64,000 bases of DNA. Source: Gracilaria domingensis. Taxonomy: Eukaryota; Rhodophyta; Florideophyceae; Gracilariales; Gracilariaceae. The translations under genes and the position numbers were made by a program. Each line of letters opens with the position of its first letter. The first letter of the stretch is position 1. The stretch is from positions 1 to 64,000 of the forward strand of contig VCMS01000262.1 of the NCBI GenBank assembly GCA_022539475.1. The letters run 5' to 3'. The notes below the pieces were generated by a model that saw only the letters and a list, made by a program, of their open reading frames with translations, had not been told where the DNA came from and ran no database searches. Shown piece by piece: positions 1-64,000 of the stretch.

Positions 1-236
1 CGGGGCTGATATACTGGATGCAACGCCGATGGCCCGGCGGCCGCCCCTGGCGCAGCAATGCTTAAGAGCGCCATCGATGGCAATCTTTCGTAGTCTAGTG
101 GTAAGCTATGAAAACAACTTGTAACTTTCAGTAAACTAATCTTTACTAGAGGGTAGATGTGGTGGGCCTGGAATTAGGGAGTGTCTGGAGAGTGGAGAAG
201 ACGGGATGGTGCACTGAGGTGACGCAGTGGGTACAG
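1..236. other. Central-region spacer of copy A
   Basis: No gene seen. Bases 1-155 resemble 46,030-46,195 in copy B (shared words include GCTTAAGAGCGCCATCGAT and TAGTGGTAAGCTATGAAA). Bases 170-236 resemble 46,806-46,880. This is therefore spacer between the two divergent genes of the element. Copy C lacks it. A weak tRNA A-box-like word (TAGTCTAGTGGTAAGC) is present, but no B box was found. Confidence 0.55.
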
Positions 237-475
237 GAAGTGCCGGGGGGTGTGTTTTGGGAGGTCTCCGGAAGGCGCCAGAATGTGGCCAGAACGTGCC
301 CGCGGGCGGAGGGGGGGGGGGGTCGGTCGTGTTAGGGTAGGTACCCTAAAACGACCGGACCCCCCCGCCCGCGGGCATGTTAGGGTAGGTACCCTAACAC
401 GACCGGACCCCCCGCCCGCAGGCACGTTCGGGCCACATTCTGGAGACCTCCCAAAACACTCCTCCCGGCACTTCC
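237..475. repeat. Nested palindrome of the central control region, copy A
   Basis: An imperfect palindrome of about 239 bp. The left arm reads GGAAGTGCCGGGGGG then TGTTTTGGGAGG; the right arm ends CCTCCCAAAACA then CCCGGCACTTCC. Inside are two copies of the core TTAGGGTAGGTACCCTAA (about 334-353 and 378-397), each flanked by C-rich and G-rich tracts and the word CGGTCGTG/CACGACCG. The same structure occurs at 45.55-45.87, 46.88-47.07 and 62.94-63.27 kb, always beside the MTase gene start. Confidence 0.85.
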
Positions 476-651
476 GGCAGTGAGTTCGCTGCACACGCCG
501 TGCACATATATCAAACTAGAGAAAACTGCCGCTTCACACCCACTTGGTCCGCGACTATTAGCACAATACGCGACCTTTGCAATAGCTCCGAATCGCGACG
601 TGGCCGACACGCGGCGCTATCGCAGCCGCTCGAAGCGGCACGGACACTGAC

Positions 652-748
652 CTCAGAAGGGAGGCGACACGGACACGGACGAGACTGGCAGTGCGCTGGG
701 AGGAGCTGCCGAAAGCGGGGGTGCCCGGCATAAGTCGCCATTTAAAAG
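652..748 (+). promoter_or_regulatory. Promoter module of the MTase-SET gene, copy A
   Basis: A conserved block of about 95 bp with the words GGCAGTGCGCTGGGAGGAG, GCCGAAAGCGGGGGTGCCC and GTCGCCATTTAAA, ending about 30 bp before the ATG at 776. The same block, facing outwards on both sides of the central palindrome, precedes the MTase gene (45.30-45.39 and 62.70-62.79 kb, minus) and the ParB-like gene (47.28-47.37 and 63.47-63.55 kb, plus). ATTTAAA may serve as a TATA-like element. Promoter function is inferred from position and conservation. Confidence 0.6.
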
Positions 749-775
749 CTGTTCTCCGTTGTTTGCGCTGAAGCG

Positions 776-1329
776 ATGGATTCCACCGATGATGGAGAGG
801 AGATACATCCTATCGACATGAGTGCTCCGCCTCCGGCGTTCCATGCATATGTCAGACTTTTCTTTGTTCTTCGCGATGCTTTGGCAAACAGCGATGGAGG
901 ACCTGGTCGGCCACGGGACGTGGGGTTTAGAGGGCTAATAGAGTTCTGCGCCGAGAACTACAAGGATATTCCGGAGGCAAGGAAGATGTTTGAGGAGGCC
1001 ACTAACTCCAAGAATTTGCAGAACTTGACACTGCAACAGCTGCGAAAGAGTGTTGTGAATAACAAACCTGTGGAACAACGATATCTTGTAACGAAGCTTC
1101 TTGACAAGAAGGACGGGGATGAGGACCAGAGACACCACGATTTTTTCCTTCTCTTTATGGATATGGATATATACCTACCGGTGCGATGCCTGGTTGGTTA
1201 TTTCATGACCAGGAAAAAGCAGGTTCTGAAGACGACAGTGTTCATCCCACCAACAGCTGTGAACCCATTTGAGGTCCTTATATACTTATCATACCTCGGC
1301 CACATAATGGGAGAGAACGACAACATCAG
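776..1329 (+). pseudogene. MTase-SET gene of copy A, 5' part, cut by a retrotransposon
   Basis: Starts at ATG 776 (MDSTDDGEEIH), the same start as copy B at 45,262. About 185 residues are read before the LTR; the last true residues are GENDNI. The reading frame resumes at 13,103 after the inserted element with MMKKKQPKKKRKV, exactly as in uninterrupted copies B and C. This N-terminal region has no motif I recognise; it is helical-looking and conserved among the copies. The basic tract KKKQPKKKRKV just after the break resembles a nuclear localisation signal. Confidence 0.85.
1325..1329. repeat. Target-site duplication ATCAG, left copy
   Basis: ATCAG directly precedes the LTR start TGTGGT and is repeated at 13,103-13,107 after the right LTR. 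Removing one copy plus the element restores the reading seen in copies B and C. Confidence 0.95.
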
Positions 1330-1901
1330 TGTGGTATAACCGATCGGTGCGAGCTGCTAGTGGGGAGCCCTGCGTGGGCTCGACCCGGCGGAGGAGTGAA
1401 ACGCGTGACACCTAATAGGTCGGCAGCACCCGCCGTTGCCTATAGTGCACTGTGACCAAGTGGTAAATACGCCTGCACTGGTGTGCGGCAGGCACGTATA
1501 ACCCTCGAGGTCAGCAAAACTATTAGAGGACTACTAGACTTACCAATTGGTGACTGTAGAACCGAACTGGTGTCAAATTAGCCTAGTTGGTGCTTGACTT
1601 TACCATTTGGTGTGGGAGGTTGGCGTCTCGGGGGTTTAGTACACCCGAGCACCCCTCCGGCTCTCACGGGCCTAGTGCCACGTGGGCCACCGGGAGGTGC
1701 ATTTGTGGTGCACCACCCCGGCCACATATCTACACTACCTAGTAAATATTAATTCTAAATTAACGAAAATAGACTAATTAGTCTTGTCCAAGCCTGCGCT
1801 TGCGCGTCCCACGTGGTACAGTAGACACACGTGCCCGGGAGCCCGTGACGTCACCACTTGGTCTTGTAGAGCCCCCGTTGATCGGGCCGAGCTATACTAC
1901 A
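1330..1901 (-). repeat. LTR, left (3' LTR of the minus-oriented element)
   Basis: 572 bp, TG...CA ends (TGTGGTATAACC to GAGCTATACTACA). It matches 12,531-13,102 with 3 substitutions. It carries several CCANNTGG sites, for example at 1,456, 1,543 and near 1,592. Confidence 0.97.
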
Positions 1902-1915
1902 GACCCCCCTCCTAC
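1902..1915 (-). other. Polypurine tract
   Basis: On the minus strand the bases next to the 3' LTR read GGTAGGAGGGGGGT, a purine-rich tract in the position expected for plus-strand priming of an LTR retrotransposon. Confidence 0.7.
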
Positions 1916-2915
1916 CGACAGGCACGCCCCGTGGGTGCGAAGTTCCCACGGCGTTTGCCGCCTTTTCACCAAACGGTCGTCGGCGCGCATCGCCTGGCGC
2001 ACGGCGCGTCTCGCGATGACGCGAAGATGGCGCGGTGCACGGCGCGGTTCGCCACATGCACTGCAGCGCCATTACCCACGCCGCCGTACCCCCTGTGGTA
2101 GGCGCGACCGTACCTTACATCCCTCGTGGTATTGGAACGCGAAACCGCGAACCGCGACCATTCAGGTTGATCTTGTCGCGCGTCTGGTACCACGTGGTTG
2201 TCTTCGCCTCTTCGGTCCCTCCCGGAGGAGTCCGCCACTCCATCTTCCCCTATCCGTCCTCCCCCTGGGCGGGTTAGTCCCGGCTTACCAGTTGGTTTCG
2301 AGCCTCCCGTCGGTGGGGTTCGCAGTTGTCAACCGATCGGCACACCGCCCCCTCGTGGTGTCGCTCCTATTCTTCGTTGGCCACTTGGTCCCGTGCCGTA
2401 CTGAGGTGATACTTCGTTGGTTCCGACACGTACTGTTTCTCTGCTTGAGTGAGGGCGCCACTGGGGTGCAACGCCACTGGGGTGTCGTTGCCTTGGGCGG
2501 CCGCGTCGAGGGTGAGGAGACTCCTGCCCGTGGCTCTTCAGACTTCGTGACCGTACCGGTGCTGACGCCGTTTCTACCTAGTGGTCTGCCTCATCGTGGT
2601 GTTCAGGCTTGATTCAGGTCCAGCCGAGGGGTTTACCCGACTGCGCGGCGTTCAGCGCCCCTCCACCTGGTTCCTCGCGGTCTCCTTCCGTCCCTTAGGT
2701 TCCCTCTGGGGTGGTTGTGACCTCCCTGGTTCACGGCACCCGTCCAGCCGGCGCACAACCCTGGTCATTTTCACGGTGTGTCAGCTCGCTCGAGCGGCGT
2801 GCCCGTTCTCTGTGACCCCTCAGGTCTCATCTAGTCATCCAATTGGTGGTGTTCCCCCTCTCGGTTGGTATCCTCCGTGGCACGCTCTCGCTCCAACTCG
2901 CGCCTTTTATACCTC
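1916..2915 (+). promoter_or_regulatory. 1-kb leader of the antisense gene
   Basis: No convincing gene; the long open frames here are short or lack support. The stretch is GC-rich and carries CCANNTGG sites (for example near 2,189, 2,289, 2,382, 2,665 and 2,839). It separates the polypurine tract from the ATG at 2,916 and probably contains the promoter or 5' leader of the antisense ORF, which is inference from position. Confidence 0.4.
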
Positions 2916-5675
2916 ATGGGTGATCAACCCGCTTCCCCAACGGGGTGGTCGATGACGTTCGAACGCCGTGAAGACGGTGCCGAGGAGGGCACCACTCGCG
3001 CCCTTCCCGGTGTGGTGGACCCCGGGGGTGAGACGGCGCCGTTTCAACCGAATTACCACGTGGTTGACTCTTCGCAGCCCTGTCTGCCGTCCCAGACCGG
3101 TACACCCGTGTCCTTTCCATCGGGCGCCGAGGCCCCCGTGGTGGCCAACCACTTGGTATTGGAGGAGCCGCACTACGACCCTATAAAGGGATATTCGGCT
3201 TCTGAAGTCTCCCCCTCGCCGGAGGTCAACCGTTCGGTTCGTGAAACTGTTGCCGCCCGGTCGAGGATGTCTGGCAAGACCCCTGGGGTAGCGCGCGGCC
3301 GCGGCGGTGGCATCTTCAAGCCTAACACGCGGTCGAATACGCGCTCTCGTCAAGACCATTACGGTCGCGGTGGGTATGATCCCTACGCGGCCGTCGCGGG
3401 TCCGAGCAACCTTAACTCTCTTGCGGTGGCCGGTACGGTGGAGGCTCAACAGCTGAATCCTCATGACCTTAGCAGGACGCACGGGCAGCCGCATGCCCAC
3501 TATGGTGCACGCTTTGCCGATATCTCCGCCGAATTGGTCGCTCTGGGGAACTGGCCTTTCCACATCAGTTCCTCATTCTGTCCCTTGCGGTTCCGCCACA
3601 TGGGTCTCACGCAGTATACCACAATTGCCCGTTGGGATTGTCGCCGATTGGAGGCGGTGCCTATGGCACCTCCTCCACCACGCAAGGGCGAGAAGCAGAG
3701 CCGGTTCGGTCGACAACAGTGTTTCCATGCGCGGCAGCGACACACGAAGTTTCTATACTACATCCCCGTGGCCGTACCGTCGGATCTACCCTTCATCCGC
3801 TGCGATGGGGAGGTCCACTACTTCCGCCGTTTGGTAGATATCCTTCACCGCTTGGACGAACCTGCTACTCACCTCGAGGTCGATCTGGAGTACGTCGCCT
3901 TTGAGCGCCCTTTGGATACCAATTATTGGACTGACCGTGGGAGGTGGGAGACCGATGCGATGGCTGAGAGCCGTGTTCGTCACAGTAACAACCGTACGCG
4001 GACCATGTTCCTGTTCCACAACGTTGAGTATTGGTCGCAGAGCGACCACAACCGCCGGGCATGGTATGTCAATCGACCCTCTTGGTGGGACCACTATGAA
4101 GTATGTCAGTGGCTGGAAGTGCCAACCCCGCCGGTCCTTGCGTACTTTGGTAGTAGCATCTCCCTCGAGAGGAACAACGCATATGCCGTTTGGTCGGTCG
4201 CGCGCAGCGAGTGGGCCGTCATGGTGGCTATCCTCGCCCTTCAGGCTTCCGTGGAAGGTGTGACTTGGGACACGCGCTGCCCTGACAAGTCTGTCGGGAT
4301 CAGCGGAACTCAACCAGTTGGTCGTATCTTCAATATTCCCAACGATGTGGTCGGCGACATTCGTGCCATGGGGCTCTCCAACATCGTCGAGGGCACCAAA
4401 TATACTGCGCAGCAGTTGGATAGTTACCTCACTGCGGTAAGTAACCACAATTGGGGGCCTGAACAGGGTTGGGATGTCTACGACCCGGAGGTTCATAGCA
4501 TCGTGCCTCTCCAACAGCAGCACATGGCTGGCGAAGACCCATTTGGTAATGACGATACCGTGATGGTGGCTGCCGAGAACTATGAGTCCCCCGCATTGCC
4601 TCCGTCGGCACCTGTACAGGCTACTCCTCCGACCAGCGTGGCTGCGCCTGTTCCAAGTGGTCCGGCGAACCCTCAGGCGGCTGCTCACCCTCCCGGACGG
4701 GCTGCCCAGGGGCCTCTTCGGGTTGGTTTCCAGTCGCTTCCGGTGAATCCGGTGCCCCCTGGTGGTGATAGTGGCGCGATACGGAGCGCTCTGGCTCGTC
4801 TCAACCACGCCTCGATGGTGCACTTCAACCGTCCTGGTCCAAATGACATCCTCACCGCTGTGGATACTCTTACCAACTTGCTCCCCGTGGTTGCTCACCA
4901 CGAGCGGCGCACTTCTGAGCTGCGACAGTTCCGCGACTACTTCCAGCGCAATCTCTACCGTGAGGTGACAGCCTATGTTGGTCAGTTGAGCAACCTTGTG
5001 GAAGGCCACGCGCCGTTACATCGACCCCCTGTGGAAAGTTTCAACCCGTACGCTCCTGCGTCACAGCAACCTGCGACCCCAATGGTAGGCTTTGGTGGCC
5101 TTGGTAAGTATCAACCTCCTGGTGGACCTCCTGGTGGTGATCCTTCGGCACCTTTCCATACTCCGCTTGGTCCTCACAACGTTCCTCTTCCTCCAGCCAG
5201 TACTGGGACAGGAGCACCAAGTGGTTTCTCAACTTGTTTCCGTTCGGCTCCGCTTCCATCGACGTCCGGTGCTCCTATGCCGCCTACTGGTCCTGGATCT
5301 TCGGGAGTTGGCGCATCTCCTGGTCTGACCCCCGGTGCAGGGCCGTCTAGTGGTCTTGCTCCTCCGACCTCTGGTGGCATCCCTCCGTCTAGCTTACCGC
5401 CTTCCTTCCATCCACCCACTGGTCCTGCGAATACCATGCCGGTAGTCAGCAGCGGTACCCCTGCGGGACCTGCTGGTACTTCTGCTCCCTTACCAAGTGG
5501 TGGTGCGCCAGCGAGCGCGGCTAGCGGCGGGGGCGGAAGCTCCGCCGGACCTATGTCGGTGTCCTCTGGTCGTGGAGGTTCCGCTTCATCTCGCGGGACC
5601 TCCCGTGGACGTGGTCGCGGTCGTGGAACCGGTCGTGGACGCGGACGTGGCCGTGGGTCCTCCAAGGCCTCCTAA
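2916..5675 (+). CDS. Antisense ORF of the retrotransposon, 919 residues, unknown function
   Basis: Runs opposite to gag-pol and converges on pol. ATG at 2,916 (MGDQPASPTGW) is chosen because upstream codons in this frame lack an ATG. Residues about 190-530 look globular and rich in W, Y and H; about 560-880 are rich in P, G and S with repeated PPGG and PSGG; the end (about 885-919) is an RG-rich tail of the type that binds nucleic acids. I do not recognise a family; it lacks the transmembrane pattern of an env protein. An AATAAA signal 39 bp after the stop supports a separate transcript. Similar antisense ORFs are known in some plant Ty3/gypsy elements, but homology to them is not claimed. 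Confidence 0.75.
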   Translation: MGDQPASPTGWSMTFERREDGAEEGTTRALPGVVDPGGETAPFQPNYHVVDSSQPCLPSQTGTPVSFPSGAEAPVVANHLVLEEPHYDPIKGYSASEVSPSPEVNRSVRETVAARSRMSGKTPGVARGRGGGIFKPNTRSNTRSRQDHYGRGGYDPYAAVAGPSNLNSLAVAGTVEAQQLNPHDLSRTHGQPHAHYGARFADISAELVALGNWPFHISSSFCPLRFRHMGLTQYTTIARWDCRRLEAVPMAPPPPRKGEKQSRFGRQQCFHARQRHTKFLYYIPVAVPSDLPFIRCDGEVHYFRRLVDILHRLDEPATHLEVDLEYVAFERPLDTNYWTDRGRWETDAMAESRVRHSNNRTRTMFLFHNVEYWSQSDHNRRAWYVNRPSWWDHYEVCQWLEVPTPPVLAYFGSSISLERNNAYAVWSVARSEWAVMVAILALQASVEGVTWDTRCPDKSVGISGTQPVGRIFNIPNDVVGDIRAMGLSNIVEGTKYTAQQLDSYLTAVSNHNWGPEQGWDVYDPEVHSIVPLQQQHMAGEDPFGNDDTVMVAAENYESPALPPSAPVQATPPTSVAAPVPSGPANPQAAAHPPGRAAQGPLRVGFQSLPVNPVPPGGDSGAIRSALARLNHASMVHFNRPGPNDILTAVDTLTNLLPVVAHHERRTSELRQFRDYFQRNLYREVTAYVGQLSNLVEGHAPLHRPPVESFNPYAPASQQPATPMVGFGGLGKYQPPGGPPGGDPSAPFHTPLGPHNVPLPPASTGTGAPSGFSTCFRSAPLPSTSGAPMPPTGPGSSGVGASPGLTPGAGPSSGLAPPTSGGIPPSSLPPSFHPPTGPANTMPVVSSGTPAGPAGTSAPLPSGGAPASAASGGGGSSAGPMSVSSGRGGSASSRGTSRGRGRGRGTGRGRGRGRGSSKAS

Positions 5676-5713
5676 GTCACCTCGTGGTTCGCTCTCGTGG
5701 ATTCTTCTCGACT

Positions 5714-5719
5714 AATAAA
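5714..5719 (+). terminator. Poly(A) signal AATAAA of the antisense gene
   Basis: AATAAA lies 39 bp downstream of the stop codon at 5,675, followed by a GT/T-rich stretch (TGTCTTGCATTGTG, then TTCTTTTGTTTT), the usual arrangement of a eukaryotic cleavage and polyadenylation site. Confidence 0.6.
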
Positions 5720-5828
5720 GTGTCTTGCATTGTGATCTCTGATCTTCTTTTGTTTTCCTGTTAGGTTAGTTAGTTAGCTTTTCGTGTAGCGTGGCGTTCA
5801 ACGGCTTCGATAACCCCCCCCCCCTTCC

Positions 5829-8800
5829 TTAGCGACGCGTACCACGCGAAGCAATACCAGTTGGTGGGGGCGTTCGCCCTTGTTTGCGCCAGTATCGGAT
5901 GATAAAGTTGTTAGGGATATGACCAGGTGGTTCCATAGAGTCGTGCTCGGGCGACCATCCATACCATCTTATCCGGTAGCGCATACCCTTTGTGGTGTGT
6001 TCGTGACCTACAATGGTGTCAATAGCGCACTCCTGAGTGTCTACTTGAGGGTGTGACTCTTCCATTTGGTCATGGGGTGCGTGGCTCCCCGTGGGTGGTG
6101 TGACCCGTTGGTCTTGCCGAGGCTCGATCTCCTGTGCCGCTTGGGTCGTGGGGTCAGCCGTTACGGCTCTGGTGGAAGGTTGACCGCTCGGCTGACTCAT
6201 CATAGGAGGGGGTATGGGAGACATTTGCTCCCTCTCCGCTTCTTGCTGCGTTGGCTCACCTATTGGTTGTGTATTCGCTGTCGTCGGTTGTGCGGCCTTG
6301 ACAATCCTGTCGATGGAGACCGTGTTCTCCAAACCTTCCATTATGACCGTAGCAGTATGCTCATCGGAGCGAATCACCTTGTATGGTCCCGTGGACTTGG
6401 GTAGTAGTTTAGAATTGATATCCTCCTCAAGGCGGATGTCCTCTTCCATCTCCGCTAGGGTTGGTCGCTTACCTTTTGGTGGCACGCCAAGGAAGACCAT
6501 GTCTCCTGCTACCACTTTGGTCACTTTGCTCACCGTTCGGTCATAGTCCGCTTTATACCGTTCTTGGGCTGCTGTCATCTTAACTTTGGCAGCAGCCAAA
6601 GCGGCGCGTAACCTCTGGAGTATGTTTCTCTTGACCTTCGCCGGTGTGAGTGTCCCGGCCGCTTCCGAGCGGTCAGGTCCGGGCTGGACGAAAATACCAT
6701 GTGGTGTTCGCGAAAGTACCAGGTCGAATGGGGTTGTTTGAGTGACCCTGTGGACCTGGAGGTTGTACGCATATGTCAATGGTTGGACATACTCAGACCA
6801 TGTGGTTTGGTGCTCTTCGACATAGTGCCGTAGGCGTGCCACTAGGGTCTTATTGAAGCGTTCCACTTGGCCGTTTGTTTGCGGATGATAGGCCGTGGTG
6901 AAGTAGTGCTTGACCCCTAGCATTGTACAAACCGCCTCGAAGAACTTAGAAGCTAGGTTCGAACCGTTATCGGTCAGTAGGTACATGGGAGCACCGTACG
7001 GGTAGACCCAATTCTCCAGGAAGGCTGTCGCTAGTGTCGTTGTCGTTTGGTTCTTCAGAGGTATGGCTCTGGTGAGCTTTGTGAACCTGTCGGTTATGAC
7101 TACTACAAAGCGATAACCCTCTGAAGTCTTGGGCAGGGGCCCCAGTATGTCGATTGCTACGAATTCCAGGGGCCCCGCCGCCGGGAATAGCTTTAGGTAC
7201 TTCCTGTGCTTCCCCACACCACCTCGGGTCTTAATGCACGAATTGCATTGCGCCACATAAATATATACATCGTTAGCCATATGCGGCCAGTAGAATTGCC
7301 TCCGAAGGGTATAGTACAACCGCGTGGCTCCAGGGTGTCCCGAAAGCCGTGGATTGTGTGACAGATATAACACCCTTTGTCTTAATGACTCAGGTACGAC
7401 CTTCTGGAGAGCTCCGTCTAAAGGTGAGCGTCTGATGAGGTACCCATTGTGGTCGACGTCGAAATGAGAATCCTTCCTTCCAAGTACGTCAGCGAGCGTT
7501 TTGCACAACCTATCGGTCGATTGTTCGCGTAAGAATTCCTCACGGGTGATTGGAGCGTGTTCCCCTTCCTCCACAGGAAGGAGGGTCTCCACTACCACTT
7601 GGTACGTACTGTCATCATGCCAGTATCCCTTCAGAACTTCATTGACCTCGTGGTTAGCTGGTTCTATAGTAAAGCATGGGATGTCGTCGTCCACTGGGTC
7701 AGTGTCCAATCCTTCGGTATTCAACCGGGACAATGCATCCGCCACTCGGTGCTTGACCCCGGGGCGGTACTGCACATCGTACTCAAACTCCGATAGTCTC
7801 AGACGCCATCGGGCCAGACGACCCGATGCGTCCGCCAAGCCTAATATCCACCTCAAGGAGTCGTGATCCGTTCGGAGCGTGAAGCGCACACCATATAGGT
7901 AAGGACGTAGCATGAGCATACTCCAAACAACCGCTAGGCATTCCTTCTCCGTTACGGTGTAGTTCTGCTCCGCTTGGTTAAGAGCTCTAGTCCAGTACCC
8001 AATTGGTGCGAGCTTGCCGTCCTCCTGTTCCTGCATTAAGCAGCAACCTATTTGGGCGTCCGACGCATCTGTGTCCAGTGTATACGGGAGTCCCGTTTTG
8101 GGCAATGCCAGTACCGGTGGGGAGAGAAGCGCTGCTTTCAATGTATAGAACGCCTCTACCTCGTCCTCTTCCAGGTGGTCAAAGTGTGTGGGCTGCCCCT
8201 TCTGCAACCTCCGGTTCAGGGGTGCGGCTATCTTTGCAAAACCCTTGATGAACCGCCGGTAGACGTTGCATAGACCTATAAAGGATCGTATGTCCGTCTG
8301 CGACGTAGGGAGCTTCGCTTCCTGTACCGCTCGGATATTCCGTTTGGTCACTTCGAGTTTCCCGGGGCTTATTGTATGCCCTAGGTACTCTACCTCTTGG
8401 TTGAAGAACATACACTTTCGTAGTTTGAGGGTCACGCCTGCCTCCTGTAGCAACTGCAGTACCACTTGGACGTGCGAGAAGTGCTCCTCTATGGACCTCG
8501 AGTAGATGACTACGTCATCTATGTATACCAATGCGGTTGTCCACTTCACTTTAGACAGTATGATGTCTAACGCCCTTTGGAAGGTAGCGGGGGCGTTTCG
8601 TAAACCAAACGGCATGCGTAAGAAGCGATACAGGCCTGCGTGGCATGTAAACGCAGTCTTATCACGGTCACCCTCTGGTATTTCGATCTGCCAATACCCG
8701 CAGTTCGCGTCCAGTGTGGTAAAGATGTTCGCATCTCCTAGGGAGTCGATGCATTCATCCATCCTCGGGATGGGATACGAGTCCCTTACCGTTACGGCAT

Positions 8801-10379
8801 TAAGTTTTCTGTAGTCAATGCAGAACCTCATACGGGTCTCTCCTCGTTTTTGGACTAGCACTACAGGGCTAGCCCATTCCGAGTTTGCCGGTTCTATAAC
8901 CCCCTCGCGGAGCATCCGCTCTACCTCCTCCAGCTCTACCTCACGGGCCTTATGTCCCGCGCGGTATGGCTGTTGGTGGATGGGACGGGAGTCCGGTTTG
9001 AGGTCAATCCTGTGCTGGGTGGCCTTAATGGCTCCCAGCTTACCCGACCACATGGTACTGAATGGCTCCAGGAGTCCAAGGATCCGAGCTCTGAGCTCTT
9101 CCCCTTCAAGTCCTATATTCACCTCCGTCTTCCAATTGGTCACTGGGTCGAGCTCCAGTTTCTGGTCTCCTCGCTCAGCTAGTCGCTGCACCATATGGTC
9201 TGTTCGCGACGAATTCAACGAATTGACACTGCCCCCCCCTTCCTTAGCATCAACGACCTCGTGGGACCATTGTGGTATAATTGTAAAGATCGTACGGGGA
9301 GCCGGTAAGGCAAGACCAATTACGGTGTGCTTTGGCAACTTGACCGGGCGGTTGCTGAAGTTACTCAGGTAGACCTGAAACGGTTTTGTCGGTGTGTTGT
9401 CGACTATACCATTCGCCATTAAGGTCATGTGTCGTTCGGCCAACCGTGAATGGTTCTGAATGGATAACAGGCCAGGTTGTTGGCATGTGACCTTCACTAC
9501 CAAGTGGTTCATAGGCGGTATTGTTACCGCCTTTGCCAATCGCACCTTGTTGGAGAGTGTGTTTTCCGGGACCGGTTGGTGTTGAGTGCGGTTCTCTTTC
9601 GTAGAGGCACCCTTGTGTTTACCAATAATGGCGATCCGGGGGCCATTATGGAACAGAACTGTCTTAGAACGTGGAAAAATTGCCCTGACATGCTGGTCTA
9701 TAAAAGTTGTTCCGAGGATACAGTCTGTTGCCAGTTGGTTAACGACTATGAAGCGAACTCGGACCCTCATGGTGTCAATCAATACCATTATGGTAAGCGC
9801 TCCCATGACGGTTAGTAGTCTGTTGTTGGCGTCAACCAGTGGGTTAGTTAATGTACATGGCTGAAGCTTATTAAGTTGTCTGTTAGTTAATAGTTTGGCA
9901 TTCACCAGATTAGGTCCTGCCCCGGTGTCCAGGACAGTGACGCGTGGTACCAAGTGGTTAGAAGTAAACCCGAGGGTGACGTTTACCTTATAGTTACTAT
10001 GCTTGAGAAAGCATATCGGTTCGGTGCCGTCCATGAGGCTCTCCTCCCCTGTAACCAATGGGTAATTGTCCATACTTGCACCACTTGGTTCTGGAAGGCC
10101 TTCCGTCTTCGGACAGTTGGGGAAGGCCTCTATCCCAACTGTTCGGCGTTTTCCGCCTGCGGGGCGGGATCCGTTTGGTCCTGCTCCGTAACGAGGTGTA
10201 CCTGATGAGGTGTGGCTGCATTGGGTCGCGCATTTGCGTGTCCCGTGTCTGCGCTCCGCGCCGTGAGCCCAAATATATCCTGGTGGTTCTGCTGGCGAGC
10301 AGTCAGGAGAGCGTTCCTGTTCTGCGGAGCCACACTTGGGCACGCTGTTGCCAAGTGGTGAGGCGACAAACAGAACCAA
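5829..10379 (-). CDS. pol: Pol polyprotein (PR-RT-RH-IN-chromodomain)
   Basis: 1,516-residue open frame. Domains in order: aspartic protease with DTGA near residue 150; reverse transcriptase with FTTLDANCGYWQI and YIDDVVIYS near 617; RNase H with TLDTDASDAQIG; integrase zinc finger (HPG...C..C around 1,000-1,040); integrase core with DILG (about 1,073), LTDNGSN (about 1,135) and HPQTNGQVERFN (about 1,170); C-terminal chromodomain (about 1,450-1,495, YRIRWYGWSPEHDSMEP). This is the Ty3/gypsy order and the chromodomain marks a chromovirus. No stop or frameshift interrupts it. The frame opens inside gag in the -1 frame, so it is probably made by frameshifting from gag; the first 80 or so residues may not be translated independently. 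Confidence 0.95.
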   Translation of the reverse strand: MVLFVASPLGNSVPKCGSAEQERSPDCSPAEPPGYIWAHGAERRHGTRKCATQCSHTSSGTPRYGAGPNGSRPAGGKRRTVGIEAFPNCPKTEGLPEPSGASMDNYPLVTGEESLMDGTEPICFLKHSNYKVNVTLGFTSNHLVPRVTVLDTGAGPNLVNAKLLTNRQLNKLQPCTLTNPLVDANNRLLTVMGALTIMVLIDTMRVRVRFIVVNQLATDCILGTTFIDQHVRAIFPRSKTVLFHNGPRIAIIGKHKGASTKENRTQHQPVPENTLSNKVRLAKAVTIPPMNHLVVKVTCQQPGLLSIQNHSRLAERHMTLMANGIVDNTPTKPFQVYLSNFSNRPVKLPKHTVIGLALPAPRTIFTIIPQWSHEVVDAKEGGGSVNSLNSSRTDHMVQRLAERGDQKLELDPVTNWKTEVNIGLEGEELRARILGLLEPFSTMWSGKLGAIKATQHRIDLKPDSRPIHQQPYRAGHKAREVELEEVERMLREGVIEPANSEWASPVVLVQKRGETRMRFCIDYRKLNAVTVRDSYPIPRMDECIDSLGDANIFTTLDANCGYWQIEIPEGDRDKTAFTCHAGLYRFLRMPFGLRNAPATFQRALDIILSKVKWTTALVYIDDVVIYSRSIEEHFSHVQVVLQLLQEAGVTLKLRKCMFFNQEVEYLGHTISPGKLEVTKRNIRAVQEAKLPTSQTDIRSFIGLCNVYRRFIKGFAKIAAPLNRRLQKGQPTHFDHLEEDEVEAFYTLKAALLSPPVLALPKTGLPYTLDTDASDAQIGCCLMQEQEDGKLAPIGYWTRALNQAEQNYTVTEKECLAVVWSMLMLRPYLYGVRFTLRTDHDSLRWILGLADASGRLARWRLRLSEFEYDVQYRPGVKHRVADALSRLNTEGLDTDPVDDDIPCFTIEPANHEVNEVLKGYWHDDSTYQVVVETLLPVEEGEHAPITREEFLREQSTDRLCKTLADVLGRKDSHFDVDHNGYLIRRSPLDGALQKVVPESLRQRVLYLSHNPRLSGHPGATRLYYTLRRQFYWPHMANDVYIYVAQCNSCIKTRGGVGKHRKYLKLFPAAGPLEFVAIDILGPLPKTSEGYRFVVVITDRFTKLTRAIPLKNQTTTTLATAFLENWVYPYGAPMYLLTDNGSNLASKFFEAVCTMLGVKHYFTTAYHPQTNGQVERFNKTLVARLRHYVEEHQTTWSEYVQPLTYAYNLQVHRVTQTTPFDLVLSRTPHGIFVQPGPDRSEAAGTLTPAKVKRNILQRLRAALAAAKVKMTAAQERYKADYDRTVSKVTKVVAGDMVFLGVPPKGKRPTLAEMEEDIRLEEDINSKLLPKSTGPYKVIRSDEHTATVIMEGLENTVSIDRIVKAAQPTTANTQPIGEPTQQEAEREQMSPIPPPMMSQPSGQPSTRAVTADPTTQAAQEIEPRQDQRVTPPTGSHAPHDQMEESHPQVDTQECAIDTIVGHEHTTKGMRYRIRWYGWSPEHDSMEPPGHIPNNFIIRYWRKQGRTPPPTGIASRGTRR

Positions 10380-12397
10380 CAGAGTAGATTGCCGGTTGTG
10401 GGGTCCTTCATCGCGAGCGACGACGCGCGCGATGGGGGACGGCCTCCAGTAGGTACTGCACTCCGTTGCTGCGGGGGTGGTCCTCGTTCACCATATTGCT
10501 TGAATGGTACCGCTAGGACCGGGCTGACCGGTACGGATACCTGTGATGGTGGAGCTGAGGTTTGTCTCGAGGATCGCTCGCTGGATAGCGAGCTGGACCA
10601 AGAGGTATTACCGTGCGATCGAGTTGTCGGTTGTGCATGCACCAAGTGGACTGGGTGACCCTGGGAGGCGTATTGTGTGGACGCCTCCCCCGTAGTGGTC
10701 TCCTCTTCCTCTTCGTCAAACACTGACCGCCTGGTTTTTCCTTTCTCCTTCGATGGTTTGCCAAGTGGTGCGGAGTCTTTCCTGGCCCCTGACCGAACGG
10801 TGTCGCCTAGTCCCTGTGCATGGCGGGCTAGTGCGTTGTAGTCGACCGTGCGGTTGGTAGCTAGGTAGTTACGAACCTGTGATCGGATAGACTTCGCCAC
10901 GTTGTCGGCGTACATCGATTTCAACCTTTTGGTAGTAAAGACGCTTCCACAGCGGGAGGCTAATGCCCATAAGGAGCGAGCGAATTCCAATTCGGTTTGT
11001 CCCGCGCGCTGGCGGTACGCAAGCACCTCTGCGTACGCCTCCTGGATTACCTCATCGGTCGCGTAGGTTTCCAGTAGGAAGTTAACCACCTGTGGGTATG
11101 TCGTCAACATTTCCTTTTGGTCTTCGTCCACCGCCATGGTGTTTCCTTGGAGGCGGCTGTGAAGCAACGCTCCAGCCTGACCAGTTAGGTAGAATTCAAA
11201 CAGCCACATGGCTGCTGCCTCTGAAAACCCATTCTGGTCACAAGCGATCTTGAACCTTTGAAGGAAATCAATGATCGCAATAGGGTCATCCCCGCTAAAG
11301 CGAGTTTCACCCAGTTGGAAACGAAGCTTCCTATGATGCTTCGTTATCTTCTGAGCTACCTCTTTGGTATACTCAGCCTGTCTGTTCTCTAACCTATAGG
11401 TACGATAGTCAACCGCTTTGGTGAATAAATCATTGAGCGGCGTAAGCACCTCTAGGTCAGTCTCCTCGTCGGAAGTTGAGTCCGAATCGTTATACCTTTT
11501 GGTCTTACCCTTGCGGGGATTCTTTCCTTTCTTCTGGCGAGAGTCCTTCCTCTTGCGTCGTGAACCTGTACGGTCGTCGTCTCCTGACGAATCCGAATCG
11601 GTGTCTGAGGACGAAGAGTCCGAGTCCGACCGGCGGCTCTTTCTCTTTCCCCTTTTGGTTTTCTTCTTCTTACCATTTGGTTTACGTCGACGCTCGTCTC
11701 CTGAGCTCGACGAATCTCCATCAGGGTCTCCACCACTTGGTCTTGACGGAGCTACACCAGTAGGTTGGGAGAGGTAAACGTACCTCGGGCCCTCCGTCCC
11801 TGGAGGCTCTGCCCCTTTCCCCATGCGGTCGATAAATCCTTCACCAGTCGGTTGTGTAGGAAGGTTAGGGTGGAGAATACCAAGTGGTTTGGTGGCGTCT
11901 ACTGCAGGCGGGGGAGCTTGCTTCATGAGCGCGGCCTGGGCCACCATCTCAGGTTGAAGCTTAGCCCCCTGCTGCTGCAGAGCCAGCATAACCAATCGGT
12001 CGATGTGTCCTCGTACCTCGTTCTCGAGGTACTGTAACACCACCACAGGTACCTTGTCGAGGACCTCCTGGGAGGCTCGATCAACTACCACTCGGGTGAC
12101 CTCGTCCAAGTCCAGTCGCGGTCCGACTGGCACCTCCATTTGGTCTACCACTGGGGTTGTTACAGGAGCGGGCTCCGCCCTTGCGGAGCCTGCTCCTCCG
12201 TCCACTTGGTCAGCCCGGGGAAGGGTCGAGGGGCCCCCAGCTTCTCGGTCTTCCTTCTTCCCCCTGGGTGGGCGTTCCTTCCGAATCAGGTCCTCCGGGT
12301 TATCCAACACCGGATAGGACACTGAACCCCGTATGGGGTGACCACTTGGTGGAGCGCTCGGCGCCCTCTTTGGGTAGCGCGCGCCCCGTTTCTCCAT
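10130..12397 (-). CDS. gag: Gag polyprotein
   Basis: 755 residues from ATG 12,397. An N-terminal P- and charge-rich region is followed by a striking K/R then S/D tract (about residues 235-310), a capsid-like segment typical of retrotransposon gag (about 375-570, containing RFSGDDPIAIIDFLQRFK), and a zinc knuckle CWFCLSPHHLATAC near 669, matching C-X2-C-X4-H-X4-C. It overlaps pol by about 250 bp in a different frame. Expected role: capsid assembly and RNA packaging. Confidence 0.92.
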   Translation of the reverse strand: MEKRGARYPKRAPSAPPSGHPIRGSVSYPVLDNPEDLIRKERPPRGKKEDREAGGPSTLPRADQVDGGAGSARAEPAPVTTPVVDQMEVPVGPRLDLDEVTRVVVDRASQEVLDKVPVVVLQYLENEVRGHIDRLVMLALQQQGAKLQPEMVAQAALMKQAPPPAVDATKPLGILHPNLPTQPTGEGFIDRMGKGAEPPGTEGPRYVYLSQPTGVAPSRPSGGDPDGDSSSSGDERRRKPNGKKKKTKRGKRKSRRSDSDSSSSDTDSDSSGDDDRTGSRRKRKDSRQKKGKNPRKGKTKRYNDSDSTSDEETDLEVLTPLNDLFTKAVDYRTYRLENRQAEYTKEVAQKITKHHRKLRFQLGETRFSGDDPIAIIDFLQRFKIACDQNGFSEAAAMWLFEFYLTGQAGALLHSRLQGNTMAVDEDQKEMLTTYPQVVNFLLETYATDEVIQEAYAEVLAYRQRAGQTELEFARSLWALASRCGSVFTTKRLKSMYADNVAKSIRSQVRNYLATNRTVDYNALARHAQGLGDTVRSGARKDSAPLGKPSKEKGKTRRSVFDEEEEETTTGEASTQYASQGHPVHLVHAQPTTRSHGNTSWSSSLSSERSSRQTSAPPSQVSVPVSPVLAVPFKQYGERGPPPQQRSAVPTGGRPPSRASSLAMKDPTTGNLLCWFCLSPHHLATACPSVAPQNRNALLTARQQNHQDIFGLTARSADTGHANARPNAATPHQVHLVTEQDQTDPAPQAENAEQLG
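10148..10154 (-). other. Candidate -1 frameshift site between gag and pol
   Basis: Near the end of the gag/pol overlap, gag codons GCG-GAA-AAC can be re-read as GGC-GGA-AAA in the pol frame. The heptamer GGAAAAC is not a canonical X-XXY-YYZ site; it is proposed because it is A-rich and lies a few codons before the gag stop. Other positions in the 250-bp overlap are possible. Confidence 0.25.
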
Positions 12398-12509
12398 TTA
12401 GGTAACTGGCGTCGGAGCCAATTGCTTCGGCAACGGGAACCAAACCACTCGGGTATCTCGTGACTTCCAAATCCTCCCTTCCCAAAACCACTTGGTAATC
12501 CACAGATTT

Positions 12510-12525
12510 CTAGGTCGGGAGACCA
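12510..12525 (-). other. Primer-binding site
   Basis: On the minus strand, 5 bases after the 5' LTR, the sequence reads TGGTCTCCCGACCTAG. It begins with TGG, complementary to a tRNA 3' CCA end, in the position expected for first-strand priming. The tRNA species was not identified. Confidence 0.6.
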
Positions 12526-12530
12526 AACTA

Positions 12531-13102
12531 TGTGGTATAACCGATCGGTGCGAGCTGCTAGTGGGGAGCCCTGCGTGGGCTCGACCCGGCGGAGGAGTGA
12601 AACGCGTGACACCTAATAGGTCGGCAGCACCCGCCGTTGCCTATAGTGCACGGTGACCAAGTGGAAAATACGCCTGCACTGGTGTGCGGCAGGCACGTAT
12701 AACCCTCGAGGTCAGCAAAACTATTAGAGGACTACTAGACTTACCAATTGGTGACTGTAGAACCGAACTGGTGTCAAATTAGCCTAGTTGGTGCTTGACT
12801 TTACCATTTGGTGTGGGAGGTTGGCGTCTCGGGGGTTTAGTACACCCGAGCGCCCCTCCGGCTCTCACGGGCCTAGTGCCACGTGGGCCACCGGGAGGTG
12901 CATTTGTGGTGCACCACCCCGGCCACATATCTACACTACCTAGTAAATATTAATTCTAAATTAACGAAAATAGACTAATTAGTCTTGTCCAAGCCTGCGC
13001 TTGCGCGTCCCACGTGGTACAGTAGACACACGTGCCCGGGAGCCCGTGACGTCACCACTTGGTCTTGTAGAGCCCCCGTTGATCGGGCCGAGCTATACTA
13101 CA
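12531..13102 (-). repeat. LTR, right (5' LTR of the minus-oriented element)
   Basis: 572 bp, same ends as the left LTR. Differences seen against the left LTR: CACTGTG/CACGGTG, TGGTAAAT/TGGAAAAT and GAGCACCCC/GAGCGCCCC. Confidence 0.97.
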
Positions 13103-13107
13103 ATCAG
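13103..13107. repeat. Target-site duplication ATCAG, right copy
   Basis: Identical to 1,325-1,329 and directly follows the LTR end CTACA; the MTase-SET reading frame continues from here. Confidence 0.95.
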
Positions 13108-15170
13108 AATGATGAAGAAGAAACAACCGAAAAAGAAACGAAAAGTGAACCATGCACCATCTGTGTACGTACCCACTTTTACGTCGTTCTCCAAAGACAA
13201 CTGTGATCCACTGGGATTCTCTATCAGTGAGGTCGTATGGGCATGGAGTTGTTTTGCGGCTCATCTTGGATACACGAACGTTCAGCATATGGTGAAACCA
13301 TACATTTACATGAATATGCAGACGTTGAAGTATACGGCGCTAGAGACACGGAAGTCTGGTTATGCCCCGCCGAGCCAGAGTACTCGATTCAAGACAAAGG
13401 ATGTGCCACAGAGCAGTACTAGTGGATCGGTGGAGACATTGAGTGATGAATGCGATACAAACCTCCGAATACTGGCTAAGGAATTTTTGACAGACCTCGA
13501 AACCGTATGCACCCACGATAGCCTCTATAGCTTACGGGCTGATCAGATGAGGAACTGGATAGAGTTTTCGGAGATACGGATGGATACCGTATCTGGTTCT
13601 GACTCCGGTGAGTTGCCTGCTCGATTTCAGAAGTTTTCGGAGTTGCTATGGAAACCGATACAGAATATGCGTCATGCGGAAGGGTTCCATGTCGGCATTC
13701 ACGCGAAACCTGATATTGAACTGACGAAAACCTCTAAAACTTCCGGTAATGCCGAACCTTCTTCGACCAAGTCTGCCCCACCCCCACCTCGTCGAGAGTA
13801 TATGAACCTCGTGAGCTCCGATAGCGACGGTTTCGAGAAGCCGGTGAATCTTGCGGAGCATGAATCTCGGGTTGCCGGTTACAACATCTAAAAGACTGGT
13901 ATTGAGCCGCCCATGAGGGGGATATCCAGTCTCCTTCGAATGAATATGGACAAGGTGTGGAAGGGGATGAGAAAGTCACACTTTGTAGCGTACAACTGTG
14001 ACATGAAGGACCTGAGGCACACACACGAAACATTTGTGAATCAGAGTGAGATTTTATGGGGTGAGGCACAGCTTGTCCTGACGGACCCTCCCCTTAACAC
14101 TCGAAGGAAGAGGAACAAACGGAATAGTGCTCACGATGTCTTCAGTGAGGATGACATGATCAGTACGGCTGACTTAATAAGTTCCGCGCTTCGGTCAGGT
14201 GGGCACTTCATTATATTCTGTGCCATGGCACAGTTTCATGTTTGGCACAGGATACTTTCGGAAACGGCGAGTACGAAAGATGAAGCTGGAAGCGAAGGTA
14301 AGCCAGAACTCATGCCTTCCTTTAAAGTGGATGGGAATCCACTGGTGTTCATCCGGGATCGAAGTAATGTTGGGGAGAATCCACGGAAGTTTGGGATACA
14401 GCCCGTCACGGAGTACGCCGTTCATGGGGTGAAGCGTGGATTGCGATCATCCGAGGAAGCCAGTCTTACTCCATTTGAGGAGAACAATTTCATTCCTTCT
14501 ACTTTCCCGGCTAACAGGAATGTAATTGACCGGGTGCCAGAACCGAGAGCGGGGGAGTGGTTGACATGGAAGGTAAATGAGCCAGGTAGTTCAGTACCAA
14601 GTGGGCAGTACATAAGACCGGAGCAGAAGTCCAGGGAGTTGATGAAAGAGTTGATATGTCGCTTCATAAGATCGGGTGATCTTGTCATGGACATGTTCGC
14701 GGGAACTTTTTCTACGGGTATGGCGTGCCTATCGCTGACAAATCATAGGAAGTTCTTGGGGTGCGAGAAGAATAGCCCATGTTTCAGCCATGCGAAGCAC
14801 CATATAACGACTCTTATGGCCATAGTTCTTCGCGGGGGGAAGAATGACATCCTGGTTGAACAGGAGGTGGTGGATGCTGCTTCAACGACTTATGAACGGG
14901 TTCCACATCGGGACCGAGGTCGGCTTGAATGGGAGGCTCTATTTGGATACCTCCAGTACCAAGTAATGCTTGCACATATTACTCAGTTCCTAGGAAGATA
15001 CTGGAAGGACTGGGACTTTGTCGACAAATGTGGACAGCATACTGTAGATGTTTGGGACGAGAAGTACCGAGGAGCTCTGAATCTAATGGATATGCATATG
15101 CTGTTGACTGTGGAAGCCAATCGCTATCGCTTACATGTAGCATCTTCTAAGATTCGACATTCCCGTGCCC
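13108..15170 (+). pseudogene. MTase-SET gene of copy A, methyltransferase part
   Basis: Continues the protein interrupted at 1,329. It contains a basic tract (KKKQPKKKRKV), a conserved region without recognised motif, then the methyltransferase: motif IV at 14,084-14,095 and motif I near 14,684-14,720 (DLVMDMFAGTFSTGMA). The order IV then I is that of beta-class amino-methyltransferases. Damage: TAA at 13,889-13,891 where copy C has CAA, and motif IV reads DPPL instead of the DPPF of copies B and C. The frame then stays open through VDVWDEKYRGALNLMDMHM to KIRHSRA, where similarity breaks at about 15,170. Confidence 0.85.
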
Positions 15171-15418
15171 TAGCAAAACCCATCGTCATTAAAGCATCAT
15201 GCGGCAGTAAATGACATTGATGCCTTTCAATAACATGTAAGGGCACTTTCGAGGAAATTAATTTTTTCAAAAAATCACACTCATGGAAATGTCAGTGAAA
15301 CAAAACTTTACTTATTTTTCAATGACGTTGGTCATATTACCTTACTACATCAGTCATCTTGTCTGCAACTCTACTGAAACCCCTTTTAGTTTTCCCTTAG
15401 CGAGTTTTGCCTGGGGTG
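15171..15418. other. About 248-bp extra segment inside the SET junction of copy A
   Basis: Copies B and C read directly from CGACATCCCCGTGC into TGGTATGGGGGTG. Copy A has about 248 bp between these points, AT-richer than the surroundings. It breaks the frame (stop at 15,214). No terminal inverted repeat or clear target duplication was seen. It could be an insertion, or an intron lost from the other copies, although GT..AG ends do not fit well. Confidence 0.6.
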
Positions 15419-15942
15419 ATGGTATGGGGGTGTTCACGGAACATAAGATATTGGCTGGGGAAACTATCTGTCATTTTTATGGAACTTTGGTACACACGGA
15501 TCTGACGAACCGGAAGGAAAGACACTTAACGTATGGAAGTGGCTGTCTCGGAGCAACTCCAGTGCGGTACAAGTTGTTTTCTATGATGGTCACTGTGACT
15601 GGTACGGAGTTTCTGCACCTGAAAAACAGACCAGGACAGGCTCAGGATAGAAAGGGGAGCGAAGTGTACATTGTCCCGGCGGCTATTTGTATCGGGAGCT
15701 ACATTAACGACGCCGGATATCATGCCGGGGATCCCGATTTATCGCAGCCCCGGTCAAACAGGACTCGAAGTGCCAATGTGCAGATGGTGGAAGCGAAGTC
15801 CGTGATACAGTTTAAGTCCGACCTTTCTAACTATGCTCTACTTCGTTGTAGAGCAGTAAGAGATGTTGAGAGGGGCGAAGAGTTGTATTTCAACTTCGGA
15901 GAGCAGTACGCCTGGGGCTGGGCTCTGACATTGGAGCAATAG
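15419..15942 (+). pseudogene. SET-domain part of the MTase-SET gene, copy A
   Basis: Reads GMGVFTEHKILAGETICHFYG (split here for length: G-x-GVF and AGETICHFYG), SYINDAGYHAG, SANVQMVEAKS and the terminal ERGEELYFNFGEQYAW. These match the start, the NH/NV core and the GEEL-x-x-x-YG-x-xY end of SET lysine methyltransferase domains. There are no pre-SET cysteines. In copies B and C it is joined in frame to the methyltransferase. The ORF here ends in TAG at 15,942. Confidence 0.85.
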
Positions 15943-16194
15943 ATGAGTTCAGTACCGAATAGAAAGTAAATATGCTTGTGAATGTTGCAGCTGCCCACAA
16001 TACGCGTTGTACATGTACACTGGAGCTCTTCATCTATTTGTAACGGCGATATTTGCGACCCATTGGGCACCTCAAATTCCTAAAAAGCAGGAACTGCGGA
16101 GTCTCCCGGAATATCTGAACCATGCCCCCCCCCCCCCCCTCACCCCCTCCCCCCCCCAACAATTTGGTTTCATTACCCCGTTTATCTCCACAAC

Positions 16195-18591
16195 ACGGGT
16201 ATAACGCCGAGAAAGCGAAATAGTACGCAGCGGAACAAGAGTGGACAGAAGAAGAGAAGAGCATCGGATGATACGAATCAGGCTACAAGCACCGCACTTC
16301 CTAAACGGAAGTCGTCCTCGACGAAGGAGAGAGTCAGTGGGCGTCCTTCTACAGTACTCTCTCGCCCATCTCGCAGCGGAGCGTCTTCCGGGATTGCGTC
16401 AAGAATTCGTGGATCAGCGAACGATGTCGTGCCGTTAACTGCCGATAATGCAAATCGTGCATCTGTCTCTGCTCCTCAAGAAGATGAGGTAACTCGGCCC
16501 AGCGGGTCAGGACAGGAAGGCATGACAACTGGAACTGAAGAGGTTCGTATGACACCAAAACCTTCATGTCACCGGCCGATATCGAAGACCGGAGCTACTG
16601 GGGCGCGGGTTACGCCGCCCAGTGGATCTGAACAACAAGGGACAATGACGAGAAGTCGTGAGAGCCCTAGTATATTAAGATCGTCACGTCCCTCCCTGTC
16701 TTCTAGAACTGGGGCCGCTATGAATCGTATCATGCCTCGCAATGGGTCCGGACAAGGGAGAGAGACAATAAGAAATCGAGAGACAACTGATAGACGAGTT
16801 ACTCCTCGACCTTCCCCTCTTTCCAGAACGGGGGCCGTTGCAGCTCGTACGAGGCCCAATTCATCTGATATACCATGCCATGGAGGAGGACAGACACGGG
16901 AGTTGGAGCTCGGAGCCGTGCCAAGGGTGGACACAGAACGCCTGCAGCCTCTCGTGTCTAAGGGTATGGCACATGATGATAGTTCCGATAACGAAATAAC
17001 ATCGAATCCTGCGGCATTACCGGGGCCTGTCGCCGAAGAGGCTAGGGAAATACCGGAAGATATCCACACTGGTGTGAAATCAACCTCTATGAACAGACGT
17101 GATCTTTTAAATGAACTGAATTGCTTGAAAGAAAAGGTTAAGACGCTACAAGAGGACTTGATGGTTCGGGGTATTCTAGTACAGGTCGCCCAAGAGCAGA
17201 GTATGGCTTTAAAAAAGAGGCTTAAGGAGAAGGATCTAGTCACTGAAGGGCTTATGGGGGCACTGAAACAGGAGGGGGATAGGTGTACACGTGTCTGTGA
17301 ACCTAGGCAGACAGGTGAAAAGAAGCATAAAATTGAGGTGTGCGCCGAGTTTCGAGAGGTTGCTCGAGCAGTTTATCACAACATGCTGACGTGGGCAAGG
17401 AGAGAAAAAAGTGAGCTATGGCACGAAGGTGAGTCGCTCACCCGAAATTGGGGTAACCGTGCCGAGAAGGTGGAAGACGCAACTGTGAGTGGGGAAGGGC
17501 TTATTGAGCCGGAGGAAGGTGGTTAATACATGGTTCCTAAAAACCCCGTGGAGCTCTTGGGCAGTTTTGGCATGTTGACACCGTCGGTAGAGGGGGGGCC
17601 AGATGCTTTGCTGAAGAAAATGGTTGAAAGTGAGTCGAAGGAGTTGAGCTGGGAAGGTATTAGAAAAGCATCTCTTACCGACAGGTGTATACTCGAACTT
17701 TGTGCAGATATGTGCCTTAGGCAGAGAATGCGGCAGACCATGAGTGACGTCGTGGGCGTTCGGAAGAGAAATACGAGGGATAAACTATTTCTGCTCCTGG
17801 GGTACGATCTGATTTGGAGAAGAACAAAGCTGGTAGAAGAGAATGCTTACGAACTCACAATGCAGTTGAAGGAAGCGCAGGAGAACATACTGCGTCTTGA
17901 CGAAAATGGTGTACCGAACACTTCATGGTGGAGAAAAGCCCCATTTTTTCGTCTAAAGTACTCCAATGCGGACAATGTCGAGAATATGCCGACGGAAGAT
18001 CAAGACTTGTTCTTCCGAAACCGTGTCGGGGTACAAGTACTGAAGGAGTTTATTGGGTATGATGTGGAAGACAAGGATACGGGCACCTTTTTAGATGGCA
18101 CAATACTGTTGCTCGCACGTTTGGACGCTTGGGTGTTGACGGTTGTGAGCCTTCTAAGTACGGATGTGTCAAGGGGTGGCCAGAGACAGAAACTGTTTAC
18201 AAAGAAGTTTGCCGAACTGCTACCTCTGTGTTTAAAGAATGTTCTGGGGGATGTTAGGCAACTTGTCTTGAGGACCAATTCCAGCGAGTTTCATAATTTT
18301 GGAACGACAACGGAAGATTGGACTAAGGTTCTTGGTAATGACATGAGAGAGGCTACATTTGGATATCGAATGCCGTGGAACGGAAGACTTTACTTCACTG
18401 TGAAAGAACAATTTTTTATGGACAGTGTGAGCCGAAGATTGGGTTCTATTAGCGATTGGTTCGTTGGTGAATGCGAGAAAGAGGATATGGAGTTCAAGGA
18501 AATGGACATGAACGATTTCGGAAGTAACACAGGATCACAAGAAAAGGCACCACAAGGTGAACATGTAGAGGATGGAGCCCTTAATGTTTAA
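16195..18591 (+). pseudogene. Coiled-coil gene of copy A (start lost, one premature stop)
   Basis: Homologous to the intact 798-residue ORF of copy C. The ATG of copies B and C is ACG here (16,195), and a serine codon is changed to TAA at 17,524-17,526; otherwise the frame is open to 18,591. The N-terminal half has three 40-residue repeats with the pattern PSGSGQ...SRTGA; the middle is a charged coiled coil (LNELNCLKEKVKTLQEDL); the C-terminal half is conserved but unrecognised. An ATG directly after the internal stop (17,530) could allow a 353-residue product. It converges on the transposase gene, overlapping at the stop codons. Confidence 0.8.
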
Positions 18592-21500
18592 GACTGTACA
18601 AGATCAACGTGCTCAGTTGGTCCTTCATCTGAATCATGATAGAATCGATTGATGTAGAATCGGTGTTGAAACCATTGAAGTGGAGGACAAAAAGGTGGAG
18701 CAGGGTAGTTTGATCGAACAACATGGAAAGTTCCCTGCAGTGCAGAAACCGGAACCATCTCGTACCAAGGAGTTAACTCTACGATAGTCTCCGCTTTGGA
18801 ATGACGAGGGAACGGAAGAGTGTGGTTCTTTTCATCGTTTGTAGCCCACCGTAAAGATATGCATTTCAATATGTGGTCTATGTTTGTTGCGGGGGGTAAA
18901 ACCTCGAAATACCGGACGAATGCCACCTCTGGTTCGGTAAGTGCAGAATCAAGGAGAGATAGTGGAATCAGAGCGACTACCTGGGCAACCCAAGTCTCTG
19001 AATCTTCTCCGCTTACCAATACAGTGGAAAACTTTGGCTTTCTACTGGGACCAAATGCTGCAGAAGCGAAGACTCGTTGGATGATGGGGTATTTGGGTCG
19101 TCCCAGCTTAAGTGCCTTAGAAGACGAATCGAAGTGTTCAAGAGTCGGAACGAAACCGCCTTTCACGAAGGCCGAATTCACCAGAGTTATCCTTGTCTTT
19201 TCTGCGAAGTATGTAATAGAGTGCTCATCCAGTGTTTCTTTCACGAGACTGAGGAAAGGAGGAAGGGCCTGTTCACCAATTTGGTCAAGAATCGACTTTG
19301 TGTCCGTACTTGAGAACATCTCTCTAACAGCAGTCCCTGTTTTTGAACTGGACATACTTGAAACACAATGTTGAAGAGCTGGTAAAGTGAACGAACGCCC
19401 TCTCATTGCAAATCGAGGAAGCTGTGTGGAAGTTCCTGGTAAACCTGGATTACGCTGGTCAGGAGTATTGCCATTCCATTTCTTTCTAACATGTTCATGC
19501 TCAATGGAGCAAAAAGTCTCCTCCACAGCCGTTGCTGTTCTTCTGGACGTCTCTTTGTAGTGTCTCCTAAAAGGCAGGTGTGCATGTTCGTATATGCCTG
19601 CGTCGTAGTACTTGATACTTCCGAGACGGCGAATATCGTCCACGAGATGATCGAGAAGATGAAACTTCAGAGTTCCCAGTCTGGAGGGATGAAAATCCGC
19701 CAGAGTCCTTGTCGCGGAACGCTTGAAGGCTTCAATCTCCGAATTAAGACACAGGAGAGAGCTTTCAGTCCAATACGGGTCACAATTGTATCTGAATAAG
19801 GGTGAAAGCCACTCCGAGTACTGAGAGAAAACGGTTGTGATTGGGGCAACATCCTGTTCTCCACAGCATATGTCAAAGAATGCTCCTATGAAGGGGAAGA
19901 CCATGTCAAGTGCTTTGTAGTTTTTGGCCTCCAGCATTCCACGGAGACCGTCTTTCGTGAAGATACCATTCAAAGATTTGCCTTTCTCCTGCGTGGAGAA
20001 ATCGATATGTATACCTTTGGCAGGAGAATCGCGTTCTATGGCAGCTAGAATTGCGTTTGCATGGTTGAGGAGTTGGGTGCGTATCGTTCGAAATGAACGC
20101 GATGCAGATGTTCCTGTTGTGGTGCATAGGGTGTCTGACTGCAGTCTCTCCATTGTGGCCGTTTCTATCAGCTTTGAGATGCCGAGATGCAAGTTGTGTA
20201 ACGGTTCGAATGAGAACAGACTGTATGGAGACAATCCCGGGATCATTCCAAGGCTTACGAAAGTTTCGAGGAAGGAAGGAATGAGAGATATGGAATTTGA
20301 ACGCATCAAAGTATCCGCCTGAGATCTCCTCTCCCTCGCACGACGTCGACGTCTTTCCGCCTCGTCTTTTTGTGCATGTTGCAAGATAGCTGTGTATTTC
20401 TTTCGGATGCTTTTCGTGTGCTTTTGAGAACGTCCGTTGAATGAGGTGGGAATAGGACTGCATAAAGATGAGCGAGGGGCTTTGCATCTATGACACGGGC
20501 TTTCCGTTTTGGTCCCATGAAGAATGGACAGAATGTCCTTAGCCTCAGGAATATCCGCACAATAACTTGCAAGCAGAGGATGGCACACTCGACTTAGTTT
20601 GTCTTCGCCGATGAACTCAAAACCTTTCTGCGTAAGATTTAGAATGGGCTCCAGGACTTGACGAAGAGATTCTTGAAGAATTTGCATCCTGGACTCGCGT
20701 AGAGACTTGCTAGAAACGAATGGCATTGGGTCTGCTTCGGATGCGGAAACCTCGATCAGTGTGGTAGGGAAGTATGCCACTACTGTGAGGTCATCACGGA
20801 TGCACTTACGGCGTAGCTCGTCAGAGAAGTTGAGAAATATGAGGTGAAGAGGATAGGCGGTAACCGATGTTTGCTTTAGAGTTGTTGAAGACTTAGCGGT
20901 GTATACCTGCAGAAGACCTACGAAAGATTCACTGTAACTTATTTCTTGGGAGTACCACACTATTCTACTATCCAAAGAGCCCATGACTATTTCCTTAAGT
21001 TTTGAGGTGGCGTCTCTTGCGAGAGAGCCGGACATGGGGTGAGATATTTTCGTGGAGTGGGTCTGAGGTATAGGGTGGAAGAATGTGTTTTCGTTGTTAG
21101 CCAACTGGAGCTGTTTCACAAGTGTCTGAACGGGGTGTCTCGTGTTGAGGGTGGCGCTGAATTCACATCCTTTTGGCGAGACAGTTCTTCGATTGAAACC
21201 GTCTTTTGAGGCGTATCGTTCGAAAATGGCGTTCTTCAGTTCTGTACAGCGCTTGGAACTTGTTATGGTCTCGTTGAATCGCTTTTGCGAGAATCGCGGG
21301 TCCCGAAGTAGCCCAATTAGCTCGTCTGCCTCACGATGACCAAGGTTGGAAGCTATTGAAGCCAGACAAACCGTGAGATAATCCATATGCAAATCACCGA
21401 GGGCCTCCTCAGAAGGCACTGGGCGGGAACTGCTTCCGTGTTCTCGCTCTAATGACGCGGGACCCGGGGAAGGAGAAACACAATGCGAAGTGTCCGGAAT

Positions 21501-21863
21501 GAGAGGGGCGCACGGAGTGGGGTCAACGATGTCCTCGGACACCGGAGGCTCGGGAAGGCGACAAGGGGCAGTGACCGTCTCGGAAGATGCGGCCGCGGGC
21601 GCGGAAAGCTTGAGACGCTTGCTTCTCCGAATGGGCCGTCTATTTTCGTCTTCCAGCGCTGCTTTCAGACGAAACTGGCAATGGTTGACATGCTGTTGAA
21701 GAGATAAGACTCCTCGGCGAGTAACGAACGGGCACCCACGCTTCTTATGTGTACAGTAGTAGACCATGGGAAGAAGAAATGAACGAGAAAAGACGACAAA
21801 GACTGCAAGGGAAGGTCGTCCGAAGGGAGAAGGAGGTCGAGCGATAGTCAAGATCGACGTCAT
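18588..21863 (-). CDS. CACTA/Plavaka-like transposase, intact copy (1,091 residues)
   Basis: Open from ATG 21,863 (MTSILTIARPP); a second ATG at MVYYCTHKKRGC is a possible start. An N-terminal zinc-finger-like motif CTHKKRGC...HVNHC is followed by a basic RRSKRLKLS stretch. The middle has SPCHRCKAP preceded by a YCADIPEAKDI segment, then FSFEPLHNLHLGISK, and later FHLLDHLVDDIRRLGS with YEHAHLPFRRHYKETSRR. This series of motifs recalls fungal Plavaka and Tnp2/CACTA transposases; the KDZ group is an alternative. Catalytic DDE residues were not assigned. The sequence is intact here but broken in copies B and C. It converges on the coiled-coil gene with overlapping stop codons (18,588-18,591). 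Confidence 0.75.
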   Translation of the reverse strand: MTSILTIARPPSPFGRPSLAVFVVFSRSFLLPMVYYCTHKKRGCPFVTRRGVLSLQQHVNHCQFRLKAALEDENRRPIRRSKRLKLSAPAAASSETVTAPCRLPEPPVSEDIVDPTPCAPLIPDTSHCVSPSPGPASLEREHGSSSRPVPSEEALGDLHMDYLTVCLASIASNLGHREADELIGLLRDPRFSQKRFNETITSSKRCTELKNAIFERYASKDGFNRRTVSPKGCEFSATLNTRHPVQTLVKQLQLANNENTFFHPIPQTHSTKISHPMSGSLARDATSKLKEIVMGSLDSRIVWYSQEISYSESFVGLLQVYTAKSSTTLKQTSVTAYPLHLIFLNFSDELRRKCIRDDLTVVAYFPTTLIEVSASEADPMPFVSSKSLRESRMQILQESLRQVLEPILNLTQKGFEFIGEDKLSRVCHPLLASYCADIPEAKDILSILHGTKTESPCHRCKAPRSSLCSPIPTSFNGRSQKHTKSIRKKYTAILQHAQKDEAERRRRRARERRSQADTLMRSNSISLIPSFLETFVSLGMIPGLSPYSLFSFEPLHNLHLGISKLIETATMERLQSDTLCTTTGTSASRSFRTIRTQLLNHANAILAAIERDSPAKGIHIDFSTQEKGKSLNGIFTKDGLRGMLEAKNYKALDMVFPFIGAFFDICCGEQDVAPITTVFSQYSEWLSPLFRYNCDPYWTESSLLCLNSEIEAFKRSATRTLADFHPSRLGTLKFHLLDHLVDDIRRLGSIKYYDAGIYEHAHLPFRRHYKETSRRTATAVEETFCSIEHEHVRKKWNGNTPDQRNPGLPGTSTQLPRFAMRGRSFTLPALQHCVSSMSSSKTGTAVREMFSSTDTKSILDQIGEQALPPFLSLVKETLDEHSITYFAEKTRITLVNSAFVKGGFVPTLEHFDSSSKALKLGRPKYPIIQRVFASAAFGPSRKPKFSTVLVSGEDSETWVAQVVALIPLSLLDSALTEPEVAFVRYFEVLPPATNIDHILKCISLRWATNDEKNHTLPFPRHSKAETIVELTPWYEMVPVSALQGTFHVVRSNYPAPPFCPPLQWFQHRFYINRFYHDSDEGPTEHVDLVQS

Positions 21864-21989
21864 GCTGAGAACGGAGAATATATTTTGAGTTCAAATCAGG
21901 TGCTTTCGTTGAAAAAGGAACGTAGGTACACGTCGACTTCAACACAAGAATGTACTCCTCGTATTATGTACCACTGGTTATAAACCTGT

Positions 21990-22330
21990 GGTTTTCCAAC
22001 GTTGTACGCTCTACACCTGTCCAATCTCGCACAGAAAAATAAATCTCTTCCCTCCGCCGCCGCCGCCGCGCCTCCGACGTCCGACCTTCCGTTACCGTCT
22101 TGATCCGTGCCATCCACATCCTCCCGTTATACTCCGCTCCGTCCTTCTTTTTCCTCACTCTACTTTATGGAGGCTCCTTTAAGTAGAGGGCGGAAAAAAG
22201 TAGGACGGAGTCATCCGTATCTCACGGATGTATTCCGTGCAGTCTATTCGTACGTTCTTCCATATCCTTCCACGTATATTTGCTCTAAACTAACCAATCC
22301 TCACCGCGTTTCTTCGCGCTCTGCGACATG
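21990..22330. other. Transposase upstream region of copy A
   Basis: No gene. It contains a conserved GC-rich triplet stretch (CCGCCGCCGCCGCC near 22,055-22,070) that recurs at 38,022-38,040 and 53,372-53,390, and a conserved word around CACGGATGTATTCCGTG (22,221-22,237, itself an inverted repeat). Conservation in all copies suggests promoter or subterminal function for the transposase gene. Confidence 0.5.
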
Positions 22331-22471
22331 TAAACGGCAGGAAATAAGCTAATCACCTTCAACTTCTTCTATTTGTTAAAGATATAGAACGAGTTGAAGG
22401 GTGAAAACGGGAACCCGGTAAGTCAAAGCGACCACTGTAAGTACGCGAACAATGGTTCATTTCGTTGGGCC

Positions 22472-22539
22472 ATAGGCTCTAGCTTCGCCTCTTGCGCTAC
22501 TTTTCAAAACAGCGCAAGACGCGAGGAGCTAGAGCCTAT
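22472..22539. repeat. Inverted repeat with GCGCAAGACGCGAG words, copy A
   Basis: The left arm begins ATAGGCTCTAGC and the right arm ends GCTAGAGCCTAT, with AGCGCAAGACGCGAG in the right arm. It is related to the tandem repeats of copy B at 37,190-37,515, which contain the same words. Confidence 0.7.
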
Positions 22540-22853
22540 TGCGCAACAAACCAAGTTGGTTTCTTGGCGATCTTGGATCTCTGAGTGTTCAGGATAGACG
22601 ATTCTGGTTTGGTTGGGACATAGGCTGCTCTCTCGTTTATCGCATCTTGGGGTATTTTTGCTGCATGGGCATTCTCAGTGTCGTTGCTTGTGAGTTCTCG
22701 CTTCGAGACCTTTCGCGGTTTATGATGAATGGATTGCTGGTAATCTAACCGATCCCTTTCCTTCTTCTTCTTCCTTTTGCGAGTTACTAGGTCCCTCGAA
22801 TTTTCTGGCGCAACGTTTCTAATTTGCTTTATCAATTGTACGTTCCATCGCAT
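22536..22853 (-). CDS. Small basic ORF in the terminal region, copy A
   Basis: About 105 residues starting MRWNVQLIKQ, very rich in K and R (RKRKKKKERDR). Related frames occur at 36,908-37,249 (copy B) and, partly duplicated, at 52,520-52,990 (copy C). I do not recognise it. Since copy C is frameshifted and the 3' end overlaps an inverted repeat, it may be only a conserved subterminal sequence. Confidence 0.35.
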   Translation of the reverse strand: MRWNVQLIKQIRNVAPENSRDLVTRKRKKKKERDRLDYQQSIHHKPRKVSKRELTSNDTENAHAAKIPQDAINERAAYVPTKPESSILNTQRSKIAKKPTWFVAQ

Positions 22854-22958
22854 TTCAAATGTATCCAACGGAGCATTGAATAACTTATGGATACTTTCTG
22901 TTTACGTATACAGGTAAAAGACTTTTGATGCGGACGTAGCTCACGAGTTGCAGGTGCA

Positions 22959-23130
22959 GGTTCCTCAAGTAGGGAACCATGCATCTGGGCATGGTTCCCT
23001 ACATGAAGAACGGAGAGGATGAGGCGCTTCGCGCCTCATCCTCTCGGAGTGCGTATTTGTTCTACCGATACCGCACTTTGGTGCAGGTGCCCTCTGCGGC
23101 ATCTGCCGCAGATTGCGCCTACACCCGCTT
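22959..23130. repeat. Three-hairpin cluster, copy A
   Basis: Three adjacent inverted repeats: (1) 22,959-23,011, arms GGTTCCTCAAGTAGGGAACC / reverse-like ending GAAGAAC; (2) 23,013-23,045, a perfect 15-bp stem GAGAGGATGAGGCGC with loop TTC; (3) about 23,085-23,122, core CTGCGGC-ATCT-GCCGCAG. The same trio occurs in copies B and C at the same distance from the terminal ORF. Confidence 0.9.
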
Positions 23131-23242
23131 TATCATGGGGAAATAATACATGTAATATAGCGAAGTAGTGGTTAGCAAAAGCGGTCGATAGAAGAATAGA
23201 TACGAATAAAACGGTATGATTTCATAAAGTACATCATCTGTA

Positions 23243-23506
23243 CTAGCAACAGTATTCCATGCGTTGCAGGGTATCATTCCGCAGAAGGAATCGTGTAATG
23301 TGCACCTTAATGGAAACTGAACCTAGACTTCGCGAAATACCCTTCAGGTAGCCCTCGACTAAAGAACTAGCACCAGTGGGAAACCCACCAGTATTTACTG
23401 CACAGCGATTCTGGACGACCCAAGCAATTATCTTCAAATTTTGAAATAATTGATCTCGATATTTTTTCAAAACGTTTACTGGACGACCGTTGCCAAAAAC
23501 TAGCAT
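23243..23506 (-). CDS. Conserved terminal small ORF, copy A (87 residues)
   Basis: Begins MLVFGNGRPVNVLKKYRDQL. Homologues are open in copies B (92 residues, 36,234) and C (94 residues, 51,861). In each the ATG directly follows CTGTCTCTTG(C/A)AG, and similarity between copies ends just upstream. This could be a small protein, or a last exon joined to upstream exons. No family recognised. Confidence 0.45.
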   Translation of the reverse strand: MLVFGNGRPVNVLKKYRDQLFQNLKIIAWVVQNRCAVNTGGFPTGASSLVEGYLKGISRSLGSVSIKVHITRFLLRNDTLQRMEYCC

Positions 23507-23522
23507 CTGCAAGAGACAGACG

Positions 23523-23890
23523 TAACAGAAAAATTCACTGATTACTTTCGCTTTTGTTTTGGCATTGATTCAGAAAATTAAACCCATGAGAGAGAGAGAG
23601 ATGTCTCTTCTGCTCGGTTATAAGTATGAAAGAGTCTTCGTCTACAGACCAAATTCAAATGAAAGTATCACGTAGTCTAAAAATAGTGGAAATTTGAAAT
23701 GTAGACGCAATCGTTTTTACAGCAATGATAAAATAATTATAAGATATGATTAGCTACAAACTTCACCCAGATTCATTTCGCTTCTGGTCTGGCATGCTTA
23801 CACTGAAGGAAAGAATTGTTTTAATCAAGAGCTGGGAAGGGCTTTCGATTCACCACTCTGTCGGAGAAAACCGGGAGAAGTAGCACTTTC
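23523..23890. other. Flank of copy A, no gene seen
   Basis: AT-rich sequence with a short GA repeat (GAGAGAGAGAGA near 23,588). Nothing here matches the flanks of copies B or C. Confidence 0.5.
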
Positions 23891-23896
23891 TTTGGC

Positions 23897-24310
23897 GTGT
23901 TCTTTCCATCTTCCTGTTTTGCTAACTTTGAGTTTCATATGACGTTTGTACGTCCGTTTATACTTTCCTCACATACTGGTGTTCCGAAGGTTTCTGGAGA
24001 TGCTCCATTTTTGGTCCACGCGCGAACTGGTGATTTCCTTAGTTTTCTGAACATAAGCCGCAAAATCAGCCTTTCCATGAAGAAAGTCAATCCGCAACTT
24101 TGTAAAGTCATTGCAATGACTCTCAGAGCTAGCTATGCAACTTCTGTTCTCCATAATTATCGGATTGGAAAGATTGAGGAGGCCATGGCTTCTGATCGTT
24201 TTATTGGTTGGGTGGCAAAGCGCATGAACACCTCAACGGATCAGTTGGAAAAGGTATACGTGCATATTCATCCGGAGAATTTTGAGTTAAAGTTGCTGTT
24301 GAGCACTTAA
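23897..24310 (+). pseudogene. Tyrosine-recombinase-like C-terminal fragment
   Basis: A 137-codon open frame without a clear ATG at its start (GTG; an internal ATG lies at MTFVRP). Its C-terminal 100 residues recall the catalytic end of tyrosine recombinases: PFLVHARTGDFLS, then MTLRASYATSVL at the position of the box-II Arg (usual form H-x-LRHTFAT), then FIGWVAKRMNT and EKVYVHIHP with a candidate nucleophile Tyr. The His of box II is not conserved. It may be the last exon or a remnant of a Crypton- or DIRS-like element. It lies just outside copy A. Confidence 0.4.
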
Positions 24311-24403
24311 AAGCCATTGATAATGACTTCTAGACATTTAGATGTAGTGCTTTGGTTTTTTACACGTGGCTCTGAATGAGTTCATAGTGTAGTTGATGTT
24401 TAG

Positions 24404-24679
24404 TTCATTTGCAACAAACGCTTATGGTTTTGTACTCTACCTCGCCTTGCAGAAAAACTCTCTCCCAGTCGACGTCGGGCTAGAGAAGGGGACTGCACAC
24501 CATTACTTGGGGTGATACTCCATGTCGATGGCATCGTTTGCTATTCCGATGACCACTGGTGGGTCCGGGGAGCTCTTCGCAACGTTTGTATACATTTTGA
24601 CAGTGGGCATCCCATCGTAGTGATTGGTACCAGGCTATCTATAGTAAAAACACAAGTTATAGGAGAACCCATCTTCTAA
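24404..24679 (+). other. Open frame without ATG, possible exon
   Basis: 91 codons open between stops, ending TAA at 24,677-24,679, with protein-like composition (contains GVILHVDGIVCYSDDHWW). A splice-acceptor-like CTCGCCTTGCAG ends at 24,452 inside it. It could be an exon or pseudogene of a host or mobile gene. No family recognised. Confidence 0.3.
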
Positions 24680-25955
24680 GCCATATTCTAAAAGACCTGC
24701 AGCAAACATGCAGCGACAGGAGGATCCGCAAATGCGGCCAAGAAGATTAAAAAACTTTATAATAGCAAAGCTCGTATTCACAACCGGGATGAGCTAAAGT
24801 AGAGCTATTCAACGCTTTTGCTCAAGTAAAAGATACTTTTTTGGCTTTCAGAAACTGCTTTTCGGACGTTCTAACCTTCTATTTGGTACATGTCTGAATT
24901 CGACCGCTTATGTATATAGAACTAAGTACTTTTCTTGGAAAAAGTAGTAAACAGCAAAATAAAAAGTTATGAATATGCGCCGTATCACACGGCGCATTTT
25001 GGTCACTTTCTGGAGAGAACTCCCACAATGGATCACAACCCCTCCAACAAATCAAAATTAAGCAAAAAGAAAATCCTTGTAGGAAGTGCATTTGGATATG
25101 GCTATAACATATGTCCAAAACTTTACTTATTTCTTGCAAAGAGTCTACTCCTACTCAAAATATCAATGCACACCACCAGAGTGTTGATAGCGTTCGCCAA
25201 GCAGTACAAGGCAAATTTTGATATATCTTCATAATCATCAGCACTATATCTGTCACTTAGTATTGCTAAATTTATTACCAGTCTTAAATTTTACTAGCCA
25301 CATGCATGGTTTGGAAATTGCAGTTTTCTTTATAATGGTATCACTTGTACCAAAATTAAATTGTTTCTAAATAGCTTTAAGTCGCTAAAAGATATGAACT
25401 ATAGATTCAAATCATTGCTTGAAGTTGAACATTGTGTTTCTACATTCTAGTGCAATCATGCACTCTCCGCAAAAGAGCTTTGCGGTTGCTTCCTTGGAGA
25501 AGCTCGCCTCTCTAAGTTCTAATGCCACGTGGGCGTAAATTAACCAAGATACTTTTCGTAAACGTTCTGCTTTCAATTGAAAGGAGAGAACTAGAGGACA
25601 GTAATCTCGTAGCTGGAAACTTTTGTGCAAACCACCAACGCCTGTGCGAAACGGAAGCAGCAGCTACTTCCCACTTCCATGTCCTCTGGATAATAATCTT
25701 ACCCCCATTTCAGCAGGTTCCGGACGCTCGAAAACCGAGACTATTAATCTAGTCTCTGACGACAAGATCCTTCCAGATGTCACACCTGTGTCTCAGCAAT
25801 CACGAAACCGCAGATTTCTTGTTCCATCCGTGTCAGCTCGTGGTAATACCGCTCGTGGCACTCGTACCATTCGTCGACGGATATTTGGTGACTCTCGGCC
25901 ATTGAATTGGTCACACGATAACAGTCCAGGCTTATCGTCAGGAATCTGATGTTGA
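24680..25955. other. AT-rich stretch before the old retrotransposon
   Basis: No supported gene. Short open frames exist (for example 25,623-25,949, plus) but show no recognisable motif. The last bases TTTGG (25,956-25,960) are the target duplication of the following element. Confidence 0.5.
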
Positions 25956-25960
25956 TTTGG

Positions 25961-26449
25961 TGTTAGGGTCTTATCGTATGTTTTATTTATTCTCTATGTT
26001 AATGCGTTTTAATCTAGTTATTTTTATGATATTATTCTTTTGTTGAACTCCTCGTGATCTAGCGGTATAATTCGGTATCCATTTTATCCCTGAAGTACAT
26101 CAACTAGGGTCATTGTCACGTTGTCCTCAACACATGTCACTGATGTTGTCAGAGGTGACCCTTCATGTCATCGATGACTTCAACCGTCTTGGGACCTGGA
26201 CTCGTGAAAGAAACTTCTAGAACCTAGTTTCTACGATAGTTCCTACGCTAGTCTTTACGCTTCTGCTTGTACTCATATCGAGTACGGACTGAGGGATACC
26301 GTGGAAAAACCGGCTAGCCACCTTATTCTTGAGGGTTGAAACCTCTATATAGACCCTGGTCGACTTTCCAACTTCTCCTCGGCAGTCACCATCGTTCACG
26401 TTCTCAACCATCGACCCAAGTCCTCAAACACCGGTCCAGTGTTCTAACA
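25961..26449 (+). repeat. 5' LTR of the old retrotransposon
   Basis: 489 bp, TGTTA...TAACA ends. It starts TGTTAGGGTCTTATCGTATG, matched at 31,740 by TGTTAAGGTCCTATCGTATG. It is followed from 26,451 by TGGTAGCATCGCA, a plausible primer-binding site. Confidence 0.92.
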
Positions 26450-26464
26450 TTGGTAGCATCGCAA

Positions 26465-26606
26465 GTAAGTATTGCGCTCATTTGAAACTAAGTGACCATC
26501 CAGCCGTGGTGGATTTTGCTACACAAAATTCCCTAGGTTTGGATGAGCCACAGACATTCAGCTCATTACGTACTGTTGATTTCTGACCCATTTTGAGTGT
26601 TTCCAG
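26465..26606 (+). other. Possible leader intron
   Basis: A consensus donor GTAAGT begins at 26,465; TTCTGAC, a possible branch site, lies near 26,580; and TTCCAG ends at 26,606. Joining the flanks gives GCA-ATG-ATC-TCA, creating an ATG in frame with the zinc-finger ORF, which otherwise has none. Confidence 0.4.
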
Positions 26607-27175
26607 TGATCTCAATACACCGATCCCAGGTACCGCCGTCGTCGCCGCCCCCGCCGCCATCCCGAGTCAACACCGCTGAGCCCCCCGCTTTGAAGAGGTT
26701 TTCCGATTTGGAACGTTCACCCACACCGTATACTCCGTCTCCCCCGTCGTCACCTCCCCATAGATATCCTATTCGTGTTGATGACACATCTTTGTCACGC
26801 ATTCGATCGGATACTGAGGCTACCGAGGCTACATCGCGAAGGTTACTGCCAATTAGTGATTCTGCGAACGTGCATACCCTCCGTGTAGCCACCGATCGGA
26901 TCAAAAGGCAGCCCAAACGTACCCTTGGAAATCACCTTAAGACCCCCAGGTGTGACGATTGTGAACTCCGTTTCAATAGCCGAGTACAACTGCGAGAACA
27001 TTTTTCTGGTAGCCGACACCGAAACAAGGTCCTCAACAAGCGGTCACCACCTGGTTGTTACGATTGTGGTATCCTTTCTTTCAATAACTGGAAGCATTAC
27101 GAGAATCACCGAGGTGGACGCAAGCGTCAGGCAGCTTTCAACAAAGAAAACCGTCGTCAACAGCGTTATTTTTAA
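26607..27175 (+). CDS. Zinc-finger ORF inside the old retrotransposon
   Basis: About 189 residues, open, with no ATG of its own; the proposed splice supplies one. The N-terminal half is rich in P and S (PPSSPPPPPS, YTPSPPSSPP). The C-terminal half has CDDCELRFNSRVQLREHFSG followed by SRH, fitting a C-X2-C-X12-H-X5-H U1/matrin-type finger, and a second related CYDCG...H..H stretch followed by a basic end. It lies before gag. It may be a gene specific to this element, or a captured host gene. Its open state is notable given the decay of gag-pol. Confidence 0.5.
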
Positions 27176-27403
27176 GTAAAATATAACGTAAACAAGTTGC
27201 GTTGACAAAAGTTTTCAAGAATCGATCGTTCTGCCGTTTTAGCTACCGTTTGTGGTTGTGTTCCAGTTTCCGCTACGTTAGTATTACTTAGCATTGGCAA
27301 GGGAGAAGTCGCCGTACAGGGCTTACTATCTTCCCAGTCACTTCACGCTTTGTAATTGAACTGAAGAAATCTTAATTGAGCCACTCCGGCTGTAATTGCA
27401 ACT

Positions 27404-27478
27404 TACAGCGAAGGGAATCGAACCTAGAACCTCTGAAATCGCAACCACGCCGCCTACCCACTAGGCCAGGCGCGCGGC
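27404..27478 (-). ncRNA. tRNA-like sequence (SINE head or decayed tRNA)
   Basis: On the minus strand it has an A box TGGCCTAGTGGGTAGGCG (27,451-27,468) and a B box GGTTCGATTCCC (27,413-27,424) with tRNA-like spacing, but the acceptor stem does not pair well. This suits a tRNA-derived SINE head or an RNA polymerase III promoter relic inside the retrotransposon. Confidence 0.45.
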
Positions 27479-27682
27479 ACTGCTTGTCTGCAACCTGCAA
27501 ATTGCAATTTTTTAAAGAGGCAGCGCGAGGCTTGATTCGCACTTTTTAAAAAAAATTAGGCAATTTACTTTGGCAACCCCGTTATTTGAGCCAATTTCAA
27601 AAGTTTCTTGCTTCGTACAACTCAGACCATGTGGACCCCTAAAGACAACCCAGGCACACCCCCATAGGTGCGTGCAGGCCAA

Positions 27683-28501
27683 ATGATCCAAAGCATGGCT
27701 CCCGCGCTTGATGAAACACCGGCTCAGATGGACTTGTGGAAGCAAGAAGCACAAGTAAAGATATCCGCTCTCGAGACTTCACTCAGTGTCCTAAACAATA
27801 AAGACAGCCCATCCGCGAATCCAAAGATCAACAAGCCCCCAACGTTCACTGGAGAGGAAAACATTGATAGTTGGATCACTCATATTCGCAATTATCTTGA
27901 TGGAACACCCGATGACAAAGCATTATCGATTGCGCTTAGTTACCTGAGTGGAGCTGCTCATGAGTGGTATCTCGCCCAGCAAAGAAATGGATTGGAGCTG
28001 CAAACACTTGAGGATCTCTTTGAACATCTTCAGAAACGATTTAATACTGTCAACAAAGAGAAACTTGCTCGAGACAAACTAAGCAAGTAGAAGCAATACA
28101 AAGATGTTCAAGAATTCAATGAAGACTTTCTCAAGATAGTGCTCGAAATCCCCAACATTAGTATGGAAGAGCAAATCGACAGATACACTAGAGGTTTGAA
28201 GAACTATATCTGGAAAGAGCTTTGCACCAATAAGTATAAATCGTTGACCGACGCAATGAAAAACGCTGAGCGAGTTGAATCTGCGTTCCGAGGGGGTGGA
28301 CGGGCGCGATTTGGCAGGCAAACTGGCGGTTCTGGATCATATTAAGGACCGGAACCCATGGATATTGGAAATATGAAGCTGAAGAAGTTAACCAAAGAAG
28401 AACGAGAGAACTGTCGAAAGCTGGGACTCTGTTTCCGCTGTCGACAACCTGGACATATGGCATGTGTTAAACAGTGCCCGAAAAACTCCCAGAGGAACTG
28501 A
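27683..28501 (+). pseudogene. gag: Gag of the old retrotransposon
   Basis: ATG 27,683 (MIQSMAPALDE). Capsid-like gag region with PPTFTGEENIDSWITHIRNYL and a zinc knuckle CFRCRQPGHMACVKQC. In-frame stops at 28,088-28,090 (TAG) and 28,343-28,345 (TAA) break it. Confidence 0.85.
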
Positions 28502-31122
28502 CTCCAAGGTCATCCGAAGAGCCCACGTCATTTCCACCGAACTACAACTGCAGTCCACTGAATTCCATCGAAGCACAACCATGGATTAAGCCAGCAAACC
28601 CCATACCCGTTGAATCTGCAGATAACCATCTTACCCAAGAAAAAATATCAAGCAACGGAAGACATAAACTTCTTACCTCACGCTTAGCGTCACCATTTGA
28701 AACCCCCTCTGTTGTACTACTCCTTGCATATGTATTCATTAATGGCAGAAAATGTACGGTTCTGTTCGATAATGCTTTCGAAATCAGTTTTGTGTCCAAA
28801 GCAATCTGCAAAAGTATGAAGATCCCAACCATTGACACGAGTTATGAAGCCAAAATGGCCAACGGCTCCCAGAGAGGTGAATTGATGTCAGGATGATATC
28901 CTCCAGATAACCCATATTAGAATTACGAAACCTGAGGATGTCCATTTGATATCCTTTAGATGTTCATATGATAAACGTAAATGATGCTCAGATGATGCAT
29001 GAAGTATATCTAAATGATAACCGCCTGATACGCATATGATGTACGAAGAGATGTCCATTGGATTTCGTGATGTTCAAATGATGCACCATGGATTTTCGGA
29101 CATCCATTGGACATATCTTTGTGCGTCATATGAATATCTTTGGAATAGTATTTGTACATCCGAAGGACATGTAGAGGGCATCAATTAGGCGCATCCAACG
29201 AGGTACCACGGCATATCATTCGGATATCCTGGATGCGCAGAAGATATCCAACTGATATCCTATAGATGTCCCAATTTTTCATCCGATGGACATCCATTGC
29301 GCATCACTTTATCTCACTGGGGCTCCGTTACTGTGCTCCAAGAAACCCGAGAAGATGGAGTAGATATTCAGATTGAAGAACTACGAGAAAAGAGACGCTT
29401 CGGGATATGTGCATGATACGGATATGACGTCATTTTGGGAAAAGACTGGCTATATGAATACAACACTTATATCAACCACCGAAGCAATGAAATTTCTTTT
29501 GTTCAAAACTCCAAAACCATTTTCATAAAAGCAAACATTAAGAAGAACGAGAAGTTGATTTCTGTGAACAAAATCAAGAAGTCAGTTCGAAGGAAGCTAC
29601 CTGTATTTGTTGTAGCACTTCGGCCTTCAAAAGAAGAAACCTATGAACCAGCGAATGATCATAAACTCAAAGAACTACTTAAGGAACACAAATACCTATT
29701 TCCAGAGAAATTACCAAAAGGATTACCCCCTCATCGAGACAAGATTTTCATATTGAGTTATCCCCTGAAGCAACACCGCAGAAGAAAGGCGTATATCGAA
29801 TGTCAGATAACGAGTTGAAAGAGCCAAAGAAGCAACTCAATGACCTTTTGGAACAAAGTTTTATTCGACCTAGTTCAAGCCCTTGGGGTGCACCTGTTCT
29901 ATTCGCAGCCAAGAAGGATGGAAGCCTAAGACTTTGCATTGATTACCGAGCGCTCAATAAGTTGACCATAAAGAACAGTTACCTTATTCCAAGGATTGAT
30001 GATATTTTTGACGAACTCCGTGGCGCAAAAGTATTTTGAAAAATCGATTTAAGGTGAGTTTATCACCAAATTAGAATTAGCCTCTCGGATACCTCCATTT
30101 CATTGACTGCATTCAGAACAAGGTATGTTCCCTTTGAGTTTCTTGTCTTACCTTTTGGTCTCACAAACGCACCCGGAAGTTTTATGAGCTTAATAAACAA
30201 TGTCCTGAAAGATAACTTGGATAAATTCGTTCTAGTGTACCTTGAGGACATCCTGATTTACAGCAAAACTGTAGAGGAGCACTTGACACACATTAGAAAA
30301 GTATTCGACCAACTTCGCGCAAATAAGCTGTATGGGAAGCTTTCAAAGTCCGAATTTCTGAAGAAGGAAGTGGAATACCTCGGGCATGTTGTTACACCAG
30401 ACGACATATCAGTAGAGAAACAAAAAGTGAAAGCCATCACAAATTGGGATGAACCCCTCATTCAATTCGAAGTTGCTTACAATTCTTCAGCCAATTCTAC
30501 CACGTCATTTACTTCATTCTTTCTTACATACGGAGAAGAACCACGTGCTTTTCCAATGGAGGCAATCATTTCCCAGAACCAAGGCGCTTCTGAGTTTCTG
30601 ACAAGTATTTCAGATGCTGTTAAGGTTGCTAGGAGCCAAATCAGCAAGATAAGCAAGTACTCAGAAAGCTACTATTATCAGAAACGAACGTCTTGCGACT
30701 TAAAAGTTGGTAACCAAGTCATGTTGTCGACGAAGAATCTCAAGATGGACGAAACAGGCCCACGGAACAAACTCGGAATCAAAGACTTTGGTCCTTTCAG
30801 AATCATGGAACAAGTAAGCCCAGTAACCTTTCGACTTGATATAGCGACTGTCATGAAGCAGAGAAAAATACATGACGTGTTTCATTGCCAACTGCTCAGA
30901 AGATACCATGAGAACAATACCTTCAGAAAACCCCAGTCCAAGCCAACAGTCATCCAATTATCTGATGGAACAGAAGAATATGATGTGGAAGCCATTCTGA
31001 ATCATCGCAAATGCAAGGGAAAATCAGAATATCTTGTCAAATGGCTGGGATATCTAGATCATGAAAACACGTGGCTCCCTGAATCAGAATTTACGAACTG
31101 TAGTAAACTTCTCACGCAGTAG
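28474..31122 (+). pseudogene. pol: Pol of the old retrotransposon with internal deletion
   Basis: Protease remnant (KCTVLFDNAFEISFVS, with DNA in place of DSGA), then YDVILGKDWL, RT from about 29,800 ([19 protein letters not shown]) with YLEDILIYSKT instead of YIDD or YLDD. After AITNW near 30,450 the reading jumps straight to the integrase C-terminal region (FLTYGEEPRAFP); RNase H and the integrase zinc finger and core are missing. It ends in a chromodomain (YLVKWLGYLDHENTWLP). Stops and frameshifts occur near 28,896, 29,418 and 30,040. It is not functional. Confidence 0.9.
28965..29315. repeat. GATGTCC/GATATCC-rich insertion in the protease region
   Basis: About 350 bp of variations on GATG, GATATCC, GGACATCC and CATATGA spaced roughly 10-20 bp apart, between recognisable protease-region coding on each side (ITHIRITKPEDVHLIS before, DVILGKDWL after). 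It does not look like coding sequence and has no matching neighbour in the window. Confidence 0.5.
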
Positions 31123-31284
31123 AAGAAAACCCACGACCTCTGAAAATCTCTGGGGCCAGTAGAACCACCATCAAGAACCATGGAAAACAACAACCAGAAT
31201 AAACCCGTTACGTAACGGTATACCAATTTGCAGCGCGACACCGCAAGTCACTTCTACAGTCGTTTAGTCCTTGGTGGACGAAAG

Positions 31285-31704
31285 ATGCTAACCTGGTTTG
31301 ATGATATCACCAATGAACTTTCAGAGAGATTCCGTCTGGCATGGGCTTCTTGTCATATCTGCTTCGCCTTTCTAGAACTCCGTGGACCCTTCTTAAGCGA
31401 AGATAAGGCCGTAAGGTTAAGAAAGTTATTCGAGGCCTATGAAGACCATAAACTCGAGCATGTCCATGAAGAGTTCATCCTCTTCCTATTTTGCTACCTT
31501 TTCTCGCAGTATGGGCATCTCACGCCCGACCCCGCCGATACTTTCTTGAGTACCGTCGAAGGAGTCATTTTACACATCGAAGAATTTGGAGAAGATGAAG
31601 ACCTTTCTCTAGAGTTCGAACCCCGTTATGATATGGTTCTCTTTCCTAACCCTCCAGGTCAATTTGAGAATCATCCTATTCCGAATGGTACTTCCAACCC
31701 CTAA
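31285..31704 (+). CDS. Extra 3' ORF of the old retrotransposon (139 residues)
   Basis: ATG 31,285 (MLTWFDDITNELSERF), stop 31,704, just before the polypurine tract. It is hydrophobic and acidic with no transmembrane pattern that would suggest env; the C-terminus is rich in D and E (EEFGEDEDLSLEFEP). I recognise no family. It is open although gag and pol have many stops. Confidence 0.45.
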   Translation: MLTWFDDITNELSERFRLAWASCHICFAFLELRGPFLSEDKAVRLRKLFEAYEDHKLEHVHEEFILFLFCYLFSQYGHLTPDPADTFLSTVEGVILHIEEFGEDEDLSLEFEPRYDMVLFPNPPGQFENHPIPNGTSNP

Positions 31705-31727
31705 CAACTCGGGACGACTCTCCTTAA

Positions 31728-31739
31728 TGGGGGAAGTGA
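31728..31739 (+). other. Polypurine tract of the old retrotransposon
   Basis: TGGGGGAAGTGA lies directly before the 3' LTR. Confidence 0.6.
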
Positions 31740-32229
31740 TGTTAAGGTCCTATCGTATGTTTTATTTATTCACTATGTTAATGCGTTTTAATCTAGTTAT
31801 TTTTATGATATTATTTTTTTGGTTGAACTCCTCGTGATCTAGCGGTTTAATTAGATATCCATTTTGTGTCTGAAGTACATCAACTACGGTCATTGTCACG
31901 TTGTCCTCAACACATGTCACTGATGTTGTCAGAGGTGACCCTTCATGTCATCGATTACTTCACCCGTCTCGGGACCTGGACACGTGAAAGAAACTTCTAG
32001 AACCTAGTTTCTACGATAGTTCCTACGCTAGTCTCTACGCTTCTGATTGTACTCATATCGAGTACGGACTGAAGAATACCTTAGAAAACCCGGCTAGCCA
32101 CCCTATTCTCGAGGGTTGAAACCTCTATATAAACCCTGGTCGACTTTCTACCTTCTCCTAGGCAGTCACCATCGTTCACGTTCTCAACCATCGACCCAAG
32201 TTCTCAGCCACCGATCCAGTGTTCTAACT
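31740..32229 (+). repeat. 3' LTR of the old retrotransposon
   Basis: 490 bp, matches 25,961-26,449 with many substitutions; the terminal CA has become CT. It is followed by the target duplication TTTGG. Confidence 0.92.
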
Positions 32230-32234
32230 TTTGG

Positions 32235-35187
32235 ACGTCCTATTGTCCATGCAATGCAGCAAACTAGCGGAAAAAAGGGATGCTACTAACCGAAAAAGCT
32301 ATGCCGAGGAATCTCTGAACGTGTCTCGTAGAACAAATTCTGCTTCATTGATTTGGCGTGAGATGATTACATTGAAAGAGGCTGAAGATCTAAATTTCTT
32401 CACCAGCAATAATGCGAAACTAGAAGAGGGCTTGGTGACCCCTGTTACAACAAGGTGCGAGTATCCCGGCCTGGCAGTCACAGAGCGTAACTGACTATAT
32501 TTGAGGCAAACGTATGACGAGCAGTTTGTTTTTCGTCACTCGCCTGGGATGCCTGTTATACATACTTTCGAGAATATGAAAGTCACGGCCATGCAATTGC
32601 TATGATACGGAATTGCTGCGAAAAAACTGGAAAAGATGGATGGATTGAAAGTTGGTACTTTATACGCGTTGGTTGCAGACGTAAAGCTCATCGAGTGTTT
32701 GGGGCAAAATTTTAAGAAACTTTACTCTGGAAGCAGTGCCACATGGCGATATGATTCTTTGGTAACATTGGTAGAGTTTGCGGAACTGAAAACGGGCGAA
32801 AAAGATGTGGGGAAGAAATTGAAGACGGTGAAATCTGTCCTGGAAAACGGGTTATCGAGCTGCAAAAAATCGTTTTCGAAACCGAATATGAAATGGCATC
32901 GAAATCTGTAACTGAAGCAAAAAAAGAACTAACGAGTTCGAGATGTAGATTGGCGACAAACATTTCTTTACGTTCATCTGATATTATCAAATAGCAATTC
33001 ATGTAATCTTTCTCTTTGTGCGCGATGCGGTAGGTAAATGAGAATATATTGAGATGTTTCTTTCTGTTGACAGTAGTGATCGATAAAATTAAGAGAGAAA
33101 CATGGAAGAACATGATCAGTGCTCTCAGGTCGAACGCTGAAGATGCAAAGCTCTCGCAGTTTAAAAACGCGAGTGATACAGTTCGGCCTGAACATCGAAC
33201 CTTATGCCCACTTGGGAAAGAAATGTAAAAAGAATACAAAAGAACAGTGTGAATTTCCAGACGGATATACTTCAAGACCGGAATCACGGGAACCACGGCA
33301 CGTCTTCAATCCAGACCAAACTTTACATGAGCTCAAAGCTTTTTGTATCAACAACGCAGAGGGGGACTTGTAAACGAGGACAATGCGATTCTTGACTTGC
33401 AAACGCTCCGAATTCGGAAGGAATCCTCACCTCCTCCTGGTTATATCATGCGGCATTTCAAAACTTGTCGAAAATGGATATGACATGAGTATTGTTCACA
33501 GAAGCCATCGCTAACGGCATTGAAAGAAAATCGTCTGTCCAAGTGATGCGTTCGAATCTGGAGTATGAAAGGAGTACCTGTCATGAAGTAAATACAGTGG
33601 CCTCTCCTTAAATGTTGATTGCACAGCAGAGAGCACAAAGAAAAAGGAAACAGATTGGTAGCGGTTCATTGTCACGGTACGTAATAGAAAGGTATAAATT
33701 CCTTACAAGCTTTGAGGTATGACATGCAACCCATGCATCAGTTCAAGTAACAACCTCGATAAATGGGACCAAGTTTAAAACGTGAGGCTTTGGACCATTC
33801 CTGCCGTTGACGATAAACTTGGAACAGTTGGAAAGCTTTGTAGCCGATTGACTCGGCAACGAGCTGGTGTTGGAAATGATCAGAAGAAGATCTCAGCCGC
33901 ACACCAAAAACAACCGCACACTTCTTGACCAATCTATGACAACAGCATGGAATAGATTAGCGACTTTCTAACCATGTACATTATGAATAGAGGGAGCAAT
34001 CGTCCAGGACAATATGATCCGGTTTTGAATGTCAGACGACACATCGCAAGTCGATGTCTGGCGGAAACTAGGCTGTCTTTCTTGTGACTATCATTGGCCC
34101 GAAAAAGGTAACCTTCACGTATATGATATCCAAGCTGCTTAGAGTAATTCGTGGCAGGCTCCCTTTTACGGCTGCGATGTTTCGAAACAGTCAGTATGAC
34201 GTCTGAACGAAAGCACAAACGGATTCAACACTGTATGGGGGACAAACGCACTAAACAGGCACATATGAGTGTGAGTCAATGGGCGAGAACGAGCCAATCT
34301 AGATCGGAACGGCGGTCGTCATGTGTGCTGGCGGCAGGAAAAGATGATCGGTTCCGACCACCATGTAAATTGGACTGAACGAGCAGAGTCGAATGCGGGG
34401 CTGCAAAGAGGCGGCGCAGCAGGGCGGCAGCGTGATGCGTCTTATGTTCGTCTGCGAAGAAACGGCGCAAATCGTACGCTCATCTTTTTTGCTAACGCGT
34501 TGCGTCGGCTTGTTTCCGGCCTGGGCAGCGGCGTCGGAGTGTTCCAGGCCAGCGCAGCGGCGTACAGTACACGTGCAAGCAACTGCGGATTGACATGTGT
34601 CCCACCTGTCCTCTACTCGCAAAGTCGCATGTGCGTGCTCCTTTCCGCTGCGTACAGCGCTTCACATGCCTCGCAGATTCTGTGCCACGCAAGGGCGAGA
34701 TGATAAAACGTACACGTGCGTGTTGGCGCGCCGAAACGCGCCGCCTCTCTTTCGTTGATCAACTGGCAGTGCACGCTGACCACGTTCCACAAGAACGTCC
34801 AAAGGTGGCACGGCATTTATCAAAGGTACCATCAGTACCAAAAAGCGCGCCTTCACTCCCTCGAGCCAGCCATTAACCTGTATCCATTCCTATCCCCCGA
34901 GCCCGCCGCATCTGTTCTCGCAAGCAGTTCTTCCGCCTAATGCGCTCTTTTTGGCAACTCCTTCATGTTGTTGAAGACATTAAATACGGTCGTTCCTTGG
35001 GTGCATCTTTAATTAATTTTGACAGTTTTGGTAAACTTTTGAAGATTCATGCTATACATACGCACGCCAGACTGTTAGTCCGCATTGCCGTTGACGGTTC
35101 ACATTCGTTGAGTGGGCTCAGCTCAATGTTTGGTGGAAACATCGGTAAAGATATATCTTTCAGTGTGCAAGCAGCCAGCAATTTATC
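32235..35187. other. Anonymous stretch with degraded frames
   Basis: No recognisable gene. Short open frames (32,231-32,494, 32,636-32,911, 34,940-35,194 plus; 33,934-34,218 minus) lack known motifs. A GC-rich patch lies at 34,380-34,740. Confidence 0.4.
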
Positions 35188-35640
35188 GCGTTGATCCGAC
35201 TTGAAATGAGCGAGTAAATGGAGAAGCATACAGTGTCAAGACTTGAAAGAGCTTCTCTTGGGTACGTTGGGTACGATGAGGGTGGCCATCTTTCCGAGGC
35301 TGTTCGACGAAGACCGTTTACCGTTGTGTTGTTCAATGGAAAAAGTTTAGCGTTGTGTCGTTCGATGAGATTGAGAAGGTCCATGCGGACGTGTCTAATG
35401 TGTTCCTGCAGGTTTTGGATGATGGGCGGTTGACGGACGGGCAAGGAAGAACGGTTGAATTAACTAACACGGGTATGAACTTCACTTCTAACATAGGATC
35501 GGCAGACATTATGGACGTAGCTGCGGACCCGTCTCGCAGAGAGATTATGAGAGCGAGGGTTGTGAACGTGCTTCCGGCACAATTCCGACGGGAATTCATC
35601 AATCAGCTGAAGAAAAGCCTCTCGCTCTCAAAGCCGCCAC
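35188..35640 (+). pseudogene. clpB: ClpB/Hsp104-type disaggregase fragment
   Basis: Encodes part of the second AAA+ domain of the ClpB/Hsp100 family: [28 protein letters not shown], then after a frameshift near 35,335 [20 protein letters not shown] (Walker B region), [18 protein letters not shown] and TSNIGSADI, with FRREFINQLKK at the sensor-2 side. The stop replaces the Tyr of the usual MSEYMEKH. It is a processed or exon-derived relic without the first AAA+ domain. Confidence 0.85.
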
Positions 35641-36218
35641 GTCTACATCACGTGTTTCGATCGAGTCGCGGAACACCGCGTTGCGTGGGCCACACATCCA
35701 GAACAAGAACATGTGAAGGATTCAGAGGCGCCATGGAGCTGAGCATCCGCGAGACTGGGTGGCGTATCTGCCGTTGTTTCAGCAAGCTGCCTCAGCTTGT
35801 TGTTTTCATTCTCCATTTCCATCATGTGGTCATAAGGCACCTTCTCAGATGACGTGAGCTCGCACGCTGGGATCATCATGCGAACGATCCAGTGGCGACT
35901 CATACCACTGGGCACATGGTCGACGGACGTTGGGTTCAGTGGCTTCCCTATCGCCACGAATTCCGCATCCCAGGATTCATATCGACACGGCATGAAGAGC
36001 ATATCGCCGTTACCACCAGGGTGATGCTATATGGCGGCAAAGAGTTGCGGCCCGGCATGGTCAAGTATAAAACCTTGGTGCTTCGGATCGAGGACGGCAC
36101 TTCCAAAATGTGGGAACAGCTCATCTAGGGGGGGACAGGCATCAGGTTTTTTCTATGAGGGCAGAGTGGGGGGTGAAGGGTAGGCCAGCGGAGCGTCTTT
36201 GGGGAGAAGCACTTTTGC
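35641..36218. other. Stretch before copy B, no gene supported
   Basis: A minus-strand frame (36,002-35,643) with some protein-like composition and a plus-strand frame (35,892-36,128) overlap; neither is recognised. Confidence 0.4.
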
Positions 36219-36233
36219 GTCTGTCTCTTGCAG

Positions 36234-36512
36234 ATGCTAGTTTTTGGCGAGGGTCGTCCAGAAAATGGCAAGGGTCGTCTAGTAAAATTTTTGAAAAAAT
36301 ATCGAGATCAATTACTTCAAAATTTGGAGATCATTGCTTCAGTCGTCCAGAATCGCTGTGCACTAAATACTGGTGAATTTTCCACTCGTGCTAGTTCTTT
36401 AGTCGAGGGATACCTGAAAAGTATTTCGCAAAGTCTAGGTTCAGTTTCCATTAAGGTGCAGATTACACGATACCTTCTGCGGAATGATACCCTGCAAAGC
36501 ATGGAATACTAG
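36234..36512 (+). CDS. Conserved terminal small ORF, copy B (92 residues)
   Basis: Starts MLVFGEGRPENGKGRLVKFL directly after CTGTCTCTTGCAG; same family as 23,243-23,506 and 51,861-52,145. Open. Function unknown. Confidence 0.45.
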   Translation: MLVFGEGRPENGKGRLVKFLKKYRDQLLQNLEIIASVVQNRCALNTGEFSTRASSLVEGYLKSISQSLGSVSIKVQITRYLLRNDTLQSMEY

Positions 36513-36639
36513 TGCTAGTACAGATGATGCCCATTATGAAATCATACCGTTTTATTCGTATCTATTCTTCTATCGACCGCTTTTGCTAACCACTACTTCG
36601 CTATATTACATGTACCATTTCCCCATGATGGAGCGGGTG

Positions 36640-36803
36640 TAGGTGCAATCTGCGGCAGCATCCGCAGACTGCACCTGCACCAAAGTTCGGTATCGATAGA
36701 ACACATACGCGCTCCGAGAGGATGAGGCGCGAAGCGCCTCATCCTCAGGGTTCCTCAAGTAGGGAACAATGCCGAGATGCATGGTTCCCTACTTGAGGAA
36801 CCT
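36640..36803. repeat. Three-hairpin cluster, copy B
   Basis: Order as in copy C: core CTGCGGCAGCATCCGCAG; a perfect 13-bp stem GAGGATGAGGCGC with loop GAA (36,718-36,746); and the long hairpin with arms GGTTCCTCAAGTAGGGAA / CCCTACTTGAGGAACC (36,749-36,803). Confidence 0.9.
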
Positions 36804-36907
36804 GCACCTGCAACTGGTGAGCTACGTCGGCATCAAAAGTCATTTACCTGTATACGCAAGCAAAAAGTATTCATGAGTTATTAAATGCCTCGTTAGATAC
36901 ATTTGAA

Positions 36908-37249
36908 ATGCGATGGAACATACCATTGATAAAGCATAACAAAAACGTTGCGCTAGAAAAGTCGAGGGACCTAGTAAATCGCAAAAGGAAGAAGAAGAAG
37001 GAAAGGAATTGGTTAGATTACCAAAAATCCATTCATCGTAAAGCGCGAAAGGTGTCGAAGCGAGAACTTACAATCAAGGACAACAAGAATGCCCATGCAG
37101 CAAAAATACCGCAAGATGCGATAAACGAGAGAGCAGCCTATGTGGCATTCAAGTACCAGAATCGCCTATCACGCAAGCCAGTCTACCAAGATCGCCAATA
37201 CAGGAAGATCAACGTAAGGCGCGAGAAGAGAGGCGAGCCTATGCCGTGA
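36908..37249 (+). CDS. Small basic ORF in the terminal region, copy B (113 residues)
   Basis: Starts MRWNIPLIKHNKNVALEKSR and is rich in K and R (RKRKKKKERN); its C-terminal part runs into the tandem repeats. See 22,536-22,853 for the copy A version. Whether it is translated is unclear. Confidence 0.35.
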   Translation: MRWNIPLIKHNKNVALEKSRDLVNRKRKKKKERNWLDYQKSIHRKARKVSKRELTIKDNKNAHAAKIPQDAINERAAYVAFKYQNRLSRKPVYQDRQYRKINVRREKRGEPMP

Positions 37250-37515
37250 CCCGGTCCACCAATATCGCCAATGCACCAAAAGTAACGCAAGACGCGAGAA
37301 AGGAGAGGCGATCCTATGGCGCAACATAGTCAACCAAGATAGCCAATGGTGAACCTATCGCGGAAGCCAGTCAACCAATATCGCCAATACACCAAAAGTA
37401 GCGCAAAACGCGAGAAGAGAGGGGAGTCTATGTCGCAACCAAGTCAACCAAGATCGCCAGCAAACCAAAAGTAGCGCAAGACGCGAGAAGCTAGAGCCTG
37501 CGGCGCAACAAAGTG
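37190..37515. repeat. Subterminal degenerate tandem repeats, copy B
   Basis: About four to five degenerate units of 65-75 bp containing CCAATATCGCCAATACACC, AAAAGTAGCGCAAGACGCG and AGAAGAGAGGCGAGCCTAT. Traces occur in copy A at 22,472-22,620. Subterminal repeats of this kind are typical transposase-binding arrays in CACTA-like elements (established knowledge); binding here is inference. Confidence 0.7.
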
Positions 37516-38230
37516 AGCAAAGAACGGCAATACAGCATGATAGGTTACACGAACAGTCAGAGATCGATCTTGAGAGACGAAATGAAATCGGTCGCGTACT
37601 TACAGTCGTCGTGAATGTCGGAAGAAATAGAAGGGACGCACGTCAAAGAGTGGTTACCTTCTTGAAGAAATAGAACGAGTTGAAGGGTGAAAACGGGAAC
37701 CCGGTAACACAAAGCTTATTTCCTGCCGTTTACATGTCGCAGAGCGCGAAGAAACGTGGTGAGTATACGTTAGTCTAGAGCAAAGATACGCAGAAGGATG
37801 TAGAAGAACGTACGAAAAGACTGCACGGAATACATCCGTGAGATACGGATGATGTCGGCTTTATGGAGGCCTCCATTAAGCGGTGAAGCGTGCCTCATTC
37901 TCTTTCTCCGCCCTCTACTTCGTAGCGAGTGCAAAGCCGGGAAAACGTACGATGGAGCGGAGTATCACGCGAGGATGTGGATGGCGCCGATCGCGACGGT
38001 AACGGAAGGTCGGACGTCGGAGGCGCGGCGGCGGCGGCGGAGGGAAGAGATTTATTTTTCTGTGCGAGATTGGAGAGGTTTACAGCGTACAACGTTGCGA
38101 AACCACAGGTTTATAACAAGTGGTAGATAATACAAGAAGTACATCCCTGTGTTGAGGTCGACGTGTACCTACGTTCCTATTTGAACGAAAGCACCTGATT
38201 TGAACTCAAAATATATTCTCCGTTCTCAGC

Positions 38231-41200
38231 ATGACGTCGATCTTGACTGTCGCCCGACCTCCTTCTCCCTCAGGACGACCTTCTTTCGCCGTCTTTGTCG
38301 TCTTTTCTTCTTCCTTTCTTCTTCCCATGGTCTACTACTGTACACATAAGAAGCGTGGGTGCTCGTTCGTTACTCGCCGAGGAGTTTTATCTCTTCGACA
38401 GCATCTTAACCATTGCCCGTTTCGTCTGAAAGCCGCACTGGAAGTCGACAATAAGCGGCTCCTTCGAAGAAGCAAGCGTCTAAAGCTTTCCGCGCCAGCG
38501 CCCGTATCTTCCGAAACCGTCACTGCCCCTTGTCGCCTTCCCGAGCCTCCGCTGTCCGAAGACATCGTTGACCCCACTCCATGCGGCCCTCCCATTCCGC
38601 ACACTCCGTATTGTGCTTCTCGTTCCCCGGGTCCCGCGTCATTAGAGCGAAAACACGGAAGCAGTTCCCGCCCAGTGCCTTCTGAGGAGGCCCTCGGTGA
38701 TTTGCATATTGATTATCTCACGGTTTGTCTGGCTTCAGTAGCTTCCGACCTTGGTCATCGTGAAGCAGATGAGCTCATTGGGCTACTTCGGGACCCGCGA
38801 TTCTCGCAAAAGCGATTCAACGAGACCATAACAAGTTCCAAGCGCTGTACAGAACTGAAACACCATTTTCGAACGATACGCCTCAAAGGACGGTTTCAAT
38901 CGAAGAACTGTCTCGCCAGAAGGATGTAAGTTCAGCGCCACCCTCTACACGAGAGACCCCGTTCAGACACTTGTGAAACAGCTCCAGTTGGCTAACAACG
39001 AGAACACATTCTTCCACCGTATACCTCAGACCCACTCCACGAAAATATCTCACCCCATGTCCGGCTCTCTCGCAAGAGACGATATCTCAAAACTTAAGGA
39101 AATAACCATGGGCTCTTTGGATAGTAGAATAGTGTGGTACTCCCAACAAATAAGTTACAGTGAATCTTTCGTAGGTCTCCTGCAGGTATACACCGATAAG
39201 TCTTCAACAACTCTAAAGCAAACATCGATTACCGCCTATCCTTTTCACCTCATATTTCTCAACTTCTCCGACGAGCTTCGCCGTAAGTGCATCCATGATG
39301 ACCTCACAGTAGTGGCATACTTCCCTACCACACTGATCGAGGTTTCCGCATCTGAAGCAGACCCAATGCCATTCGTTCCTAGCAAGTCTCTACGCGATTC
39401 CAGGATGCAACCCCTTCAAGAATCTCTTCGTCAAGTCCTGGAGCCGATTCTAAATCTCACGCAGAAAGGTTTTGAGTTCATCGGCGAAGACAAACTAAGT
39501 CGAGTGTGCCATCCTCTGATTACAAGTTATTGTGCGGATATTCCTGATGCTAAGAACATTTTGTCTATTCTTCATGGGACCAAAACAGAAAGCCCGTGTC
39601 ATAGATGCAAAGCCCCTCGCTCATCTTTATGCAGTCATGTTCCCACCTCATTCCACGGATGTTCTCAAAAGCACACGAAAAGCATCCGAAAGACATACAC
39701 AGCTATCTTACAACATGCACAAAAAGACGAGGCGGAAAGACGTCCACGTCGTGCGATGGAGAGGAGATCTCAGGCGGATACTCTGATGCGTTCAAATTCC
39801 ATATCTCTCATTCCTTCGTTCCTCGAAACTCCCGTAAGCCTTGGAATGATCCTGGGATTGTCTCCATACAGTCTGTTCTCATTCGAACCATTACACAACT
39901 TGCATCTCGGCATCTCAAAGGTGATAAAAACGGCCACAATCGAGAGACTGCAGTCAGACACCCTGTGCACCACAATAGGAACATCTGCATCGCGTTCATT
40001 TCGAACGATACGCACCCAACTACTCAACCATGCAAACGCAATTCTAGCTGCCATAGAACGCGATTCTCTTGCCAAAGGTATACATATCGATTTCTCCACG
40101 CAGGGGAAAGGCAAATCTTTGAATGGTATTTTCACGAAAGACGATCTCCGTGGAATTCTGGAGGCCAAAAACTACAAAGCACTTGACATGGTCTACCCCT
40201 TCATAGAAGTATTCTTCGACATATGCTGTGAAGAAGAGGACGTTTACGCAATCAAAACCACTTTCTCTCTGTACTCGGACTTGCTTTCGACTTTATTCAG
40301 ATACAATCGTGACCCGTATTGGACTGAAAGCTCTCTCCTGTGTCTTAGTTCGGAGATTGAAGCCTTCAAGCGCTCCGCAACAATGACTCTGGCGGATTTT
40401 TATCCCTCCAGACTGGGAACTCTGAAGTTTCATCTTCTCGATCATCTCGTGGACGATATTCGCCGTCTGGAAAGTATCAAGTACTACGAAGCAGGCATAT
40501 ACGAACATGCACACCTGCCATTTAGGAGACACTACAAAAAGACGTCCAGAAGAAGAGCAACGGCTGCGGAGTAGACTATTAGCTCCATTGAGCACGGACA
40601 TGTTAGAAAGCAATGGAATGGCAATACTCCTGACCAGCGTAATCCAGGTTTACCAGGAACTTCCACACAGCTTCCTCGATTTGCAATGAGAGGGCGTTCT
40701 TTCAATTTACGAGCTCTTCAACATTGTGTTTCAAGTATGTCCAGTTCAAAAACATGGACTGCTGTTAGAGAGATGTTCTCAAGTACGGACACAAGGTCGA
40801 TTCTTGACCAAATTGGTGAACAGGCCCTTCCTCCTTTCCTCAGTCTCGTGAAAGAAACACTGGATGAGCACTCTATTACATACTTCCCAGAAAAGACAAG
40901 GATAACTCTGGTGAATTCGGCCCTCGTGAAAGGCGGTTTCGTTCCGACTCTTGAACACTTCGATTCGTCTTCTAAGGCACTTAAGCTGGGACGACCCAAA
41001 TACCCCATCATCCAACGTGTCTTCGCTTCTCCAGCATTTGGTCCCAGTAGAAAGCCAACATTTTCCACTGTATTGGTAAGCGGAGAAGATTCAGAGACTT
41101 GGGTTGCCCAGGTAGTCGCTCTGATTCGAATATCTCTCCTTGATTCTGCACTTACCGCACCAGAGGTGGCATTCGTCCGGTATTTCGAGGTTTTACCCCC

Positions 41201-41333
41201 CGCAACAAACATCGACCACATATTGAAATGCATATCTTTACGGTGGGCTACAAACGATGAAAAGAACCACACTCTTCCGTTCCCTCGTCATTCCAAAGCG
41301 GAGACTATCGTAGAGTTAACTCCTTGGTACGGG
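38231..41333 (+). pseudogene. Transposase of copy B, broken
   Basis: Same gene as 18,588-21,863. Starts MTSILTVARPP. Damage: a 2-base loss near 38,864 shifts the frame (AELKNAIF becomes ELKHHFR); TAG at 40,572-40,574 (after TAAE) shared with copy C; truncation at 41,333 where a deletion joins it to the coiled-coil gene, so the last 50 or so residues are missing. Confidence 0.88.
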
Positions 41334-41911
41334 TGTCTCTCGAATTCTTATTGTCTTTCACCCTTGTCCGGACCCATTGTGCGGCATAATACGATTCATA
41401 GCGGCCACAACGAAAGACGTGACGATCTTAATATATTAGGGTTCTCACGACTTCTCTTCATTTTCCCTTGTTGTCCAGATCCACTGTGCAGCGTAACCCG
41501 CGCCCCAGTAGTTCCGGTCTTCGATATCGGCGGGGGACGTGAAGTTTTTGCTGTCATACGAACCTCTTCAGTTTCAGTTGTCATACCCTCCTGTCCTGAC
41601 CCGCTGGGGCGAGTTACCTCCTATTCTTGGAGAGCAGACACAAATGCACGATTTGCATTATCGGCAGTTAACGGCACGACATCGTTCGCTGATCCACGAA
41701 TTCTTGACGCAATCCCGGAACACTCTCGGCTGCGAGATGGGCGAGAGAGTACTGTAGAAGGACGCCCACTGACCCTCTTCTTCGTCGAGGACGACTTCCG
41801 TTTAGGAAGTGCGGTGCTTGTAGCCTGATTCGTATCATCCGATGCTCCTCTCTTCTTCTGTCCACTCTTTTTCCGCTGCGTACTATTTTGCTTTCTCGGC
41901 CTTATACCCAT
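41334..41911 (-). pseudogene. Coiled-coil gene remnant, copy B
   Basis: ATG 41,911 (MGIRPRKQNSTQRKKS), N-terminal repeat region only, with a stop at 41,621-41,623 and frameshift. About 1,980 bp present in copy C (56,684-58,661) are missing; the junction TACGGG/TGTCTCTCG at 41,334 has almost no microhomology. Confidence 0.85.
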
Positions 41912-42148
41912 GTTGTGGAGATAAACGGGGTAATGAAACGAAATAGTTGTGGGTGTGGGGGGAGGTCATGGTTCAGATATTCCGGGAGACTTCGCAGTTC
42001 CTGCTTTTTAGGAATTTGAGGTGCCCAATGGGTCGCAAATGTCGCCGTTACAAATAGATGAAGAGCTCCAGTGTACATGTACAACGCGTATTGCAGGCAG
42101 CTGCAACATTCACAAGCATATTTACTTTCTATTCGGTACTGCACTCAT

Positions 42149-45100
42149 CTATTGATCCAATGTCAGAGCCCAGTCCCAGGCGTACTGCTCTCCGTAGTTG
42201 AAATACAACTCCTCGCCCCTCTCAATATCTCTTACTGCTCTACAACGAAGCAGAGCATAGTTAGAAAGGTCTGACTTAAACTGTATCACGGACTTCGCTT
42301 CCACCACCTGCACATTGGCACTTCGAGTCCTGTTTGACCGGGGCTCCGATAAATCGGGATCCCCGGCATGATACCCGGCGTCGTTAATGTAGCCCCCGAT
42401 ACAAAAAGGCGCCGGGACAATGTAGACTTCGCTCTCCTTTCTATTCTGAGCCTGTCCTGGTCTGTTCCTCAGGTGCAGAAACTCCGTACCAGTCACAGTG
42501 ACCATCATAGAAAACTACTTGTACCGCACTGGAGTTGCTCCGAGACAGCCACTTCCATACGTTAAGTGTCTTTCCTTCCGGTTCGTCAGATCCGTGTAAA
42601 CCAAAGTTCCATAAAAATGACAGATAGTTTCCCCAGCCAATATCTCATGTTCCGTGAACACCCCCATACCAGCACGGGGATGTCGAATCTTAGAAGATGT
42701 TATATGTAAGCGATAGCGATTGGCTTCAACAGTCAACAGCATATGCATATCCATTAGGTTCAGAGCTTCTCGTCCCAAACATCTACAGTATGCTGTCCAC
42801 ATTTGTCGACAAAGTCCCAGTCCTTCCAGTATCTTCTTAGGAACTGAGTAATATGTGCAGACGTGACTTGGTGCTGGTGGTACGCAAATGAAGCCTCCCA
42901 TTCAAGCCGACCTCGGTCTCGATGTGGAACCCGTTCATAAATCGTTGAAGCAGCTTTTACTACCTACTGTTCAACCACGTTGCCATTCATCCGCGCGCGA
43001 AGACCGTTGGCCATAAGAGTCGTTATATGGTGCTTCCCATGGCTGAAACATGGCCTATTCTTCTCGCACTCCAAGAACTTCCTATGCTTTGTCAGCGATA
43101 GGCACGCCATACCCGTAGAAAACGTTCCCGCGAACAGGTCCATAACAAGATCACCGGGTCTTGTGAAGCGACATATCAATTCTTTCATCAACTCCCTCGA
43201 CTTCTGCTGCGATCTTATGTACTGCGCACTTGGTACTGAACTACCAGGCTCATTTACCTTCCATGTCAACCACTCCCCGTTCTCGGTTTCGGCACCCTGT
43301 CAATTACATTCCTGTTTGCCGGGAAAGAAGGAGGAATGAAATTGTTCTCCTCAAATGGAGTACGACTGGCTTCCTCTGATGGTCGCAATCCACGCTTCAC
43401 CGCATGAGCGGCGTACTGAGTTACGGGCTCTATCCCAAACTTCCGTGGATTCTCACCAACATTACTTCGATCCCGGATGAACATTAGTGGATTCCCATCC
43501 ACTTTAAAGGAAGGCATGAGTTCTGGCTTACCTTCGCTTCCAGTTTCATCTTTCGTACTCGCCGTTTCCAAGAGTATCCTGTGCCAAACATGAAACTGTG
43601 CCATGGCACAGAATATAATGAAGTGCCCACCTGACCGAAGCGCGGAACTTATTAAGTCTGCCGTACTGATCATGTCATACTCACTGAAGAAATCGTGAGC
43701 ACTATTACGTTTCCTCCTTTTCCTTCGATTGTTAAAGGGAGGGTCTCTGAGGACAAGCTGTGCCTCACCCCATAAAATTTCACTCTGATTGACAAACGTT
43801 TCATGTGTGTGTCTCAAGTCCTTCATGTCACAGCTGTACGCTACAAAGTGCGACTTTCTCATCCCCTTCCACACCTTCTCCATATTCATTCGAAGGAGAC
43901 TGGATATCCTCTTCATGGGCGGCTCAATACCAGTCTTTTCGATGTTGTACCCGGCAACCCGAGATTCATGCTCCGCACGATTCACCGGCTTCTCGAAGTC
44001 GTCGCTATCGGAGCTCACGCGGTCTATATAATCTCGCCGAGGTGGGCGTGGGGCAGACTTGGTCGAAGAAGATTCGGCATTACCGGAAGTTTTAGGAGTA
44101 TTCGTCAGTTTAATATCGGGTTTGGCTTGAATTCCAACATTGAACCCTGCCGCATGACGCATATCCTGTATCCGTTTCCATAGCAACTCCGAAAAGTTCT
44201 GAAATCGTGCAGGCAACTCACGGGAGTCAGAACCAGATGCGATATCCATCCGTATCTCCGAAAACTCTATCCAGTTCCTCATCTGATCAACCCGTAAGCT
44301 ATAGAGGCTATCGTGGGTGCATATGGTTTCGAGGTCTGTCAAAAAGTCCTTAGCCAGGATTCGCATTCATCGCTCAAGGTCTCCACTGATCTACTAGTAC
44401 TGCTCTGTGGCACATCCTGTTTGTTGAATCGAGTACTCTGGCTTGGTGGGGCATAACCAGACTCCCGTGTCTCTAGCCCTGTATACTTCAACGTCTGCAT
44501 ATTCATGTAAATGTATGGTTTCACCATGTGCTGAACGTTCGTGTATCCAAGATGAGCCGCAAAACAACTCCATGCCCATACGACCTCACTGATAGCGAAT
44601 CCCAGTCGATCACAGTTGTCTTTGGAGAACGACGTAAAAGTGGGTATGTACACAGATGGTGCATGGTTCACTTTTCGTTTCTTTTTCGGTTGTTTCTTCT
44701 TCATCATTCTGAATTTGTCGTTCTCTCCCATTATATGGCCGAGGTATGATAAGTATATAACGACCTCAAATGGGTTTACAGCTGTTGGTGGGATAAACAC
44801 TGTCGTCTTCAGGAACTGCTTTTTCCTGGTCATGAAATAACCAACCAGGCATCGCACCGGTACATATATACCCATATCTATAGAGAGAAGGAAATAATCG
44901 CGGAATCTCTGGTCCTCATCTCCGTACTTCTTTTCAAGAAGCTTCGTTACAAGATATCGTTGCTCCACAGGTGTGTTATTCACAAAATTCTTTCGCAGCT
45001 GTTGAAGTGTCACGTTTTGCAGGTTCTTGGCGTTAGTGGCCTTCTGAAACATCTTCCGTGCCTCCGGAATATCCTTATAGTTCTCGGAGCAGAATTCTAT

Positions 45101-45262
45101 TAGCCCTCTATATCCCACGTCCCGTGGCCGACCAGGTCCTCCATCGCTGTTTGCCAAAGCATCGCGAAGAATTAAGAAAAGTCTGACATATGCATGGAAC
45201 GCCGGAGGCGGATCACTCATGTCGCTAGAATGTATCTCCTCTCCATCATCGGTGGAATCCAT
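42149..45262 (-). pseudogene. MTase-SET gene of copy B, broken
   Basis: Starts ATG 45,262 (MDSTDDGEEIHSSDM). Keeps both catalytic motifs, DPPFNN near 43,740 and DLVMDLFAGTFSTGMA near 43,130, and the SET end GEELYFNYGEQYAW. Damage: a 14-base loss near 44,363, a 1-base loss near 43,270, a TAG near 42,962, a 10-base loss near 42,775 (DEKYRGA region), and a TAG inside SET at 42,515 (LFS read as stop-FS). It does not contain the 248-bp extra segment of copy A, so the MTase and SET parts were directly joined. Confidence 0.88.
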
Positions 45263-45292
45263 GGCTTCAGCCCAAAAAACGGAGGCGAGCCT

Positions 45293-45390
45293 TGAAATGG
45301 CGACTTACGCTGGGCACCCCCGCTTTCGGCAGCTCTTCCCAGCGCACTACCAGTCTCGTCCGTGTCCGTGTGCGCTCCCTTCCGAGATCG
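45293..45390 (-). promoter_or_regulatory. Promoter module of the MTase-SET gene, copy B
   Basis: Minus-strand copy of the shared module (CGAAAGCGGGGGTGCCCAGC, CTGGGAAGAGCTGCC), mirrored at 47,275-47,368. The TATA-like ATTTAAA is ATTTCAA here. Confidence 0.55.
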
Positions 45391-45545
45391 GTGTCCGTGC
45401 CACTTTGAGCGGGTGCGATAGGGTCGCGTGTCGGTTACGTCGCGATTCGGAGCTATTGCAAAAGGTCGCATATTGTGCTAATAGTCGCGGATCAAGTGCG
45501 TGTGAAGCGCTTTTTTTCTCTAGTTTGATATATGTGCACGTGTGT

Positions 45546-45972
45546 GCAGCAAAATCACTGCCGGAAGTGTCGGGAGGAGTGTTTTGGGAGGTCTCAGGAG
45601 GGTGCCTGAATGTGGCCAGAACGTGCTCGCGCGTAGGGGGGAAGGGGGGGGGTCGGTCGCGTTAAGGTAGGTACCCTAACACGACCGAACCCCCCCGCCC
45701 GCGGGCATAAAATCACACCTTTTTCACGAAATCGCCCAGAACGTGCCCGCGGGGGGGAGGGGTCCGGTCGTGCTAGAGTACCTACCCTAACACGACCGAC
45801 CCCGCCCCGCCCGCCCGCACGTTGTGGCCACATTTTGAGGCCTTCCCGGGACCTCCCAAAACACACCACCCGGCACTTCCTACACCGACCGCGTCACCCC
45901 AGTGAACCATCCCGTCTTCTCCACCCTCCAGACGCTCCCTAATTCTCACGTGCACCACACCTACCCTAGAGA
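45546..45972. repeat. Central palindrome, first copy, in copy B
   Basis: Arms with GTGTTTTGGGAGG / CCTCCCAAAACAC, cores TTAAGGTAGGTACCCTAA (about 45,661) and TAGAGTACCTACCCTAA (about 45,774). The outer segment 45,836-45,972 is the inverted partner of 46,806-46,920. Confidence 0.8.
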
Positions 45973-46805
45973 AGAGGGTGGGGTTGAGTGTCAATGATGT
46001 GGAGGACTCTATTCATTCTACGCCGTGCTCGACGACGGGGGCTGATATACCGTATGCAAGGCGGATGGAGATGGCGTGCGCAGGCACGGCTGCCGCTCCT
46101 GACCCAGCAATACTTAAGAGCGCCATCGATAGCAGTCTTTTCTAGTCTAGTGGTAAGCTATGAAACAACTCATATCTCTCAGTAAACTAATCTTTTCGGC
46201 AGTTATCGACTGTGCACGACGCAATTCCATCCCGGATCCGTAAGTCCGTTACCCGCATGCAGCCCATTGCAGGGCCGCCGCTGTGCTCGCCCGCCACCGC
46301 GCCCAACAACAGTCTCAATCTGAACCCACGACACCGAGCGCTGCTGACACCAGGGTGTGAAGGACGTTGCGAACGCGCTTCACACCCTTCCGTACGTGCT
46401 CTCCCTCTCGTCGTAACACTTTTGCGCCACAAACACAAAGCGTCACAGTTCGTAGTCTCTATCACAGCCTCGCCTGCTCCCGGAAATTCTGTAGTGGGGC
46501 AACTCCCTCGCGCGCTCGCCGGTCAAGTGCCATGTTGCACAATTGCAGCTACCTGGTGCATATTCTGCTGGTGGCCTTGATCAAGACAGGAATGAGGACT
46601 ACTGTACCAGGCTACTCAGCGAACAGAGTAGTGCCTTGCTCGTTGAGTAACCCTCTCAGTATAAAATTGAGTGGTTTACATCCCTGCAGCATGTAGAACA
46701 GGTGGGAACCACTCAATGATACAGATTCGGTCACTGATTCAGTGACCGATAGAACCTCGGAAAAGATATGGTGATCGCTCAGAGGGTAGGTGTGCTGCAC
46801 ATGGG
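45973..46805. other. Spacer within the central region of copy B
   Basis: No gene supported. 46,030-46,195 matches bases 1-155 of copy A; the rest is unique. It holds a perfect palindrome TCGGTCACTGA-T-TCAGTGACCGA (about 46,728-46,750), an inverted repeat GGGTGTGAAG...CTTCACACCC (about 46,352-46,389) and GAGTGGTT/AACCACTC (about 46,669-46,717). Confidence 0.5.
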
Positions 46806-47090
46806 AATTAGAGAGCGTCTGGAGGGTGGAAAAGACGGGATGGTGCACTGAGGTGATGCGGTGGGTGCAGGACGTGCCGGGGGGGTGTGTTTTGGGAGCT
46901 CCCGGGAAGGCCCCAGAATGTGGCCAGAACGTGCCGGCATGCGCGGGGGTCCGGTCGTGCTAGGGTACCTACCCTAACACGACCAACCCCCCCCCCCTTC
47001 CCCTCCGCCCGCAGGCGCGTTCTGGCCACATTCGAGCGCCCTCTGAAGACCTCCCAAAACACTCCCCCCGCAGTGATTTCGCTACACCCG
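46806..47090. repeat. Central palindrome, second copy, in copy B
   Basis: Contains TAGGGTACCTACCCTAACA (about 46,960), flanked by G-rich and C-rich tracts and by TGTGTTTTGGGAG / CCTCCCAAAACACT; followed by GCAGTGATTTCGCTACACC as in copy C. Confidence 0.8.
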
Positions 47091-47274
47091 GCCGCCGGTA
47101 CGTTGGCGCCGCTGTCCAAGTGTATTGCCGGGAGTAGGCTGTACATGAATGTGAATGAGTGTACTCTTGACTACTATGCTAAGCATTTGAAGACCACGAT
47201 AGAGGGCGCGACCATTGCTCGCGTGAGTCATGGTTGCACGAACTTCACGACTCTAAAGCGTACAATCAGCGTGC

Positions 47275-47368
47275 GAACGGCCACGGACAAGACACGGACG
47301 AGATTGGCAGGGCGCTGTGAGGAGCTGCCGAAAGCGGGGGTGCCCAGCGTGAGTCGCCATTTAAAGGC
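47275..47368 (+). promoter_or_regulatory. Promoter module of the ParB-like gene, copy B
   Basis: Same module as before the MTase gene, in opposite orientation (GAGGAGCTGCCGAAAGCGGG, GTCGCCATTTAAAGGCTC), about 65 bp before the ParB-like start codon. Confidence 0.55.
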
Positions 47369-47431
47369 TCACCTCCATTCTTGTATCGTCCAGAGCGAGC
47401 GTATTGTTGATCTGCACCATAGCTGTTGAAC

Positions 47432-50400
47432 ATGTAGCAAACTCGTGTCACAAGGCGTACGCAAAGCGTGACTCCTCGCACTCGGCGGAGCACTCGATCA
47501 TTGCAAGATCGAATTCAGGATTCTCTGCAGATGGATATTGAGAATGAAGGAAAGGTGATAGCCGGGGAAGCGTTGTTGCAATGAAGTGGAAGCGTTCTAC
47601 GCCGCGAGTTGAACGGCAAGCAATTGGACCCAGGTCTTGTGGTGGTTCATGATATTCTCATCAGTCGAAGCGGTCAGATGTTCTACCCTTACCGTGCGGA
47701 GGGCCTGGATCTTCCACAATACATCCAGGATTTCCGGACAGCCGCTCCTTGAGATGAGAAAATGGTGAAACCGGTGACACCAGCATTCCGGCGTCCAAGC
47801 GACGAATGGTGAGCGCAATGAGTGAGGTTATGACTCCCACAAGCCGCACGGAGCGAATTCGAAGTTCATCAACACCGAGAGGTTGCGCATCAGTAGCACC
47901 TCCGCGAGCCGGTCCGTCGTCTGTTACGAAGCGGTCTATGGCGACTAGATCATCCCCAGCTACGAAGCGGACAGGCCAAACAAAGTCTACCTCCGCTACG
48001 AAGCCGACTGTGTCGAGAACGGCATCTCTTGCGATGAATCAGACCGTGGACAAAAGGGGATCTTTTGCGTCGAAACAGACGATTCAGCACGGGACGGCTG
48101 TGCAAGAAGAGGAAGATGAGATCATAAAAGGTCGTCTTTCAGACGCGAATGCGCAATCAACACAAGGAGCTGGTCCATCTGTACCCCAAACTGCACTACA
48201 AACTGCGGAGCAGCAGGACGATGAAGTTGTGATTCTGTCCGCAAGAATTGCACGTTCAAGTGTTTCTGGCTAGCGTTCTGGAACACAAGCGACCCCTACT
48301 CGCAGGAAGACGTATAAAAGAATTCGTCAGAAGGTCCCAAAGGTGAACCTCAATCACTACCGGATGGTTGTTGTTACTGTTGACATCACTCTTGTGAACA
48401 CTCCGCCCAATTTACTCCGTGGAGTAAGTAAACGCCCCGTCGAAGCCCTTTTGAAGAGTATGGAGGAGCGAAGGATATTGCAGTCGATGGGTTCTCCAAT
48501 GGTGGCCTTACAAGATGCTACTACGGGAGAGAGGGATACTGACAAGGGACGCCTAAAGAAGAAGTGCTTCATTGTGGATGGCTTGCATCGTCTGAAAGCT
48601 ATAAAATACTTGGCTCCGACTGGTGCACCGAAGTGGAAGAGATTAACCACGTTTTGCCGTTGCAATCTGCTGATACGAAGAGATGGGAGGCCCATTGGGA
48701 TGAGGAATTGTTATGTGTTGCTTCGTACCTCAATGAGTCGACGAGTACCATGCGAAGGATGATGTTTGCAGACAAGATACACTCTATAGTTAGTTTGGTC
48801 GCCATTCTAATTGAAGATGTTGAGGGGGTGACGCCGGCAGACGTGAATCCTGCAGAAGTGACAGAAGTGTTGAAGGAGAGCCAACTGATTGGGACTGTGC
48901 AAGAGCGTCAGTACCTGAGATGTGCCAATTTCGCCCCGCAACTCATGTCTCGTGAGGGAATGTTGGCCCATTTCGATGATATATGTGAGAGTGCGAGTGA
49001 CATAGGCCTTACACATCTGTCCCATACTCTGCTATATGTTTTGAATGCCGAGGAGTTTTCCTTCATTCTTGATTGTTTTCAGATAATTCTATTAAAGGGC
49101 AAGTCGACGAAGACAAAGCAATGGAAAAGCTTTGAGGAGGTTCGAGGTTTCTTTTATGATAGAGCAGTGTCTCTGTTCCGCGCGGCTCGAGCAGTGAGGA
49201 ATGAACTGAACGTGAAAGAGTCCATGGAAGTGTTCCTGAAACGCGAAGTCAGTCTTTCTGCTCCATCGAATGAAGATGACGTTGAAGACCCAGACAACAA
49301 CGCAGCTGTGTATCAGTGCCTTTTGGGACAAGTTGTGAACTTCAACACATTGCCGCGTGTTCGGAGCAGAACGAACTCAATTAGAACTGCCACGACTTCC
49401 GTTCAGAATCGATTGCAGACGATGCTCAAGGTAATTCCGCCCCCCGCACCAGTGAAGCAGTCCGTGACGAAGAGAAGGACTCCCGCTGCTGCTGCTGCAA
49501 CATCTGTCAGTGAAGAAGGGGAGCCGCGAAGAAGTGCACGAGAACGGACGCAGGTGAGTTATAGGGAAATTGAGCACGGCCGAAATCGAGATGCCATAGA
49601 AATTCTGGATAGCTCTGAAGAAGAACAGCGGGCTCCGCCGAGGAAGAAACGGAGAAAGAATTTCACACAACATATGAGATCCACTCTGAACAGCATGACA
49701 CTGGATGACCTGATGTCTCAACTGAATGAACATGTGCTGAGAGGAAGGTCGATGAAGGTTCAGTTCGTGGCATTGGAAGAGGGAGGGAATGCCGAGAACG
49801 CAGGCAGTTCTGCATTTGTGGATCACGAAGAGCTTCTTGCTGTCACAGTTCCACGGGTTGTCACCGTCGAGAAAGATGCTGCGCCAGTGGAACAGCAAGA
49901 GACAGGTGGGGGGTCATTTGATGACGAGTTACTTACAGCTTTTCCGGAATCTGAGGAGCACGGACTTGTTCGAGGAGACCCATATGATGGCCCACTGAAC
50001 CCATCATGGTGCGGGTAGGTCAGGCTGACACCGCAGGAATGGCAAGGGAAGAACGTAATTGAGCACAAGGACCGCTGGCTCAGAGTCATTCACTTGCCGA
50101 AGTCACATAGGTCGGAGCTGCTAAGTGTCTCAGATCTCAGAGATGTACACCATCTTGTGTTTTGGCACGATGCAAGGGCTGAACATCGTCTACGGGCGGA
50201 GATATTTGGTATGCAGTATCCTCGTACTCGGCCGACAGGTATGGATGATGAAGAGGTGCTATGGGTTGCTGCGAAGGAGCATGACGAATTTGGGCAAATG
50301 TTCTTCGCCCGAATGCAAGCTGAGCTAAGGCAAAATGGATATTGCGTGCTTGATGGCTTTGCGACGGATAATGGTGTGCATAAATGGGAGGAGTTGGAAG

Positions 50401-50885
50401 AAGTTCGGGAATTCGGAGATGTTTCGGGGAAGTTGGTGGACGTCTTCGAGAATGAGTATGGAGCGATGCCGGATATACGGAAAGGAAAGGAACAGAAGTC
50501 GTTTGTTCAAATCATCAACGATGATGAAGGACGGAAGGACGGGAGCGATAGACCATTTGAGGGGAGAGTGATGTCGACACGTTGGGATACGGTGGAGAAG
50601 CCGGAAGACAATGAAGAGCTCAGGTGGGTTGTAAGAGCGCGTGCTGTACTTGATGTTCGATTGGGTATAATTGCTGCGGCTTTGCGACTGTAGGACAATG
50701 AAAGGGAAGCTGTGAAGACAAAGGGTGGTGGGTTTGGGGATGGGAAGAGCGGTCTGGAGAAGAGGCGTAAGGAGGTCAAGAAGGTGGTGGAGGGGCTGCC
50801 GCAGGGGGGAGTCGGTGCTCCGGTGTTGACTGGGTTTAAGAGTGCGGCGGAAGCAGCGCGGACGGCGAAGAGGATTCTGAGGTGA
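47432..50885 (+). pseudogene. ParB/Srx-like gene of copy B, broken (about 1,150 codons)
   Basis: Homologous start in copy C at 63,628. Order: conserved N-terminal segment (DPGLVVVHDILISRSGQ), a low-complexity S/T/K region with 10-12-residue repeats, then a ParB/sulfiredoxin-fold-like segment at 48,350-48,615 (LLRGVSKRPVEALLKSMEER, then FIVDGLHRLKAIKYL with the DGxHR motif), a long alpha-helical region, a basic RRSARERTQ patch, and a C-terminal part containing LRQNGYCVLDGFA. Damage: TAG at codon 2, further stops near 47,583, 47,755 and 48,271, a 1-base loss near 47,778, a frameshift near 48,610, TAG at 50,016 and at 50,691; the final stop is TGA 50,883-50,885. Bacterial ParB-fold proteins bind or cleave DNA; the role here is unknown. 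Confidence 0.7.
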
Positions 50886-51844
50886 CAGGATGAGAGGAGG
50901 ATGGGAGGGATGTGAAGCCGTTTTCGGGCGAGGGGGTATACGAGAATGGGGAGAGTTGCCAATTTGACTTTCACAAAAGGACGTTTGCGGAGACGGAGAG
51001 GGACGATGCGAACGCGTGATGGGCGAGAAATAGGTAAAGAGTGGGGGCGGTGTGGACTTGGAAGAAATGATGAGATGATTGAGGTGGGATGAGTTGCGAT
51101 TGACATCGCAACATTGGAGAAAATGGACGCGCAAACTAGCACGAGCGCAGATTTGAGAGAGGGTCGCGGTAAAGAGTGGATGGGGCGATGGGGCGAAGTG
51201 GAACCTCTACAAAAACTAGGAGACCCAAGAATTAAACTGCGCGAGATGTAATTTTATATTCCAAAATTTCTTACTTTTTTGAGTACCAGCCTCTGCCACC
51301 CCCTCGCGTGCCCCAAATAGCCCAAAAACTAATTTAGTTTCCAAAGCGCACAGACTATATTCCACTTTGCAGAACACAGACGTGGGAATGCAGCACGTTC
51401 CGCACGTTGGGGCTGGGTACCGTCTGCTATCAAACCAACTCGCAAGAACAAGGAAAGTGTAGATCCGTAGTCATAGGTGATAGCCAAAGTAGGTCCCACG
51501 CGAAGTGCCAGCGACGGATCCATCAACGGCATGTTTGCTCGGATACCAGGCTCATAGTTTGGGGCCGAAGTGGACTTGTGGAAATTCTAAAGATGATCGT
51601 CCTGTTGCTCTCCACGAAATGCACCATTCTTCCAGACGGTGTCAACCAGATCAAGAATGGTATGGGTGCCAAGTGCTTGTACGCTGAAAGCGGGCCATTT
51701 TGAGTTAGCACTCGTCAAAGCATCGAAGTTAATCAGCATAACGCTTTATTCGTTTCTGTGAAGCAGCAAACTTCCGTGTCAGAGAACGACCGGCCGGAAG
51801 GCAGAAGCAACTCTGTCGCCGCTGCTTCTGGGTTTATGCGGATC
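50886..51844. other. Junction between copies B and C
   Basis: No gene supported. To about 51,200 it continues the purine-rich style of the ParB-like gene; from 51,230 it is unlike anything else in the window. The right terminus of copy B should lie here. AAACTAGCA at 51,133-51,141 is the inverse of TGCTAGTTT near the left terminus, a weak terminal-repeat candidate. Confidence 0.4.
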
Positions 51845-51860
51845 CGTCTGTCTCTTGAAG

Positions 51861-52145
51861 ATGCTAGTTTTTGGCGAGGGTCGTCCAGAAATTGGCAAGG
51901 GTCGTCCAGTAAATTTTTTGAAAAAATATCGAGATCAATTATTTCAAAACTTGCAGATAATTGCTTCGGTCGTCCAGAATCGCTGTGCAGTAAATACTGG
52001 TGGGTTTTCCACTCATGCTAGTTCTTTAGTCGAGGGCTACCTGAACGGTATTTCGCGAAGTCTAGGTTCAGTTTCCATTAAGGTGCACATTACACGATAC
52101 CTTCTGCGGAATGATACCCTGCAATGCATGGAATACTGGTGCTAG
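51861..52145 (+). CDS. Conserved terminal small ORF, copy C (94 residues)
   Basis: Starts MLVFGEGRPEIGKGRPVNFL after CTGTCTCTTGAAG, where A and B have CTTGCAG. Open, like the other two copies. Function unknown. Confidence 0.45.
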   Translation: MLVFGEGRPEIGKGRPVNFLKKYRDQLFQNLQIIASVVQNRCAVNTGGFSTHASSLVEGYLNGISRSLGSVSIKVHITRYLLRNDTLQCMEYWC

Positions 52146-52261
52146 TACAGATGATGCCCATTATGAAATCATACCGTTTTATTCGTATCTATTCTTCTAT
52201 CGACCGCTTTTGCTAACCACTACTTCGCTATATTACATGTACTATTTCCCCATGATGGAGC

Positions 52262-52430
52262 GGGTGTAGACGCAATCTGCGGCAGATGCCGCAGACTGCA
52301 CCTCCACCATAGTGCTGTATCGGTAGAACAAGTACGCACTCCGAGAGGATGAGGCGCTTCGCGCCTCATCCTCTCCGTTCCTCATGTAGGGAACCATGCC
52401 CAGATGCATGGTTCCCTACTTGAGGAACCT
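52262..52430. repeat. Three-hairpin cluster, copy C
   Basis: CTGCGGCAGATGCCGCAG; the perfect 15-bp stem GAGAGGATGAGGCGC with loop TTC (52,343-52,375); and the long hairpin 52,377-52,429 (TAGGGAACCATGC / GCATGGTTCCCTA). Confidence 0.9.
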
Positions 52431-52469
52431 GCACCTGCAACTCGTGAGCTACGTCCGCATCAAAAGTCA

Positions 52470-52986
52470 TTTACCTGTATACGCAAGCAGAAAGTATCCA
52501 AAAGTTAGTCAATGCTCCGTTGGATACATTTGAAATGCGATGGAACGTACCATTGATAAAACAAAACAGAAACGTTGAGCTAGAAAAGTCGAGGGACCTA
52601 GTAACTCGCAAAGGGAAGAAGAAAAAGGAAAGGGATCGGTTAGATTACCAGCCCACCATCATCGTAAAGCGCGAAAGATGTCGAAGCGAGAACTCACAAG
52701 CAAGGACACCAAGAATGCCCATGCAGCAAACATACCGCAAGATGCGATAAACGAAAGAGCAGCCTATGTCCCAACCAAGCACCAGAATCGCCTATCCCGA
52801 ACAGTCAGACATCGATCTTGAGAGACGAAATGAAATTGGTCGTTTACCTGTATACGCAAGCAGAAAGTATCCATAAGTTAGTCAATGCTCCGTTGAATAC
52901 ATTTGAAATGCGATGGAACGTCCCATTGATAAACCAAAACAGAAACGTTGCGCTAGAAAAGTCGAGGGACCTAGTAACTCGCAAAA
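52470..52986. repeat. Direct duplication of about 140 bp in copy C
   Basis: 52,470-52,607 and 52,843-52,986 both run from TTTACCTGTATACGCAAGCA through AATGCGATGGAACGT to CCTAGTAACTCGCAAA. Copies A and B have this segment once. It disrupts the small basic ORF. Confidence 0.8.
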
Positions 52987-53177
52987 GTAACCCAAAGCCT
53001 TTTTCCTGCCGTTTACATGTCGCAGAGCGCGAAGAGACGTGGTGAGGATTGGTTAGTTTAGAACAAAGATACGTAGAAGGGTATGGAAGCACGTACGAAA
53101 AGACTGCACGGAAAGACTGCACGGAATACATCCGTGAGATACGAATACTGTCCGCTTTCTGGAGGCGTCCGAAGAGG

Positions 53178-53268
53178 GCGGAGAAAGAGAATGTGGTACG
53201 CTTCATGTCCGCTGAATGGAATCCATTAAGCAGAGATGAAGCGTACTTCATTCTCTTTCTCCGCACGC
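53178..53268. repeat. Inverted repeat upstream of the transposase, copy C
   Basis: Arms GCGGAGAAAGAGAATG and CATTCTCTTTCTCCGC with inner GTACGCTTCAT / ATGAAGCGTAC; the loop is about 25 bp. Confidence 0.75.
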
Positions 53269-53577
53269 TACTTCGTAGCGAGTGCGAGGGCGGAAAAAAG
53301 TACGACGGAGCGGAGTAGAACGCGAGGATGGCACGGATCACGACCGTAACGGAAGGTCGGACGTCGGAGGCGCGGCGGCGGCGGCGGAGGGAAGAGATTT
53401 ATTTTTCTGTGCGAGATTGGAGAGGTTTACAGCGTACAACGTTGCGAAACCACAGGTTTATAACAAGTGGTAGATAATACAAGAAGTACATCCCTGTGTT
53501 GAGGTCGACGTGTACCTACGTTCCTTTTTGAACGAAAGCACGTGATTTAAACTCAAAATATATTCTCCGTTCTCAGC

Positions 53578-56500
53578 ATGACGTCGATCTTGACTGTCGC
53601 TCGACCTCCTTCTCCCTTCTTACAACCTTCCCTTGCAGTCTTTGTCGTCGTTTATCGTTCATTTCTTCTTCCCATGGTCTACTACTGTACACATAAGAAG
53701 CGTGGGTGCCCCTTCGTTACTCGCCGAGGAGTCTTATCTCTTCAACAGCATGTCAACCATTGCCCGTTTCGTCTGAAAGCAGCGCTGGAAGACGACAATA
53801 GCCGGCCCATTCGGAGAAGCAAGCGTCTCAAGCTTTCCGCGCCCGCGCCCGCATCTTCCGAAACGGTCACTGCCCCTTGTCTCCATCCAGAGCCTCCGGT
53901 GTCCGAGGACACCGTTGACTCCACTCCGTGCGCCCCTCCCATTCCGGACACTTCGCATTTTGTTTCTCCTTCCCCGGGTCCCGCGTCATTAGAGCGAGAA
54001 CACGGAAGCAGTTCCCGCCCAGTGCCTTCTGAGGAGACCCTCGGTGATTTGCATATGGATTATCTCACGGTTTGTCTGGCTTCAGTAGCTTCCAACCTTG
54101 GTCATCGTGAGGCTGACTAGCTAATTGGACTACTTCGGGACCCGCGATTCTCGCAAAAGCGATTCAACGAGACCATAACAAGTTCCAAGCGCTGTACAGA
54201 ACTGAAGAACGCCATTTTCGAACGATACGCCTCAAAGGACGGTTTCAATCGAAGAACTGTCTTGCCAGAAGGATGTAAGTTCAGCGCCACCCTCTACACG
54301 AGAGACCCCGTTCAGACACTTGTGAAACAGCTCCAGTTGGCTAACAACGAAAACACATTCTTCCACCCTATACCTCAGACCCACTCCACGAAAATATCTC
54401 ACCCCGTGTCCGGCTCTCTCGCAAGAGACGCCACCTCAAAACTTAAGAAATTGGTCATGGGCTCTTTGGATAGTAGAATAGTGTGGTACTCCCAAGAAAT
54501 AAGTTGCAGTGAATTTTTCGTAGGTCTTCTGCAGGTATACACCGATAAGTCTTCAATAACTCTAAAGCAAACATCGGTTACCGCCTATCCTTTTCACCTC
54601 ATATTTCTCAACTTCTCCGACGAGCTTCGCCGTAAGTGTATCCGTGATGACCTCACAGTAGTGGCATACTTCCGTACCACACTGATCGAGGTTTCCGCAT
54701 CTGAAGCAGACCCAATGCCATTCGTTTCTAGCAAGTCTCTACGCGAGTCCAGGATGCAAATCCTTCAAGAATCTCTTCGTCAAGTCCTGGAGCCCATTCT
54801 AAATCTCACGCAGAAAGGTTTTGAGTTCATCGGCGAAGACAAACTAAGTCGAGTGTGCCATCCTCTGCTTGCAAGTTATTGTGTGGATATTCCTGAGGCT
54901 AAGGACATTCTGTCTATTCTTCATGGGACCAAAACAGAAAGCCCGTGTCATAGATGCAAAGCCCCTCGCTCATCTTTATGCAGTCATATTCCCACCTCAT
55001 TCAACGGACGTTCTCAAAAGCACACGAAAAGCATCCGAAAGACATACACAGCTATCTTGCAACATGCACAAAAAGACGAGGCGGAAAGACGTTCACGTCG
55101 TGCGAGGGAGAGGAGATCTCAAGCGGATACTCTGATGCGTTCAAATTCCATATCTCTCATTCCTTCGTTCCTCGAAACTTTCGTAAGCCTTGTGATGATC
55201 CCGGGATTGTCTCCATACAGTCTGTTCTCATTCGAACCATTACACAACTTGCATCTCGGCATCTCAAAGGTGATAAAAACGGCCACAATCGAGAGACTGC
55301 AGTCAGACACCCTGTGCACCACAATAGAAACATCTGCATCGCGTTCATTTCGAACGATACGCACCCAACTACTCAACCATGCAAACGCAATTCTAGCTGC
55401 CATAGAACGCGATTCTCTTGCCAAAGGTATACATATCGATTTCTCCACGCAGGGGAAAGGCAAATCTTTGAATGGTATTTTCACGAAAGACGATCTCCGT
55501 GGAATTCTGGAGGCCAAAAACTACAAAGCACTTGACATGGTCTACCCCTTCATAGAAGTATTCTTCGACATATGCTGTGAAGAAGAGGACGTTTACGCAA
55601 TCAAAACCACTTTCTCTCTGTACTCGGACTTGCTTTCGACTTTATTCAGATACAATCGTGACCCGTATTGGACTGAAAGCTCTCTCCTGTGTCTTAGTTC
55701 GGAGATTGAAGCCTTCAAGCGCTCCGCAACAATGACTCTGGCGGATTTTTATCCCTCCAGACTGGGAACTCTGAAGTTTCATCTTCTCGATCATCTCGTG
55801 GACGATATTCGCCGTCTGGAAAGTATCAAGTACTACGAAGCAGGCATATACGAACATGCACACCTGCCATTTAGGAGACACTACAAAAAGACGTCCAGAA
55901 GAAGAGCAACGGCTGCGGAGTAGACTATTAGCTCCATTGAGCACGGACATGTTAGAAAGCAATGGAATGGCAATACTCCTGACCAGCGTAATCCAGGTTT
56001 ACCAGGAACTTCCACACAGCTTCCTCGATTTGCAATGAGAGGGCGTTCTTTCAATTTACGAGCTCTTCAACATTGTGTTTCAAGTATGTCCAGTTCAAAA
56101 ACATGGACTGCTGTTAGAGAGATGTTCTCAAGTAGGGACACAAGGTCGATTCTTGACCAAATTGGTGAACAGGCCCTTCCTCCTTTCCTCAGTCTCGTGA
56201 AAGAAACACTGGATGAGCACTCTATTACATACTTCCCAGAAAAGACAAGGATAACTCTGGTGAATTCGGCCCTCGTGAAAGACGGTTTCGTTCCGACTCT
56301 TGAACACTTCGATTCGTCTTCTAAGGCACTTAAGCTGGGACGACCCAAATACCCCATCATCCAACGTGTCTTCGCTTCTCCAGCATTTGGTCCCAGTAGA
56401 AAGCCAACATTTTCCACTGTATTGGTAAGCGGAGAAGATTCAGAGACTTGGGTTGCCCAGGTAGTCGCTCTGATTCGAATATCTCTTCTTGATTCTGCAC

Positions 56501-56853
56501 TTACCGCACCAGAGGTGGCATTCGTCCGGTATTTCGAGGTTTTACCCCCCGCAACAAACATCGACCACATATTGAAATGCATATCTTTACGGTGGGCTAC
56601 AAACGATGAAAAGAACCACACTCTTCCGTTCCCTCGTCATTCCAAAGCGGAGACTATCGTAGAGTTAACTCCTTGGTACGGGATGGTTCCGGCTTCTGCA
56701 CTACAGGGAACTGTCCATGTTGTTCGATCAAACTACCCTGCTCCACCTTTTTGTCCTCCACTTCAATGGTTTCAACACCGATTCTACATCAATCGATTCT
56801 ATCATGATTCAGATGAAGGACCAACTGAGCACGTTGATCTTGTACAGCTTTAA
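53578..56853 (+). pseudogene. Transposase of copy C (two in-frame stops)
   Basis: Full length, collinear with the intact copy A gene. TAG at 54,118-54,120 (after HREAD; GAG in copy A) and TAG at 55,921-55,923 (after TAAE), the latter shared with copy B. No frameshift seen. The stop at 56,851-56,853 overlaps the stop of the coiled-coil gene. Confidence 0.88.
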
Positions 56854-59246
56854 ACATTAAGGGCTCCATCTTCTACATGTTCACCTTGTGGTGCCTTTTC
56901 TTGTGATCCTGTGTTACTTCCGAAATCGTTCATGTCCATTTCCTTGAACTCCATATTCCCTTTCTCGCATTCACCAACGAAGCAATCGCTAATAGACCCC
57001 AATCTTCGGCTCACACTGTCAATAAAAAATTGTTCTTTCACAGTGAGGTAAAGTCTTCCGTTCGACGGCATTCGATATCCAAATGTAGCCTCTCTCATGT
57101 CATTACCAAGAACCTTAGTCCAATCTTCCGTTGTCGTTCCAAAATTATGAAACTCGCTGGAATTGGTCCTCAAGACATGTTGCCTAACATCCCCCAGAAC
57201 ATTCTTTAAACACAGAGGTAGCAGTTCGGCAAACTTCTTTGTAAACAGTTTCTGTCTCTGGCCACCCCTTGACACATCCGTACTTAGAAGGCTCACAACC
57301 GTCAACACCCAAGCGTCCAAACGTGCGAGCAACAGTATTGTGCCATCTAAAAAGATGCCCGTATCCTTGTCTTCCACATCATACCCAATAAACTCCTTCA
57401 GTACTTGTACCCCGACACGGTTTCGGAAGAACAAGTCTTGATCTTCCGTCGGCATATCCTCGACATTGTCCGCATTGGAGTACTTTAGACGAACAAATGG
57501 GGCTTTTCTCCACCATGAAGTGTTCGGTACACCATTTTCGTCAAGACGCAGTATGTTCTCCTGCGCTTCCTTCAACTGCATTGTGAGTTCGTCAGCATTC
57601 TCTTCTACCAGCTTTGTTCTTCTCCAAATCAGATCGTACCCCAGGAGCAGAAATAGTTTATCCCTCGTATTTCTCTTACGAACGCCCACGACGTCACTCA
57701 TGGTCTTCTGCATTCTCTGCCTAAGGCACATATCTGCACAAAGTTCCAGTATACACGTGTCGGTAAGAGATGCTTTTCTAATACCTTCCCAGCTCAACTC
57801 CTTCAACTCGCTTTCAACCATTTTCTTCAGCAAAGCATCTGGCCCCCCCTCTACCGACGGTGTCAACATGCCAAAACTGCCCAAGAGCTCCACGGGGTTT
57901 TTAGGAACCATGTATGAACCACCTTCCTCCGGCTCAATAAGCCCTACCCCACTCTCAGTTGCGTCTTCCACCTTCTCGGCACGGTTACCCCAATTTCGGG
58001 TGAGCGACTCACCTTCGAGCCATAGCTCACTTGTTTCTCTCCTTTCCCACGTCAGCATGTTGTGATACACTGCTCGAGCAACCCCTCGAAACTCGTCGCA
58101 CACCTCAATTTTATGCTTCTTTCGACCTGTCTGCCCAGGTTCACCAGCACGTGTACTCCTATCTCCCTCCTGTTTCAGTGCCCCTCTTAGCCCTTCAATG
58201 ACTAGATCCTTCTCTTCAAGCCTCTTTTTCAAAGCCGTACTCTGCTCTTGGGCGACCTTCACTAGAATTCCCCGAACCATCAAGTCCTCTTGTAGCGTCT
58301 TAAACTTTTCTTTCAAGCAATTCAGTTCATTTAAAAGATCAGGTCTGTTCATAGAGCTTGAATTCACACCAGTTTGGATATCTTCCGTTATTTTCCTAGC
58401 TTCTTTGGCGACAGGCCCCGGTAATGCCGCAGGATTCGGTGTTATTTCGTTATCGGAACTATCCTCATGTGCCATAGCCTTAGACACGAGAGGCTGCAGG
58501 CGTTCTGTGTCCACCCTTGGCACGGCTCCGAGCTTTAACTCCCGTGTCTGTCCTCCTCCATGGCATGGTATATCAGATGAATTGGGCCTCGTACGAGCTG
58601 CAACGGCCCCCGTTCTGGAAAGAGGAGAAGGTCGAGGAGTAACTCGTCTATCAGTTGTCTCTCGAATTCTTATTGTCTTTCTCCCTTGTCCGGACCCATT
58701 GCGAGGCATGATACGATTCATAGCGGCCCCAGTTCTAGAAGACAGGGATGGACGTGACGATCTTAATATACTAGGGCTCTCACGACTTCTCGTCATTGTC
58801 CCTTGTTGTCCAGATCCACTGGGCGGCGTAACCCGCGCCCCAGTAGCTCCGGTCTTCGATATCGGCCGGGGACATGAAGGTTTTAGTGTCATACGAACCT
58901 CTTCGGTTCCAGTTGTCATGCCCTCCTGTCCTGACCCGCTGGGCCGAGTTACCTCATCTTCTTGAGGAGCAGAGACAGATGCACGATTTGCATTATCGGC
59001 AGTTGACGGCACGACATCGTTCGCTGATCCACGAATTCTTGACGCAATCCCGGAAGACGCTCCGCTGCGAGATGGGCTAGAGAGTTCTGTAGAAGGACTC
59101 CCACTGACTCTCTCCTTCGTCGAGGACGACTTCCGTTTAGGAAGTGCGGTGCTTGTAGCCTGATTCGTATCATCCGATGCTCTTCTCTTCTTCTGTCCAC
59201 TCTTGTTCCACTGCGTACTATTTCGCTTTCTCGGCCTTATACCCAT
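56850..59246 (-). CDS. Repeat and coiled-coil protein, intact copy (798 residues)
   Basis: ATG 59,246 (MGIRPRKRNSTQ) chosen because the equivalent ATG exists in copy B; the frame extends 23 codons further upstream. A basic S/T-rich N-terminus; three 40-residue tandem repeats (pattern PSGSGQ.G..TR...., PRPS..SRTGA) at about residues 80-215; a coiled coil at about 300-360 (LNELNCLKEKFKTLQEDL, ALKKRLEEKDLVIEGL); and a C-terminal half of about 400 residues, conserved in copy A, with no recognised domain. It lies downstream of MTase-SET on the same strand and convergent to the transposase. It could be a DNA-binding accessory (TnpA-like) protein of the element; that is inference. Confidence 0.75.
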   Translation of the reverse strand: MGIRPRKRNSTQWNKSGQKKRRASDDTNQATSTALPKRKSSSTKERVSGSPSTELSSPSRSGASSGIASRIRGSANDVVPSTADNANRASVSAPQEDEVTRPSGSGQEGMTTGTEEVRMTLKPSCPRPISKTGATGARVTPPSGSGQQGTMTRSRESPSILRSSRPSLSSRTGAAMNRIMPRNGSGQGRKTIRIRETTDRRVTPRPSPLSRTGAVAARTRPNSSDIPCHGGGQTRELKLGAVPRVDTERLQPLVSKAMAHEDSSDNEITPNPAALPGPVAKEARKITEDIQTGVNSSSMNRPDLLNELNCLKEKFKTLQEDLMVRGILVKVAQEQSTALKKRLEEKDLVIEGLRGALKQEGDRSTRAGEPGQTGRKKHKIEVCDEFRGVARAVYHNMLTWERRETSELWLEGESLTRNWGNRAEKVEDATESGVGLIEPEEGGSYMVPKNPVELLGSFGMLTPSVEGGPDALLKKMVESELKELSWEGIRKASLTDTCILELCADMCLRQRMQKTMSDVVGVRKRNTRDKLFLLLGYDLIWRRTKLVEENADELTMQLKEAQENILRLDENGVPNTSWWRKAPFVRLKYSNADNVEDMPTEDQDLFFRNRVGVQVLKEFIGYDVEDKDTGIFLDGTILLLARLDAWVLTVVSLLSTDVSRGGQRQKLFTKKFAELLPLCLKNVLGDVRQHVLRTNSSEFHNFGTTTEDWTKVLGNDMREATFGYRMPSNGRLYLTVKEQFFIDSVSRRLGSISDCFVGECEKGNMEFKEMDMNDFGSNTGSQEKAPQGEHVEDGALNV

Positions 59247-59493
59247 GTTGTGGAGATAAACAGGGTAATGAAACGAAATTTTTGGGGAGGGGGGGAGGGG
59301 GTGGGGGATGTGCATGGTTCAGATATTCCGGGAGACTCCGCAGTTCCTGCTTTTTAGGAATTTGAGGTGCCCAATGGGTCGCAAATATCGCCGTTACAGA
59401 TGAAGAGCTCCAGTGTACATGTACAACAACGCGTATTGCAGGCAGCTGCAACACTCACAAGCATATTTACTTTCTATTCGGTACTGAACTCAT

Positions 59494-62400
59494 CTATTGC
59501 TCCAATGTCAGAGCCCAGTCCCAGGCGTACTGCTCTCCGTAGTTGAAATACAACTCTTCGCCCCTCTCAATATCTCTTACTGCTCTACAACGAAGCAGAG
59601 CATAGTTAGAAAGGTCTGACTTAAACTGTATCACGGACTTCGCTTCCACCACCTGCACATTTGCACTTCGAGTCCTGTTTGACCGGGGCTCCGATAAATC
59701 GGGATCCCCGGCATGATACCCGGCGTCGTTAATGTAGCCCCCGATACAAAAAGGCGCCGGGACAATGTAGACTTCGCTCTCCTTTCTATCCTGAGCCTGT
59801 CCTGGTCTGTTCCTCAGGTGCAGAAACTCCGTACCAGTCACAGTGACCATCATAGAAAACAACTTGTACCGCACTGGAGCTGCTCCGAGACAGCCACTTC
59901 CATACGTTAAGTGTCTTTCCTTCCGGTTCGTCAGATCCGTGTAAACCAAAGTTCCATAAAAATGACAGATAGTTTCCCCAGCCAATATCTCATGTTCCGT
60001 GAACACCCCCATACCAGCACGGGGATGTCGAATCTTAGAAGATGCTATATGTAAGCGATAGCGATTGGCTTCAACAGTCAACAGCATATGCATATCCATT
60101 AGGTTCAGAGCTCCTCGGTACTTCTCATCCTAAAGATCTAGAGTATGCTGTCCACATTTGTCGACAAAGTCCCAGTCCTTCCAGTATCTTCCTAGGAACT
60201 GAGTAATATGTCCAGGCATCACTTGGTACTGGGGGTAACCAAATGGAGCCTCCCATTCAAGCCGAGCTCGGTCCCGATGTGGAACCCGTTCATAAGTTGT
60301 TGAAGCCGCATCCACCACCTCCTGCTCAACCAGGATGTCATTCTTCCCCCCGCGAATAACTTCGGCCATAAGAGTCGTTAGATGGTGCTTCGCATGGCTG
60401 AAACATGGCCTATTCTTCTCGCACCCCAAGAACTTCCTTTGCTTTGTCAGCGATATGCACGCCATACCCGTAGAAAAAGTTCCCGCGAACATGTCCATGA
60501 CAAGATCACCCGGTCTTGTGAAGCGACATATCAACTCGTTCATCAACTCCCTCGACTTCTGCTCCGGTCTTATGTACTGCCCACCTGGTACTGAACTACC
60601 TGGCTCATGTACCTTCCATGTCAACCACTCCCCCGCTCTCGGTTTTGGCACCCGGTCAATTACATTCCTGTTAGCCGGGAAAGTAGAAGGAATGAAATTG
60701 TTCTCCTCAAATGGAGTAAGACTGGCTTCCTCCGATGGTCGCAATCCACGCTTCACCGCATGAACGGCGTACTCCGTGACGGGCTGTATCCCAAACTTCC
60801 GTGGATTCTCCCCAACATTACTTCGATCCCGGATGAACACCAGTGGATTCGCATCCACTTTAAACGAAGGCATGAGTTCTGGTTTACCTTCGCTTCCAGC
60901 TTCATCTTTCGTACTCGCCGTTTCCGAAAGTATCCTGTGCCAAACATGAAACTGTGCCATGGCACAGAATATAATGAAGTGCCCACCTGACCGAAGCGCG
61001 GAACTTATTAAGTCAGCCGTACGGATCATGTCTTTCTCACTGAAGACATCGTGACCACTATTCCGTTTGTTCCTCTTCCTTCGAGTGTTAAAGGGAGGGT
61101 CTGTTAGGACAAGCTGTGCCTCACCCCATAAAATCTCACTCTGATTCACAAACGTTTCGTGTGTGTGCCTCAGGTCCTTCATTTCACAGTTGTACGCTAC
61201 AAAGTGTGACTTTCTCATCCCCTTCCACACCTTGTCCAAATTCATTCGAAGGAGACTGGATATCCCCTTCATGGGCGGCTCAATACCAGTCTTTTGGATG
61301 TTGTAACCGGCAACCCGAGATTCATGCTCCGCAAGATTCACCGGCTTCTCGAACTCGTCGCTATCGGAGCTCACGAGGTTCATATACTCTCGACGAGGTG
61401 GAGGTGGGGCAGACTTGGTCGAAGAAGGTTCGGCATTACCGGAAGTTTTAGGGGTTTTCGTCAGTTCAGTATCAGGTTTCGCGTGAATGCCGACATGGAA
61501 CCCTGCCGCATGACGCATATCCTGTATCGGTTTCCATAGCAACTCCGAAAACTTCTGAAATCGAGCAGGCAACTCACCGGAGTCAGAACCAGATACGGTA
61601 TCTATCCGTATCTCCGAAAACTCTATCCAGTTCCTCATCTGATCAGCCCGTAAGCTATAGAGGCTATCGTGGGTGTATACGGTTTCGAGGTCTGTCAAAA
61701 ATTCCTTAGCCAGTATTCGGAGGTTTGTATTGCATTCATCACTCAAGGTCTCCACCGATCCACTAGTACTGCTCTGTGGCACATCCTGTGTGTTGAATCG
61801 AGTACTCTGGCTCGGCGGGGCATAACCAGACTCACGTGTCTCTAGCGCCGTATACTTCAACGTCTGCATATTCATGTAAATGTATGGTTTCACCATATGC
61901 TGAACGTTCGTGTATCCAAGATGAGCCGCAAAACAACTCCATGCCCATACGACCTCACTGATAGCGAATCCCAGTCGATCACAGTTGTCTTTGGAGAACG
62001 ACGTAAAAGTGGGTATGTACACAGATGGTGCATGGTTTACTTTTCGTTTCTTTTTCGGTTGTTTCTTCTTCATCATTTGGATGTTGTCGTTCTCTCCCAT
62101 TATGTGGCCGAGGTATGATAAATATATAACGACCTCAAATGGGTTCACAGCTGTTGGTGGGATGAACACTGTCGTCTTCAGAACCTGCTTTCTCCTGGTC
62201 ATGAAATAACCAACCAGGCATCACACCGGTACGTATATACCCATATCCATAGAGAGAAGGAAAAAATCGCGCAGTCTCTGGTCCTCATCCCCGTCCTTCT
62301 TGTCAAGAAGCTTCGTTACAAGATATCGTTGTTCCACAGGTTTGTTATTCACAACACTCTTTCGCAGCTGTTGCAGTGTCAAGTTCTGCAGGTTCTTGGA

Positions 62401-62668
62401 GTTAGTGGCCTCCTCAAACATCTTCCTTGCCTCCGGAATATCCTTATAGTTCTCGGCGCAGAACTCTATTAACCCTCTAAACCATACGTCCCGTGGCCGA
62501 TCAGGGCCTCCATCGCTGTTTGCCAAAGTATCGCGAAGAACCAAGAAAAGTCTGACATATGCATGGAACGCCGGAGGCGGAGCACTCATGTCGATAGGAT
62601 GTATCCCCTCTCAATAATTTTCTACGACTATAACCAGTATCATAACCTCCAACATCGGTGGAATCCAT
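59494..62668 (-). pseudogene. DNA methyltransferase-SET fusion gene, copy C (nearly intact)
   Basis: The best copy of the fusion. Methyltransferase: motif IV TDPPFNT at 61,090-61,104, a target-recognition-like stretch, then motif I DLVMDMFAGTFSTGMA near 60,490; the order is beta class (N6-adenine or N4-cytosine). The SET domain follows without a gap: GMGVFTEHEILAGETICHFY, GGYINDAGYHAG, SANVQVVEAKS, ERGEELYFNYGEQYAW. Damage is small: a 37-bp insertion after codon 6 shifts the native start (an ATG at 62,589 could serve), CGA to TGA at 62,221-62,223, and TGG to TAG at 60,130-60,132 between the two domains. Upstream of motif IV are a basic NLS-like tract (KKKQPKKKRKV) and a region without known motif. 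Together the parts suggest DNA and histone lysine methylation by one protein. Confidence 0.88.
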
Positions 62669-62695
62669 CGCTTCAGCGCAAACAACGGAGGCGAG

Positions 62696-62790
62696 CCTTT
62701 AAATGGCGACTTACGCTGGGCACCCCGGCTTTCGGCACCTCCTCCCAGCGCACTGCCAGTCTCGTCCGTGTCCGTGTCCGCTCGGAGCGA
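62696..62790 (-). promoter_or_regulatory. Promoter module of the MTase-SET gene, copy C
   Basis: Minus-strand copy of the shared module with GTCGCCATTTAAA and GGAGGAGGTGCCGAAAGC, mirrored at 63,465-63,555. Confidence 0.6.
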
Positions 62791-62940
62791 TGCGTCGCGT
62801 GTCGAAGCGATAGCGTCGCGTGTCGGCCACGTCGCGATTCGGAGCTATTGCAACGGTCCCGTATTGTGCTAAAAGTCGCGGATCAAGTGGGTGTGAAGCG
62901 CTAGTTTTCTCTAGTTTGATATATGTGCACGGCGTGTGCA

Positions 62941-63268
62941 GCGAAATCACTGCCGGAAGTGCCCGGAGGAGTGTTTTGGGAGGTTTCCGGAAGGCGCCGG
63001 AATGTGGCCAGAACGTGCCCGCGGGCGGGGGGTTCGGTCGTGTTAGGGTAGCTACCCTAAAACGACTGGACCCCCCCGCCCGCGGGCACGTTTTGGACGA
63101 ATTTTTGAAAAATGTGCGATTTTATGCCCGCGGGCGGGTGGGTCCGGTCGTGTTAGGTTAGCTACCCTAACACGACGGACCCCCCCCCCCGCCCGCGGGC
63201 ACGTTCTGGCCACATTCCGGCGCCTTCCCGGGACCTCCCAAAACACGCCGGCCCGCAGTGATTTCGCT
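62941..63268. repeat. Central palindrome, copy C
   Basis: Outer arms GCGAAATCACTGC / GCAGTGATTTCGC; inner arms GTGTTTTGGGAGG / CCTCCCAAAACAC and TGGCCAGAACGTGCCCGCGG / inverse; cores TTAGGGTAGCTACCCTAA (about 63,045) and TTAGGTTAGCTACCCTAA (about 63,153). The compact form lacks the spacer of copies A and B. Confidence 0.88.
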
Positions 63269-63464
63269 ACACCCGGCCGCCGGTACGTTGGCGCCGCTGT
63301 CCACGTGTATTTGCGGGAGTAGGCTGTACATGGAAGTGAATGAGTGTACTCTTGACTACTATGCAAAGCATTTGAAGAGCATGATTAGAGAACGCGACCA
63401 TTGCTCGCGTGAGTCATCATTGCGCGAACTCCACGACTCTAAAGCGTACAATCAGTGTGCGAGC

Positions 63465-63555
63465 GGCCACGGACAGGACACGGACAAGACTGGCAGTGCG
63501 CTGGGAGGAGGTGCCGAAAGCGGGGGTGCCCAGCGTAAGTCGCCATGTAAAGGCT
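63465..63555 (+). promoter_or_regulatory. Promoter module of the ParB-like gene, copy C
   Basis: GGCAGTGCGCTGGGAGGAG, GTGCCGAAAGCGGGGGTGCC and GTCGCCATGTAAAGGCTC, about 75 bp before ATG 63,628. Confidence 0.6.
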
Positions 63556-63627
63556 CGCATCCGTTCTTGTATCGTCCAGAGCGAGCGTATTGTTGATATA
63601 CACCTTTCACTGCAACAGCTGTTCAAC

Positions 63628-64000
63628 ATGAAGCCAACTCGTGTTCGAAAGCGTACGCAAAGCGTGACTCCTCGCACTCGGCGGAGCACTCGATTATTGC
63701 AAGGTGGAATGCCGGTTTCTCTGCAGATGGATATTGAGGATGAAGGAAAGGTGATAGTCGGGGAAGCGTTGTTGCATGGAATTGGAAGTGTTCTACGCCG
63801 CGAGTTGCACGGGAAGCAATTGGACCCAGGTCTTGTGGTGGTTCATAATATTCTCATCAGTCGAAGCGGTCAGACGTTCTACCCTTACCGGGCGGAGGGC
63901 CTGGATCTTTCACAGTATATCCAGGATCTTCGGACGGCCGCTCCTTGGGATGAGAAAATGATGGAACCGGTGGCAGCCAGCATTCCGACGTCCAAGCGAG
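63628..64000 (+). CDS. ParB-like gene, N-terminal part, copy C (runs off the window)
   Basis: ATG 63,628 (MKPTRVRKRTQSVTPRTRRS), open for 124 residues to the window edge. The homologue in copy B starts with ATG-TAG at 47,432. A basic N-terminus is followed by VVVHNILISRSGQTFYPYR. The ParB-fold part lies beyond the window. It is divergent from the MTase-SET gene across the central palindrome. This copy could be intact. Confidence 0.7.
   Translation, partial: MKPTRVRKRTQSVTPRTRRSTRLLQGGMPVSLQMDIEDEGKVIVGEALLHGIGSVLRRELHGKQLDPGLVVVHNILISRSGQTFYPYRAEGLDLSQYIQDLRTAAPWDEKMMEPVAASIPTSKR

Follow-up and report, generated by a model that had tools for sequence, protein, structure and literature searches.

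Three Window Copies of a Methyltransferase-SET Gene

The window analyzed here, a stretch of 64,000 nucleotides (C262:1-64000 within a searched genome of 77.9 Mb in 680 contigs), contains three copies of a mobile element, referred to as A, B, and C, each with a gene in which a DNA methyltransferase domain is followed by a SET domain (Table 1). An earlier note had read in this gene the motif order DPPF, FAGTFSTG, and then a SET domain, which is borne out in the sequence, and the profile search that it proposed returned both PF01555 and PF00856 in copy C above their curated Pfam cut-offs. Aligning the intact protein of contig C164 with copy C (tblastn) placed residues 18-1055 at 59497-62610 in a single frame, shared by the methyltransferase and SET parts and broken only by two in-frame stops, a TGA at 62221-62223 that severs the N terminus and a TAG at 60130-60132 between the methyltransferase and SET parts. 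Residues 1-17 lie at 62648-62698 in a different frame from the remainder. Copy B aligns as four segments in three frames, and copy A is interrupted by a retroelement, gypsy-like as typed by eye, whose LTRs (1330-1901 and 12531-13102) are 99.5% identical, as well as by a second insertion. The open frame is broken in all three copies. The earlier description of the two domains as joined without a gap in copies B and C is therefore correct in that both lack the insertion of copy A, but not in the sense of an open reading frame, which neither copy has. The retroelement within the fusion gene of copy A (1330-13102) itself contains minus-strand frames of 1552 and 755 aa.

Table 1. Features of the window, with positions counted from its first nucleotide
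Feature	Position	Strand	Evidence or remark
Element copy A	1..23522	-	left terminus at ~23522, left end CGTCTGTCTCTTG reversed; runs past window start
Palindromes around TACCCTAACACGACC repeats, copy A	325..404	.	pattern matches
Fusion gene, copy A	746..15939	+	interrupted by retroelement and by second insertion at ~15170-15420
Plavaka-type transposase, copy A	18588..21890	-	1100-aa open frame; PF18759, 63 bits
Element copy B, 15.2 kb	36218..51383	+	left terminus CGTCTGTCTCTTG, right terminus ...ACAGACG
Fusion gene, copy B	42152..45292	-	frameshifted; tblastn
Palindromes around TACCCTAACACGACC repeats, copy B	45655..46984	.	pattern matches
Element copy C	51845..64000	+	from left terminus, left end CGTCTGTCTCTTG; runs beyond window
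Plavaka-type transposase, copy C	54121..56853	+	two frames; 54121-55923 matches PF18759, 63.4 bits, cut-off 26.3
822-aa ORF adjoining fusion gene, copy C	56850..59318	-	no Pfam match
Fusion gene, copy C, whole, decayed	59494..62698	-	tblastn with intact C164 protein
SET domain (PF00856), copy C fusion	59536..60015	-	35.9 bits in ORF 59494-60126, cut-off 22.4
N6_N4_Mtase domain (PF01555), copy C fusion	60403..61116	-	58.3 bits for ORF 60133-62220, cut-off 26.7
Palindromes around TACCCTAACACGACC repeats, copy C	63036..63177	.	partly decayed, in spacer between fusion and ParB-like genes; pattern matches
ParB-like divergent ORF, start	63385..64000	+	extends beyond window; counterpart L009:2-2014, phrog_3264, E 0.00096 (weak)

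Predicted Plavaka-Type Carrier Element

Judging from its sequence, the carrier belongs to the DNA transposons, and its transposase is of the Plavaka type. The PF18759 profile was matched at 123 or more places in the genome (at least, as the best 123 of 672 candidates were scored), and the gene set of the element comprises this transposase, the 822-aa ORF, the fusion gene, and a divergent ORF with a weak ParB-like match. The terminal inverted repeats read CGTCTGT at all seven left ends and ACAGACG at five of six right ends, with TCAGACG at the sixth; these repeats are short, and the ends that were read do not always come from one element. The right end of copy B at 51383 is GCAGAACACAGACG, and this copy, the sole element read confidently at both ends, is flanked by TG outside the CG on both sides; the CG at every element end could itself be a target-site duplication. 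On C164, the left and right ends lie 18.8 kb apart and the element may be nested, and the right end of the C113 element was not found within the 4 kb fetched.

The 18.8-kb stretch of C164 also holds an ORF with a match to a HAD-type hydrolase (~38125-39066, L025; PF08282, 23.3 bits, cut-off 20.9), possibly host sequence or cargo. Other frames on this contig (~36552-37876, L025), which adjoin the ParB-like ORF, were considered as a 2-oxoglutarate oxygenase from an HxD...H pattern seen by eye; this candidate was dropped, as Pfam, PHROG, and PDB gave no match.

Intact Copies and Diverged Families in the Genome

Eight copies elsewhere in the genome (C171, C164, C47, C419, C465, C237, C257, and C597), picked because the genome scan gave them as 1055-aa frames, were fetched, and all eight run without a stop. 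The C171 protein, the one of the eight that was scanned, carries both domains, with PF01555 spanning residues 516-753 and SET spanning residues 883-1042, and its first methionine is residue 11 of the frame. When the best 150 of 328 PF01555 candidates and the best 150 of 311 PF00856 candidates were scored, at least 76 same-strand pairs were found with SET 365-445 bp downstream of the methyltransferase, and in 31 of these 76 listed pairs both domains lie in open frames of equal length, which we used as a proxy for their presence in one frame. For 74 of the 150 listed SET matches there was no scored methyltransferase upstream; some SET matches, the best-scoring ones included, look like ordinary host genes.

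Three further, diverged families of the fusion are present in the same genome, represented by C12 and C157, by C6, and by C382, with 33%, 32%, 41%, and 26% identity to the C171 protein, respectively. Both domains share one frame in all four genes, with SET scores of 23.1-30.4 bits, above the cut-off. From stop to stop, the frames measure 1118 aa in C12, 1120 aa in C157, and 1170 aa in C382, the last being a contig with three methyltransferase places among the listed matches, while the C6 fusion measures 634 aa and has its N-terminal part in a separate frame. C12 additionally has a Plavaka transposase and a further ORF in the order and orientation seen in the window. BLASTP detected no similarity between the 822-aa ORF and the neighboring ORF (a 402-aa stretch) of C281, an element of family 2.

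Relatives among Database Proteins, Prokaryotes, and Viruses

Searching about 5.8 billion predicted proteins with the C171 protein yielded P0001 (1015 aa, 40% identity) and P0002 (1186 aa), and a profile of seven sequences (A2) recovered P0001 again together with P0003-P0007; P0002 as the query retrieved itself only (best 8000 candidates scored). All seven database proteins have the methyltransferase followed by SET. Among 12 scanned fusion proteins, i.e., these seven and five from the present genome (C6 lacking the N-terminal part), PF01555 exceeded its cut-off of 26.7 in every one and SET its cut-off of 22.4 in 10, the exceptions being P0002 (18.1 bits) and P0003 (20.5 bits). The N terminus of P0002 includes a ParB-like stretch (phrog_1033, E 0.027), and no homology between P0002 and the ParB-like ORF of the element was detectable by BLASTP.

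Profile scans gave methyltransferase relatives at 11 loci in viral contigs, which were scanned with methyltransferase patterns only, and at 26 in prokaryote genomes. No match at these 37 loci extends beyond residue 335 of the 606-residue query, and the ORFs concerned, measured for 19 of the 37, are 206-448 aa long. We therefore rejected the idea that the fusion as a whole came from a prokaryote or a virus, the matched stretches being methyltransferase alone. The methyltransferase matches phrog_67 with an E value of 1.3e-23 and appears to be of phage/bacterial type, whereas the fusion to SET looks eukaryotic, because the viral and prokaryotic relatives are methyltransferase-only.

Motifs and Predicted Targets of the Two Domains

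In 11 aligned fusion sequences, the catalytic motif of the methyltransferase is DPPY/F in 10 and EPPY in C382; the PP of this motif and an RPEQK stretch are invariant, and a GT(F/S) motif follows. We take GT(F/S) to be the AdoMet motif and (D/S)PP(Y/F/W) to be the catalytic motif of beta-class amino-methyltransferases. Against PDB chains, the methyltransferase part of the 11-sequence profile ranked the adenine enzymes DpnA, CcrM, and MboIIA at the top, with the N4C enzyme PvuII far lower (E 0.08), and CcrM-like adenine enzymes were also among the NCBIfam matches, at scores far under their cut-offs. Bacterial N6A enzymes are described as having DPPY and most N4C enzymes SPPY (PMC8885841, in part). 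Since both the motif, DPPY/F, and the solved structures closest to this domain point to adenine enzymes, we favor N6-adenine over N4-cytosine as the probable target. The EPPY of family 4 suggests that the C382 methyltransferase is perhaps altered or dead. This family (C382, L035), while having EPPY in its methyltransferase, shows a more canonical INH in its SET domain, and C382 is perhaps a methyltransferase-altered, SET-active branch.

In the SET domain, the GxGVF motif, two asparagines, and a C-terminal tyrosine are invariant across the same 11 sequences, corresponding to G846, G848, N939, N964, and Y1004 of P0001; we assume an AdoMet-binding role for asparagine and a catalytic one for the C-terminal tyrosine. 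The corresponding part of the profile matched EZH2, KMT5A/SETD8, and KMT2C among PDB chains. Compared by eye with other SET domains, 10 of the 11 sequences have ND at a position where most histone SET domains carry NH, and post-SET cysteines are absent, again as judged by eye. These two features suggest that the substrate may be non-histone, although a histone is a plausible substrate of this putative lysine methyltransferase. An AlphaFold2 model of P0001, made from a nine-row alignment, had a mean pLDDT of 66 and a pTM of 0.40.

Selection and Probable Joint Inheritance

Comparison of C12 with C157 (Nei-Gojobori) gave pN 0.158 and pS 0.791 for the methyltransferase, 0.156 and 0.654 for SET, and 0.244 and 0.73 for the N-terminal part; as pS is near saturation, the exact ratio is uncertain and the direction is clear. 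The pooled pN/pS of the eight family-1 copies, taken from non-independent pairs of copies that had been selected for open frames, was 0.295 for the methyltransferase with linker, 0.319 for SET, 0.562 for the N-terminal part, and 0.536 for the part between. These values indicate purifying selection on the methyltransferase and SET domains. Within the eight copies, codons with amino-acid-changing differences outnumber those with silent differences only, the counts being 38 and 32 for the methyltransferase part and 11 and 9 for SET, a pattern that mildly constrained young copies would be expected to show.

Trees of the methyltransferase and SET domains from 12 proteins have six of nine splits in common, which makes it likely that an old fusion has been inherited jointly; P0003 takes conflicting positions in the two trees (support 95 for the methyltransferase, 89 for SET), and domains may also have been exchanged. 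Open frames, four families together with seven database proteins, and the signs of purifying selection uphold the claim of the earlier note that a mobile element carries a beta-class DNA amino-methyltransferase joined to a SET domain.

Palindromes Preceding the Fusion Gene

The spacer between the fusion and ParB-like genes contains palindromes around TACCCTAACACGACC repeats, with the family-1 core TTAGGGTA-GC-TACCCTAA. At up to three mismatches, the window has 15 matches to TACCCTAACACGACC (expected 1.1), and 14 of them fall within the spacers of the three copies; the decayed palindromes of copy C are below the threshold of the palindrome search. Palindromes of this type number two in C171 and five in C164. 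In C12, a palindrome without a loop, its arms 38 bp long, lies just before the fusion gene, and the corresponding stretch of C6 contains two palindromes, one of them with 171-bp arms. Large palindromes thus precede the gene, at the same position, in three of the four families (1, 2 as represented by C12, and 3), with sequences that are unrelated. C281 has a weak palindrome before the gene, and none over the threshold was found in the 914 bp upstream of the C382 gene or the 1001 bp upstream of that of C157. We regard the palindromes as candidate control or binding sites. Outside the window, palindrome regions lie at L034:4741-5385 and L032:4807-4902. At L009, a 93-nt inverted repeat (2065-2157 and 2879-2971), 98% complementary, flanks the spacer, so that the divergent gene pair appears to begin in sequences that mirror each other.

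Discussion

Methylation of DNA is normally linked to that of histones by distinct proteins, some reading and others writing the marks. SETMAR, like the protein described here, has a SET domain and a transposon protein on one chain; its SET domain is joined to an inactive transposase and is not known to be accompanied by a DNA methyltransferase. VANC, encoded by Arabidopsis VANDAL elements, is not known to be an enzyme of the methyltransferase or SET families. Plant VANDAL transposons are described as encoding sequence-specific anti-silencing proteins (PMC5735166, PMC10398659, both in part), and transposon-encoded, sequence-specific anti-silencing of the VANC kind is the role that we propose below. 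The HarbingerS and MuDR families of Phytophthora are likewise DNA transposons with a SET histone-methyltransferase gene (Kojima and Jurka, Repbase Reports 2014, cited in PMC12730594); a DNA methyltransferase joined to it in one chain is not mentioned in the accessible part of PMC12730594, and the HarbingerS transposase is Harbinger-type, whereas only Plavaka was matched in the transposase ORF here. From the same partial source, Plavaka-type and other fungal transposons with TET/JBP genes also carry an enzyme acting on a DNA mark, but that enzyme is an eraser and the hosts are fungi, whereas here it would be a writer; the fungal termini are TGT..ACA or CATCA..TGATG, in contrast to CGTCTGT..ACAGACG (PMC12730594). 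SymbioLINE-Dnmt, SymbioDIRS-Dnmt3, and the Dam-like enzymes of DIRS elements are transposon-encoded DNA methyltransferases, the adenine ones being in DIRS, yet these are retrotransposons, and the term "SET domain" is absent from the portion of the text available (PMC5890265). The bdelloid enzyme N4CMT likewise joins a bacterial N6_N4_MTase to a eukaryotic chromatin domain, but this is a chromodomain, i.e., a reader, accompanied by SPPY and 4mC, in contrast to the SET domain, a writer, and DPPF/Y of the present fusion; N4CMT acts at transposons and is not described, in the sections at hand, as a transposon gene (PMC8885841). Given SPPY there, and DPPY/F together with adenine-enzyme structures here, we consider the rotifer enzyme an analogue. 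Among the matches listed, we recognized no single-chain DNA methyltransferase-SET protein in the literature searched, the reach of which stopped short of one likely review of eukaryotic adenine methylation. Within this reach, transposons are known to carry a SET gene, a DNA methyltransferase, or a TET enzyme, each alone, and the combination of a DNA methyltransferase with SET in one chain is new.

We propose, with a probability of about 0.5, that the Plavaka-type transposon encodes a dual-writer protein that serves self-directed anti-silencing. In this protein of ~1000-1200 aa, an N-terminal domain would be followed by an N6-adenine DNA methyltransferase of phage/bacterial type and, at the C terminus, by a SET domain that methylates lysine. 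The protein would be recruited, perhaps with the assistance of the ParB-like protein, to the element's own control region, namely the palindrome-bearing spacer between the fusion and ParB-like genes. There it would deposit 6mA and a lysine-methyl mark, which together would maintain transcription of the element's genes. We infer that the target base is adenine, that SET acts on a histone, that the protein is directed to this region, and that the result is activation instead of repression. In other eukaryotes 6mA accompanies permissive chromatin (PMC12695648, in part), and among the three roles put forward in the earlier note, namely silencing competitors, marking the element's own DNA, and controlling host defense, the marking of its own DNA fits best. 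That a single chain, by covalent coupling of its two activities, writes both 6mA and a methyl mark on nucleosomal histones at its own palindromic control region is a tentative proposition, in which we place less than even confidence.

The same two activities could have the opposite outcome, with the fusion acting as a repressor that methylates DNA and histones on element copies and thereby limits its own copy number or silences competitors. Rotifers offer a precedent, as their bacterial-type 4mC is linked with silent chromatin and the H3K9me3 mark (PMC8885841, in part), and the high copy number (best 150 of 328 methyltransferase candidates scored) would suit such a role; we nevertheless find it unlikely, because self-silencing would presumably gain an active mobile element little and 6mA elsewhere is reported on expressed genes (PMC12695648, in part). 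The two domains might also have separate tasks, the methyltransferase protecting or hypermodifying transposon DNA, or providing the transposase with marks on donor or replicated DNA, and SET methylating a non-histone partner, e.g., the transposase. Although the phage-type match of the methyltransferase, the missing post-SET cysteines, and a ParB-like neighbor reminiscent of phage or plasmid gene sets are all consistent with this arrangement, a nuclease or restriction partner is absent among the subset of element ORFs scanned with Pfam, and we judge it improbable.

Two further alternatives concern the protein itself. We presume that PF01555 covers both 6mA and 4mC enzymes, and no assayed relative of the same architecture was found, so the fusion might be thought to produce 4mC; however, with DPPY/F in place of SPPY, and adenine enzymes both topping the PDB chains and occurring, far below cut-offs, in the NCBIfam matches, this is quite improbable. 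Finally, the broken frame of every window copy could be taken to mean that the fusion is an annotation artefact in which two adjacent genes are read as one. We reject this explanation as contradicted by the sequence, i.e., by the domain pairs with equal frame length, by the eight stop-free frames and the scanned C171 protein with both domains, by the identical fusion in seven database proteins, and by selection on both domains.

If the proposed deposition of 6mA and a histone methyl mark by one chain is true, the protein would be the first known enzyme whose single polypeptide methylates both DNA and histones. Two catalytic domains kept fused and selected in diverged transposon families constitute a natural test of whether the marks can be co-written. 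The fusion also illustrates the extent to which mobile elements carry chromatin enzymes, and it adds a candidate bacterial-type adenine methyltransferase in a probable red alga.

Elsewhere in the assembly, on contig C680, lie psaA/psaB, a plastid-like gene identified by eye as tufA, and eight phycobilisome genes matched over nearly the whole profile. These genes speak for a red alga as the likely host, with a glaucophyte less likely, and against a fungus, which the Plavaka-type transposase had at first suggested. The best PDB match of its PsaB is 7y5e, which we take to be a Porphyridium structure.
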